DNA of 64,000 bases from Leuctra nigra (lineage: Eukaryota; Arthropoda; Insecta; Plecoptera; Leuctridae). The translations under genes and the position numbers were made by a program. The notes beneath the pieces were generated by a model, which saw only the letters and a list, made by a program, of their open reading frames with translations, did no database searches and was not told where the DNA came from. Positions 1-64,000 of this stretch are shown here, piece after piece; position 1 is the first letter of the stretch, and each line of letters opens with the position of its first letter. The stretch is taken from positions 38,887,017 to 38,951,016 of the forward strand of contig OW203763.1 in NCBI GenBank assembly GCA_934045905.1, read 5' to 3'.

Positions 1-449
1 TAATCTGTACATATTTGATTTCTCAGTTTCTACTTGTGACGGTAAATTTACGTCAGTTTTCTGTATTTCGCCCGAATTTTTTTAGGTCATTACATATACA
101 TACTCATTTTGCTTTTGACTTTATTGCTTGGATCACAGCTTACTCTCCAACATTATACCTGGTGTGTAAGCCTCTTGGCAAGAAATCAAATTATGATAAT
201 GAAACTATTATAATAATTTTAATAAACACATTAAACCGTATAAAAATGATTTTAATGCCTTCATAATGGCAAGTTGTTCTAGAGGCTAATGGAACTCTAT
301 TGCCTATACATGCCACCCTGACTGCTTTAACGGCATTCCACTGATTTTCATTCTCTTCTTTCTATCTCATGCTGATCATTGAATCAGATAGAATCTTAAG
401 CGTTTTATCAATTATATATATATATTTTTATACATAAACTTTAATGTCT
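1..449. other. Unassigned AT-rich sequence
   Basis: No convincing exon, RNA gene or repeat seen. Short open frames here lack any recognisable motif. Confidence 0.5.
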
Positions 450-640
450 CACTGTTCTGCAGCTAGGCTAATGGCGACGGATGAATGATTACCTATTATG
501 ATGATGAAGAAATGATAGGATTGAAGGTGGGAAAGAGGTCGTGGCCTATTAATAGAGAAACCTACTCCTCATTTGTATCTCGACCGAGGGAAAGACAGAA
601 ACAATTATCTCAGTCAGAATGGTTAGAAGCCATTCAAGTT
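450..640 (-). mobile_element. tRNA-derived SINE copy, reverse orientation
   Basis: Read on the minus strand it carries the family's conserved blocks in order: the CCCTCGGTCGAG block, the AATAGGCCACGACC block, a pyrimidine/ATC-rich stretch, and the 3' block CCGTCGCCATTAGCCTAGCTG. The same order recurs at about 6.4, 8.4, 15.5, 16.8, 28.1, 50.7, 62.9 and 63.4 kb, which defines the family. Diverged copy; the 5' tRNA-like head is poorly preserved. Confidence 0.7.
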
Positions 641-825
641 CAGAACATTACTTCCTGAGCCCCGTTGCGTATTATCATAATCCAAATTTCTATGTTCTGA
701 GTCGTCAGAATATTTTTTAATTCAAATTTGCCACTTTCATGACGTTTATTACAATTTTACTAATAAATAAATTTGTATCACGAAGAATTTTATTTGCAAA
801 ACTTGTCCAGTAATATTTTTTTAGT

Positions 826-960
826 TTCCGTCAGTTGAGAGGCAAATGTTGGGAAGATTCCAACTTAGCCTAAGATACCGCCCCCCCCCCCCCCCCGATC
901 CACACCATTCTTCATCGTCTTCTCCATAACATTCATCATCATCATAGTAGCAAAACAGAA
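826..960 (+). mobile_element. SINE fragment with an embedded C16 run
   Basis: The block GTCAGTTGAGAGGCAAATG, followed by TGGGAAGATTCC and a later ATC-rich part, matches the middle of the local SINE family. Where other copies have the AATAGGCCACGACC block, this one has an uninterrupted run of 16 C at 881-896. Head and tail are missing. Confidence 0.55.
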
Positions 961-1354
961 CAGGCGAAAATTTGTTTAACGTGTCATCATCCGATTGTAG
1001 ATATTATGGTATTGTTGCTACACCCGCGGTCAGAATAATAATTGCGGGTAAACTTCTAAGGATCGGTATTACCATTAGTTTAAGTTTGGTTTAATCTTCA
1101 GAAAACTCAGTTCATTACCATTATATACTGCAATTTAATTCCGGAGCTTAATTCCTCAGTTTACACAAACCTCAGGCGACATAACTGCAGTTTATTTAAG
1201 ATATGCCGCAGTAAGGTATAATACACTACATTTCCCGAAGTGGAGCTTAACTAAACTGAAGATTAAGCTAATGGTAATATGGCCCCTAAGTTGGAGCTCG
1301 AACTACCGTCAATATTTTGTGGAATGAAGAAATACCTAATTATTGTATGAGTTG
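961..1354. other. Unassigned sequence
   Basis: Nothing recognisable. It contains a loose inverted match (TAAACTAATGG-type strings near 1075 and 1265), too weak to call as an element. Confidence 0.4.
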
Positions 1355-1356
1355 TA

Positions 1357-3517
1357 GTACAAGAGAGGAACTGAAAAAAAAGGCCGAAAGTCGGACAAAT
1401 TGCAACAGAATTTTTTCTTTTTGGATAATACTCAGAAAAATGTGCCTATTAACATACTAAAAGTCGTCGAAGATCGGACCATGGGGTATGACCTTAAATT
1501 GACCTTAATTAAAATAATTATGCTAATTAATATATTTTTTTTGGCTACTAAATATTAATATTTTTCTGATTTTTTTTCGCCTATAATACAACTTGTTATG
1601 TATATTACTTGACAAAATTATTGAAACATCCATACTTTAAAGCAATTGATTAAAAATTGATTAAAAATTAAAAATCGACTTGATTTGATGTTATCGTGTA
1701 AGATCTAGGCTGTGGGGTACAAAAATTAACATTTTCGTTTTTTTCTTTTTGCATTGTACTCACAGACCCTTGGTTATTTACAGGAAAAAAGTCGCCGACG
1801 ATTGAACAACTCCTTTGACCTGTAATTGACCCTAATTAATTGAATTCATAACACTACAATATTATATTTCTTTCATTCAATAGTAACGTATGTTTATAGC
1901 CCATTAAACACTATAACCGAATTCTATTGAGACAATAATATACTCAGCATTTTATTTTCTCAAAGATAATTGAATTAATTAAAATGCAGGATAATTAATT
2001 AATTAAAAATTGATTTATTTTTAGAGATACCGTAAATATAGGTTGTGATGTATCAAATTAAAGCTGGTGAAACGGAGATTACGAAAAAAATATTTGATAC
2101 TATACATGATGGTCGAATTGTAAGCTTTTGGGGTCAATCAAGGTCACTCAGGGTATCTGACACCTAATGATTAATGAACAAAGCGGATCCTGGAAGATCC
2201 GTGCCAGTGGAAACTGCGGCGCTTCATTCATACTTCTTGACTTCATGATAAGAACTGCAAAACCCCAGTTTATTCAGTGTATCGATAAGAAATCGGTAAG
2301 CCAAGTGGTGATGCATCTGTACGGAAAGTCCACTTAACTAATTGTGACAGAATTCAGTGCAGCCAATTCGGTTCCAAAGCGCGATAGAACCGTTTGATTC
2401 GTTTGATTCACCGTTTGACATGGTACAAATGGTACCATGGTACCATTTGTACAAAATGGGTACAAAACACGCATTCAGTCTTGAAATCAAACGGTTCTAT
2501 TGCGCTTTGGAACCGAATTGGCTGCACTGACTTCTGTCACAATTAGTTAAGTGGACTTTCCGTACAGATGCATCACCACTTGGCTTACCGATTTCTTATC
2601 GATACACTGAATAAACCGGGGTTTTGTAATTCTTATCAAGAAGTCAAGAAGTATGAATGAAGCGCCGCAGTTTCCACTGGCACGGATCTTCCAGGATCCG
2701 CTTTGTTCATTAATCATTAGGTGTCAGACACCCCAATTGACCTTGATTGACCCCAAAAGCTTACAATTCGACCATCAAGTGTAGTATCAAATATTTGTTT
2801 CGTAATCTCCGTTTCACCAGCTTTAATTTGATACCTCACAACCTATATTTACGGTATCTCTAAAAATAAATCAATTTTTAATTAATTAATTATTCTGCAT
2901 TTTAATTAATTCAATTATCTTTGAGAAAATAAAATGCTGAGTATATTATTGTCTCAATAGAATTCGGTTATAGTGTTTAATGGGCTATAAACATACGTTA
3001 CTATTGAATGAAAGAAATATAATATTGTAGTGTTATGAATTCAATTAATTAGGGTCAATTACAGGTCAAAGGAGTTGTTCAATCGTCGGCGACTTTTTTC
3101 CTGTAAATAACCAAGGGTCTGTGAGTACAATGCAAAAAGAAAAAAACGAAAATGTAATTTTTTGTACCCCACAGCCTAGATCATACACGATAACATCAAA
3201 TCAAGTCGATTTTTAATTTGTAATTAATTTTTAATCAATTGCTTTAAAGTATGGATGTTTCAATAATTTTGTCAAGTAATATACATAACAAGTTGTATTA
3301 TAGGCGAAAAAAAATCAGAAAAATGTTAATATTTAGTAGCCAAAAAAAATATATTAATTAGCATAATTATTTTAATTAAGGTCAATTTAAGGTCATACCC
3401 CATAATCCGATCTTCGACGACTTTTAGTATGTTAATAAGCACATTTTTCTGAGTATTATCCAAAAAGAAAAAATTCTGTTGCAATTTGTCCGACTCAAAA
3501 CAGTTCCTCTCTTGTAC
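1357..3517. mobile_element. Giant palindromic (foldback) element, about 2.16 kb, TA-flanked
   Basis: The left half reads GTACAAGAGAGGAACTG inward, and the right half is its near-exact reverse complement all the way to a centre at about 2437, where GGTACCATGGTACC is itself a perfect palindrome. Each arm is about 1.08 kb with only scattered mismatches and small indels. TA dinucleotides sit directly outside both ends (1355-1356 and 3518-3519), which fits the target duplication of Tc1/mariner-type elements. No transposase motif is visible in either arm, so it would be non-autonomous. An assembly-made inverted duplication is the main alternative. Confidence 0.75.
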
Positions 3518-3519
3518 TA

Positions 3520-5059
3520 TTGGTGGGTTGTTCATATTATCAAAATCTCCAATCCCACATTCTTGAAATCTGCGTTTACCTCTGTGTTTTCGTCTATAAG
3601 GACATACAATTTTGCAATCAATATATGTGAGTCCGGGTGATTGTAAAAATGTTAAAGGTGGTGAATAAAAGACAATTTTTGAAACAGCTACTTCTCGCTC
3701 AATATTAGTTATGAAATTTAAGAAATTATTGAAAATTAATCAATGAATTATGAAAAAACAGTAACTGCAGGAAATGCAATCATTAAAATTAACTCTTAGT
3801 CATTGCGCAAGAATCATTATTCAACATAAGTTCGAACTAACTGAAAGCGAATAAAAGGGATATAAATCCAGCTCTCTCAGATGTAACTTCTCGAGATAAG
3901 TGTATAACTCAACTCTGCTATACGCTGTCACATATCCGAGAGTTCTTTCCTCTTCATTCCTCAGCTACGTATGAAGCACATCGAATGATTATTATTACCA
4001 TGATACACTGCATTAGAACCAACCGACTTGCTAGAGCAGACGATAGCAATCGACTACATATGTAATAAATTCAAGTGTTTACAGAATTATTGGAATTCCA
4101 TACTTTAATCTTATTAGAAAGTTACTTATGCTTTTCTTGAACAATAACATGAAAAACGCATAAAGCCGTGATTTGCAGCATTCATGATAATTCAGTTTGC
4201 AAACTGTTATCAGTACTGTTAGTAACTAGGAATGAACATTGTGGAAAATGTGTTCGAAATTAAAAACAATGGCTAAGGGCAAATGGCTCTTATTGTGGTG
4301 TGACATGTAAATTTTTTAGAAATGCAATTGTTACATTTTTTACGAAACTTAATTCAATCCAATTAAAATGATTTATGAGCTTTCACGATGCTTTACGATT
4401 TTGGCAATACACGAATATATATTATTGAATGTGTGTTATATTTATTTATTATTTTCAAATATAACAATTGCATTTGCTGGCATGGATAGGGTAAGCCCCG
4501 TAGCACTGTGTGCTCTAGTGCATATATCAGCAATAGACAAGACTAGCAAAGTCTGGCAAAGACATCAAAATGTTCCCCAAAAACTCACATCTTCCTTCTA
4601 ATAAATGCATTTTACTAAGAAAAATAATAGTTACATAATTTTTATCAAATGAAAATTGTTCGAAGCGAGTTATCTTCTAAAAGTATAAAAAGCATCACTA
4701 CGTTAAAAGATTGTCTCGAGGCATCGCAGTCAACAAAATAATACATATTATGACAGATTCTGCAAATCTGTTTTAATAAAGATTATAATAAATTTACCTA
4801 ACGCCGATATGTTCCCGATATAGCCAGGTTAAAACCAGTCATTGTCTGTGTTCTTTGGCATTTTCAAGTTAACGACACCTTAAACCTGACAATATTTTTA
4901 TTGAGATATTATAAAAATTAATAAGATAATTAATACCTATCAACTCTTTCAATTCTAAAACAATGCATGAAATACAAAAACAAAAACATACATGTCAAAC
5001 ATACACATATTCGAGACATAACTTCACAGGAAAAACTCAACTTTATAACTTTTTACTAA
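3520..5059. other. Unassigned AT-rich sequence
   Basis: No supported gene. A 77-codon open frame at 4368-4601 has no recognisable motif and is not called. Confidence 0.45.
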
Positions 5060-5061
5060 TA

Positions 5062-5791
5062 GTCCAGTAATTTTGTGATTATACCCACCACTAATTGCAA
5101 CAGAAGGTTTCAATACATGAATCGATTCAGAAAAATGCCCTCTACAACATATCCAAAATCCTTCGGAATCCGAGTGCCGGTAGTACTTTTTAATCAATTT
5201 TTAAGTTAATTTCCCATGTTAATACAATCTTCCAAAAAAAAATTTTTTTTCATGTAACGCCGATTTTGACGAAACTTGGCAGAATTGTTCACCATTATAA
5301 ATGAACACAAATAGCTCTCTTAGCGTTTTCCTCTAAATCTCATCGTTTGGGAATTATGGCCCATTGAAAAGTAATATTTTAGTCACTTTTCGACGATTTA
5401 GGTCACTTTGAGCTAGGATTATAACCCCACAGTGGACAGTGGAGTTATAATCCTAGCTTTGAGTGTAATTTGACGTTTTGCGAGGTCCATATGTCCAAAA
5501 CGATGAGATTTAGAGGAAAACGCTAAGAGAGCTATTTGTGTTCATTTATAATGGTGAACATTTCTGCCAAGTTTCGTCAAAATCGGAGTTATATGAAAAT
5601 TTTTTTTTTGGAAGATGGAATTAACATGGGAAATTAACTTAAAAAGTGATTAAATAGTACTTCCGGCACTCGGATTCGGGAGGATTTTGGATATGTTGTA
5701 GAGGGCATTTTTCTGAATCGATTCATATATTGAAACCTTCTGTTGCAATTAGTGGTGGGTTCAGCTCATTTTTTGCTTTAAATTACTGGGC
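5062..5791. mobile_element. Palindromic (foldback) element, about 730 bp, TA-flanked
   Basis: The arms begin GTCCAGTAATTT on the left and, as reverse complement, GCCCAGTAATTT on the right, and stay near-complementary to a centre near 5426. Both ends are bordered by TA. The strings TTGCAACAGAA and CAGAAAAATG occur in the same order as in the 1357-3517 palindrome, so the two appear related. No coding capacity seen. Confidence 0.72.
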
Positions 5792-5793
5792 TA

Positions 5794-6371
5794 TATAAGG
5801 AAATAACTGGAATCTCCATTGCAAATTGCAATACATTTTAAGTATATTTACCAAACAAGTTAGTTAAGTTACTAAATAATTCAAAAGTTTTTAAAAATAG
5901 AAATAATGTAGCAACTTCATCAAGGAAATGTGTACTATGTTTAAAAAAATAATCGAGTCTAGCTGTATCATTATTAATGTTACAGTGTTGCTATATCGAG
6001 TACTTAAAACTGATAATGACAATGTTGATTGCGTTTGTTTGCGTTTGTCTATGCCGATAGAAACAAGTTCCAGTGTTTGCAAAGCATTTTTATATACAAT
6101 ATCTAACAAACATGAACACACAAATAATTCCAGTCTTTATAAAATGTAAATAAATTATTTTGTGGATATAGAAATATATAAACTCGACTCACTTCGGAAA
6201 AAAAACAGAAACAGAAAAAGTGAAAAGTGGATGCAATAAACAAAATAACAAAGTAACATTCTAGTAAAAATAATTGTTACATTGAGAAAATGTTAATTCA
6301 TACTACCTCTCTAATGATGTTTGTAATTGTTGCACATTTATATGTTAATATGTCAGTAGTAGGTATGGCGT
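5794..6371. other. Unassigned sequence
   Basis: Two short overlapping open frames on opposite strands (about 5.9-6.15 kb) show no motif and are treated as chance. Confidence 0.4.
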
Positions 6372-6575
6372 TGTCTTAGTACTGCCCTCAACTAGACTAA
6401 TGGTGACGGATGAATTATTATGATTAATTAAGTATAAACAAGTATGGAAGGAGGCGGTCGTGGCCTATTAGTAGGGAACCTTCCCAGCATTTACCTCTCG
6501 ACTGAGGAAAATCACAAAAAACTCATTCGGGAAACGGCTTTGTGAATCAAACCCGAGACTTCCAGAACAATATAG
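6372..6575 (-). mobile_element. SINE copy, reverse orientation
   Basis: A well-preserved copy. On the plus strand it reads GTACTGCCCTCAACTAGACT, then the GACGGATGAAT block, GGAGGCGGTCGTGGCCTATT, AGGGAACCTTCCCAGCATTT and CTCGACTGAGG. These are the reverse complement of the family blocks from 3' end to head. The B-box region is only partly recognisable (AATCAAACCCGAGAC). Confidence 0.75.
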
Positions 6576-7438
6576 CCTGAGCCAACTTGAAGCGTACATT
6601 AAAAGTTCTGTATAAGCGCCATTTTCACTCTAAATGAATAATGAAGGAACTTATAAGGTATAGTGTATTTTGAAATGTCATACCTGGGACATGAACAAGC
6701 ATATCGAGTAGCTATCAATAAAATGATAGCTGTTATATTCCATAATACCAGCATCTATATCCACAGTATAACTTACTCCATAGACGTTTACTGTTTTCAA
6801 GCGAACTTCAAGTGTCCATGCCATAAAATCAATCTTCCAGTTCACATAAATGCCGCACAATGACTGTTTTAACAGCTTCAAACAACTTTGAAAAAAATCT
6901 TCTACTTTATCAGATTCGATTCTATTTTATTTGTGTGGTATAAGACAATAAAATCATGGTCAATGCTGGTGCCATTACGATGACGTTGTTCTTAGTAACA
7001 GCGACAGGGGAACGTCCTGCATCCTCTCATTCATGTTATAAAACATAGAATTAATGACTGAGAATAGTTGGAAAACAGGGCGGAAATTATTCTGTGCCAT
7101 AGATAGAGGTAGAAGCTGCCGAAAGTCGACTTTCTCGATTTTGCGTTGCACATTTTTGGAATTGCCATTTGACTGATGTCACCAAATACAGTTCGTCACC
7201 TTACAGAAGAAGGTCGTATGTTACAAATGTTCAATTTTGCGTTTTTGGTATAAAACAAAAAAATCGTCTTGACGCCAGCTTTCTGACCATACTACTAGTG
7301 ACAATGTTCTCGCGAATCGTCAAAAATCTGATTTACGTTGTGAAATCATCGATCCCATCTTGCCAAAACGTCGTTAACATCTAGTGTAAAAACTTAGTTA
7401 AATTGTTGTAGCATACGACGTTTTTACTAAACTTTCTT
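6576..7438. other. Unassigned sequence
   Basis: No gene or repeat recognised. The open frames on both strands between 6660 and 6880 mirror each other and carry no motif. Confidence 0.4.
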
Positions 7439-8012
7439 GAGCGAGCGTCACCACGGTACTCTTATGTCTTTTTGCCTGTACTGCCCAGGTCATACCGCAA
7501 AACCAGTCGATCTGAAAGTTTGCACACCATACTAACGTAATCTATGACTGAGCTGTCTCTGGGATCGTTTTTGAACGGGATCCTGTGATTGGTTCAAATT
7601 TTAGAAAAAATATCTTTCGATTGGTTAGTCCGATCAATTTGAAAGTTAGCGAAGTCATTGAAACCAACATTGTCCCCAATCTTACAAAAGTTTCAGCCAA
7701 ATCCTCTCATTGGTTAAAATGTAAAAACATTTTTCCTGTGATGTTTGAAATTTAAACTAGAACCGATTGACCGATCAACTTAAAACTTCGTATGGTCATT
7801 GGAACTAACATTTTAGGTACCTATCTTTGCCATTTTTCAGCCTAATCTGGGGTTATTTTCAAAAGTTACATTTTATTCTATAATCTTGAAATATTTGAAA
7901 AATGTGTACTTTATTTTCATCCCTGCCTTCTTGGTGCTTCAGTTCCAAGGCCTGTGCAGCTGATACTTGCAAACGCATATCAAACCGGAGTACTAAAAGG
8001 CTCGCTTATCAA
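7439..8012 (+). repeat. Dispersed repeat with short inverted ends (AGCGAGC / GCTCGCT)
   Basis: It begins GAGCGAGCGTCAC, continues through TTTTTGCCTGTACTGCCCAG and a series of ATTGGTT/CCGATCAA phrases, and ends GGCTCGCTTATCA. The same start, internal order and end recur at 34237-34676. The termini are short inverted repeats. No coding frame is seen. It is probably a non-autonomous transposable element of unknown class. Confidence 0.55.
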
Positions 8013-8400
8013 CGCGTTCACTGAGCGTTTTCCTAGTTAATAATTAATTGGCTAGTGAACTCCACTGAGTTCAGTGCAAATGCAAAAAAGGGTGGAGATT
8101 TTAAGTATATTCTTAAATTATATTTGATTGATGCATGTTTTATTCTGTATCTGAGTATTATACTCAGTGAGATTATCTATTTAAATGTATTATTCGTATT
8201 TGTAAGTTTACCGCAATGACTCTGTACTGACATGTCTCCAAAATCATGTACTTATCTATCGGGACAATAAAAAAAAACTATTTATCTATCTCTACACCAT
8301 GACTTAAAATTATGAAACAATTGAACATGTCACATAAAATAAAATGTGATACGAAGAAACAATATGAACCAACCCTCAATACAGTAACCAATGAAACGTC
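8013..8400. other. Unassigned sequence
   Basis: Nothing recognisable. Confidence 0.4.
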
Positions 8401-8565
8401 TAGCATGGGGGTCCCAGGTCCATTCCCGTGGCCTTCATTCATGAATGAGGTATTTTATAGTTTCCTCAGTCAAAAGGCGAATCTGGGAAGATGTCCTACT
8501 AATAGGACACAACCGCCTCCTTCCCACCATCCTTCATTATCTTTTATCAGCCATCCATAATCGTT
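8401..8565 (+). mobile_element. SINE copy, forward orientation
   Basis: It shows a degraded B-box region (GGTCCCAGGTCCATTCCCG), TTTCCTCAGTC, GGGAAGATGTCCTACTAATA, CCGCCTCCTTCCCACCATCC and the CAGCCATCC segment, in family order. The A-rich tail is missing. Confidence 0.65.
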
Positions 8566-10980
8566 TTTCCCGCATTAGCATATTCCGACGGAAAGATGCG
8601 ACAGAAAGATAGGCGCGGAAATAAACCCCCTTTTTATTTTTAATCACTGCTTTTTTGTTGTTGTTTTTATCACCCCTCGGAATGTCAAGAATTTGTTTTC
8701 CTTGATCACAACATAGATTCTAACTTGACAAATTAGTGTTTAGCCAGTCAACCAATTCAATGGAAATATTAGTTGCTTTTCTATAATCAGCTTGCGAGTT
8801 CCAAAAATAAAATGTATCTCTATCTCAGTCAATAAATGGGAGATTTTTTTAAAAATTACATTCGGGACAAAAATAGTGTCAAGATATAAAAAAAAATATA
8901 ATCTTAATATGTAAAAATATTTTGCCTCTATTTGAACCCAGGTCGATTTATCGACGCCTAAATTTAAATCGCGTATCTTTCCTTCAACCACAAAAACTCA
9001 TCTCTGCGACTTCTCATATCAGTCCCTACATTGATATCAATAATTCGTGATCATTCTATTCCCCTGTATTCTAGTCAGTGTGCTAAAAAGCCATCATATT
9101 ACGTGAGTACTGTAGCGTGCTGACTATGCGTTACCATTACCCGTCGGTTTTGCACCCCCTTACCCTGCTAACACTTCACCACCCACCCCAGGTAGCAGCT
9201 GCCCCTAATAGATAGGGCACACAGGAAATGATGCGTATAAAGAGAGTTTAATAGCCTAAAAACCATTAGTGATAATAGAAGTGCGGCGATCTCGCGTTTT
9301 CGTCTATTAAATGAGCACTCATTCCATCAAAACCTGAAGCGTTACTTCTTTTCTTCTTCCAATCAAATTAGGATGGAACAATTACTTGAGTATATAACAT
9401 TATCACGGAATCTAATGGCTATAGTTAACCAAGTTTGATTAGCACTGATTTCGTGTACAATTTTATATTATTTGTGTACCTACGTCTTTTGTATTTTACT
9501 TGTTGATTTGAAAAAACAAAATCAATTTATGTGGACGACCTATAGTGTGAAAGAATTATACAAGTCCAGTTATCAGTTTTCTCTGGTGGACGAACTTCAA
9601 AAAGAGAAAATCAAGTTATTGATGTGTGTCAAAAGATCGTGTTAGTCTACTTACTAATCAATTAATCATAATATTAATCATACAATTATATTAGAAAAGA
9701 AATGGATTACGAGTGCGTTAACTGAATATGAACATAGATGTGAATATCATTAAAGAATGATCTGCAATAGATTTCTTGTTCAGGACATTGAGAGACAATA
9801 ATATCAACTTGTAAGTGATGATAATTCTTTTCGATTAAACCATGATATTGCAGATATCAAGGTGACTACAATGAGCTACAAAGCTTAGATTCCAAGAAAA
9901 GATTCAACACCTGCACTGCCATTTCACAGCATACAAGAATTATAATTACATGTTACTAGATTTTCATACGTCTTTAAATACATTGTTCTTGATTTGTGTA
10001 GCTAATTTGTTAATCCTGATGTTCACTTCTCCTTAGGTTGTTGCTTTTTTTTACTTGGAAGTGTCAAATATTGTCGTGACTCGTTCAAGTGGCTGCTTTT
10101 CACTCCCACAGTAAAACGTTACGTTCTAATTTAATACTAATTAAGTAAAATAAAATTACATTTGCGTCGAACAATATTTCTTTTTTTGTTTTGGAATAAA
10201 GTGTTTAAAGTTGTTCGAATCGGTATGAAAGTCTTAATAGAAATTTTATCTCTCTTTAATTTATATCCAAAGGGCTATTTTTTTTCTTTTGCCTCACTTT
10301 GATATGTAATTACTGCGTCTTGAGATAGGTACCTAATTGAGGTATAGCGCGCTGGGATGCAGTAGCATTTAATTACCCACTCTTTTGTAACTCTTTTGAA
10401 TCGAGAGATTTTTTTTGCTAACTGCCAATTAATATATATGGCTGTTAAGAATACCCGTGTTACCATAAACGTAGCTAAGCTAGATATTTCCTAATTACTT
10501 TTGAGTGTAGGTATGTAGGTATAGAAAACATTGAATGAAACACGGACGGACATTGTAAAAGTGGTCCGAATGTTTATAGCAGTCTTTAAAATCATCAACT
10601 ATATTGCGGTCACATAAAAGCACACAAAATTACACAAAAAATATGCAAGAAGTGACATTTAAACGAAACTGCATCTATAACGGGAAGGGCAACACAATAC
10701 ACAGTCCCCCCACCCCTTATAAAGGTAGTGTGATTATTCATTTTTGATTGAAAGTGCATAAATCTGAAAACAAAAGTAAGCGTGAATTCATTTACTAATT
10801 ATCTTGCTGCAAATATAAAAAGTATGTCATATTTATCGATATTTATTTATATAAATTTTTTTAATTTATTAATTGTATATAATTATTAGAGGTACTCACT
10901 TCATTCAGCCATTTAAATTCAAGTTGATTTTTCAGAACACAGTAATCAAGGTTGTCTTCTAATTCAGAGAGGCCTGCGTA
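8566..10980. other. Unassigned AT-rich sequence
   Basis: About 2.4 kb with no supported exon, RNA gene or clear repeat. The strip at 9120-9240 is more GC-rich (CCCACCCCAGG) but carries no recognisable motif. Confidence 0.4.
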
Positions 10981-11191
10981 AGCGAACGGGAAAAGCTCGG
11001 TTCGTCTAAGCGATTTTTTGGAATTTCTTTTCACGCTGATAAAATTTAAAAAAAATCAGATAGTAGCGACCCATTACAGCCTAATAGCAATGCCACACAC
11101 TGGAACCTGATTTTTTTTAAATTTTATCAGCGTGAAAAGAAATGTCAAAAACAAAAAATCGTTTTGACGAACCGTGCTTTTCCCGTTTGCT
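10981..11191. mobile_element. Hairpin MITE, 211 bp
   Basis: The left arm AGCGAACGGGAAAAGC to AAAAAATCAG (ending at 11059) pairs with the right arm starting CTGATTTTTT at 11107 and ending GCTTTTCCCGTTTGCT. That gives arms of about 80 bp around a 47-bp loop. No coding capacity. Class unknown; target duplication not clear. Confidence 0.75.
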
Positions 11192-12055
11192 CACAATTTT
11201 TATATTGCATATTGTCTTTCGTTGTAGTTAGCTCACTAGCAGATGGTAGGTCACATATACTCGTATACCATCATGCTCACTAAACAACGATTCCATTGCT
11301 AACGTGCTTTGTGACGGGTGGAGGAAATACTGTAATATACAATCCATCTAACCGCGATATAGTTTAAAAAAAAAAAATTATCAAATTTGTCATAAAGATG
11401 AGTATATTTATTATTTATTTTATGTTTTCTGAATTTTGACCACTGAATAAGGTCACCTCACAGAGAAGGGAAGGAGAGCAGGTAGCAGCAATACCATTTG
11501 CTAAAGATTTTATTAATTACGGTTGTCTTTAGCAGTGGTTAGTTTGAGGGCCCTCACACCTTTTTCAGGGTGGACGTCGTCCAATCAATATTTTTCATTG
11601 AAGTAAAAATCGGTTTAAAATTGTGTAAAAATCGCGTAAAAAGACACCACACTTGTTCCTGAAATTCAACATTTTCCCGTGACTATACGCCCAGAACTCA
11701 CATTGTATTGGGGGCCCTCCCCCTAAACCCCAAATTGATTTCGTTGGCAAATATAGTTCCCCTGACAATATTATTATTACTTTTTTTTATATATATAAAT
11801 TAACCACTTGTCTTTAGATAACCTCAAGGGGTACCAAGTGTTAAAAATGTGCAGTTGACCTTTGAATTAACTGAACGAGGAGTTTGAACAATCACAATAT
11901 AGTTTATATTATAATGGACTGATTCAGCCCTACGGTTAGATACGTTGGCTCGTAGACTTCCTTCTAGTTGGTAAGATCACAATTTCAAAAATAAACCAAC
12001 GTTACTACAATTCATTGGGGTTTGATTCAAGGGACCTATCTATACCTTGGGGTAG
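11192..12055. other. Unassigned sequence
   Basis: Nothing recognisable beyond A/T runs. Confidence 0.4.
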
Positions 12056-12285
12056 GGACTTGTGAGATAACAATGATTCACCAAATCCATCGGCCAAAAT
12101 GATACAGCATTAGTCAAATTACGATATTATCTTCTCAAATGTATATTACAAATTACAATTTTTTGAAATTTATTGAACATGTATTTTTTGCTTATTGTAA
12201 TATAATATTATAATTTATATGATGCTGAATCATTTTGGGCATTGGATTGATTATATCGTTTTTACCTCACGAGATCGTAATGGGT
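12056..12285. repeat. Imperfect inverted repeat, MITE-like
   Basis: CCAAAATGATACAGCAT at about 12093 pairs with ATGCTGAATCATTTTGG at about 12222. Weaker complementarity continues outward through the CTTGTGAGATAA / TTACCTCACGAGAT strings. The loop is AT-rich. The outer boundaries are approximate. Confidence 0.5.
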
Positions 12286-13904
12286 TTGGTTGCTTTTCGG
12301 CGGCTGCCCTGTTGAGACTCGAGAAATATTCATATTTTCTGGTGTGAATTGTCCATTCACAATAACTTGCATGTTACGGTACCTATCTGAAATTGCATAT
12401 TATGTCCTAAACTAAGCTGTAAATACATATTTCAAATGATATCATACATTTCTGGTCTCCAGTTATTCAATTAATACAAGAAAATTAATGAAGAACTTTT
12501 AAAATTAATGATAAAATTATAAGTTACTTTATTATGTAATTTTCTGGAAGGAACTACCAGACGATGGAATTGGTATTTTAAATAGAATATTTCAGGTGTT
12601 GATTGAAGTTGTGATTCAATACTATCATTGGGTATACTTAAAATAATTAAATAGTTAAGTTATATAATTTAAATAGTTAAAAAATTAGTTTTAATTCGCA
12701 TTTTAATTTCTTTTAAGATCAGATTTAATTTCATATTTAATTTTAATTTATTCTTAGCAACTGAAAAGGTTCATACAACGCACCCATAGATAGTACAAGG
12801 TACGTTACATAATAGAAACAAAAATATGAAATAAAATGTCTAAAAATAAGAAAATATACTATTTATTTTGCAGGATCAATAATTTTCATTGGACCATTTA
12901 ACATTTCATAGACAGTGAATATTATTGATTGTTTAAATATTTACTACAGAAATTAATGAAAATCAGTGCTGGTTTGTCTGATCAACTAAGTTATCACTGG
13001 CAATTTCATGGATTACTTGCTTAGCCACAGCTTGGCTGAATTTTCATTGCAAAACAACTGCAATGGAAAAGTCCAGAATGAGATAAATGTGGTGTTGAAT
13101 TCATTTACTTTGCTTACCATTAGTGGTGGTGAAATTCACGGAGAAACATGTCACAAAACACGTTGTCTTAATTGAACTTGTTAATCTATTTCACCTGACC
13201 ATCTCTTCTATGCCCACACATTTACTAATGAAACCAACATAATTACTTAACCCAACCGTGATAAACCATTCCCACATAGCAGAAGAATAACTATGAATAC
13301 CCCTCCGGCCTCCTTTCATAATTCATTATCATTTATTTAGAAACAAATCCGGAAAGTTTGCTGAAAGTGATCACAAAAAATAGACATTCAATCTCAACAA
13401 AATTGAATACCATTAACATTCAGTTGTATATTTTGTCAGAATGATGAAAAATCAATCAGCTATAGAATCGTAGTAGGTAAACCAAACTATTAAAAACAAT
13501 ATATTATAGAAAACAAGTGATAAAATCCAATTCAAGAACAGCTTCACGCTCCTTTACCCTCAACAAAATTCACAAATCGATTTCTCTCCGATATTTTGAT
13601 AAAATTATACATCAAATTACCATATTAGTGATAAGTTTATGCGATAAAACATAATAAAAAACCGGAATGTTCAATATTTCATCAAATATCTTATCGTCAT
13701 ATCTTTGATTAAGAAATCTACCGCCTAGCACCAAATACTATACAATTAAGGGTAGTTAAAAAATTAACGACGACCCATAGAAATCAAATGATATTATCGA
13801 CAATGAAAATGATAATGCAACATTATATTAAAGATATCGCGATATACATGATACAAAATAAACTGATATTAAAATCGATCTATTATAATTAACGATTCTA
13901 TTTT
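12286..13904. other. Unassigned AT-rich sequence
   Basis: No supported gene or repeat. Confidence 0.4.
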
Positions 13905-13921
13905 CTCCTTCTCTCTTTCTC

Positions 13922-13954
<33 letters not shown>

Positions 13955-13955
13955 G
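13905..13955. repeat. (CT)n microsatellite
   Basis: A CT dinucleotide run of about 50 bp with a few T/A interruptions. Confidence 0.9.
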
Positions 13956-14717
13956 GCCTTCGGACAAAGAACTTCCGCGAGACACATATAAACAGCATCG
14001 GATTGTCTCTATGCAAATTGCGCCGATTGTTCAGTCGAAGTTTGGTTACACCTACGCTCACATCGAAAGATCAAATCCTGATCTGATGAATTGCGTGGGT
14101 GAAAGACAAGTCGTACTTATTTCTGCATTTTCTTCACCTACACAACTCGAGACACAAATCATGAAGAGACCTTTTCAAAAGTGCACTATCTTGACTGGGT
14201 AACCTTCTGGTTATACATTCTGTATCTGAAAGAGATTCGGCATCCCACTCTATTGCCAGCGCATACCATTACAGGCTAATCTCGTACTACTTCCACTACA
14301 ATAGTAATTAGTATTTGATTTTTACAACCTTAATATTTAGCATATTTGTTAGGAATTGAATAGAGAGTTTAGCATTGGCTGAGGTTTTATTACAGACGAG
14401 GTCACGTCTTAGAATAGATTTCATAACATTTTAAAGTTGATGCATTTTTTCGTATTTTTTTGCATTGAAGGAATCAACTTTCATATAGATGAGAAAAGTG
14501 ACAAGTGAAATATGTTTCAGCTTTGCAATCCATCAAAAAGTCGTTTTAAGGTGTTACAAGCGTTGACCAGAATTCCTCAATGTGCAAGAGAGGCAGGATA
14601 TCGATAAATCTCTCGAACGAAATCCACCAAAGTTGTTGACATATTCAGTCTACAAATAATCCGTATTAATTGCTTTTCACGAATCTTAATTTATTTGATA
14701 TTTGGGTTGCAACATAA
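13956..14717. other. Unassigned sequence
   Basis: No recognisable gene. The open frame at 14011-14202 has no motif. Confidence 0.4.
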
Positions 14718-14759
14718 AAAAATGTGAATTGATGTAATATTACATCAATTCACATTTTT
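14718..14759. repeat. Perfect 42-bp palindrome centred on GTAATATTAC
   Basis: Both halves are exactly complementary out to the flanking A/T runs, with no loop needed (left half AAATGTGAATTGATGTAAT). It could form a cruciform or hairpin. No coding sequence is associated with it. Confidence 0.9.
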
Positions 14760-15473
14760 ACTTTTCTTTTTAAACTAGACTGAGAACCTAAATTGGAGAC
14801 CCAAGTTTGATTTCCGCAGAAAAAAGTAATTTACAAAATATAAGAATCATGTTTAAAAATTTGAACCTTACATATTTTAAGCAAGCATATTTAAGATATT
14901 TTAAAAGCACTTTAAAGATATATTCAATTAAAAAACTGTACAGTACGACTTTAACATTTTGCTCATTCAGAGTCTGCACTCATCTTTAAACAAAATATAT
15001 GTCAATGTTTTTTAATAAACTATAGCGCTATCTAAACGTGTTACTCCTTAATACACACTTAAAGATTTATTGATTTGAAAACTGCATGACTTTATTTAGT
15101 CCTTGAAATTTTGACACGACAGTGACATATACTTGTTAGAGTGATATTCAAACGTCATGTGTCAACTGATCGAAACAAATTGGGTTCGAAACAAAATAAA
15201 TCAATTATTTCTCGAGTCCCCACACTTGGAATTGTGTCAGTTGTCAATGTCGGGTGGAGGAAACTAATCGACAAGAGTAGATCTTGTCACTTCCAAAGGT
15301 AGAAATCTTGTCTATCTTAATTTGTCAGTGATTGAATTCTGTCCGGGAGATTGAATTCATGAAACTCTATTTGGAAATGACGTTATTGAGATTGACTATT
15401 GATGATATTATGTGTGGTTAAGGTGGTATTAGATAAGAACATCGGTAATGAAACATATTAAAATGAACAAGAC
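14760..15473. other. Unassigned sequence
   Basis: Nothing recognisable. The mirrored open frames at 14790-14990 are treated as chance. Confidence 0.4.
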
Positions 15474-15795
15474 GGAGCAAGATGGTTCAGGCAGTCGCTT
15501 TGGAATTGCAATACAGAGGTCAGAGGTTCGATTCTAGCCGCAGTCCTTATTGACTGAGGTGGGGTTTCCCTCAGTCAGGTGGCAAATCTGAGAAATGTCC
15601 TTACTAATTCTTGCTAATACAACCCCCTCATCATAATCAATAATCATACAACTTTGCTATTAGCCTAAGTACAGTTGCAGAACAACTTAAATAAAATAAA
15701 ATAAATAAATAAATTAGATAAAATAAGTATATAAAAAAATAAAAAATAATAAAAACCAAAAAGAAATTTTAATAAATAAATAAATAAATAAATAT
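15474..15795 (+). mobile_element. Full-length tRNA-derived SINE with AAAT-type tail
   Basis: The tRNA-like head starts GGAGCAAGATGGTTCAGGCA (degenerate A box) and has a B box GGTTCGATTCT at 15525-15535, the internal promoter elements of RNA polymerase III. The body contains TTTCCCTCAGTC, GGCAAATCTG, AGAAATGTCCTTACTAAT, the ATC-rich part and GCCTAAGTACAGTTGCAGAA. It ends in repeated AAAT/TAAA units, typical of a retroposed tail. This is the best copy from which to define the family. Confidence 0.8.
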
Positions 15796-15832
15796 GATAT
15801 TGATAGATATAATCACAATTGAATAGAAAAAT

Positions 15833-15848
15833 GGGGGGGGGGGGGGGG
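15833..15848. repeat. G16 homopolymer
   Basis: An uninterrupted run of 16 G just beyond the SINE tail; a strong quadruplex candidate and a likely sequencing-error hotspot. Confidence 0.95.
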
Positions 15849-16753
15849 CTGTATTACACTCGCACCACTGAATAGACTGATAACAGGTGGAGGGAAATAG
15901 CCCGGTACCGGCATGTAGCCGGGTACCTACTTGGCTACATCTGTCGACCTATACCAAGGTGTCCAGAAGAAAGGTCCAGCTGAGATCTCCACAGCCCGCA
16001 CTGTCCAGTGACATGATCAAAGGTGGAGGGTGATTGTCACATCATTTTCACATTTTAAATGTACACTTGGCACAACTAAAAATGATTGCTCAACTGATTG
16101 ACTGAACAATGTTAGATCGCACCTCAGAAGTCAGTCCAAGCGACCTCCTTGTCTCACTCTACAATAAGTGACCTCTCATTTCAATGATAATAACAAGCAT
16201 TGAATGTTATGGGACATGGCCAGCAGTCGTTCAAATTTGTTCACCGATCATTTTTCTTTTGGCCAAGTGCACGGTAAGTATTATAAAATGGCACAGTCTT
16301 TTTTACTTCTTACAAAAATTATGAAGTGGACCAATTTAGTTTGCTAACATAATTCACACATGTAGGTAACTAGATTCATCTACCGAATTATTCATAAAAT
16401 GAAAATTGAATACAACAAAATGTCCATGAAATGTCTACTGTGATCATTTCAGAGTAGGTACATGCAATTTAATAAACATTTTTACATTTAATATATTTAT
16501 TATTTTTTTACAATTAATAAACATGCTGACAGTTTGGCTACTTTTGAAACGATTACACATACATAATTATTTTTAGAAGTGGACTTCAAAATGCTACGTT
16601 TTCTTTCCAAGTTCTCAAGAGAATATAAGTAAATTGAGAAAGTTATAATTTTGAAAGAAAATGAAAAATTAATATAATAAAATCAATGAGGCATAGGTTA
16701 GGAATAATCTAAACATTCCATTTCCAATATTTTTATTTCTATAAAATTTAAGT
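15849..16753. other. Unassigned sequence
   Basis: No supported gene or repeat. Confidence 0.4.
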
Positions 16754-16975
16754 AGCAAGTTGCCTCAGAAAGGCTCTGAGTCTAGACTCACTCAGGAGGT
16801 CCCGGGTTCGATTCCCGCTTCCGTCTTTCCTGACTGAAGCTTTTGTGGTTTCCCTCAGTCTAGGCAAATGATGTGAAGGTTCCATACTAGTGCCACAATA
16901 CTTACCTATTCTCAACATTATAATCATGCATCCGTCGCCATTATACTAGTTGAAGAACTGTGCGACACTAAAATG
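16754..16975 (+). mobile_element. SINE copy with well-preserved B box
   Basis: The head AGCAAGTTGCCTCAGAAAGG is followed by the B box GGGTTCGATTCCC (16804-16816), TTTCCCTCAGTC, GGCAAATGATG, GAAGGTTCC and the 3' block CATCCGTCGCCATTATACTA. It lacks a long A-rich tail and runs almost directly into a MITE. Confidence 0.8.
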
Positions 16976-16992
16976 AATCGCTAATACCTATA

Positions 16993-17237
16993 CCTCAGAG
17001 TTAAAAGGCCGGAAGTCAATTTCAATGATTCTTTAGGTGGGCTCAATAACCAATAATTCTGCCTTCATCCAATCATACTTTTAATTGTGACATGAGTCAT
17101 TTTTTAAGAGAATACCTCAATATAACTGTATAATTTGTATTTAATACATATTGTAATGTTGTAATGTAATTCGATTACATCATTCCAAAAGAGTGCAACA
17201 AAATCGAAAATGAACTTCCGGCCTTCTACCTTTGAGG
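16993..17237. mobile_element. Tc1/mariner-like MITE, about 245 bp, TA-flanked
   Basis: The left terminus CCTCAGAGTTAAAAGGCCGG and, as reverse complement, the right terminus CCTCAAAGGTAGAAGGCCGG form inverted repeats of about 30 bp, bordered by TA on both sides (16991-16992, 17238-17239). The interior is AT-rich and non-coding. Confidence 0.72.
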
Positions 17238-17239
17238 TA

Positions 17240-19192
<1,953 letters not shown>

Positions 19193-19290
19193 TAACTGTA
19201 CAGAGCGATACAGAGCGGTCGGAGTGCCCCTGTGCACACTGCCTGGCACAGGGGCACTACGACCGCTTTCTTCTGAATGTCACTGTACAA
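19193..19290. repeat. Hairpin of about 95 nt, MITE- or pre-miRNA-sized
   Basis: The strong core AGCGGTCGGAGTGCCCCTGT (from 19214) pairs with ACAGGGGCACTACGACCGCT (to 19267) with one mismatch across a loop of about 10 nt. Weaker pairing continues outward to TGTACAG/CTGTACA. It is GC-rich compared with its surroundings. Whether it is a short MITE or an RNA hairpin cannot be decided from one copy. Confidence 0.6.
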
Positions 19291-22040
19291 TCAATTATCC
19301 CCTTACTTTCCGAAAAAAAAATGTTTTTTCTTCCCAATTCGTTAGAGGGATTGGTAACATATGATATCAAAAGACAGATATCATTTTGGACGTCACGAAA
19401 AAAGCGGGGCGTATTCAAATGTGAAATGCACGTTACTTTGTACCAAAGAATAGACAAAACCTTTAAATGAATGACAGGAAATGGGGAGAGAATAATCATC
19501 TGGTCTTTAGTTATATCATAGCTTTTTCATTTTAATTTGTTTCAATTATAACAACAAAAAAATCGGATTTTGCAATCAAATATTACTGAGCAGAAGCATA
19601 CGTATATCAAAGTATGAAGTTATCTGAATTTGGACTTGCTATTCCATTCTTCGTGGGCAAACCGAGCCCTGGTGGAAGTCTGCAATGTGGGAAGTGGGAA
19701 TTAATACGTTTATTTTCAATAATTAAAACGTCAAAAGTTTATGGTAGGTATATACAAATATTCTGGTAATACCGATTCAATGAGTTAGGGAGAATCAGCT
19801 ATTGAATGAGAAAAATGCCCTCCCGAACGTTTGAGTGCATGTAGTTTGGCCAATATCGTGATTTACATTCACGTGGTATCGCTCGAATCGCCTTAAAACT
19901 CAGATGTTGAATGTTCTATATTTTTATCTAAAATACAAATTACAATTTGCTACGTTATTTCTATTTGTAAATCGTTGTAGGTATTGTCTTTAAACTCAGC
20001 TAGTGTGTAATTCCTAGTAGGTATATTTCGTTGATTATTTCGGTATACTATAATATGTCATCTATACGGCTATATTCGGCTCTGGATTATGTTTGGTTTT
20101 ACGAGAAAGGGAGTACATTATCCTGAAAAATATTATTTTAAGCATTATCATACGTATACGTTTTCATTTTAGTCCAAATAATTCCCATCAGAATCTCCAT
20201 AAATATCATCTGAACGAGTGTTTTGTATTTTTTTTACCATTTTCATTTGTAGACTACGTGTTTCTCGATGAAAGTCTCTCTGAGGACATTAAGGGGAAGA
20301 GGGAGGCGTAAACGATCATTTTTTTAATTTTTTTTTTTTTTTTTTAATTTTCTGTGGAGTTTTTTGAGTAAAAATTTCCACATGTTGTAACTCTTTTTAA
20401 GAACTTAAATAGATATGATGATTTTTAAGTCAAGTGATTTCAATAAATGAATTCAAATGTAGGTAGTAAATAAATCATGTGTATCTTTAAACCTTGATAA
20501 TCTCAAAAACGTATTTCTGAATGTTCAGGTACTACCTGTAGCCGAAAAACTATCAAAATAAAATTCTTCATTTTTTTTATCAATAATCCTTAAGTCATTA
20601 CCAATAGATGGTAGTAGAATTAGATAGCTAAGATAAAGGTGAAGTACTAAAAAAAATCACAAAAAAATATTGATTTTTTTCTGCAATATATTGAAGTACC
20701 TACCATACAAATAATAATTTCTACGAAAGTATTCATGCTAGAAGTATAATTCTACTACAGTGCCTTCATAAGGCATATAACTAAATGTAAAATAAAAATG
20801 GCTGAGTTTTACTGTATACAAACTGTGTAACAGGTACATAAAAATTGCAAATTTAACATGTAAAGGGTATCCTCCCCTTAAGCCGACGAATGTCAAAAGT
20901 AAGAACTGAGATAATGATCTACTTGGTACATTGAGTTGCTGTGAAAAGTGCATCTTGATAAGACTCGAGCAATTGCATTTCGATTCGTGAAGGACGCAAG
21001 CAGCGTGTAGACTTATAGGACAGTATACTTAAAGTTTCATTTTAAGGTGGCTCAACCAATCAGGACATGGTCTCAGATCGTCAGCATTTTTTGTGTACTT
21101 ATTGAGATTAATGGCATACATAATCCTATAAAAAATTAAGCACTTCCCGTCTCCAGTTTCTGTGATAAATTGAGTTGTCTTCCCCAAGTTATCTTATGGC
21201 AACCTGTAAAATCGTGTAATTTTTAGGCTATAATGAAGATTTTTGTGTATTCCGAGATTTGGACAAAACCCCATATTCGGGTAGACTTGGACATACTAAT
21301 AAAATTGAAAAAATATACACGTGTGCTTTTTTTGAAGTAAGAAACCAAATTAAAAATGATTTTCTTATATCTCATGTGTTAAAAGTTTTGTTCAATTTCG
21401 GAAGACAATGAATTTAAACCTCATTATAAGATGGAAGCTGCAAGTTACAGGACATTATACCAGTATCTTACTCTTATTTATTCCAACTTGATTGGAAATA
21501 GTAACAAATAATGGTAATTTCAAAAAATACATATTTTTGGATTTTCGATCAGTTGAGAGGGTACAAAGTGTCATCTTGTCAAATTTGTTGAAAACAACAT
21601 TTGCAAATTTACTCTATTATCTGTGTAGATCTGTACATAATTGCGACTTTAATTTATGCCATTTCATACTCTGTGTGAAGGCAAAAATTTAGCCACGATA
21701 ACAAAATAATAATGTAAAGTATAACACACTGCAGGGATGTGGCATTGGAGGAGTTGAAAATAGAATAGGTTATTTTCTAGGTTTGTTTTTTATTTTGACG
21801 CTGCTCTGAGGAACCTGCTAATAGTCGACTTCTCTTGACACAAAATTCAACACATATTCTAAAAATTTATTCAAACTGGGCAATTTCAATTTCTAAACAA
21901 TGAAAAAGCGTTTTAAGTAAAACTCTAAAATCCGATTAGCATGATTGAAATTGTTCAAAATGTATCCAATATGAAGATTTGTATCTTGCAAATACGAACA
22001 GAAGGCAGTTTCCAAAGCAATTTCAAAATATCGCCCCCCG
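19291..22040. other. Unassigned AT-rich sequence
   Basis: About 2.7 kb without a supported gene or repeat. Poly-T tracts occur near 20320-20345. Confidence 0.4.
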
Positions 22041-22106
22041 AAAAAACGTGAACCCCTGACCTTTGTATTTGTATTCATGCACCAACAAGCTGAGCTACAG
22101 CAAACC
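22041..22106 (-). other. tRNA-like sequence (SINE head or tRNA pseudogene)
   Basis: On the minus strand, GTAGCTCAGCTTGTTGGTGCA closely resembles a tRNA D-arm (A box). About 40 nt later GGTCAGGGGTTCACG resembles a degraded T-arm (B box). The 3' acceptor half does not fold, so it is not a functional tRNA. It differs from the main SINE family's head and may mark a second SINE type. Confidence 0.45.
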
Positions 22107-22571
22107 ATGGTTCAATGATATTCTTCTCGTACAACAAACATAGTTACCTGGACATTGCAGTGTTTTCATTCATGCAATTTTTTTGAATACAAAACCTTTA
22201 GGTCAGTGGCTCGAATTCGAATCCACTCAGAGGTTGATGATAGAAATGTGCAGTTGCACATTCCATATCAGAAAATACGGATTTCCAACAATTGCCAGTG
22301 GACAGAAAAACCTTGTTTCAAATGAATAAAACGATGCGTATAAAAACTTTGTGAAAATTTGAAATAAATTTCCAAACAATTTACAAAAATGGAGTTAAAA
22401 ATTAAGTTGCAGAAAAGTTCAAATTCAAATTCGTTATAATGTAGTATGTGCAGTATTATCTTTTGTCAAAATAACTCAACAAATAAGATCTTAAACCTTC
22501 TGAACGTTTAGTAATGTATGAAATAATAAAGTGCTACCAGATATTCACACCATGTTTTTGATACTAACTAC
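22107..22571. other. Unassigned sequence with a second B-box-like string
   Basis: GGCTCGAATTCGAATCC near 22208-22224 resembles a pol III B box or T-arm but has no convincing A box at the right distance. Confidence 0.35.
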
Positions 22572-22720
22572 GAGCAAGTTGGCTCTGGCATTAACGCTCT
22601 GGATTTACACTCCGAGGTCCCGGGGGGCGGAGTTTGATCCCTTTTCCTGATTCCTCAGTCGAGAATGATATGATGGAAGGTTTTCTACTGGCCGCGAAAA
22701 CCCCCTTCCCTGCCATCATC
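22572..22720 (+). mobile_element. SINE head and body that run into the minisatellite
   Basis: GAGCAAGTTGGCTCTGGCAT (head), GAGTTTGATCC (degraded B box), TTCCTCAGTCGAGAATGATA and CCCCTTCCCTGCCATCATCA follow family order. At the point where other copies have their ATC-rich stretch, the sequence becomes the minisatellite unit; the SINE 3' block is not found on the far side. Confidence 0.7.
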
Positions 22721-25143
22721 AATCCTTACCAGATCTTACCAGATCTTCATCGTCCAACCTTACCAATCTTCATCGTCCAACCTTACCAGATCTTCATCGA
22801 TCCTTACCAACTCTTCATCGTCATCCTAACTAGATCTTCATCCTCCATCCTTACCAGATCTTCATCGTCCATCCTTACCAATCTTCATCCTCCATCCTCC
22901 ATCCTCCATCCTTACCAATCTTCATAGCCCATCCTTACCAGATCTTCATCCTCCATCCTTACCAGATCTTCATCGCCCATCCTTACCAGATCTTCATCGA
23001 TCCTTTCGAACTCTTCATCGCCCATCCTTACCAGATCTTCATCGTCCATCCTTACCAATCTTCATCGTCCATCCTTACCAGATCTTCATCCTCAATCCTT
23101 ACCAGATCTTCATCCTCCATCCTTACCAGATCTTCATCGATCCTTACCAACTCTTCATCGCCCATCCTTTCCAGATCTTCATCGTCCATCCTAACCAATC
23201 TTCATCGTCCATCCTTACCAGATCTTCATCCTCCATCCTTACCAGATCTTCATCGTCATCCTTACCAGATCTTCATCGATCCTTACCAATTCTTCATCGT
23301 CATCCTTACCAGATCTTCATCCTCCATCCTTACCAGATCTTCATCCTCCATCCTTACCAGATCTTCATCGATCCTTACCAACTCTTCATCGCCCATCCTT
23401 ACCAGATCTTCATCGTCCAACCTTACCAGATCTTCATCGTCCAACCTTACCAGATCTTCATTGTCCAACCTTACCAATCTTCATCGTCCAACCTTACCAA
23501 TCTTCATCGTCCATCCTTACCAGATCTTCATCGTCCATCCTTACCAATCTTCATCCTCCATCCTAACCAGATCTTCATCCTCCATCCTTACCAGATTTTC
23601 ATCGTCCATCCTTACCAGATCTTCATCGTCCATCCTTACCAGATCTTCATCGTCCATCCTTACCAGATCTTCATCGATCCTTACCAATTCTTCATCGTCA
23701 TCCTTACCAGATCTTCATCCTCCATCCTTACCAGATCTTCATCCTCCATCCTTACCAGATCTACATCGATCCTTACCAACTCTTCATCGCCCATCCTTAC
23801 CAGATCTTCATCGTCCATCCTACCAATCTTCATCGTCCATCCTTACCAGATCTTCATCCTCCATCCTTACCAGATCTTCATCGTCCATCCTTACCAGATC
23901 TTCATCGTCCAACCTTACCAGATCTTCATCGTCCAACCTTACCAATCTTCATCGTCCATCCTTACCAGATCTTCATCGTCCATCCTTACCAATCTTCATC
24001 CTCCATCCTTACCAGATCTTCATCGTCCATCCTTACCAGATCTTCATCGTCCAACCTTACCAATCTTCATCGTCCAACCTTACCAATCTTCATCGTCCAT
24101 CCTTACCAGATCTTCATCGTCCATCCTTACCAATCTTCATCCTCCATCCTTACCAGATCTTCATTCTCCATCCTTACCAGATCTTCATCCTCCATCCTTA
24201 CCAGATCTTCATCGATCCTTACCAACTCTTCATCGCCCATCCTTACCAGATCTTCATCGTCCATCCTTACCAATCTTCATCGTCCATCCTTACCAGATCT
24301 TCATCCTCCATCCTTACCAGATCTTTATCGTCATCCTTACCAGATCTTCATCCTCCATCCTCCATCCTCCATCCTTACCAATCTTCATCGCCCATCCTTA
24401 CCAGATCTTCATCGTCCAACCTTACCAGATCTTCATCGTCCAACCTTACCAATCTTCATCGTCCAACCTTACCAATCTTTATCGTCCATCCTTACCAGAT
24501 CTTCATCGTCCATCCTTTCCAATCTTCATCCGCCATCCTTACCAGATCTTCATCCTCCATCCTTACCAGATCTTCATCGTCCATCCTTACCAGATCTTCA
24601 TCCTCCATCCTTACCAGATCTTCATCGATCCTTACCAACTCTTCATCGCCCATCCTTACCAGATCTTCATCGATCCTTACCAACTCTTCATCGCCCATCC
24701 TTACCAGATCTCATCGTAAATCCTTACCAATCTTCATCGTCCATCCTTACCAGATCTTCATCCTCCATCCTTACCAGATCTTCATCGATCCTTACCAACT
24801 CTTCATCGCCCATCCTTACCAGATCTTCATCCTCCATCCTTACCAGATCTTCATCGTCCAACCTTACCAGATCTTCATCGTCCAACCTTACCAATCTTCA
24901 TCGCCCATCCTTACCAGATCTTTATCGTCCATCCTGACCCATCTTCATCGCCCATCCTTAACAGATCTTCATCGTCCATCCTTACCAGATCTTCATCGTC
25001 CAACCTTACCAGATCTTCATCGTCCATCCTGACCAGATCTTCATCGTCCATCCTGACCAGATCTTCATCGTCCATCCTTACCAACTCTTCATCGTCCATC
25101 CTTACCAGATCTTCATCGTCCATCCTGACCCGATCTTCATCGT
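22721..25143 (+). repeat. 2.4-kb minisatellite of 24-bp and 21-bp units
   Basis: Roughly 100 tandem units built on CTTCATCGTCCATCCTTACC with or without the extra AGAT. Variants carry CCTCC, GCCC, GTCCAA or GATCC in the same place. A composite variant (CATCGATCCTTACCAACTC followed by TTCATCGCCC) recurs at irregular intervals and gives a loose higher-order structure. Unit lengths are multiples of three and lack stops, so long frames stay open: a 523-codon frame on the plus strand, and 8-residue VRMDDEDL repeats on the minus strand. I treat these frames as repeat artefacts. Confidence 0.97.
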
Positions 25144-26762
25144 CTCCCGAAATAAAAGAGTAAGATCATGAAACTCAATGATATTAATTTTTATATTACT
25201 TTCCCTTGAACATTGTTGTTTGCAACGCAATGGACTCACGCACGACCCGATCGCTTTAATTTGATAAGAATTCTTCTCCTTTTAGTCTTTTAGTTCTTTT
25301 TATTTACATTATCCATCTTGCGATCTCGAGTAAAGCAAGAAAAATCTTTGACGTTTAAAAGAGCAACCTTTTACCTTCCCCTCTAAATGTAGAAACGTCC
25401 TTCCCTGCCTGCTACATACTTGAATCTCAAGTTTGACACACGAACCGTCCAAAATGTCAGTACTGGTTGAAGTGAGTGCAACATTATTTGTAGTTGTACA
25501 GACCCAACCTTCAGCTAACACCATGATGTCCAATGTCCCCCGGAGCAGAAACTTCAACTTAGATCTTGATTGGCGGCTGTTCCACAATTAATTTTCTTCT
25601 CCACCTCCTCCTTCACCTCCTCCCCACCCTCTTCTATTGATAGTCTCATGTAGGTAATAAACAACATTCTATCACCCTCAGGGTAGATGTAAACAATGGG
25701 ACAATCTCTTCATAACGTTGATTCTGGCTTTGCTTTATGGAAGGACGAATAAAATGAGACAGGTGTTGCCAACTTCTTTACTAAGAGCATTATCAACGTC
25801 ATTTTACGCACTCAAGGGAGAAAAAGATCAACGTTAACTTTGTTGCTATAACTTATAACAGTACTAGTTAGTACTTGTAGAGTTACCTGTAATACCCGTA
25901 GAACTTGTAACAACTTTGCATTCTTAGTTCATAACAATTCATGAAAGCACGACGGCATGTTTTACGCATTAAGTTTCTAACATCGTTCAAGTACATGCAT
26001 ACAATTTATAGATACAAACAGCTTTAAATACGTTCATCAACATATTTAAGCATTATATAAGAATAATAATTTATAATAGCGTTCAGTACCATTCGTTCAT
26101 GAATACATTTTCACAATATATAAGCTTAAAATAGCTTTCAACCACCAAGCTTTCAAGCGCCATACGTTGTCGAATTCGTAATTATTTCACTAGAATATAA
26201 TATTTCCATAAAATTAAAAAAAAAAGTATTCAAACTACCACATTCCGACGAACTTACTGACTGAGATTTCTTCCTTGGTTTACTCAGTTTTCTAAAGGTA
26301 GACGTTATATGAACGATTGACATTCATGACAATCGGCGTCTGGCTTTCTGTCTAGCACTTTTAATGGACAAAATTGATCACACCACGAACATCAATTCTA
26401 AGAAAAGTCAATCAACGAAAGTAGTTTTGTTGACCATAGGAATGAGTGACTTCATTTAGTGAAACATTTGCGTGCCAAGTTACTGAAAGATTGTTCAAAC
26501 TTTCATGATTGCATATCTACAGTGGCTCTTCGTGTACTGCGTTGTCCTCACTATCTTGCCTTGGGAACTTAGCCTGGTTCACTGCTGCAGAATATTCTAA
26601 CACTCACATACTCATTTTGAGGTTCAAATCGTAATTTTTTATTTTTATAATATGCCTTAATATTTTGATGATAAGTTACGTAAAAAACGAGGTCGCCGGT
26701 TCGCTCGCAGCTACTAATTAAGGGAATCTTTGTTAGCTTCGCTTCCTTCCACCGCTTAAATT
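25144..26762. other. Unassigned sequence
   Basis: No supported gene. The minus-strand frame at 25309-25587 has no recognisable domain. A CT/CACCTCC-rich strip lies at 25590-25650. Confidence 0.4.
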
Positions 26763-26935
26763 CAAAAATCTCCATAAAAAAAATCCGTGTAAAAACAGAA
26801 GCCATGTTTCCTTTTCTAAAAAAGAAACAAAAATCAAAATATTCAGCACTGAAAGATAGTGATATCAAAAAAGGACCAAATCAAAACAATTCAAAATATA
26901 TTTTTAAAAATAAAGACCGCACATGGCGTGTATAT
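26763..26935 (+). mobile_element. Degraded single arm of the foldback family
   Basis: ATCCGTGTAAAAACAGAAGCC, TTCAGCACTGAAAGATAGTG and ATATCAAAAAAGGACCAA match, in order, the foldback arms at 37152 and 46057. The complementary arm is not found downstream. Confidence 0.55.
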
Positions 26936-28071
26936 AGCAACGGTACCAATACTTAGAATACTTACAGTTTATAAGCCATAATGCATTGTTTTCTCGACGT
27001 AAAACGCACTAAAACATGTGTCCAGAAGTTATTTTTATTTTATTTTAAAATAAGTAGCTACTTTAAAAATGTAAGCCGAGTCTTTCTTAGTTTGATTTAA
27101 CGTTTGCCTAGTGAATGGCTAATGTAGTTTTTTTGGATTCTATATAATGCACATTCTATTATTTGATATTGCACGTAATTAAAGTTAAAAACTGTGGCGT
27201 GTGTTGGATTGCCTACACCTTTTAGACGCAGTATAGTGGTATATTTGATTTTATTACCTCTAACGAGAATAGTATAAATAAGAAAGATTCCGTACAAAAC
27301 CGGCAGCTGTATCTATGCAACAAGAAGCAGTGACGTTTTTACTCAGTTACCGGTTGTATCATTCATTGCTAATAATTACTGTCATTTTAAATTTTTATAC
27401 TTTCCTATATAAATAAAATACTTCTTAACTCCTTAGGGGCACATTTTTAAACATACCTACAGATGTATTTTAATTACATAAAATTTGTATTTAGTTTATA
27501 ATACACATATCTAAGATGAAAAGAAAATAATTAAAAGCTAAATAATAACTGTCTTGGATTTTATGCTAACTGTTGAGTTTTTACCTTGTGTTTTTGAAAT
27601 GAAATGGATGCGGTTCGAGTTCTGCACGCACGTTGAGCCAAGCCCCTGGCCGCATGATTATTGGTCAGAAAAAGCGCTCTGATCAAGACTTAGTTCAGAA
27701 TGAAACTACATTTTCATATTTATAAGCCCATAAAAGTGTTGACTTCTTAATGTTCGCCATCGCGTGTATGCTGATGAACGACGACTCTCATTTCCAGAGA
27801 AGTTTCTATGAAGAACAAACGGCTACTTCGCAAACTCCTGTTTAACTTCATTTAGAAAACTATATATTTTTAAATGATCTGACAAAATTCTTGACTGATT
27901 AGGAAACAAATACGCTTTTATGATTACGCATATCAGGTATAAAATGGACATATCTCTGTTTTACTAGGTTGTAAAAAAGTGTGTCTTTAATGAATACATT
28001 TCAATTACACTTATGAATGGATTTGCATTTATTTAATTACTTTCTTGGTGATGTTTAACGTCTTATTCATG
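26936..28071. other. Unassigned sequence
   Basis: No supported gene or repeat. Confidence 0.4.
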
Positions 28072-28200
28072 CAACTAGTCTAATGGTTATGATGATTAAG
28101 GGAGGTGATAAAGAATATGGGAAGGATGGGTGGTGGGAAGGAGGCGGTTGTAGCGTAGGGAACCTTTACAGCGTTTGTCTCTCGATAGAACTTGCAATCT
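28072..28200 (-). mobile_element. SINE copy, reverse orientation (left of a head-to-head pair)
   Basis: ACTAGTCTAATGGTTATGAT, GGTGGGAAGGAGGCGGTTGT and AGGGAACCTTTACAGCGTTT are the family blocks in reverse. It ends near the head, directly against an oppositely oriented copy. Confidence 0.65.
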
Positions 28201-28365
28201 GGATTTCCCGTGTCGCAGCCGCATTTCCTGATTGAGGTTTTTCAGGCAAATGCTGGATTAAGGCTACTACTCATAGGCCACGACACCTCCTTCCAAACTT
28301 CCATCCTTGCCCATTTTCATCATCTCTCTATCGTAATTATTCTTATTCTTCATCATAAGCCTATA
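28201..28365 (+). mobile_element. SINE copy, forward orientation (right of a head-to-head pair)
   Basis: CATTTCCTGATTGAGGTTTT, AGGCAAATGCTGG, CTCATAGGCCACGACACCTC and CTTCCAAACTTCCATCC follow family order. It is adjacent to the reverse copy, giving an inverted SINE pair. Confidence 0.65.
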
Positions 28366-31300
28366 GTTATTATGAAAATGTTGTTGTGTAATATGGGCTA
28401 ATATAAAATGAAAAGTAAGTAACCAAATATCTTGAAGCATGATAATTTGGAAGTTCAATAAATAACAATGCAGTTTGGACTTCAATTGAAGACAAACTGT
28501 GTAAACTGTTTTAATAGTCTCACAAATCCTTATTAAGGATGTCTCCACTGTTGATAAATCTGGCTCCACTCGTTGTTTGCATCCCCTCGAATAACTCGAG
28601 TCTGCTATCAAGATGAAGTGAAGTTGCAGCACGACAAATGGGATTCACTTCAATTACTTGGCTTTTGATTGCGTCTCGGCGATGCTATCTCTCTCGCATT
28701 ATCATACCAACAGCTCAGTAGCAAGAGCAAAGCTGTATTCGCCGAGCTTGGGAATTAATTGCATCTTGAAGGCATGCCACTTTGCAGACCTCCACCCAGG
28801 GCAAACTAGTGGGTGCTGAAAACACATGACCTCTGTCAACGCGACATCAATCTTACACAAACAACAAGAGGTGTTGATGAGGAAGTGTTACGTGGCTTTT
28901 TATCTCGTGGAATTCAACTCAGTTCTTCAAAGTCTCGTTTTATTATTTTAAATAGAATAAATTCATTCCGCTTTTCAAACTATTGAACTTTTTATGATCA
29001 TTGCATTGCAATAATAATTGTAATTTATTTACAATTTTTATGGTTGTCTTGTATTTGCTGGTATTGTTTGTATTTGCACAGATTCGCTTTACTCAGAAGT
29101 GCAATTTTATTATATTCTTAAGTTTTGATGTACTATAAAGATGTAATTATCATGTTAATAATACAGTGTGAATTCATCCACATTGTATTGTTCTGGATTC
29201 ATTTCAAATATTTTTTTCTGAAGAAAAGCGATCAAGACTTTACAAGAAGAGTTTCTTCTATGTCTCCCTGTCAATATTGGGTGAGTAATAAATCGAGACA
29301 AAACGAAATGGTTTGTTTCGTGTGGTTGGGAAACTTACACAGTTTTTTTCTCAATAAAATAACTTACCACAAAACACAATACCCATCCTTCTGAATATTT
29401 AGACTTGTATTTAAATCAATGATACTGGCAGACATGTCTTATTTTCTTCTTCAATCCAATCAATACATTATTTTGTATTTTAATATCATATTACTTATAT
29501 ATCATATTACCTTTCGGCGAAACGCTGAACATCACATTTCTAGTAATTTTGAAGATTAGTACAAAATTATAAGTCATATAAAATCAAAATAACTTCCTCT
29601 GTATTATCATTTTATTGGTATGTACAAAAAAATCTAAATTAATAAATTTAGATTCAAAAGCATGCACATTTTTGCACTTGATATTTTTATGGCCGAATTA
29701 ATTTTTATTCTTTAAAAATTTAATTCAATTTTTATAATATACCTCACACGAACTGGGATTCTTGTCGTACCCCCGTCAGCATAAGCGATCAACGAATCGA
29801 ACCTGAATCTCTCAGCATTAAAGTCCAATGCATTTAACCATTTTGTTTTATGAATCAAATGAGCTATTCGAAAAAAAAAACAATAGTTCTTTGTATGTGA
29901 ACATTTTGTAGAACATAATTAGCTCAGATTGCATTCTTCGACTGACATTAAGAAGTAATCTGTATCTATCGGCTCGGTTTTATAAATGACAAGTCACGAA
30001 TCACAGTTAGGCCATACTTAGGTTTCTAGGCATTAAGTAACAATAATTTACCTTATGTTATAACCATCAGGCTTTATAGCATATAATGGGACTTATGCAA
30101 TCAGATTAGATGCAATTCTTTATATAAAGCAAAACGCTACTTGATTAAATTAAAATTTAACAAATTGAATAATATATTAGAATTGAATGTAAGAAATGAA
30201 ACTATGGAGTTACATTAAGAACACCTGGTGTTGTAAAGTTTTCGACAAAGGTATATACATACAATGTATAGTTGATGCAATGATATTGCAATTGCCACAT
30301 GACTTTCAACCTCTAGCAATATTAATATATGAATGTGTGAGTGGGGCGTAGGCGGCAAGCTATCTGCTCTCTATCTTATGAACTCTCTTAGAGACTTTTT
30401 TCATGAATATAAATTGAATGAATATGAAAAGGCCTCTAAGGGAAGAGTTGCGATACTAACCTTGCCAATGAAATGAAAATTGCATAACGTAACAAATGCA
30501 ATCGGTGTTTATGAGTGTTTTAGAGCAATTTCCCCGTGTGATTTCTTTGTTGTTGTTCTGGAGGTTAACGGTAGAAGCGTAAAGTTAAAGATGTGATCAT
30601 TCTAGAAATAATAAGACAGTGGTATTTTATATTGATCTTATCGCTTAAGGAACTTGGAGGAATTTAATGATTTGTGCAGAAACATGATCAAGATTATAGC
30701 GACTTGCTTTTGTACGTGATAATTCTCGTTTTATACTATACTTTTTAGCCGTGAATTTATGTGTTGCTATAATAAAGCTATTTTGATTTTTAAATATTAT
30801 AATTTTTATTTTTATGGACCAACAGCGGAAGGTAAGAATTATTAATTTGCAGTAAGTGAGAGATGATGATAGTTTTCTCCGCAAAGATGGACACTATAGT
30901 TCAACTTATTCATAGCTGTACACTTTTACATTATTAACTGTCTGGAACATTTTACTGATTCGAAAATACTATAGTGGGACACATACTATAATATAATCTG
31001 ATCAAGTTTTCCAATTTGTGTACTCTTGGTATTTGTTACGATAGATGACAACAAATTACTTCTCATTTTAAAAGCTTTTGTGATTCCCATTTTTCATCGT
31101 ACTCTAATTACCACGAAGGTTGTTCAAAGTCGTGGTACAACCCATCCTCTGATTACGAAAATATTATTTACTTTTGTCCTACCTACAGATTCCAAATTGT
31201 GTGTTTAATTGCAAAATACAACTAAGGATTATTCAAGAGAACTGAAGATTGAGTATAGTGACTCTAACATTGGTCAGCTCTTTCCTGATAATTGGGCAAG

Positions 31301-33664
31301 AGGCTGGAAGAAGCACGTCAATCATTTTAAATTATGAGGATTGGAATTAACCTTGCTTAATTCATAACAAAGAATTTGGTGAAAAACGTGCTGCTCTGTA
31401 TAGTCTAGACAGTAATGACATCGGCGAATGATTAAACGCAATGTTTCGGAAATAACAAAGCGACGATTTGAATGTCTTCTGACCACATGGACAGGGCAGT
31501 AAATGAAGAGCAAGAGCATTTTAAATGTAGATTACAACCACATTATAGTTGTTGAGCAAGGTTGTCGGTTTATTTATTTTGTTTATTGCAATTCTTTTTA
31601 AAGATTTCCAGACATTCGCATCCCGTTTTAGACAAAATCGCACGTCTGTATTTTTATATTTTTTTTAATGAACAAAATGCAAACATGAAAGTGCATTAAT
31701 GAACATGCAATGTGTATATACAAGTAACATGCGAATTACCTTCTTTTTTGCGGATGCATTTCAGATCTAAATTGAACCATTGATAGCTGACGGCTAAACC
31801 CTGATGCAAGATCGAACGATACTAAAAAATAATGAAAAAATAAGACAGACTCTCATGATGTAATTATTTTCACAGCAAACGATCTTTGTTCGAAAGATTG
31901 ACAATTGTAGTTTGAACACAAAAGCGATTCTAGCTGACTTGGAAACATCCAAGGCTTCCCAAGAAACTAGACATGAACAGAAAACAACATTGAACATTCA
32001 ACGAGAGTTTGGGCTCGCTTTTATGTAACACATCGCTTTTATTTCACTTTGCCGCTTTATTTTAAGTAAGAGTATAGTAAAGTGAAATTTTACAGAAAAC
32101 ATAAAAATGTTGTTTTAAAAATACTTATACACAATGGATATTTTTATTTGAAGTTAATTAAAATATAATTCTCATAAAAAATACCAATTTATTTCAAGTT
32201 ATAGAGGCTCTGGTAGGTACTAATTAAAAATAGTTTGAAAGGTGGACACAATTAGAATGTTTTAATACATTACAGAAACAATTCTATGCGAATCTTTCAA
32301 ACAGAACAATGTTCAAAGTTCTGAGCTGATATTTAAGGACATCATAATTTTCATGCCTTGAAGGAAGACTCCGAATGTTTCGACTAATGCAATTCTCTCT
32401 GAAACCTTGTACCTGGCATGATTCTTACATGTCCTGCCCTGGGCCTTTTCCATCTAAAAGAGAAGAGAATTTGTTTCTATTCTTCTTATCAAGAGCCGAT
32501 ATCAAGCGCAACCTTCTTTTTGGTTGATTTGACCAGTGAAAAACGTCGGCCGCGCGACCTTCCCTAAAGCAATATTCATGTTTTGACGAGTATGTTTATA
32601 TACTTCATGAACTTCAACAATGTGTGGAAGAAACAATAAATCTCCAACAGCGTTTGCACGGATATTGTTCCAAGCCATAATTAAGGAATTAGTTTCCGTC
32701 ATAAATTATTGGAACTGTCATGCAAATTGTATTGGAGTACACGTAAACAAAATACATGGAGATTGAAATGTAATTAATACCTTAATTCCACCAAAAAAAT
32801 ACATTTGTATTTTCTTTTAGATTCGAAAAAACTTATGGTTTAACAATAGTTGTTTGTATTCATTTTTATTTAAGAGTGGAGTACACAAGAATATATTTCG
32901 AATGGTTGGGGGCGGTGATGATGCAATGACATCTTATTACAGAAGATTGAACATAGGGTCATTCGTTTCCTTGGGTTTTTAATTGATACGTACAACTTTT
33001 AAGATATACTTACGATATTTTATACATAATTAATAATTGTGTTTATTTTTTTGCTATTAGGTGATAAAAATGATCATATACTACCACGCTAAAGTGATCA
33101 CAGACAAATTAAATTTGACAATTTCAATAATAAGCCAATATCGGATTTCAGAGTTTCACCCAAAACGCTATCTCAATACCACTGGCTATATTGAAATTGT
33201 CCAATTTCAATTGTAAATACTTGTTTTCAATTAAGGTCTTACAATAATGTTTGTAGAATGTGATAACGCCATTCTTCCAACGCCCTTCCTGAATACATTC
33301 TTCTAGATTAGAACTACTTGTTATTTTACCTATTGGCCCACGCTCCACTTACCTTTTTATACGCTAATTCTGTAATTCATTCAGTTTGAATTCCATGTTT
33401 TAAATTTAATGTGCACTCTATCACTTCTCATACGCTTTACCACAATGTTCACTAACTTATACCTGTAATTTACTTGTAGCGTTTGCTAATTTCTCATTCC
33501 TTGTTAATCTGATTGGCAGTAGGATGCATATACATAAGTTGTCACTTGAAATGTTCATTTAAATATTACAAACAACAACACAAAAATTATAGAGATTCTA
33601 TACAATTATCAATATTCTTTTCGATACCTAAATTTTGAATTCGGGGCAAGCGACAGACACACAC
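28366..33664. other. Unassigned AT-rich sequence
   Basis: About 5.3 kb without a supported gene. Short open frames (for example 29125-29394, 32502-32702) carry no recognisable motif. A B-box-like string in reverse occurs near 29798-29812. Distant, unrecognised introns or 5' regions of a host gene cannot be excluded. Confidence 0.4.
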
Positions 33665-33825
33665 ATGCCCCTTGGTCGCTGGGCAAATACTGGGAAGGTT
33701 CCCCACTATAGGCCACGACCATCATTTGCCTCTTTCATAATCATCTCGATCTCCTAATCATCCTTCTAATCATTCACAGACGCAAAAGTACGCAGCTTAC
33801 TTAGTCTTCTAAAAAATAAATAAAA
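33665..33825 (+). mobile_element. SINE copy, forward orientation, truncated head
   Basis: GGGCAAATACTGGGAAGGTT, ACTATAGGCCACGACCATCA, the ATC-rich part, a GTACGCAGCTTACTTAGTCT string and a short AAATAAA tail. Confidence 0.6.
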
Positions 33826-34055
33826 AACCTCTAAGAAGTTAACCATTGTGTAGTGGCTCATAAAAAGACGATAATGAAATATCGTGCTAGTCGGCCTCCT
33901 CCATCATTTCATCGGTTCCAAGAATCCACTCAATAATCTCACACATCTCTTGTTTCGCGCGCAGATCTCCGAAACGCAACTCGCCTCACTACAGAGTGCA
34001 AACTCTCGCTGCTCGGTAATTAATTCCATGTTAATAGTTAGCAGGCTTCTATAAC

Positions 34056-34113
34056 ATCATCAATCCATCATCGCTCATCACTCATCACTCATCACTCATC
34101 ACTCATCACCCAT
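34056..34113. repeat. CATCACT tandem repeat
   Basis: CATCATCAATCCATCATCG followed by several CATCACT heptamers. Confidence 0.8.
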
Positions 34114-34144
34114 CAGTACTTGCTTCTTCAGAGAACATTAGCAA

Positions 34145-34780
34145 GAGCAATGGGCACGTTGGCTCAAGTAGCAATGCTCTGGACTTGATCTCCAAAGCTC
34201 AAAGCTTTTCATGGTTCCACTTGGAAGCAAAAGTACAGCGAGCGTCACAATGCTAATCGTGTGACATTCTCTGTGTGTTTGTTTGCATTTCTTGTGTTTT
34301 TGCCTGCACTATACCCAGGTCACACCGATTAACCAATCGATATGAAATTTTGCACACACACTAAGACCATGAGAGGTCACATGTATAGTTTTTGAAATAC
34401 TCTGATTGGTTGAAAATATATTTTGAACCGTTTGGCCAATCAACTTAAAATTTTGCTTTGTCTTTGGTATCAACATTTTAGTAGTGTTTGCCAATTTTAA
34501 GACAATTTGGTGAAGAACTTCAAGAGTTATTGAACTTTTATGTTGAAATATTTGTCAACTTTGTTTCATTGAGGAAGACATTTTCACTGCACTTTTATGG
34601 ATTTGTAATTTTAGCTGTTAATCAAAGGTCTGTATTTAAAGAAGCAACTTCCACACTACAAAGGGATCGCTTATCATAGCGTATCCTAGCCTACTAGCCC
34701 ACAACTGCCTCCTTCCTCAATCTAACATTGACTATTCTTCTACGTCATCATCTCCCAAACCATGGATCCGTCGCCAATCA
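34145..34780 (+). mobile_element. SINE split by an inserted dispersed repeat
   Basis: The head half (GCACGTTGGCTCAAGTAGCA, CTCTGGACTTGATCTCC) lies at 34145-34236. The body/3' half (CCTAGCCTACTAGCCCACAA, CTGCCTCCTTCCTCAATC, GGATCCGTCGCCAATC) lies at 34677-34780. The interval between them is the dispersed repeat, so the SINE is older than that insertion. Confidence 0.55.
34237..34676 (+). repeat. Second copy of the AGCGAGC-ended dispersed repeat
   Basis: It begins AGCGAGCGTCACAATG, contains TTTTTGCCTGCACTATACCC and AACCAATCGATATGAAATTT, and ends GATCGCTTATCA, parallel to 7439-8012 but about 130 bp shorter. It lies inside a SINE, which helps define its ends. Confidence 0.55.
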
Positions 34781-35327
34781 CGAAGAAACGTCAGAAAGGT
34801 CGACCAAAGTGAACTGCACCTGGGGGTAATGATTATATAACTATTCTCATTTAAATGTCGTTTTACAGCAATGTTTTGACGGCGCGAAGCTCTCACATGA
34901 AACGACATGTATAACAGTTACAGAATATGCCCTGGGCCTACATGATGTGCTACGGTCCAGTCAACTCTCTTCTCTCATCATGTAAGACAAAATGTCGACA
35001 TCTCGGACTCGGAATTCAACGCGACAAAATACAAATTGCGATTGAAGTAATACGGTGATGATTACAATGACAAGACGTGAAGAATGAATATGAAGAGGAT
35101 CTTGATTAATCCCCACTGTCCCCTAACACGAAAATGTATTATGTACACGTTTCATGGAGTTTACTTTTCCAGCTCAGAAAAATCACGAGAATTTTCTCTC
35201 AATTTCCAGTCAAATTGAATAGCACATTTAATATTGTATCTTAGTGTTTATTAGTGTTATTTAATAAATGATTAAATACAATATACCCCCCCCAACCCCC
35301 CCAGGAATTCATTGGGGGGAGACGAAC
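34781..35327. other. Unassigned sequence
   Basis: No gene recognised. C8-9/G6 runs near 35285-35320 lie just outside the next element. Confidence 0.4.
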
Positions 35328-35331
35328 ATCT

Positions 35332-35351
35332 AGTGGAGCGGTCGCTCCACT
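35332..35351. repeat. Terminal hairpin AGTGGAGCGGTCGCTCCACT
   Basis: Nine-base perfect arms around GT at the array-proximal end of the element. The inverted copy has GGTGGAGCGACCGCTCCACT at 47372-47391, with one mismatch in the arms. Confidence 0.8.
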
Positions 35352-35784
35352 CAGCCAAGTCGTACCGTACACTCACAGTCACTCTACATACCGTAAATGC
35401 CTATATAAACTGAGGAGCAGACCAACTACTTTTACTGTAAGCAACAACATGGCATTTTCGGCCTACTGGATCTCAACAATGGAAAATCTCTCATTGTTGT
35501 GAAATGTCTTAATTTTGAGCTATGGCCCACCTGACAACATATACATCACGCGACACCAACCAGTCATGCCGTTTACGACCTAGAGGGCCGTGAAAATCGT
35601 GAAATTACACCGCTTTCTTCTTCTTCTTCTTCTTCTTCTTCTTCAGATTCCGATTCCCGAAAAAGTTGCTATCACCGCCACAGCCTAAACGGCTGAACCG
35701 ATCAACCTAAAAAATTTACCACATATGCACTTTTGGCGTCTGATGATACCTTGCCTCTTGTGATTTTTTGTGCCGCCATTTTTA

Positions 35785-36962
35785 AACCGGAAGTGACGTC
35801 ATATCTCAAAAACGTCTCGACCGATTAGAACGAAATTAGCGTCATTCGATTTAGATGGTCATTTATATGAAGTATCAATAAAAAAATAATAATTTTCTTA
35901 TTTTCTAAACCGGAAGTGACGTCATAAATACGCTATTTCAACAAATTATACTTAAAATACATACATAATTAACTTACATTGTGACATAGATAATACAAAT
36001 TATAAATTCAAGGTTGCAGTGTTCTCGGCCGCCATTCCTGAAACCGGAAGTGACGTCATATCTAAAACGTATGTACCGTTTGCAACTGAACTAGCTCCTG
36101 CGTATTCATTCTGCAATTTATTTGAAAAATCAACTGTGAAAAATGAATAAACAAATTAAAAATACCGAAAATGGCGGCAGGAACCACTAAATGAAACCGG
36201 AAGTGACGTCATATATTACAACGGCATGATCGATTTTACGGAAATATAGGGATTATGAATTCAGATGGTCGTTCATGAAGTATCAACTAGATAAAACTAG
36301 ATTGTTTTCTTAAAACCTATACCGGAAATGACGTCATAAATATGCTAAATTACGTCATAAATATGCTAAATGACACTGAATTCACCACTTTATACTTTTA
36401 AATAGATATAAGTAAACGTACTTTGTGAATAATTATAAATTCAAGGTTGCAGTGTTCGCGGCCGCCATTTTTAAAACCGGAAGTGACGTCATATATCGAA
36501 AACGGCTGTACTGATTGCAACCAAATTTGGGAAATGTGTAGGTCTAATAATTATGAATAAAAGACGAAATTATTTTCGGCTGCCATTGTTAAAACCGGTA
36601 GTGACGTCATATATCGAAAACGGCTGTACTGATTGCAACCAAATTTTGGAAAAGTGTAGGACTAATAATTATGAAGACAAGACGACATTATTTTTGGCCG
36701 CCATTGTTAAAACCGGAAGTGACGTCATATATCGCATACGGCTGTATGTTTTGCAACCAAATTTTGGAAATGTGTAGGACTTATAATTTTGAATTTAAGA
36801 CGACATTATTTTCGGCCACCATTTCAAAACCGGAAGTGATGTCATATATCGAAAACGGCTGTACCGATTGCTACCAAATTTTGGAAATATGTAGGACTAA
36901 TAATTATGAATTCAAGACGACATTATTTTCGGCCACTATTTCAAAACCGGAAGTGACGTCAT
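35785..36962 (+). promoter_or_regulatory. Array of ten composite ETS-CRE motifs, several with an upstream YY1-like site
   Basis: The 17-mer ACCGGAAGTGACGTCAT starts at 35785, 35909, 36043, 36196, 36321, 36476, 36594, 36712, 36829 and 36946. Seven copies are perfect and three carry one substitution (36321, 36594, 36829). ACCGGAAGT is the consensus ETS-family site and TGACGTCA the full palindromic CRE bound by CREB/ATF; here they are always directly joined. GCCGCCATT, the YY1 core in this orientation, lies a few bases upstream in units 1, 3, 6 and 8, and inverted before unit 4. Unit spacing is 118-155 bp at first and then settles at 117-118 bp. That period is nearly three-divisible and leaves open frames with a 39-residue repeat, which I do not consider a gene. 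Regulatory activity is inferred from motif identity only. Confidence 0.75.
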
Positions 36963-37151
36963 GTATCGAAAACGGCTGGACCGATTGTAACGAAACTTAA
37001 GCTTATCTTCTTGGATAATATTTTAAGCTTAATATTCCAAACGCAACTTTTCTTAATAACCAAATCGGTTGAGGCGTATTCTTTTAAAGAAATTGGTCCT
37101 TCTCGGACATGTGCTACAAGCTGTATGAATAAACTAACAAAAGAAGTGATA

Positions 37152-38228
37152 TCCCAGAAAAAAACACTCCGTGTAAAAAAGGCAGCCAAGTCTCTTTACT
37201 TTAAAAAAATTCAACACCGAAAAGGAGTGATATCAAAAAAGGAGCCAAGTCAATGACATTTCCAAATATTTAATCGTATTTTTGAAATAAAAGAATAAAC
37301 ACCGAGAAATACTTTACAAAAGGACTTGGCGCATCGTTTTTTTAAAGACATTTTTCTATTCATAAGCATATGCCATTTATATACAACCGTCGCATTTTGA
37401 GAATAATAGGGAAACATCTTTCAATTGCATAATATAATGTACATACCTACTGTAAAATATTTTCTACTTAAATATGTACGCTATAAAAACTTGTTGCCTA
37501 TGTTTTCTATAAATACACAATAGTTATCTTCGTAATGTTTCGTGGTAAACATAATTAAGTCTCATGCGTTATACCTTCTTATCATGAAATACATTTCTAT
37601 TAATCCACATTTTATAACAATACATTTCACAAAGTACACAGTCACATTGTATTTCTATTAAAAAATTTAACTTTATACACTTGACACTTCAAAAGTATAT
37701 AATAGTGTTCCATAGATAGTTCGTAATTATTTGACAACTTTCATGATTTCCTTCAGTCAAGATCAAATTATGAAATATACGCTTCTTATATCACCATATT
37801 AACAGTACTGCAAGAACATGTATGAGTCCACTTCAAATTGTTATTTAATTCTTCCACCCTTATATTACTTATCTATTAAAGCATGAAATCTTTCTTTTAT
37901 CGCTATTGACAAAACTATAAAATAGCCATTACTAATAATATTGATATTGATATTCATAGATTCTGGCTCTAATAGAAAGAGGAAGATGTACCTTCTTGTA
38001 AATTTCTGTCCACTTTTAGGATAGAATGATGTCTTTAAAAAAACGATGCGCCAAGTCCTTTTGTAAAGTATTTCTCGGTGTTTATTCTTTTATTTCAAAA
38101 ATACGATTAAATATTTGGAAATGTCATTGACTTGGCTCCTTTTTTGATATCACTCCTTTTCGGTGTTGAATTTTTTTAAAGTAAAGAGACTTGGCTGCCT
38201 TTTTTACACGGAGTGTTTTTTTCTGGGA
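37152..38228. repeat. Foldback end of copy 1 (arms about 195 bp, loop about 690 bp)
   Basis: TCCCAGAAAAAAACACTCCG at the left is matched by the exact complement at the right. Pairing runs inward through the AGCCAAGTCTCTTTACTTT string to CTTGGCGCATCG near 37337 and 38045. The loop is AT-rich and shows no gene. Confidence 0.85.
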
Positions 38229-38476
38229 TTATTAATACCGAGGGGCAGGACGTAGCTATCAAGAAAATTTAGTTTGTCTATTGGTAATTTCTTTTGCTCT
38301 GGGTAATTTGAAGCATAGGACAAATACATTTTTTAATTGATAATTATTTGTGGATTTTTTTTAACACTTTTAGAAGTTATGAAGAAAAACCAATGCTAAT
38401 TTCATAACCAATGTGAAATTGTCTAATTCAAATTTGAATGTTGATAAAAGTTTTGAAGTTGATGACGGGTTTTTGG

Positions 38477-38617
38477 GATGACGACGATGATAAGGATGAT
38501 GATGATGATGATGATGATGATGTTGATGATGATGATGACGATGATGACGATGATGATGATGATGACGATGATGGTGATGATGATGTTTATGATGGTGATG
38601 ATGATGATTATGTTGAC

Positions 38618-38684
<67 letters not shown>

Positions 38685-38773
38685 TTGACGATGTTGATGA
38701 TGGTGATGATGATGATGTTGATGATGATGATGATGTTGACGATGATGATGATGATGAAGATGATGATGATGTT
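38477..38773. repeat. (GAT)n microsatellite, imperfect
   Basis: About 300 bp of GAT with GAC and GTT interruptions, including a perfect central run of about 60 bp. The poly-Asp, poly-Met and poly-Ile frames across it are repeat artefacts. Confidence 0.97.
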
Positions 38774-38835
38774 GAAGAAATGGAAATAATTGAAGGTAGG
38801 AAAGAGGTGGTCGTGGTTCACCCTTGATTCACCCA
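38774..38835 (-). mobile_element. SINE fragment at the edge of the (GAT)n array
   Basis: ATTGAAGGTAGGAAAGAGGT followed by GGTCGTGG matches the reverse-oriented SINE block that normally sits next to the family's ATC-rich segment. Confidence 0.5.
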
Positions 38836-40709
38836 CTGTACCTACACTTCCGTCTATCTATTACCTATTATCCAGTGTCGAGAATGAAGCCTTGTTGACG
38901 GAGATACGCCCCTCTTGCTCTGAACAGCTCATTTTACACAACTCCTTGTACAAGGAGTTTGATTGATTGTAAAACGCCGGCATAACAATTGATGTTTCAT
39001 GGATGCTGAAAGACGTCAACATTAAAGACTCAAAACTCACTTGACGTCGAACGTTGCTCAAAAAACGATTCTTTTCCAATATGCATACTTGAAACACCCT
39101 CGGGAGACAGTTATTTGTTAAATGAGCAAACCATGATTCATTTATTATGAATATTGATCTTAATTAGAAAACTGGAATTTTCACCATGCGCGCTAGAAGT
39201 TATCTCCTCGTCTTCTATAGTGATATTATGCCCACCCATGGTGCTTTTCAATAATATACCAAGGTTTTACGTAACAATTGCACCTTTAATCTTAATATTG
39301 ACAGCTTAATTGCATCGAGAAATGATTCGCAAAGTCCTCGAGGGTATAAATAGTTTAATTTCTCAATTATGTCGACAAAAAGAACTTTGTTAGCGGAAGC
39401 TTGACCGTCTTGATACACAATTATTCATTTTATTGCTATTGTAAAGTACATGGCGTACATCCCAACGATACAAGACTGATACATAGATCTGGAAGAATGG
39501 AATATTTGGAACGTTCTCTCCTATTGATTCCTATGTTTGTAATGGACAAATCAAGTTTCTCGTTTATATAAGATTTGAAGAAGGTGGTAAACCCAGTTGT
39601 GTCTCGATATTGAGTGATGATAACTGTCTTTTACATCGAAATTAGATAATGAAGTAGCCTAAGTTGACAAGAGAAAAGTGATGTTTTATGAAGAATATTG
39701 GCATGTTATATGATCCCACATTGCAAGGAGAAATCGATTGAAATTGATATATTATTATATGATGAGAGAATGTCGACTAGTGAAATTTGATCTATGATGG
39801 TGCCAATATAGTCGAGGCAAGGAGGGGCTGTACACATGGGTGAATTATCGATGTGGTGAGGACCCATAAAAAAATACTATAATTAAATAACGTGATTTTT
39901 TGACATAATTAGATTCATGTTTAACTATGGAGTGTATGATGATAGGTCTTCTTTGGCATCATGATAGCTCTTCACGCACATCCTGAGGCCACGAGATTTG
40001 TGAAAAATCAATCAGCCATTTGGATTTTGATGAGGAGTTTCTCTCTTCTTCGAGGTGATCTGGATCTCTTGAGACGTTCTGCTCAGTTGACGGTTTTCTG
40101 TTACGTGAATATGAGCTTGAGCGAGATATTTGATAGGTGATGTTGCTTAGATGTAACCAAACACCGCGTAGTATACTGAAACATATAAGAAGATTGATTT
40201 TTTATAGCTCTTTGCAAGATCGGCCTTCAAAATGCAGCCGGACAGAACCTTGATGAAAGCTGGAACAACCGTAAGGAATTTACTGGTTTATATACGGGAA
40301 AAAAGAACAAGTTAAATATAGGTCAATACTTAGGGAAATTAAAAAATAAAAACAGATGTTTTATTATTATAATTACTTCTGGTAAATTACAGTGTTTTCT
40401 TACTAACCTCGTCATTTTCTTACAATATTGTATTTGAATGTGTAAATAATTGTTACAAAAACTGACTCTCGCAGGTATAAGATGAAATTGTCTCGAATAA
40501 CATGTATATAATAATAAATAATAATATACCGTTTCGCATGTCTCAATGATGACTCTTATTTATTATGTCTGAAATTAATTATTTTTCCATCGATTGTATC
40601 GTGTCTACGATTTATTCTCTTGGTCCTTTTGAATCCGCCAATGATTGGGATATGTGCGGTAGAAAGATGATGGGGAAGAGGAAAGACAACATTCTAAAAC
40701 AGTGACTAT
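38836..40709. other. Unassigned sequence
   Basis: No supported gene or repeat. Confidence 0.4.
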
Positions 40710-40800
40710 GGTCGGTGACAAGCAAAGATGAACCCGCTGTAGCATGGGCCGGCCTAAACCTGGCCATTTAAACAGGGTTCATCTTTGCCTGTCCCCGACC
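40710..40800 (+). mobile_element. 91-bp hairpin MITE, copy A
   Basis: GGTCGGTGACAAGCAAAGAT plus GAACCC at the left pairs with GGGTTCATCTTTGCCTGTCC plus CCGACC at the right, giving arms of about 27 bp. The GC-rich middle (GGGCCGGCC) is shared with copy B at 47961-48052. Confidence 0.8.
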
Positions 40801-41376
40801 GTTTCGCTAACTCGCAGAGCCAGCTGATACAAAACTCTTGGGGCTGGATTCACAAAATGTATTATCTCTTAATGCAATATTAAATATTATTTTTTTGATT
40901 GAAATATGTATCTATGTTATATGATAGTTAATACAGAATGTTATATGTATTAGCAGTTAATATCTACATTTTGTAAATCTAACCTCAAGAATATTCCGTA
41001 AATAGAATCAGTTAAACTTGTTAGTAGGTATTATGAAACAAATATATTGCAAATATAATTTTCTTCTTAGAACTGTTTTTTCTCAATTATTAAACACTGT
41101 CATAGCCCACGACTTATTATTTTATATACAATGTATGCCTTTTTGTATATCAAACATCTCCAAAAGCAAATGACCGTATAGAGAACCGGTTGCCCAATGC
41201 CATGTATTCAATTCCATTAAATTCGAAAACCGTAACATTCCTAAATCATTTAGTATTAGTATTAATTATGTATTTATTTAAAAAAATATGTATTTTCCTA
41301 ATTGAATGAATATTTATAATTTTTCTACATTGCCATAGTCCAAAACAAATTTGTATCTACATATAATGCTATTTAT
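40801..41376. other. Unassigned sequence
   Basis: Nothing recognisable. Confidence 0.4.
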
Positions 41377-41622
41377 TTGCAATATATCTACCAAAGCTAT
41401 GATATGGAAACGGTAGCCCGATGCGTGTATTATGCTATCGATCAAGCTATGGAGAGAAGTGAAGGAGTTATGTTCTCGCCCGCAGCTCTTGCATCAGCAT
41501 TGCTCTTGTTCTCCATGCCCAGAGGCGGCGGGGGCGGCACAGGCTGGGGGTGGAGGAGGGGGGGAGGGGGGGAGAGACAATCTGGGTCACATCTTAGCCA
41601 ATGCGCGGACTTTATTGATTGA
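41377..41622 (+). CDS. Candidate serpin-like N-terminal exon, frame disturbed by a G-rich tract
   Basis: The frame gives METVARCVYYAIDQAMERSE then GVMFSPAALASALLLFS. The spacing of a helix followed by VMFSP-x-ALASAL resembles the N-terminal region of serpins (typical NVVFSPLSI), which are serine-protease inhibitors. After residue about 48 it enters a Gly/Trp/Arg-rich stretch coded by G-runs. A second frame then becomes more protein-like (NLGHILANARTLLIDL), so a small indel in the G-runs, or a misread homopolymer, may separate two halves of one exon. No clear splice acceptor or donor could be fixed and the rest of a serpin was not found in the window. The resemblance is by eye and could be chance. 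Confidence 0.3.
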   Translation: MQYIYQSYDMETVARCVYYAIDQAMERSEGVMFSPAALASALLLFSMPRGGGGGTGWGWRRGGGGERQSGSHLSQCADFID

Positions 41623-41944
41623 TTTACCCTCTTGACACACCTGGCGGTGATGGTTATTGATTACATGACAATGTGGTCCAATGTAGACGAGAGACGGCTG
41701 GTTGGCATTTTCTCTTACAGTTCTTGGTCAAGAAGAAATGTTTTTGGTTTCATTAATAAAGTTTCCTTGGAACTAAAAGTTTTGTTGTTCTTTTATTTGT
41801 ACTATCAAAACGGGTATTACCCAAATAAAATGAGATATATTTGAAATTATGGCCCTGGAATTCGATTTCATACTATAATGGTGTTAAATCGAGACAAAAT
41901 TGTACCTGCTTTGGTAGAAAAACTGGCAGGAAACTAGGGAAATG

Positions 41945-42195
41945 TGTAAAGTAAAAGAAATTTGGAATTGTAAAAAGTTAACTGGAATGGTTTAAATAAA
42001 TGTAAACTGGGATGATGTCTAAACTGAAATGTAAACTGGAATGACTGTAAAATATATGTTAAAGGGGTTAAGTGTAAAATATATGTGTAAACTGGAATGA
42101 GTGTAAAATAAATGTAAACTGGGATATGTGGAAAATAAATGTAAACTGCGATGAGTGTAAAATAAATATAAATTGGGATAAGTATAAAATAAAAT
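41945..42195. repeat. Short imperfect tandem repeat
   Basis: About nine diverged units of roughly 27-30 bp around GTAAAATAAATGTAAACTGG and GATGAGT. Confidence 0.75.
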
Positions 42196-43248
42196 TGAGC
42201 ACATCAACTGCTACTATTCACTATAACTAACAATTTTTCTATAGCAAAATTTCTTCTGCCTGCAACTCTTTTCTAAATGAAAGGCCGCCAAGCCTTTATT
42301 ATATTACAGTTTATGAACCTCCGATGTAAATGTTTTTTTTAATAATCAATCATCGGTTATTGATGAAGGCCTATGATTTAGTCGATTAGATCGAGAAGGT
42401 CAAGGAGACTTGGCTTGCCAAAGAGCCTAGCGAGATAATCGCCAAGGTTGACCGCGATCTATCATATACTTTGTCACCCACTGGATTAAGTGTGAACAAC
42501 TCTGAAGAACAAAATAATGAGGAAACGTCCATATTTATGATGAGTACGAAGGCGTACCAGAACAGAGGTGGGTAGAGTCGAACATAACTATAATTTTATT
42601 CAATGTATACTAATTATAATTTTGCCATGAAAAGACGTATATAATTAGGCAACAGTTACCGGTTATGATAGTATTAAGACATTACAATGAACACCCAATA
42701 TCAAAAAATTATACTTGAAGAGTAGATGATTGTGAAATTGAAGGACTTGAGCCGGCTTTTGTATGGAGTCAAGTTTGGTGTCTTTCGAAAACTTGCTGTT
42801 ATGTACCAATTATTGGAATTGGCATTACTAATTGGAAAGGAGAGAAGAAAGGCAAATTTGATATTTTTTATGTGATCAATAGGTCAAACTACTAGTCAAA
42901 GACGAAAGCTTGATCCAACATTCGCGATCCAATTCATAATTAATTAAAAATACATTATAAAATGCATATTTAACTTGTCTGCATTAGTATGTTTTTATTT
43001 TCCTTTTGAGAAATTCTTCGATGCAGCTCAGATAATGTGTGTATGTAGCTATAATTCTGTTAGAAATATAGAAATGTTATACATATTATCATATATACAT
43101 AATATTTCCTTTTAATAAAGTGTATATACAATGTATAACCTTGGTTTATGAATATATTCATTTTGAATATCCGCAAATAAAATAAGTTAATTTACATGCA
43201 TTTTAGGATTCTTGCAGAAATCAATATCACATTGTTCTAGATGAATAC
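42196..43248. other. Unassigned sequence
   Basis: No supported gene or repeat. Confidence 0.4.
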
Positions 43249-43443
43249 TTTCTTCTGGTCCTGAATCCAAGGCCCTTCCATGTGTGTCCAACTAATGAAA
43301 AGTCCTTGGCTGATTTGATTGATGGCTGCTGTCTTCCTGGCAGCTACCCCACTTAGCTCCGAGAGATTCGCAACATTGCTGATCACATCCATAGCCGACG
43401 CCGTGCAAGTGTAATTGGCAGGACTCCACACGCTCAACGAAAA
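43249..43443 (-). CDS. Candidate internal exon, product unknown
   Basis: On the minus strand an acceptor-like GGTTTTTCGGTAG is followed by an open stretch of exactly 65 codons to a possible donor AAA/GTATTC. The translation contains SVWSPANYTCTASAMDVISN and ANLSELSGVAARKTAAINQ. Base composition is distinctly less AT-rich than the neighbourhood, which favours coding. I do not recognise the family, and no partner exon was identified. Confidence 0.25.
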
Positions 43444-45289
43444 CTACCGAAAAACCAGTCTTCACTTTATATTACCATCAAGTCATCATTTAACTTAACT
43501 ATTTTGATCTTTAGCCTTCGGTAGCTAGAATGTGCAGCTAAATTATACTCTTCACCTAAGTTTATTTCACCCTCTATACTGTTATTTTGAGTGTATGGAT
43601 GGAGTAAGTTGAATTGGAGATAGGAGGAACTCCAGCCTTCATCAATGCATTCCAAGTAGGTACTTCCGCGTACCGAATCATTTCCATGGCATCATGGAAC
43701 AATTAAACTGTGGGAGGGTCGAAATTAGATTTTGTTCAAAGTGATTTTGTTTAAAATTTATGAGGACTTCTTCTATAACTTCCTATTTAAATTTTATAAA
43801 CGAATGATGAAATAAGAATATTAATTTAAAAAAATATATATAGATTATAACCAATTCATTAGTAAAAGTGTTGCTGACTAAAATATTGATTGGATTTTTC
43901 AAACCGGTTGAGTTTGGTAGCCACTAAATAGCGTGAGTACTGCATTGGTTTACAACTTAACTTTTCCAATATATCAGTTATATTCCGGGTGGGATACAAG
44001 TTAATGTTCCAATAATCAAACTTATCTCCTTCTAAGAGTAATCATTCCAACAGCCTCTGGAATATTTCTCTTCGACTCTCTCAATCAGGTTTATTGGCCA
44101 TATCCCACACAGCGTGCGATTCACTCGAGTTACTTCCAAGTAAGGCCAAGACTTTATAATAAAACACAAAGAACTCATTATTTTGTCACAAAATGACACT
44201 CGAGGAATGCTAATGACTGGTATTTGAAGAGACCACCGAGGAAAAGCCAACTTAACTTTGCCACAACAATAAAATGTTTACTTTTAAGGCACTAACTGTC
44301 TTTATAGCGTGGGTTATGGTGATGCATCCTCGTCAGCAGAGGGCAGAATGGATAAGGAAGTATCTCTACGCTGTCTTAGAAGAAGATTGACTCTTTGATA
44401 AGACAGCAGTGATTGCATAGAAGGAGAAACGTAATTTAGTAAACTAGTTTGTGTTCGCTCGGATGTGATCGGCTTTGGATGGCGAACGCGGGAAGATTGT
44501 GTGTGTAGTGACAGTTTCCAGAGCCATCGGTGTGACCATCGCAAACGACTTGGCAACAGTGGAAGAGATGTGAAATGCTGGCATAGTGACTAATAACCAA
44601 TCAAGTGGAGCAAATAGAGTTTGATATTTTCAAGGAGATGAAAGAGGTGATGTGATTATGCCGGAATGATGGATATTTATCAGGGTTTAAAGGCAAATGC
44701 ATTGCTGACGAGTTTTTAGATCCCGTTTTAGGACAGCAAAATGGTATTGGGTAGATTTTTACTCCGTACAAGATGACATTATCAATAAAGTGTATGCTAA
44801 TCGAGTGTGTTAGACAAGTTTAAGAAATCTAACCCTAATTTTGTAGATCATCAAGTGGAATTTTCAACTTCAAAGTTCAAAGAATACTTTACCAATTATA
44901 CCATTCATTCATAATTACATACATTTCATATCTTTTTGATAAATAATAAATCAATAAGGTGTATGATTTTCATTATTTGATTGAAAATTGACTTTAATTC
45001 TTTTTTGTAAACAAGTTCCATCTGAATTTTCATCAAAACGACCTATAAGGGCATGTTTATTACCTAAGTTTAAATGTTTTAAATAATGATATTGTAGCAC
45101 TTGAAATTATAAACAGTTCGAGAATTCCCGCACACTTTTAATTTCAATGTTACAAAATACACTAATTGTAGTAAAATACCTATTTAATCTTCCAGTAGTG
45201 CAAATTGGAAGATCTGAATGATGAATGAAGCTCGTAAACCTGCAACTCTTAGCAACTGCAGGAGTAATTATCACTCACATTTCTACTAG
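43444..45289. other. Unassigned sequence
   Basis: The minus-strand frame at 44314-44556 has no recognisable motif. Introns of an unrecognised gene are possible. Confidence 0.35.
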
Positions 45290-45367
45290 GTGTTGGAATT
45301 CGGAGACATCGGCAAGAAGTGGACATCGTGGAATGCTGTAAAGATGTTCAAGGAAATTCCTCGCTAA
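45290..45367 (+). CDS. Candidate terminal exon, product unknown
   Basis: A good acceptor (CTCACATTTCTACTAG) precedes 25 codons and a TAA: VLEFGDIGKKWTSWNAVKMF then KEIPR. Composition and codon use look coding compared with the flanks. An AATAAA signal lies about 200 bp downstream (45566-45571). No upstream exon in a compatible phase could be identified and the family is not recognised. Confidence 0.3.
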   Translation: MLEFGDIGKKWTSWNAVKMFKEIPR

Positions 45368-46056
45368 CGCTACAACCATAATTATACTTTTTATAATATT
45401 ATATTAAATATATACTTTATGCTGTTATAATACAGAGAAAATAAGTGCTTTCACACTCCAATGGCACGTTCTTTTAAGATTTATATTACATCTACGACAA
45501 CTTGTAAGTAATTATTGCCACAAGTTCATCAAATTACCTTATATCTTAGGATCATCCTACCATTAAATAAAATACAACATAATTAATGACATCAAAATAT
45601 AAAAGAACATTTCGTTCGTAGAATATTTAATTTCGTTGTGCGATGGTTGTTCGAAGAAACCAAATGAGGCAGTCGGCTTGCTACTGGTGTTGGATAATCA
45701 ATGATGCCATTTAGAAACATATACCTGTCTCTTCAGCTGCTCTAAGTCTAAGATCTTGGAAAGTTTGCAGCTTGTTATGAACGGTGAGAGATCAGTTCAA
45801 TTGATAACGCATCGTATGATCGTTGTTGGCTTTTCTAGTGGATTGCTGACTACCCCTTCACTTTCCATGTTACATCATACTACATCCCTGTTACGAAAAG
45901 AGATCAAACTTTACTTCTCATTTCAAACAATCCATTTCCACACGATTTAGTTTCGTTTCTGACAAGATTTCACGCAATTAAGTAATTGGTATCACAAAAA
46001 AATATATGTATAGTTTTGCCTTCAAGTTTTATTAATTAAGTTTCAATTAAATAAAA
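45368..46056. other. Unassigned sequence
   Basis: It would include the 3' UTR of the exon above if that is real. The frame at 45756-45950 has no motif. Confidence 0.35.
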
Positions 46057-47395
46057 CCCCATAAAAAACACTCCGTGTAAAAATACTAGCCAAGTCTCTT
46101 TAACTATAAAAAAATAGAAGAAATCTAAAAATTCAGCACTGAAAAGTAGTGATATCAAAAAATTGGCCAAGTCAAACTTAATTTGAAAAACCAAAATATA
46201 CTTGGCGCATCGGGTATTAATCTAGTATAGAAGTATATGCCAAAAATCATATGTACCTAAATATATAAAATATACCTATAATGCCCTTAAAAACGATGCG
46301 CCAAGTATATTTTGGTTTTTCAAATTAAGTTTGACTTGGCCAATTTTTTGATATCACTACTTTTCAGTGCTGAATTTTTAGATTTCTTCTATTTTTTTAT
46401 AGTTAAAGAGACTTGGCTGGTATTTTTACACGGAGTGTTTTTTATGGGGATATCACAATTTTTTTTAGTTTATTTAAACAATTTGTAACACATATCGAAA
46501 CAACAATGACTAATTCCTTTAAAAAAATAATCCAGTTCCAATTTAGTTCCTAAGAAAAGTTGCGTTTGGTACCAAAATATGCTTAAAGTGATATTCCATG
46601 AAGAAAAGCGAAAGATTTGTTCCAATCGGTCCAGCCGTTTTCGAGATATGGCATCACTTCCGGTTATCAAAATGGCGGCTGAAAACACTCCACGTAGAAT
46701 TTGTTTATATAAATGTTTTGTATCATTATAAACCTTGTGAATAAGTAGTTATTGTAGTAAGAGGTGATTAAAGTCTGATTTTTCATTTTTATGACGTCAT
46801 TTCCGGTTTCAGTAATAGTACATTTCTGTTTAGACTATTGTATTTTCATATATATGACCGTCCGAATAGTTTGACGCTAGTTTCGTTCCGATCGGTTCAG
46901 CCGGTTTCGAGATATGACGTCACTTCCGGTTTCAAAATGGCGACTTCCGGTTGGTTTTATAAAAAGGCACCTCAGACGCCAAAAGTGCACATGTGGTAAA
47001 AATTTCAGATCGATCGGTTCAGCCGTTTAGGCTGTGGCGGTGATAGCGGTGTTTCCTGATATCTGAATCATCATCATCTAAAGAAGAAGAAGAAGAAGAA
47101 GAAGATAAAAGTGATGTAATTTCACTGTTTTCACGGCCCTCTAGCTCGCAAATGGCATAACCTATTGTTCCCAAATTTGGTATATGTGGTGGGGTGGGCC
47201 ATAGCTCGAAATTAAGATATTTCACAACAATGTGAGATTTTCCAATTTTATGATCCAGTAGACCGAAAATGCCATGTTGTTGCTTACAGTAAAAGTGTTT
47301 GGTCTGCTCCTCGGTTTATTAGGCATTTACGGTATGTTGAGTGACTGTGAGTGTACAGTACGACTTGGCTGGGTGGAGCGACCGCTCCACTAGAT
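46057..47395 (-). mobile_element. Compound element (copy 2, inverted): terminal hairpin, short ETS-CRE array, foldback end
   Basis: Read on the minus strand it has the same parts in the same order as 35328-38228: GGTGGAGCG hairpin, leader with GCAACAACATGGCATTTTC, (CTT)n tract, CACAGCCTAAACGGCTGAAC, array, CAAACGCAACTTTTCTTA spacer, and the foldback at 46057-46449. It is shorter because the array has only three full units and the foldback loop is about 80 bp rather than about 690 bp. Confidence 0.72.
46648..46930 (-). promoter_or_regulatory. Three ETS-CRE composite sites in copy 2
   Basis: On the plus strand the sites are ATGACGTCACTTCCGGT (46914-46930, perfect), ATGACGTCATTTCCGGT (46791-46807, one change, the same substitution as copy 1's fifth unit) and ATGGCATCACTTCCGGT (46648-46664, CRE damaged). 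AAAATGGCGGC, a YY1-type site, follows the last of these; AAAATGGCGAC with an extra ETS half-site follows the first. Confidence 0.65.
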
Positions 47396-47960
47396 AACCC
47401 ACAGAAAAAAACATCATAAAATGCTTTTGAAATTTTATGACACAGAAATTACAAAAGATATTAAACACGTTTATGTGATTTTTTTTTTTCGGAAGCAGGT
47501 TAGTCTCCAAATTGCTTTATTGCATTCGATTAATTCGTGATCAAGTTCATTCAATAATACTGCTGAGCCCATTCTATACCTGACTGTTCTCATTTCATTT
47601 CGGACCGAAATTATTTCACTGTCATAAGAATGACATGGAACTAAAATTATTTTAGACCGAAATGATGTGAAAATAGTTTAGAATAGCGGCTCTGGAAAGT
47701 GAACAGCATCATTCGAAATGGCGGGACTTACATTTATTGAGAATACAAACAAACGGTGACACCTTATATAGAAGCAAATGCATGTGGGGGGATGATCATA
47801 GAAAATATAAAAACAAAATTATGATAAGGAACTAAATATAATAAATATATTACAAGATCATCATCATACATTAAAAATTCACTAATTTTAGATTATAATA
47901 TCAGGACTACAAATAAACTTACCATAGGTATAACTATATTCTCAGAAACTGTATATCTAT
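47396..47960. other. Unassigned sequence
   Basis: Nothing recognisable. Confidence 0.4.
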
Positions 47961-48052
47961 GGTCGATGACAGGCAAAGATGAACCCTGTTTAGCATTGCC
48001 AGGTATAGGCCGGCCCATGCTAGCGCGGGTTCATCTTTGCCTGTCACCGACC
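47961..48052 (-). mobile_element. Hairpin MITE, copy B (inverted)
   Basis: Its reverse complement aligns along its full length with 40710-40800, including GGTCGGTGACAGGCAAAGAT and CATGGGCCGGCCTA. The arms pair with few mismatches. Confidence 0.8.
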
Positions 48053-50654
48053 TTAGAGCCATTTTTTAGTAGTAGGTATTTTAAAATACTTTATATCATT
48101 CTTGCGATATATTTCATCTAATATTAGTCTGTATCAAATTATCAACTGTGGGACAAATAGATGCGTCAGTAATTTTTACAACAAAACCTCTCAAACTCTC
48201 TTTAATTTAACTTTATTGTTACTTCTAAATCAAGCCTCCAAATCGAATTCGCCTGGAGATTAGTTTAGATTTAGCACGCTTGGGTTCAAGTACAGTCTCT
48301 AAGATTGTTTGTGTTATATTCTTACGAATAACCTGTCAATTAATGACATGACAGCCTCCCACCATCGCCACCCGTTCATTATCATCTGCCGATTCTCAAT
48401 CAGTAATCACTATTTGCCTCAACCCAGACACGACTTTTATTTTGTCAAGGGATCAACTCACTACAGAACAACTCTTGCGGCATTTACACCCAGTTTTTTT
48501 CTGTCACCACAATCCTCGTATGATTCGACATTGATCGCATGCAATTGGCATCACATCGCCTCCAACATTGTTCCAAGTTCATTGTTCAGTCATTTTTCTT
48601 GCGACAGGACAATATCTTTCATTGATAAACTGTAGATTCTCGCGTGACTCTCGACGACATGAAACATTCTAATAATTGTCTCAGAAATGTCACGAGCCTC
48701 GTGGCTAATAAAAAGACTAAAGAGAGCACATCACAACGCACTGCATTCAATGTTGATACACTTGAGTTTTTGACCACTAACTTTACAAGTTGAACATGTT
48801 AGCCAGCCTGACGAGTGATTTCCATAACCTGACTCATTTCCTTTCAACCTCGAATCTTCGTATTCGTCACGTTGCACTATGCAAATAATGATCCCATGTC
48901 ACTCGAAGCAACGCTCTTCTGGACTGATACATGAAGCTTAGTTTATGCAAATCCTGCTCAAGTTTCCAGCCGAGACTTTTTTTAACTATCTCCTTCTCTT
49001 TCTTTTACTATACTTCTGGAATAAGAATGACATATGCCAGATTGATAGCAAAGTTACTTCGAATGTGGAAACAACTGTATTTGCAAAATGACGGCAACAT
49101 CTTTTACTTCAAGAGTGCCACTTCATGTCCTTTATACGTCAGGCTGCAGCTTGCTCTGTAGCTATTAGCTTCAGAGAATCTTACAATATATCATCCTTTT
49201 TTACTCGATCTAAATCAAGGATTTTAACTAATCAATTAATCGAATTCAGTTGTAGATTAATCATAATGTTTACCTCACAATTACAACTGTCAAAAATCCT
49301 TAACAATAATAACCACCTTTCATATACAGACCATTTAATTGCCATCTCTTCTACACATTTAGATGACAGTAAATCTTTCTTGCGTTCGCAGACAATGTCT
49401 AGACTGATCTAGTTGCTATCATTATTTGTATAATTCTCCTCTAAACGATTGCAAAAAGCATGTTAGAGGAGAAACATTGATCAGTATGGTGAATTCAAGC
49501 CAAGTCTTATGGACTTATTGATGAAGCTTCGAAAGTGATGGTGGACATTAATGGTATAGAAAACCATTAAATGGCATAGCAACAACTAGACGTACACCAA
49601 GAAGTTATCAGAGGATTTGCTGTGACCTGGTACAACATGTTATGTTGAATTCCACATGGAAAATCACTTTCTTTTATACATTCTCTATAATGTTGATAAT
49701 TTTCAATTAAGTTTTCATTATTAGAATGACTTCGTGATTGCGTTTGTATTTTCTTGAAGTTTAGCAAATAGTGGTTACGTACACAAACAAACGTGAATTT
49801 TAATTCAAACTGAAAATTTGAATTAATTAGTTTGTTCCATTTCAATTTTCAATATATTCTGCAGGCGATCTTTTGGACAAATGAGACTTGATTATGAAAA
49901 AATATTTTGTAACATTTATTTTTTTAGTCAAATTGTGAAATATCATAGGTATACTATTTAAAAACAGGTACATTCTAAATTATATGGTTTCTCGAGAAGA
50001 GAATCAGTTGCTAGAGAAATAATTTTGGGTGGGGGGATCAACGTTCTAAACGAAGACAATAAAAAAGACGCGCGTCCGGGACCCCCAAAGATTTGGTGGA
50101 ATCGATTGAATTGCATATATCGTTTACGTGCTTTTACCACTGAGTTCTAACTTCCTTTTGAGTACGAAACATTGTTGGGTACCAACTTCAAAATTATGTT
50201 TCTTTTGACCAGGGTTGTAAAATCTATGTATCCAGAATAAATTAAGAGAACCCAAAAATATTAAATAAAAAAATGAAGTGGCTTAGAGATAATTTTCTAT
50301 AAATTTAATTCGTTTTGTGAGTAATTTTCAATAAGTTTTTTTAGGAAATCAAATTCGCGACAGAGATTCTGCGAGCAGCACTGCAACTTAGTGATATTTA
50401 TAAAAAAAAAAATATTAGATCACGCTAAAGGGGAATGGAGGAAGAAGGAGGACGCCAGCCGATCCAGTTGGTCCCGTAGACCGATGTTTTTATGTAACCT
50501 TACAAAACCAATTTGAGATCACGATTACCACTTTTTAATGTTTGTTCACATTAGGGGGGCCAGACCCTTTGCCCCCGCCGTGCGCAAATATGCATTCGCT
50601 GAGTGATTTACCTTGCACTGCTCTGCACTATAAGCTCATGACAACAACTGCATA
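48053..50654. other. Unassigned sequence
   Basis: No supported gene. The frames at 48309-48635 and 49125-49412 have no recognisable motif. Confidence 0.4.
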
Positions 50655-50770
50655 TTTATGATGATGATGATGATGATGAATAGGATGGACGCTGGAAGGA
50701 GACTGTCGTAGCCTCAGTAGGGAACCTTCCCATCATTTGCCCCTCATCCGAGTACCACGAGATCTGTCAG
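50655..50770 (-). mobile_element. SINE fragment, reverse orientation
   Basis: A (GAT)7-like run, GGACGCTGGAAGGAGACTGT, AGTAGGGAACCTTCCCATCA and TTTGCCCCTCATCCGAG are the family blocks in reverse. The short GAT run sits at the same position as the large (GAT)n tract at 38.5 kb. Confidence 0.65.
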
Positions 50771-51505
50771 GAATGACGGCCGAGTAATCAAGGTAAAGTA
50801 ATCTCTTGGAATTACCAAAAGTGACGTGAATCCTCTCGAAGCGAACCATCAATTAAATCGAATAAACGTTTGCTTCTCGTCGATATCGATGAATAGTATG
50901 AAGTATAAATCTATCTCTTGGCATGATTTCTGCCCCGTGGTGTGGAACGAACTGGTGGCTCCCCGTGTGTTATCAAGTGTGTTACCACGAGCTCCTTTAC
51001 CATTACCTCCTTGGAAGCTACTTCAAGTGTTGCTTTTTGCCGATCAGTCCACGTCACGCATCATGCCAATAACATACATGAAACGTATTTAAAAATCAAT
51101 GAGGAATGTTGACTAAGGCATGGCAGTAGCTGGAAGCTTTACTCATGATCTTCGAAGCACATTGCAATGAGAATTGTGTACCATTTGAAATTATGATAGA
51201 ATTGTAATATTACTCAACTTTACTTTCATTGTAGTATATTTTACTTCATTTTCATGCTGTCCTTGAGTGTGTTTTACCACTTACAAACAGACAAATATAA
51301 AAACAACATTTTTAAAGTGCATTTTATTCTACCAAACTAGGGCTTAATAGCTCAAAATGAATGCATTTTTTTAAATTTCAGTTGGCTGGTTTAATATACC
51401 TACTAGCTATATAACAATCATCCAAAATGTGAAATACACAATATCTTTGATTGAATGGTTGTTGCTGCATTTGCTAGTAGAAAACGAAGTTTTCATACAA
51501 AACCA
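50771..51505. other. Unassigned sequence
   Basis: The GC-richer strip 50930-51070 is open in more than one frame but shows no recognisable domain. Confidence 0.4.
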
Positions 51506-51560
51506 GTGCTCCCCTTCCCCCCCCCCCCCCCCCCTCACAACTGAATACGCCACCGGATGC
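51506..51560. repeat. C18 run beside a hAT-like terminal string
   Basis: CAGTGCTCCCC precedes a run of 18 C (51517-51534). The reverse complement of the right flank reads CGGTGGCGTATTCAGTTGTG, similar to hAT-type MITE termini that are often followed by G runs. Only a scar-sized remnant is present. Confidence 0.35.
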
Positions 51561-52662
51561 TTTAAGCTATTGACGAGAACATAATAAAATGTTCAATTGT
51601 GTACAATCTTCATTGATTACTCCTAGCATAAAGATTCTTATTTCAACTTATGACAGTATTTCTGAAACTCACTATGAACAAAATTAATGAAAGTAAGAAT
51701 AACATCCATAAAAGAGATTACGTTCTAAGTTGAACACATTGAAACGCCCGCCCTAAAAGCAACAAATTAACAATGAGTTATATTTCTAGGACTTGTGTAT
51801 GACTGCAAGTGATGATATAAGCTGGTATGATAACCGTGTTTTGTCGTGCATGCAAAATAATGCTAGTAGAAGATGCAATTGTACAGACAGAGGATCAATA
51901 GAGAGTCCATACCATTTTGTCGACAGTATTTTAGAAAAAAAGACTAACACCTAATTTACCGATTTGGTTCAAATGTCTGTGTAATATGACATAAAGACAA
52001 TTTTAATTTATAGTTTTCTACATAAAATAGTATCGTCCTCGAAGTGTCAAAATTCGCTTTATAAGAGAAACGGCCTGAACAGTGCAGGAGCCAGGGAAGG
52101 CAAAAAAATCTGGGTTCAAAAAAAACTTGAATGTAGCGACTTTCTTTCGGTGCCCTAAAAAGAAATATTACAATATTATTACAATATACACCCTTAAAAT
52201 GCTAAACGAAAACCAACACAGAATATGTCCATTCTGTTCATCCTTCTGGTTGGTTGAAACCGCGATTGCAGCGCCCCAGAGCGGTAAATCTCCAAAGCAA
52301 AGTGATCAAGAACGCGAAAGTGGTCTTCATTATTGGGAAGCGCAACGGAAACGCACATGACAGGAAGTGGCCGAGTTTAGTGGATCAGTTTCTGTCACGT
52401 GTTTGCACAGTGCTATTCTGCTACCATTCTGCCAGGTTTACCTGTTATTCGGGGACGTTTAGTTACATATTTTTAGACGGAATTCAAAAACTTTTACATC
52501 TAATTGATAGTTATTATGATGTACTATTAAGTATGCACACATATTTCGGGTGTTATTGATGACATAGCACTTAAAAATTGAATTATTATCGGATCTCTCA
52601 GACTGACTTTCCATTTACAACAACGGCACATTCTTCCTTAATTGTACTAGAAATCAAAGTAT
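51561..52662. other. Unassigned sequence
   Basis: The overlapping short frames at 52082-52559 have no recognisable motif. Confidence 0.4.
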
Positions 52663-52664
52663 GT

Positions 52665-52877
52665 ACACTCCCCCAAATAATAAACGGTACTTGGTACAAA
52701 ACGTATTGGCTGCTGGGCCGGTTCCTTGGCAATCAATCCTTGTTGTTATCAATGAAATCAGAGCTCACCTAAAAGAGTTAGATAATGCGTTAGCACTGAC
52801 TTCATGAGATGATGCCATCAAACATTAATCAGTCAATTCATTTTCTTTCGAGTACCGTTTATTATTTGGGGGAGTGT
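52665..52877. mobile_element. Tc1/mariner-like MITE, about 213 bp
   Basis: Terminal inverted repeats CACTCCCCCAAATAATAAAC plus GGTACT are exact on both sides, and TA precedes and follows them. The interior is non-coding. Confidence 0.8.
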
Positions 52878-52879
52878 AC

Positions 52880-54880
52880 CTAAATTATATTTTCCACAAG
52901 AAATAAAAAAACCACACATCATGAAAATTATTTTATTGTATTATGGACACACCTAGTTAATTTTTCTCCAGTTCTTTATTTCAATTTTCAACAAACTATG
53001 GCCTGATCTGTGACAATATCTTTGAGGGCTGTCAGTTGAATTATTCAAATCGAATTCACTTTTAAGTTTTAATAGATTAATTGTTTATTGCGTCTTACAG
53101 TATGTAGTTCCAAAATGTATATTTGTCTTTGAATAGATATTTATTAAATTATTTGATTTCATCTGACCTGTGACTCGTTTCGCGGGCAAGGGAGATAGTT
53201 ATTTACTTTATCCTCGGAGTGATTATCCTTTATATTATGATCTTTGTGCAACAATATATTATAGAACACATTTGTGCAACATTTGTGTTCTTTCATTCAA
53301 ACATAGTACCTACACATTTTTAAATATTTATTAATTTAAGTGAATATCAAAGATATTTATGCATTTCATTGCATTGCATGACTGTTTAATTCTCCACTGG
53401 AAGAGATCAGTAATGAAAGCAAAAATATAAATTAAGTTCTGATGAATGGGTTTATATTGAAGGTTTCTTAAATAATAATTGTGGTTGTAGTTCAATCAAT
53501 AGACGGCAATTGAGAATGTCAACACTCGAAGTGGTAAGAAAATATGTCTTTGAATATTCCATCCCGTTGGCAAATAGGAGCCGTCTTGTCACCCCATCGC
53601 ATATTCTTGTACGGTCTAGTATCATTTTTATACGTCTTTGTATACCCCATAAATTTAGTTATAAGCTCCAGTTGTATAGTACAAAACTTTTATACTCATT
53701 AAACAAAATACAAAATAGGTGCGAAATTCACTGAAACTCACAATGTATGGCAGCAGACTAGAAGACATGATCAGTAAAAAAACACATGGAAATAACGCTC
53801 TCATGTATTATATTTAAATCTAATTGAACTAAATAAATAGTATATTGTGTCAAACATTTGTTGGATGAAAGGTGCGAGCTAATCAAATCATCAAATAACC
53901 GGAAGAAATACGAAAATAATCTCCGTTAGTTGCACTTAGTTAGCCCGTGTAGGCGGCCCGAAGTGAATGCTGATCCACCAAAGTCAAGTTCAAAAATCTA
54001 CCACCAGATAGCGTATTCGAGCGCTGCGCGTCCCAATAAAACGGAAACCAATTCGCCTCTGTAGAAAATAACAAGACAGTTTCAATTGCATCATTGATAG
54101 TTTATCAACTACGCAATCCAGTTGTATTTTCTTCAAGATAATATTTAAATATATTCCAAAACAACTATATACTTTAGATTATTATCTCTAATACCTAGTT
54201 TGTATACCTTGATCCACAAGGGATGGAAACCTCTAGAATATAGAAAATGGATTTGCCTATTTAAGCAGCAGAAACGTTTCGACTTTGTATAGATACTTAC
54301 TTGATTGATATCCTGAAAATAGACTTACTACCTGATCTGCAGTTGAACTTGAAATCTGTTTACAAATCGTATTTGAATATCTACCGATATGGTGGTAGAT
54401 AATGTATCGTATACCAGGGATCAGTTAGCAATCATCAGCGAAGCAAGGGTTTCATCATTAGCAGAAGAAACTTGGATCGTAAACTAGACGATCAATGGTT
54501 GACATTTTCTCTCAGCTCTGCCCAAGTTTTATAGCAATGTCACACGTTTTACCGCCCTATCAAGTGTGTGTAGTGCAATACTTCGTTTTAGAATAAATTG
54601 CCTGCCATTTATTTTCTGATGCACATCACGCGTACTCAAACTCAGAGAAGAGATCATTAAATGTCAAAATACTTATTTTATTAGTAACATATTAAAATAA
54701 ATTCTCACACGTTTCGAGAGAGCTCAGTACAGCATAATATATAAACTCTAATTATGTTGCTGATTGCGCAGATCATACATTCAAATGTGCAACCATCGGA
54801 TTATTATAAAACATGATATATTACATAATATGGCTACCTATTCGCAAACAGAAGAGGCAACGCAATAAGTGAAGTGTTAT
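52880..54880. other. Unassigned AT-rich sequence
   Basis: About 2 kb of flank to the LTR element with no supported gene or repeat. Confidence 0.4.
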
Positions 54881-54884
54881 GTTG
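54881..54884. repeat. Target-site duplication GTTG (3' LTR side)
   Basis: Identical to the 4 bp directly outside the other LTR at 62493-62496; 4-bp duplications are usual for many Gypsy-group elements. Confidence 0.85.
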
Positions 54885-55292
54885 TGTTAGGTCTAGGGGC
54901 TAACAATACTATTAAAACACGGAATACAGTTTAATACATTTATTTGAATTAATTAGAGACACACACACACCGCAGATAATATTCACTGTTCTCAACTGTT
55001 CACAACTGTTCACGTCTGTGGTCCCGTTAGCACTCGCCACTCGCAGTCGCACTCCGATTCTCTCGCTCACCCCTTTGGTCTGCCTGCCACCCTTCGCCTC
55101 GCACAGGTGCACATTCCTAAGCTAAAATGTGCACATCCGCTGTGACACGGCGGACCTAAACTATTGCTACCTAAGACAACTAAAACACATTCAATCTTAT
55201 ATATTATGATAGTCACGTTTAAACTAAAATACCTACAACTTACTACTAATCTAACACCTACACTAATCCGTTAGGATGGCGCCATCCTAACA
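54885..55292 (-). repeat. 3' LTR, 408 bp
   Basis: On the plus strand it starts TGTTAGG and ends CCTAACA (TG...CA). It differs from the 5' LTR at four positions, near 54983, 55089, 55132 and 55165. It contains a short (AC)n and a perfect 22-bp palindrome at 55270-55291. Confidence 0.95.
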
Positions 55293-55320
55293 TTTCCCCC
55301 CCCCCCCCCCCCCCTTAAAA
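55293..55320 (-). promoter_or_regulatory. Polypurine tract with a run of 19 G
   Basis: Directly before the 3' LTR on the minus strand the sequence is A-rich, then AAGG with 19 consecutive G in all, then AAA. Position and purine content fit the primer site for plus-strand DNA synthesis. Such a long pure-G tract is unusual. Confidence 0.75.
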
Positions 55321-55354
55321 GCGGCGTTAGCGGCGGCGTCGCAAGGCATAGCGA

Positions 55355-56912
55355 TTGTATTTTGTATTTGTAATATATCCTGCAAATGTGCTTTGGCACG
55401 GTGGCAGTCTTTTCTTTCTTCTACTTCTTTCTTCACTTTTTCACTATCATCCTTTTATATTCCAAAAGTTCTTCAGCTTTTTTCGCTGCCTCACTTAAAC
55501 TGTTCCAGTCTTTAATTGTTCTTCTTATGAAGCTGTATTTTCCTATGTCGGTCTTTGATCCTTCTACAGTTATTTCTAACCCTCTTCGAACTGAACACCT
55601 CTCCCCACCCTTTCCCCCAGTTCCTCCCATCCTGTCCACCCATTCCTTACCCTAAAGAAGTTCATCAGTCTTTCATTTTTCCTTCTCTCCCCTAAATTTT
55701 CCCATCCTAATTCCTCTACCATCTCGCTGGGCCGTTCTCTTAATTTTTCAACTATCCCCTGCTCATTTCTTTCAACTCTGAAACTTTTAACTCTACCAAG
55801 AACCCTTCTCGCCGCTAATCTCTGCACCCCCTCTACTTCTTTGATTAAATTCTCATTGTATGGATCCCAGACTGAACCAGCGTTCTCAATCATCGGACGT
55901 ATTAAACTTTTGTATGCTTTTTCTTTAATGTGAACCCCAGTACCATTTAGTTGTCTCATTACAAAATTTAGAGCTTTTATTCCCTTGTTAGTAAGTTTTT
56001 TAATATGTTCTCCCCACCCTAGATTCTTGTGTATGTGTATTCCAAGATATTTGTAGGCATCTACCTCCTCTAGTATGTTTCCTCCCAAGTTAAATTCTGT
56101 ATTAAGGTCTTCTCTTCTATTTTTCCTGGTGAAATTTACTACTTTACATTTATTCACGTTCAGCCCCATTAAATTTGTTTCAACCCATGTATTTATTAAA
56201 TTTAAATCCTGTTGTAGCGTCTCCTCATCGTCTTTGCCATTTATAGTTTTGTATACTACACAATCATCGGCAAATAGACGGATTTTTGATGTGATGCCTT
56301 GTGCCAGGTTGTTGATGAAAATGTTAAATAACAGTGGTCCCAATACACTTCCTTGTGGTACCCCAGATGTTACTCTTATGTAGTCTGAGTACTCACTTCC
56401 GACCTTTACTTTTTGTATTCTATTGCTTAAGAAATTTTGAACCCATTTTGTGATAGTTGTATTTTGAATAACATTCTGTAATTTGGCTATAAGTTGTTTA
56501 TGGGGAACTTTATCAAATGCTTTTTCGAAATCCAGCTATTTTCTCCCCCCTGTCCAAAGTGTCCGACAACTCCTGCACAAACCCCTGTAATTGTGTAGTG
56601 CATGAGTGTCCCTTTCGAAATCCATGTGTCCGACAACTCCTGCACAAACCCCTGTAATTGTGTAGTGCATGAGTGTCCCTTTCGAAATCCATGCTGTCCT
56701 CTAAATAAACCCCCCCTTTTTTCAATTATGATTTTAATTTCGGTATCAATTAATCTTTCTAATATCTTGCAGACAGCTGATGTTAGGCTAACTGGTCTAT
56801 AGTTGGATAATTTTGCCCTTTCCCCACCCTTATGAATTGGTATAATGATTGCTTTCTTCCATTCCAATGGAACTATGCCCGTATCGATTGAATTTTGAAA
56901 AATAATAGTTAG
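55355..56912 (-). pseudogene. 5'-truncated LINE (non-LTR) reverse transcriptase inside the LTR element
   Basis: From the integrase tail the frame passes into TIIFQNSIDTGIVPLEWKK, SNYRPVSLTSAVCKILERL and QHGFRKGHSCTTQLQGFV, hallmark early RT motifs of LINEs. After a break it continues in another frame with LDFEKAFDKVPH, GPLLFNIFINNLA, the catalytic FADD at 56272-56261 (FADDCVVY), NVNKCKVVNF and YKYLGI, then after a further frame change FIRRTIKDWNSL, a C-terminal signature seen in Jockey/CR1-like elements. The 3' end has TTACAAATACAAAATACAAT, like the short simple-repeat tails of such LINEs. At least three frame disruptions are present, so it is not functional as it stands. Clade assignment is tentative. 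Confidence 0.85.
56559..56692. repeat. 67-bp direct tandem duplication in the LINE piece
   Basis: The block starting GTGTCCGACAACTCCTGCAC occurs twice with no difference (56559-56625 and 56626-56692). Because 67 is not a multiple of three, the second copy shifts the RT frame. Confidence 0.95.
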
Positions 56913-58820
56913 ATGCCGTGCGGGAGGTGGAGCTGGCGCTGCCTGGACTCTGGGTGTCGGAGGCGGCGTCGCGGTCTGGGCCCAATCTGGGACTGGCACG
57001 ACTCGTAGGAGCTGGTCGACGTTGGCTCGCCCGGCTGACCGCGATGTGGCGATGTCCTCCAAATCGAACACGTTCGGTCCGATGCATCGTGTAATGCGGA
57101 ACGGGCCGTACCGCTTCGGCGCCAGACTGGCGGCGATTCCCTTGCTGGCGTCGCTGAGAGTGTGCAGTTCCCTCCACACCAGGTCGCCGACATGGAAGGT
57201 CACCTCCTGGCGGTGCTCGTCGTACGTCTTCTTGGCTGTCGCGTGTGCAGCACGGACGTGCTGGGCTGCGAAGTCTCTAGCAGCCTCGAGGCGATGGCGG
57301 AGGTCGGCGGCGAACTCGTGGCGGGGCTTATCATCCGCCGTCTCGTCGGTGGCGGCTCTTGCGTCGTCGACGTTGCGCGTCCACGGCGCCCTCAGTTCCT
57401 GTCCGTACACGAGGAACGCAGGGGAGTATCCCGTAACGGAGCTGGTCGCGGTCCTCAAGGCGAAGAGGATCTCCGGCAGTCTCTGGTCCCAGTCTCTGTG
57501 CTCCTGGATGTAGGCCATAAGCGTCTGTTTGACCGTCGCGTTGTGGCGCTCGACGGATTGACCGCAGGGGCGGTATGGTACCGAGGGACGCTCTATGATG
57601 TTGAGGTGAGATAATACTCCTTTCAAGAGGTTACTGACGAATGGCTTTCCGTTGTCGCTGGAAATGCTGCGCGGAAAGCCCTGCCGCGAGATGACCTCCA
57701 ACATGCGCGGTACGATGGCCGCTGTTGTCGCCGACTTCAGTGCAAACACCTCCAGGTACTTCGTGAATTTGTCCACGCAGACGAGAAGGTATTGGTGGCG
57801 GCTCTTAGACGTCGGCAGCGGTCCGATCAAGTCGACGCTTAACTCGGCGAATGGTTCCTCGGGATGGCGACTGAAGATCTTGCCCGCTGGTCGTTGCCTG
57901 CGTGGTTTGATTGTCTGGCAAGTGACGCACGACCGCACGAACTCAGACACGTCCGTCAGCATTCCCCTCCAGACGTAATCACGCCGGATGCGCGTGAGCG
58001 TGCGAAAATATCCGCCGTGTCCGCTCAATGGGTGCGTATGTCCCGTTGTCAGAACAAGGGACCTCAAGTTCCGTGGCAACCAGACCGTTGTTCCGGGGTG
58101 TTCCTTGATTCTGCGGATGAGGAGGCCGTCGTTGTTGATCTCGCTGTCTGTTGCCACGCTGCGTATCCATGTGGCGAGTTCGGAGTCGTCTGGCAGCTCG
58201 TTGTGCAACAGAAACCGCGCCAGGCTGACTAGTTCCTTGTCACCTTTCTGATGAGCGACGAGTAACGTAACATCCTTCAAGCATGTGATGTCGGCGTCGG
58301 CCACCGCGGTGATGTCGTCGTCGTCGACGGCGTCGGTCGCCGCGCATGCCGCCGCGACCTCGGGGTCTGCTTCGAACCTGACGGTGCGAACTTCGTCCTG
58401 TATGTTCATCGGGAAGAGGCTTTCGGCTACCGATGGTCTTGGCGACTCTGTCGATAGTGTGACGGGCGCCCTGCTAAGTGCGTCTGCTGGGAGGTTGTTA
58501 GTTCCTTTGCGGTAGCGCACCGTGCAGTTGTAGCCCTGTAAGCGCAGGACCCAGCGGCGGACTCGGCTGGACGCTAGATCCGTCTGGAACATCCAGGACA
58601 GAGAGGCGTGGTCGCAGTGGATGTCGAAAGTCGTGAACTCCAGGTACGGGCGGAACTTGTCCACCGCCCACACCACAGCCAGGCACTCGAGTTCTTGAAC
58701 AGTGTAGTTTTTCTCGTGCTTTGAGAGCTGGCTGCTGATGTACTCGACTGGACGCTGTTTACCGTCGTGGTCTTGGAGAAGAACTGCTCCGATGCCTATT
58801 CCGCTGGCGTCGGTCTCCAC
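56913..58820 (-). CDS. Pol C-terminal part: RNase H and integrase
   Basis: About 636 codons belong to the Gypsy element; the same frame then runs on 141 codons into the LINE piece and stops at 56487. RNase H: ETDASG at residue 2-7, QELECLAVVWAVDKF near 42-56, HCDHASLSWMF near 68-78, ADALSR near 112-117. Integrase zinc-binding HHCC: H263/H268 with C298 and C301. Catalytic D-D-E: D330 (SVDLIGPLP), D389 (SSDNGKPF), E424 (QSVERHN), with the expected 34-residue gap between the last two. A GPY/F-like module follows (RYGPFRI near 570-576) and then a proline-rich tail. Integrase inserts the cDNA; RNase H removes template RNA. The frame is separated from the RT frame by an indel near 58820-58850, in a C-rich run at the start of RNase H. 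Confidence 0.9.
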
Positions 58821-59881
58821 GGAGAACGGCGGTTGAGATCAGGAAGAGCCAGAGCCGTCGCTGCGATCAACCCGTTGATAAGTTGCCTGAAAGCTGCTTC
58901 TTCCTCGGTAGACCAGACCCACGGGACATCCTTGCGCGTGAGTCGAGTCAGTTTGGCGGACAGACCTGCCATGTCTTTGATGAAGGATCTGTAGTAGCCG
59001 ACGAGACCGAGGAAACTCTGCATCTCCTTAACGGACGTCGGTCGGGGGAAGTTCAGAACTGCCTCCACTTTAGCTGGATTCGGGAGGCACTGGCCCGGCC
59101 GGAGGACGTGGCCGAGGAAGTGCAGAGTGCGTTGAAACATTTGAATCTTCTTTGGGTTGACGGTGAGTCCGGCGTCTTCCAGGCGGCGCAGCACTTCCTC
59201 TATGTGCCGGACGTGGTCCTCCGCGGTCTCGGAGAACACTACGATGTCGTCCAGGAAGACCATGGCGCATTTGTACTTGAGGTCCCCTAGGACGTTGTCC
59301 ATCAGCTCCTGGAACCTGGCCGGACTCCCAGCCAGCCCGAACGGCATCCTCTTGAATTGTAGGAGGCCTCGATGACAGATGAAGGCAGTCTTGGGTCTGT
59401 CCTTGTAAGCTACTTGTATCTGGTGGAATCCCTGTGAGAGGTCTAGGGATGTAAACCACTGCGCCCGTCCCAACTGTGCGAAGATCCACTTCGTCGTGGG
59501 CATGGCGTAGACGGGAACGACTGTCCTCTGGTTGACGGGGCGGTAGTCGACGGCGAGCCTGTAACCTTCGACGGGCTTCTTCTTAGGCACGATCACGGGA
59601 GCTGACGCCCAGTTGCTCTGAGATGGCTCGATCATGTCGTCTCGGAGGAGGTCGTCGATCAGAGAGTCCAAAATCGCTCGCTTTCTCGAGTTGACCTCGC
59701 GAAGCTTGCAGCGGTATGGCGCGCTGTTTCCGGTGTCGATATGATGGACGACTCGCGCTGTGGAACCCGGCTTCTTCGTGAAGAGAGCCGAGTAGCGCGC
59801 CATGACGGTCCTGAGCGCCGGCAATACTTCGGACGGGCAGTCTGAGGGTCTGTCGAACACATCGCCGACCACTTCTTGCAC
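58796..59881 (-). CDS. Pol middle part: reverse transcriptase
   Basis: The open stretch of 361 codons holds the Gypsy-type RT core: RLAVDYRPVN at about 108-117, SLDLSQGFHQI at about 145-155, QFKRMPFGLAGSPARFQELM at about 175-194, and the catalytic FLDD at 209-212. It is followed by LHFLGH and the thumb. It copies element RNA into DNA within the particle. The nominal start is not a real initiation site: the upstream end merges with the protease frame through a shift near 59881-59910, where this frame has a stop. At its 3' end the frame stops just inside what should be RNase H, while the RNase H frame overlaps it. Confidence 0.9.
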   Translation of the reverse strand: MQEVVGDVFDRPSDCPSEVLPALRTVMARYSALFTKKPGSTARVVHHIDTGNSAPYRCKLREVNSRKRAILDSLIDDLLRDDMIEPSQSNWASAPVIVPKKKPVEGYRLAVDYRPVNQRTVVPVYAMPTTKWIFAQLGRAQWFTSLDLSQGFHQIQVAYKDRPKTAFICHRGLLQFKRMPFGLAGSPARFQELMDNVLGDLKYKCAMVFLDDIVVFSETAEDHVRHIEEVLRRLEDAGLTVNPKKIQMFQRTLHFLGHVLRPGQCLPNPAKVEAVLNFPRPTSVKEMQSFLGLVGYYRSFIKDMAGLSAKLTRLTRKDVPWVWSTEEEAAFRQLINGLIAATALALPDLNRRSPWRPTPAE

Positions 59882-59889
59882 AGCTGTGC

Positions 59890-61166
59890 CGTCCTTCGCC
59901 TATCGCCCGCCGGGGAACCTTGTGATCGTGTTCGGCGGCGACGCAGACTTCGGGGTACTTCCGGTTCGCTCGATAGAATGAGCGCAGAACGCCGATGCGA
60001 CCCTCGGACTCCCGAGGCGTCGGGGCGCCGGTAGTATTCGGTTTCTCTAGCACCTTGCTTAGAGCTAGTATGACCGACGCTAACTGTTGCTCGCGTGATG
60101 GTCGTCGGAACGAATGTGGTCTCGCGGAACTGCTCTGGCCTGGCCTCGCTGAGACCTTGCTACCTCGTGTCATCGCAGATCCCGTGACGCCTGGCATCGT
60201 GGCGGGGACGGCGACGTGGCTCGGCGACGCCGGAAGTCTCGCGGCAGCGTCGCTGGATGACGGCGTCGTGGCGGAGACGGCGACGTTGCTCTGCGAAAAC
60301 GGGAGTCTCGCAGCGGCGGCGCTGGATGACGGCGTCGTGGCGGGGACGGCGACGTGGCGCACTGTTGGGGCTGTCGTGGCGACGGAGGCGTAAGATCGCG
60401 CAGTTATCGGCGTGGCCGCGAAGAAGTCTGGAGGCCGTGCCCTCGGAGCCGTGGAGACTTGCTCGAGCTGCGCTACGCGGGATGGCATTTGACGGCGTCG
60501 GCTGTGGACTGGGTGGACGCCGCTCTGTCGACTGCAGGGACTCGCTAACTTGGCGAATCGAATCAGCCGCTGTGGGGCTGTACCTACTGTCCAGCCGCCG
60601 TCCGCCGTGTGGATGGATATCCCTGTAGCATTTAGGAAGTCTCTGCCTAAGATGATGGCTTCCGAGGCGTCCGGCAGGAACAAGAAGGACTGCCGACGGC
60701 TTCCTCCTGGCCAGGACACTCTGAACTGCCACTTCTCCGAGACTTGCGCTCTACCTGACGCCAACTGCAAGTCGCAGGACGTAGCTCGAGGTTTGCTTCC
60801 AAGCTGCATGGCTGCTTGCCGACTTTCTTTCCCGATGATGCTCACCGATGAGCCTGTGTCCAGCAAGGCCGGGAATGTCGACTGTCCGATTGATAAGCTT
60901 AATCTTGGCGCCTGGGTCTGCGACACACTAACCTGCATGGCGTCGCCAGCGAGGGAGTTTGCAGTTTTCTCTCTCACTGGCGCCAGTTTTTTTATTGTTT
61001 CTGGTGCCCCGACGACGTCCGGCGCTGTGACGGCGTCGGCTTGAAGAACGGCGACTGCGACTGCTGCTGTGACGGCGTCGGCTGGTAGAACGGCGTCTGC
61101 GACTGCTGCTGTGACGGCGTCGGCTGGGATGGGCACTGTTTTGCCCAATGCCCGACGCCGTGGCAT
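59890..61166 (-). CDS. Pol N-terminal part: retropepsin-type protease
   Basis: It overlaps the end of gag by about 175 bp in the -1 frame, the usual arrangement for expression by ribosomal frameshifting. The N-terminal part is a low-complexity repeat (PADAVTAAVADAVL) read from the same bases as gag's PTPSQQQSQ repeats. The protease active site is LLDTGSSVSI (D103) and the family's second motif is AIILGRDFL (about 170-178), so a one-domain aspartic protease lies between about residues 85 and 185. A long Ala/Ser/Pro-rich linker follows, with near-repeats of VAVPATTPSSS. The frame continues to 59583, but past about 59890 it is out of phase with RT. Confidence 0.85.
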
Positions 61167-62008
61167 CTATTGCACTTGTCAGCAGGCTGTGCTCGCGACG
61201 TCGCTCGCGTCATCTGCTGCTGCCCTGGCGTGGTGAATGTCGCCGACGGTGTTCGCTGGTTCTTTGCCCTCGGCGTAAACGCCAGATCAGTTTCCAGTGT
61301 GTTTGAGCTTGGTATGGGGGGTGGTTTGTAAGCTGAACTTCGCCATACCAAAGTCTCGATTTCGACTCCGAAATCCTCCAAAGCGCGCAAAGAGGTGAAG
61401 CTCCGTCCCTGGAGGAACTGGCGTGCCGACGGCGACGCTTGAGCGAGGACGCGCTACATCTTCTCTTCCTCTGCGGCTGGCGAGCCGAGGCGCTCGTAGA
61501 ACTCGACGATGACGCGCACGAAGGACGAGAAGTCTTCCTCCTCGTGCTGGGTCCTGTCGTCCAGCTCGCGCTGCAGCCGCCGCTTCCGGTCTGGTTGGCC
61601 GAACGCTCCATAGAACTCACGTGAGAACTCTCCCCACGTCTCGTAGCCGCCGCGTGACGACCACCAGCGCTCGGCGTCGCCAACGAACGCTACCGGGAGC
61701 AGCTCCTCCAGCACCCACTCCTCGGATTGATGTTGGGCCTTTGCGTACCTAACAATGGCCCTAATGAACTGCTCCGGGGTCTTGCTGTCGGCTCTTCCCG
61801 CGAACGTCGGCACTTCTATCTTGAGCGAACGGACCAGCTCCTTCCGCGACGCTACGAGGTGGTCTGGCTGATGAGCGGGCGTCGAGGGGCTGCCGAACTG
61901 CTCCCATCTCCTCATCCCGACCACGTAGTCGTTGAACTCGAATGTCTTCTTTCTTGCTTCAAATCTAATTACGTCGAGAGGGAGGTCGTCTTGAATAAAC
62001 GAATCCAT
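60992..62008 (-). pseudogene. gag: gag, interrupted by one in-frame TAG
   Basis: The start is taken at the ATG at 62008 (good context AGAATGG) rather than an upstream GTG. The capsid-like part contains VPTFAGRADSKTPEQFIRAI, AERWWSSRGGYETWGEFSRE and FYGAFGQPDRKRRLQREL, typical of retrotransposon Gag. A TAG at 61454-61456 then interrupts it; translation in the same frame continues ALEDFGVEIETLVW and reaches a CCHC zinc knuckle CNRCHGVGHWAKQC (61174-61133) and three PTPSQ-type repeats before the stop at 60992. Gag forms the particle and the knuckle binds RNA. The single stop between capsid and nucleocapsid parts looks like a recent nonsense change; programmed readthrough at that place would be unusual. 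Confidence 0.85.
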
Positions 62009-62070
62009 TCTCGCAAACGCTTGCACAACTTATAATAAACACGATATATATATTTTAAAAAAAACTTTTG

Positions 62071-62082
62071 AACGAGCCCCCA
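62071..62082 (-). promoter_or_regulatory. Primer-binding site, proline-tRNA-like
   Basis: Two bases inside the 5' LTR the minus strand reads TGGGGGCTCGTT. The first 11 bases match the complement of the 3' end of tRNA-Pro as used by some retroviruses; the match then fades. Confidence 0.65.
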
Positions 62083-62084
62083 AT

Positions 62085-62492
62085 TGTTAGGTCTAGGGGC
62101 TAACAATACTATTAAAACACGGAATACAGTTTAATACATTTATTTGAATTAATTAGAGACACACACACACCGCAGATAATATCCACTGTTCTCAACTGTT
62201 CACAACTGTTCACGTCTGTGGTCCCGTTAGCACTCGCCACTCGCAGTCGCACTCCGATTCTCTCGCTCACCCCTTTGGTCTGCCTGCCTCCCTTCGCCTC
62301 GCACAGGTGCACATTCCTAAGCTAAAATGTGTACATCCGCTGTGACACGGCGGACCTAAACTATTTCTACCTAAGACAACTAAAACACATTCAATCTTAT
62401 ATATTATGATAGTCACGTTTAAACTAAAATACCTACAACTTACTACTAATCTAACACCTACACTAATCCGTTAGGATGGCGCCATCCTAACA
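62085..62492 (-). repeat. 5' LTR, 408 bp
   Basis: Paired with 54885-55292. It carries the promoter: a TATATAAG box on the minus strand and an AATAAA signal (TTTATT at 62139-62144 on plus), placing the transcribed repeat region between them. A 66-codon open frame inside both LTRs (starting MHLCEAKGG) is probably incidental. Confidence 0.95.
62396..62403 (-). promoter_or_regulatory. LTR TATA box
   Basis: TATATAAG on the minus strand, about 90 bp from the LTR's 5' end; the equivalent site in the 3' LTR is at 55196-55203. Transcription would begin about 25-30 bp further along. Confidence 0.5.
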
Positions 62493-62496
62493 GTTG
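62493..62496. repeat. Target-site duplication GTTG (5' LTR side)
   Basis: Matches 54881-54884. Confidence 0.85.
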
Positions 62497-62734
62497 GTCA
62501 ACCTGCTGTTAAAGCATTGAGTCATACCAGATATCGGTCTCATATGCCTCTAGTTAATAAAGCAGGCAGCCAACATAACGAAAAAACGTATATCTGTATC
62601 GTCGGAGAACTACATCGCCAGGTTGGGTCCTTAGACTTACGGCTGTGACAAAAAAGTGTTCACATTGAAACTGGATTTTATAGTCGACTCGGCAGCTGGG
62701 TCGCTTTAAGTGTGAATGTTTATTAGGAAAGGAA

Positions 62735-62815
62735 GGTGGGAAGGAGGCGGCCTTGCCTGTTAGCATGGAATCTTCCCAGCATGCATCTCGACCATGAGAA
62801 AGCTCAGGAAGTACA
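62735..62815 (-). mobile_element. SINE fragment, reverse orientation
   Basis: GGAAGGTGGGAAGGAGGCGG, TTAGCATGGAATCTTCCCAG and CATCTCGACCATGAG match the middle of the family in reverse. Confidence 0.6.
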
Positions 62816-62934
62816 AGCTTTGGAGAGGATTCCAGACTTAGCTGGAGCTTTAGTTTCACGGGAACACAATTCGAGATTGTTATTTGATTTTAGCGATGCG
62901 TGACGCTAAACGCGTTGTATGCGTACAACCATGT

Positions 62935-63075
62935 ACAACTAGGCAAATGGGATGTGGATGAATGATTATGATAAAGAGATGATGATGAAGTAGAAAGTGG
63001 ATGGGGAACGAGATGCATATTAATAGAGAACGCTCCCACCATTTTCCTTTCGACTGAGGGAAATGACAATAGTGT
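62935..63075 (-). mobile_element. SINE copy, reverse orientation
   Basis: ACAACTAGGCAAATGG, GGATGAATGATTATG, the GATGATGATG stretch, AATAGAGAACGCTCCCACCA and TTTCGACTGAGGGAAATG, in reverse family order. Confidence 0.65.
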
Positions 63076-63344
63076 ATAAAAGGTCAAATTGTCTAGGTTT
63101 CCTTCCTCAATCATTTATGAATTGGTCCACTACATTTTTATTCCTACTATAAACATGTACACGTTGTTTATATTTCATGTGTATGTGCCATTGATTTTCT
63201 ACGATACCATTGAATTAATACATAATAAAAGTTATATAAAGAAAAAAATACTGTGGTACTTCCAATTATATTAACGACCTTCCCACCTACAATCGTTGCA
63301 ACGAAGAAAGAGGTATGGGTATTGGATAGATAATGACTAAAAAG

Positions 63345-63555
63345 AATGGAGCGGATGCCAGAGTTCGATTCCCCTCCTGCGTCAGTCCTGACTGAGTATT
63401 CTTCGTAGTTTCCCTCAGTCGAGAGGCAAGAAGGTTCCCATACTTCCCATCTCCTTCCCATACTCATTATCAATCATTATAATCATTAATTTATCGACGT
63501 TATAGCTTAGTTGCAGAGCAGTACGACGTTAAAGACCATTAAAATAAAAACTATA
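63345..63555 (+). mobile_element. SINE copy, forward orientation, with B box and tail
   Basis: The head GAGCGGATGCCAGAGTTCGA with TTCGATTCCCC is a good B box. The body TCAGTCCTGACTGAG, TTTCCCTCAGTCGAGAGGCA and AGGTTCCC is followed by a 3' end AGTTGCAGAGCAGTACGACG and an AAAATAAAA tail. Confidence 0.75.
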
Positions 63556-64000
63556 GTAGGCTTTAAATATATTCCATCGAACCATAGAAATGGTAACATC
63601 TGTGAATGGTTTGGAATAAACTCGCTGATCTTCTTTGAGATATCTTGAAACGTTTCGCGTGTATACTAATCAGTGTCTTGGTCGAATTTCTTCTTCTGTC
63701 AGGAGCCGTGCTATTTCCTGCGCGCATCTTTACAACCAAGGAAGATCGTTTCGGAATGTAGTCCAATAGAAAATAATGAGATCTGTTTAAACCTTGGTCA
63801 GCTTATTTGTGGACAGTAAATTCATCTCCCATGCGAAAGAGAATGGTAAAGCTTGACAAAGATTCGACTCATTTCGATGCAAATTCTAACTAATAAAAGT
63901 TTGATAGTGTCACAGGAGATCATGGAAAAAATATCTGTCTTTTTTCTTCCGAGTCAGTTGAGATTAAATGTTATATAAATTGGTTATATTTAACACAGGC
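63556..64000. other. Unassigned sequence
   Basis: The minus-strand frame 63563-63766 has no recognisable motif; nothing else seen. Confidence 0.4.

Follow-up and report, generated by a model that had tools for sequence, protein, structure and literature searches.

The ten joined ETS-CRE sites in this stretch of DNA are carried by a non-autonomous Helitron-type (rolling-circle) transposable element, and constraint on the first two of their cores, the first of which has an adjoining YY1-like sequence, seems, from the pattern of changes among copies, to act on the propagating element and not on individual insertions. We favour, with a probability of roughly 55%, the reading that the element relies on host factors at this YY1-like/ETS-CRE module to stay accessible or transcribed. 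Throughout, the window is the whole 64,000-nucleotide stretch that was analysed, and positions are counted from its first letter.

Anatomy, insertion and copy number of the element

The first-pass annotation described a 17-mer repeated ten times within a transposable element, and both statements hold. The 17-mer, ACCGGAAGTGACGTCAT, occurs ten times on the plus strand at 35786–36962, with seven perfect copies and three carrying one change (at 36321, 36594 and 36829), and three further sites with 0, 1 and 2 changes, absent from that annotation, lie on the minus strand at 46648–46930 inside a second, shorter copy of the element (Table 1). A mean of 0.06 matches at ≤ 3 mismatches is expected by chance from dinucleotide shuffles of the window, compared to 13 observed. 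Site-to-site spacings are, in order, 123, 134, 153, 125, 155, 118, 118, 117 and 117, the last five sites forming a regular array with a period of ~118 bp; comparison of the units confirmed that the earlier spacers vary in length and sequence, as had been reported. The sequence GCCGCCATTTT, which we take to be YY1-like and which had also been recorded at first reading, is indeed present upstream of the core in the units termed A and is absent from the units termed B. At site 4 it is inverted and farther upstream, and this unit was assigned to neither class. Between A and B units of the window the core and a few adjoining bases are alike, with background similarity beyond.

Table 1. Features of the Helitron-type element and its ETS-CRE sites in the window
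Feature	Position	Strand	Basis
Element copy 1, Helitron-type, ~2.9 kb, ten sites; host A at 35328, host T at 38229	35329..38228	+	boundaries from comparison with other copies
5' terminal hairpin AGTGGAGCG-GT-CGCTCCACT, adjoining TC end	35332..35351	+	
5' subterminal repeat CAGCCAAGTC	35352..35361	+	
(TTC)n microsatellite, left module	35615..35644	+	
Site A1: YY1-like GCCGCCATTTTT and ETS-CRE core	35772..35802	+	unit comparison, conservation ranks
Site B1: ETS-CRE core, unrelated flanks	35909..35925	+	unit comparison, 5'-anchored copies
Site A2: ETS-CRE core; many relatives keep mainly the ETS half	36043..36059	+	5'-anchored copies
Site 4, with ATGGCGGC (inverted YY1-like) upstream	36196..36212	+	motif search
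Site 5, B type, one change	36321..36337	+	motif search
Array, ~4.6 units of ~118 bp, sites 6–10 (36476, 36594, 36712, 36829, 36946)	36459..36995	+	
3' palindrome, left (inner) arm, 99% complementary to right arm	37151..37359	+	
3' palindrome, right arm, includes 3' end	38021..38229	+	
3' subterminal repeat GACTTGGCTG, inverse of CAGCCAAGTC	38188..38197	+	
Short 3' hairpin ACACGGAGTGT, then T-run and CTGGGA end	38206..38216	+	
Element copy 2, short subfamily, 1.34 kb, three sites	46057..47394	-	
Copy 2 sites	46914..46930, 46791..46807, 46648..46664	-	
Copy 2 3' palindrome	46057..46449	-	
Old remnant: single arm of 3' end only	26756..26899	-	

Both window copies begin with TCTAGTGGAGCGGTCGCTCCAC and have a 9-bp hairpin beside the end (with one base changed at its last position in copy 2), followed by CAGCCAAGTC. 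After the 5' end come a left module of ~400 bp with the microsatellite, the ETS-CRE sites, and a terminal palindrome whose right arm contains the inverse repeat GACTTGGCTG (GACTTGGCTA in copy 2), the hairpin ACACGGAGTGT, a T-run and an end of the form CTGGG(A) or ATGGG(G)(A). The number of sites per element ranges from 1 to 12 and arrays vary in size. Within each copy of the long elements (L013–L029) the two palindrome arms are 97–99% alike over ~190–230 bp, the exception being one L019 element with arms of only 41 bp, while between the two window copies the arms share 83–88% identity in ungapped pieces of 49–59 bases and ~74% in longer gapped alignments; this suggests that arms are re-created or converted. 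The loops of the 3' palindromes differ in length, and arms are far more alike within a copy than between the window copies. In L048 the first 320 element bases consist, by eye, of a 5' end and then its own inverted copy, as if replication had snapped back. The family is apparently non-coding: an open frame is present in the left module of several copies, and a coding reading was rejected because substitutions at first, second and third codon positions (47, 74 and 67) show no third-position excess. A candidate "palindrome-only" element in L022 proved from its coordinates to belong to a neighbour on the opposite strand, as that element's 3' palindrome.

Insertion takes place between A and T. A host A precedes the 5' TC in all 22 5' ends first compared (20 core-picked loci plus the two window copies). 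On contig C1, 44 consecutive perfect 5' ends have this base in 43 cases, the remaining one (L048) having G. The 3' end is followed by T in 19/19, a T that could belong to the element in 11 (which end GGGAT) and could not in 8; this count uses 19 of 20 rows, the first L022 row being excluded as the inner palindrome arm of a neighbouring element. One empty site was found, as the L026 insertion lies between CAATAAA and TATACT of another element, an uninterrupted relative of which is present in L022, and no base is duplicated or lost at the junction. An A-T insertion point with no duplicated target is described as a Helitron signature in PMC4067079. Helitrons are expected to end in CTRR, and the 3' ends here are CTGG, CTGGG or CTGGGA in 13/19 and ATGGG(G)(A) in 6/19; the 3' hairpin ACACGGAGTGT is 11 nt long with a 4-bp stem, where a Helitron would have a palindrome of 16–20 nt ~11 bp from the end, and its distance from the end is about right. 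An initial assignment to the HINE/Helentron class was dropped because insertion is at A-T and not at TT. The microsatellite and central tandem repeats of that class are present, and its subterminal repeat (11–15 bp, 2–4 nt from the 5' end) has as its nearest counterpart the 10-bp CAGCCAAGTC/GACTTGGCTG, ~23 nt from the end.

The genome (536.2 Mb, 144 contigs) holds 28,555 exact 17-mers (14,131 + 14,424) against 0 for the reversed-pattern control, and the 5' end 20-mer TAGTGGAGCGGTCGCTCCAC occurs 14,483 times (7,173 + 7,310) at ≤ 1 mismatch, with a control of 0. Thirty loci anchored on the 5' end, with ~1.5 kb read at each, contained 48 perfect cores and 111 at ≤ 3 mismatches; scaled to 14,483 ends, 48 per 30 gives ~23,000, a rough sign that the family is the source of most of the 28,555 17-mers. 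Over their first 900 bp, subfamilies diverge by 25–37%. On contig C1, four copies (L018, L023, L025 and L028) are 99–100% identical over ~900 bp, and the family has therefore moved recently. Four viral contigs each contain one exact 17-mer, by eye at two places each present in two contigs, and were set aside as unrelated since no second site was shown within 300 bases on either side. Our search of one open-access library returned no report of this element family and no paper on an insect Helitron with CREB and ETS binding sites.

There are 78 Helitron Rep matches in the genome, some of which are pieces of one gene; many have open frames longer than 1,000 aa, reaching 2,375 aa, several are equal in score and length, and two copies, compared over the 2.5 and 3.2 kb that were read, share 99.9% identity. 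No autonomous partner having the same ends was found among 12 short Rep loci and four longer regions, stretches that stop short of their own ends. Segments of 25–45 bases resembling (82–87%) the left-module sequence ACGGCTGAACCGATCGATCTGAAATTT (consensus 334–388) occur around an autonomous Helitron gene, in L076 on the minus strand at about 639, 7783 and 9125.

Elsewhere in the window, a Gypsy-type LTR element at 54885–62384 encodes protease, RT, RNase H and integrase domains on the minus strand, and 300 bp of its LTR aligned at 99%; additional RVT_1 pieces downstream of the integrase, LINE-like by eye and one of them below the Pfam cut-off, lie around a perfect 67-bp tandem duplication. Named matches to the Gypsy reverse transcriptase come from plants, oomycetes, fishes, an ant, a beetle and worms, and single out no host lineage. 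The window also contains a 24-bp minisatellite, CTTACCAGATCTTCATCGTCCATC, of ~100 copies (22735–25144; plus strand strongly C-rich, with long open stretches in several frames), a perfect (TTA)81 run (18418–18660), a GAT-rich array of 300 bp (38477–38775, ~250 bases beyond the 3' end of copy 1), and another hairpin repeat, CTATGGTCGRTGACARGCAAAGATGAACCC, at 40706–40767 and 47956–48057, occurring singly in one case and as an inverted pair in the other. No host exons were recognised by eye among the open frames of the window.

Identity and conservation of the ETS-CRE sites

The joined ETS-CRE sites recognised in the first-pass annotation correspond to a known composite in which the two motifs overlap exactly (PMC3464117). 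The element matches this composite, CCGGAAGTGACGTCAC, at 15 of 16 positions and in the exact published register, the final base being T instead of C. In human promoters CCGGAAGTGACGTCAC is bound jointly by GABPalpha and CREB only in the exact overlap (PMC3464117, PMC4555227), and probes with a 1-bp deletion or a 1–3-bp insertion gave no joint complex (PMC3464117, PMC4555227). ETV5, another ETS protein, interfered with CREB (PMC3464117), thus not every ETS factor would serve. The human genome is reported to contain 226 copies of the 11-mer CGGAAGTGACG (PMC3464117). Read on the opposite strand, the block that includes the YY1-like sequence of the element is CRE-ETS-AAAATGGCGGC. The order CRE-ETS-YY1, with the YY1 site at the start, is a housekeeping-promoter arrangement; a literature search for that arrangement in one open-access library returned no paper with all terms.

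Conservation was assessed in copies chosen by a perfect 5' 20-mer and not by the motif, all from the first 3.1 Mb of one contig, in a first sample of 30 loci and a later one of 44 consecutive 5' ends; these supersede an earlier core-picked sample, in which A1, B1 and A2 ranked 1, 295 and 480 of 887. Cores within 3 mismatches were present at 26 of the 30 loci, from which 12 representatives under 88% identity were compared, and 37 of the 44 5' ends were usable, with 11 representatives for ranks. Those excluded from the 44 were L035, with sites farther in, and L039, L048, L049, L052, L082 and L084, in which homology to the family ends within the first 85–353 bases; four of the 30 were excluded on the same grounds. 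As homology in these six core-less copies stops before the position of A1, their exclusion hides no destroyed sites.

Among the 12 representatives, 4/204 cells of the A1 core differ from the consensus compared to 234/1413 in the flanks (p ~9e-11), and for B1 the figures are 4/187 and 242/1033 (p ~4e-15; L042, whose homology ends earlier, dropped). For A2 they are 17/170 and 175/870 (p = 0.0008; L042 and L035 dropped), these three p-values treating as independent cells that are not. The two halves of A2 behave differently, with 6/110 cells changed in ETS and 11/60 in CRE, such that the CRE half resembles the flanks and has been lost in many copies, mainly the ETS half being kept. Better conservation of the core than of the spacers, as earlier suggested, is thus borne out by the substitution comparison for the first two sites and, at the third, mainly for the ETS half.

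The 31-bp block GCCGCCATTTTGAAACCGGAAGTGACGTCAT, comprising the YY1-like sequence, ETS and CRE of site 1, is the most conserved window of its length in both samples (rank 1 of 766 in the first and 1 of 590 among the 11 representatives of the 37), rankings that leave out the first 23 bases (the 5' tip). Ranks for the 17-mer were 6 (A1), 140 (B1) and 471 (A2) of 780 in the first sample and 5 (A1) and 203 (B1) of 604 in the second; ranked by contrast to their neighbourhood, B1, A1 and A2 were 3, 18 and 307 of 742. A1 is perfect in 30 of 37 copies, and the gap between the YY1-like and ETS sequences is 3 bp in 26/26. The core is not the sole constrained part of the element, since several left-module segments are nearly as conserved, some scoring as high as the 17-mer. 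In the consensus sequences, 16 of the 17 core positions are the same in A1 and B1, as are three bases before and one after, while in the next 30 bases 8/30 match on each side (random mean 7.9); the same 17–21 bp is therefore present in two unrelated contexts.

To locate the level at which constraint acts, we divided changes in the A1 and B1 cores and flanks of the 37 copies (without L042, in which homology ends before B1, and L088 at B1) into those private to one copy and those shared by two or more, reading private changes as mostly post-insertion and shared changes as marks of lineages that were still spreading. Private variants have nearly the same frequency in cores (0.38 per column) and in flanks (0.40), while shared variants are depleted approximately six-fold in cores (0.12 compared to 0.68 per column; Fisher p = 0.0015), although the total of core variants is small (17), and neither columns nor copies are independent of one another. 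In the 28 copies left once near-identical ones are taken out, the values are 0.32 and 0.41 for private and 0.12 and 0.65 for shared variants (p = 0.013). In this analysis two random 17-column windows had as few shared changes in 1.1–1.5% of draws. The 26-copy set pointed in the same direction (Fisher p = 0.02 against wider flanks and 0.005 against local flanks). Since private changes do not distinguish core from flanks and shared changes are depleted in the core, selection would be on the element and not on single insertions. We infer that after insertion the core decays at about the rate of other bases, and that lineages without it seldom spread. The enhancer role for host genes raised in the first-pass annotation gains no support, private changes being as common in the core as outside it.

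Possible reasons for retention of the module

We propose that the element carries a compact, housekeeping-promoter-like module, in which a YY1-like site and a 3-bp spacer precede an ETS site joined to a CRE in the exact register, with further ETS-CRE sites downstream. In the germ line these predicted sites would be bound by GABP-like ETS and by CREB/ATF proteins of the host, perhaps joined by YY1/Pho. The element would thereby stay open or transcribed and so within reach of a transposase supplied in trans; lineages with intact sites would therefore spread, and most later insertions would decay with no selection on their sites. Binding, opening and the resulting gain in transposition are what we infer from sequence. 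As a counterpoint, it is not obvious why a rolling-circle element that is non-autonomous should need a promoter. A stronger form of this proposal, which we advance tentatively, is that spread depends on a YY1-ETS-CRE module read by host housekeeping factors, which would amount to a cis requirement outside the transposase-binding ends.

It is somewhat unlikely that the 17-mer or the 31-bp block is instead a site for a protein encoded by the element, such as the transposase or an accessory factor of an autonomous partner, its likeness to ETS-CRE being coincidental. Selection for propagation through such a site would look identical, and the constraint does seem to be on the propagating lineage; transposases bind repeated internal motifs in other elements; and with 78 Rep matches in the genome, the four regions sampled at length lack the family ends within stretches that do not reach their own. 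However, in our judgement a 15/16 match to an independently described 16-bp composite, together with a YY1-like sequence at fixed spacing, is unlikely by chance, and the motif CAGCCAAGTC/GACTTGGCTG, which recurs close to each terminus, would be the likelier transposase target.

Homogenisation of the sites and amplification of the array might come from copying between cores, through recombination, gene conversion or slippage, with no bound protein. The clearly variable array size fits this, and the close likeness of the palindrome arms in long elements indicates that within-copy exchange may happen. We consider it unlikely as the explanation of the conserved sites, as homogenisation should drag in the flanks, whereas A1 and B1 have only the core and four adjoining bases in common, and A2 has not been kept equal to A1 in the same elements.

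A host housekeeping promoter may have been captured once and passively amplified, as NUBPL was in HelibatN3, with conservation reflecting recent spread. YY1, ETS and CRE sites together do resemble a housekeeping promoter, and promoter capture by Helitrons is documented (PMC4778049). Capture may well be the origin of the module; as an account of its retention it is very unlikely, for the block hardly differs between subfamilies that are otherwise 25–37% apart, and passive amplification leaves this unexplained. Least probable is that the host adopted insertions as enhancers or chromatin entry sites and preserved the sites at individual loci, for which the element offers very many ready-made composite sites and a Helitron precedent exists in ISX of Drosophila miranda (PMC4384637), but which is at odds with the equal frequency of private changes in cores and flanks, although a minority of host-adopted copies may exist, given 37 sampled copies.

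If the element does rely on host factors at its module, a gene-less rolling-circle element would be under selection for interior host transcription-factor sites, beyond its ends. For the host, a single family would have scattered a very large number of composite sites, seeding the genome with > 28,000 exact ETS-CRE sites that may serve as a factor sink or reserve. The thousands of natural copies allow site loss to be compared with spread, and the family would provide a simple test case for whether host-factor binding opens elements to a trans-acting transposase.

Comparison with known systems

The element shares with canonical non-autonomous Helitrons a 5' TC, an insertion point between A and T with no duplication of the target, and a 3' hairpin ~10 bases from the end. 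It differs from them in a 3' end of CTGG(G)(A) or ATGGG(G)(A), not strictly CTRR, in a hairpin stem of only 4 bp, and in having a strong 5' hairpin, a long 3' palindrome and internal site arrays. Non-autonomous Helentrons (HINE/DINE-1) as described in PMC4067079 and PMC7492417 are similar: their left module has a palindrome and a microsatellite, tandem repeats occupy the centre, the subterminal repeats are inverted, and a hairpin lies at the 3' end. However, they prefer TT for insertion (PMC4067079), and have a T-run at the 5' boundary, which our element lacks, and a subterminal repeat 2–4 bases from the 5' end, compared to ~23 here.

The composite of GABPalpha and CREB has the same exact overlap register (PMC3464117, PMC4555227), but is described in human and mouse, whereas the likeness here, with its final T for C, is one of sequence alone. 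HelibatN3, a bat Helitron with a captured NUBPL promoter, also multiplies a promoter-like module (PMC4778049); in our element, unlike in HelibatN3 as described there, the module is repeated and constrained in the element lineage. ISX of Drosophila miranda is likewise a Helitron that spreads binding sites for a host complex, sites that are putative in our case, but ISX was adopted by the host at 77 neo-X insertions (PMC4384637), whereas here the sites number > 28,000, and the 37 copies give no sign of selection acting copy by copy. With ISX spreading binding sites and HelibatN3 a captured promoter, Helitrons of this kind are thus already known, and what is new is the repeated composite module, its copy number and the signature of selection at the level of the element.
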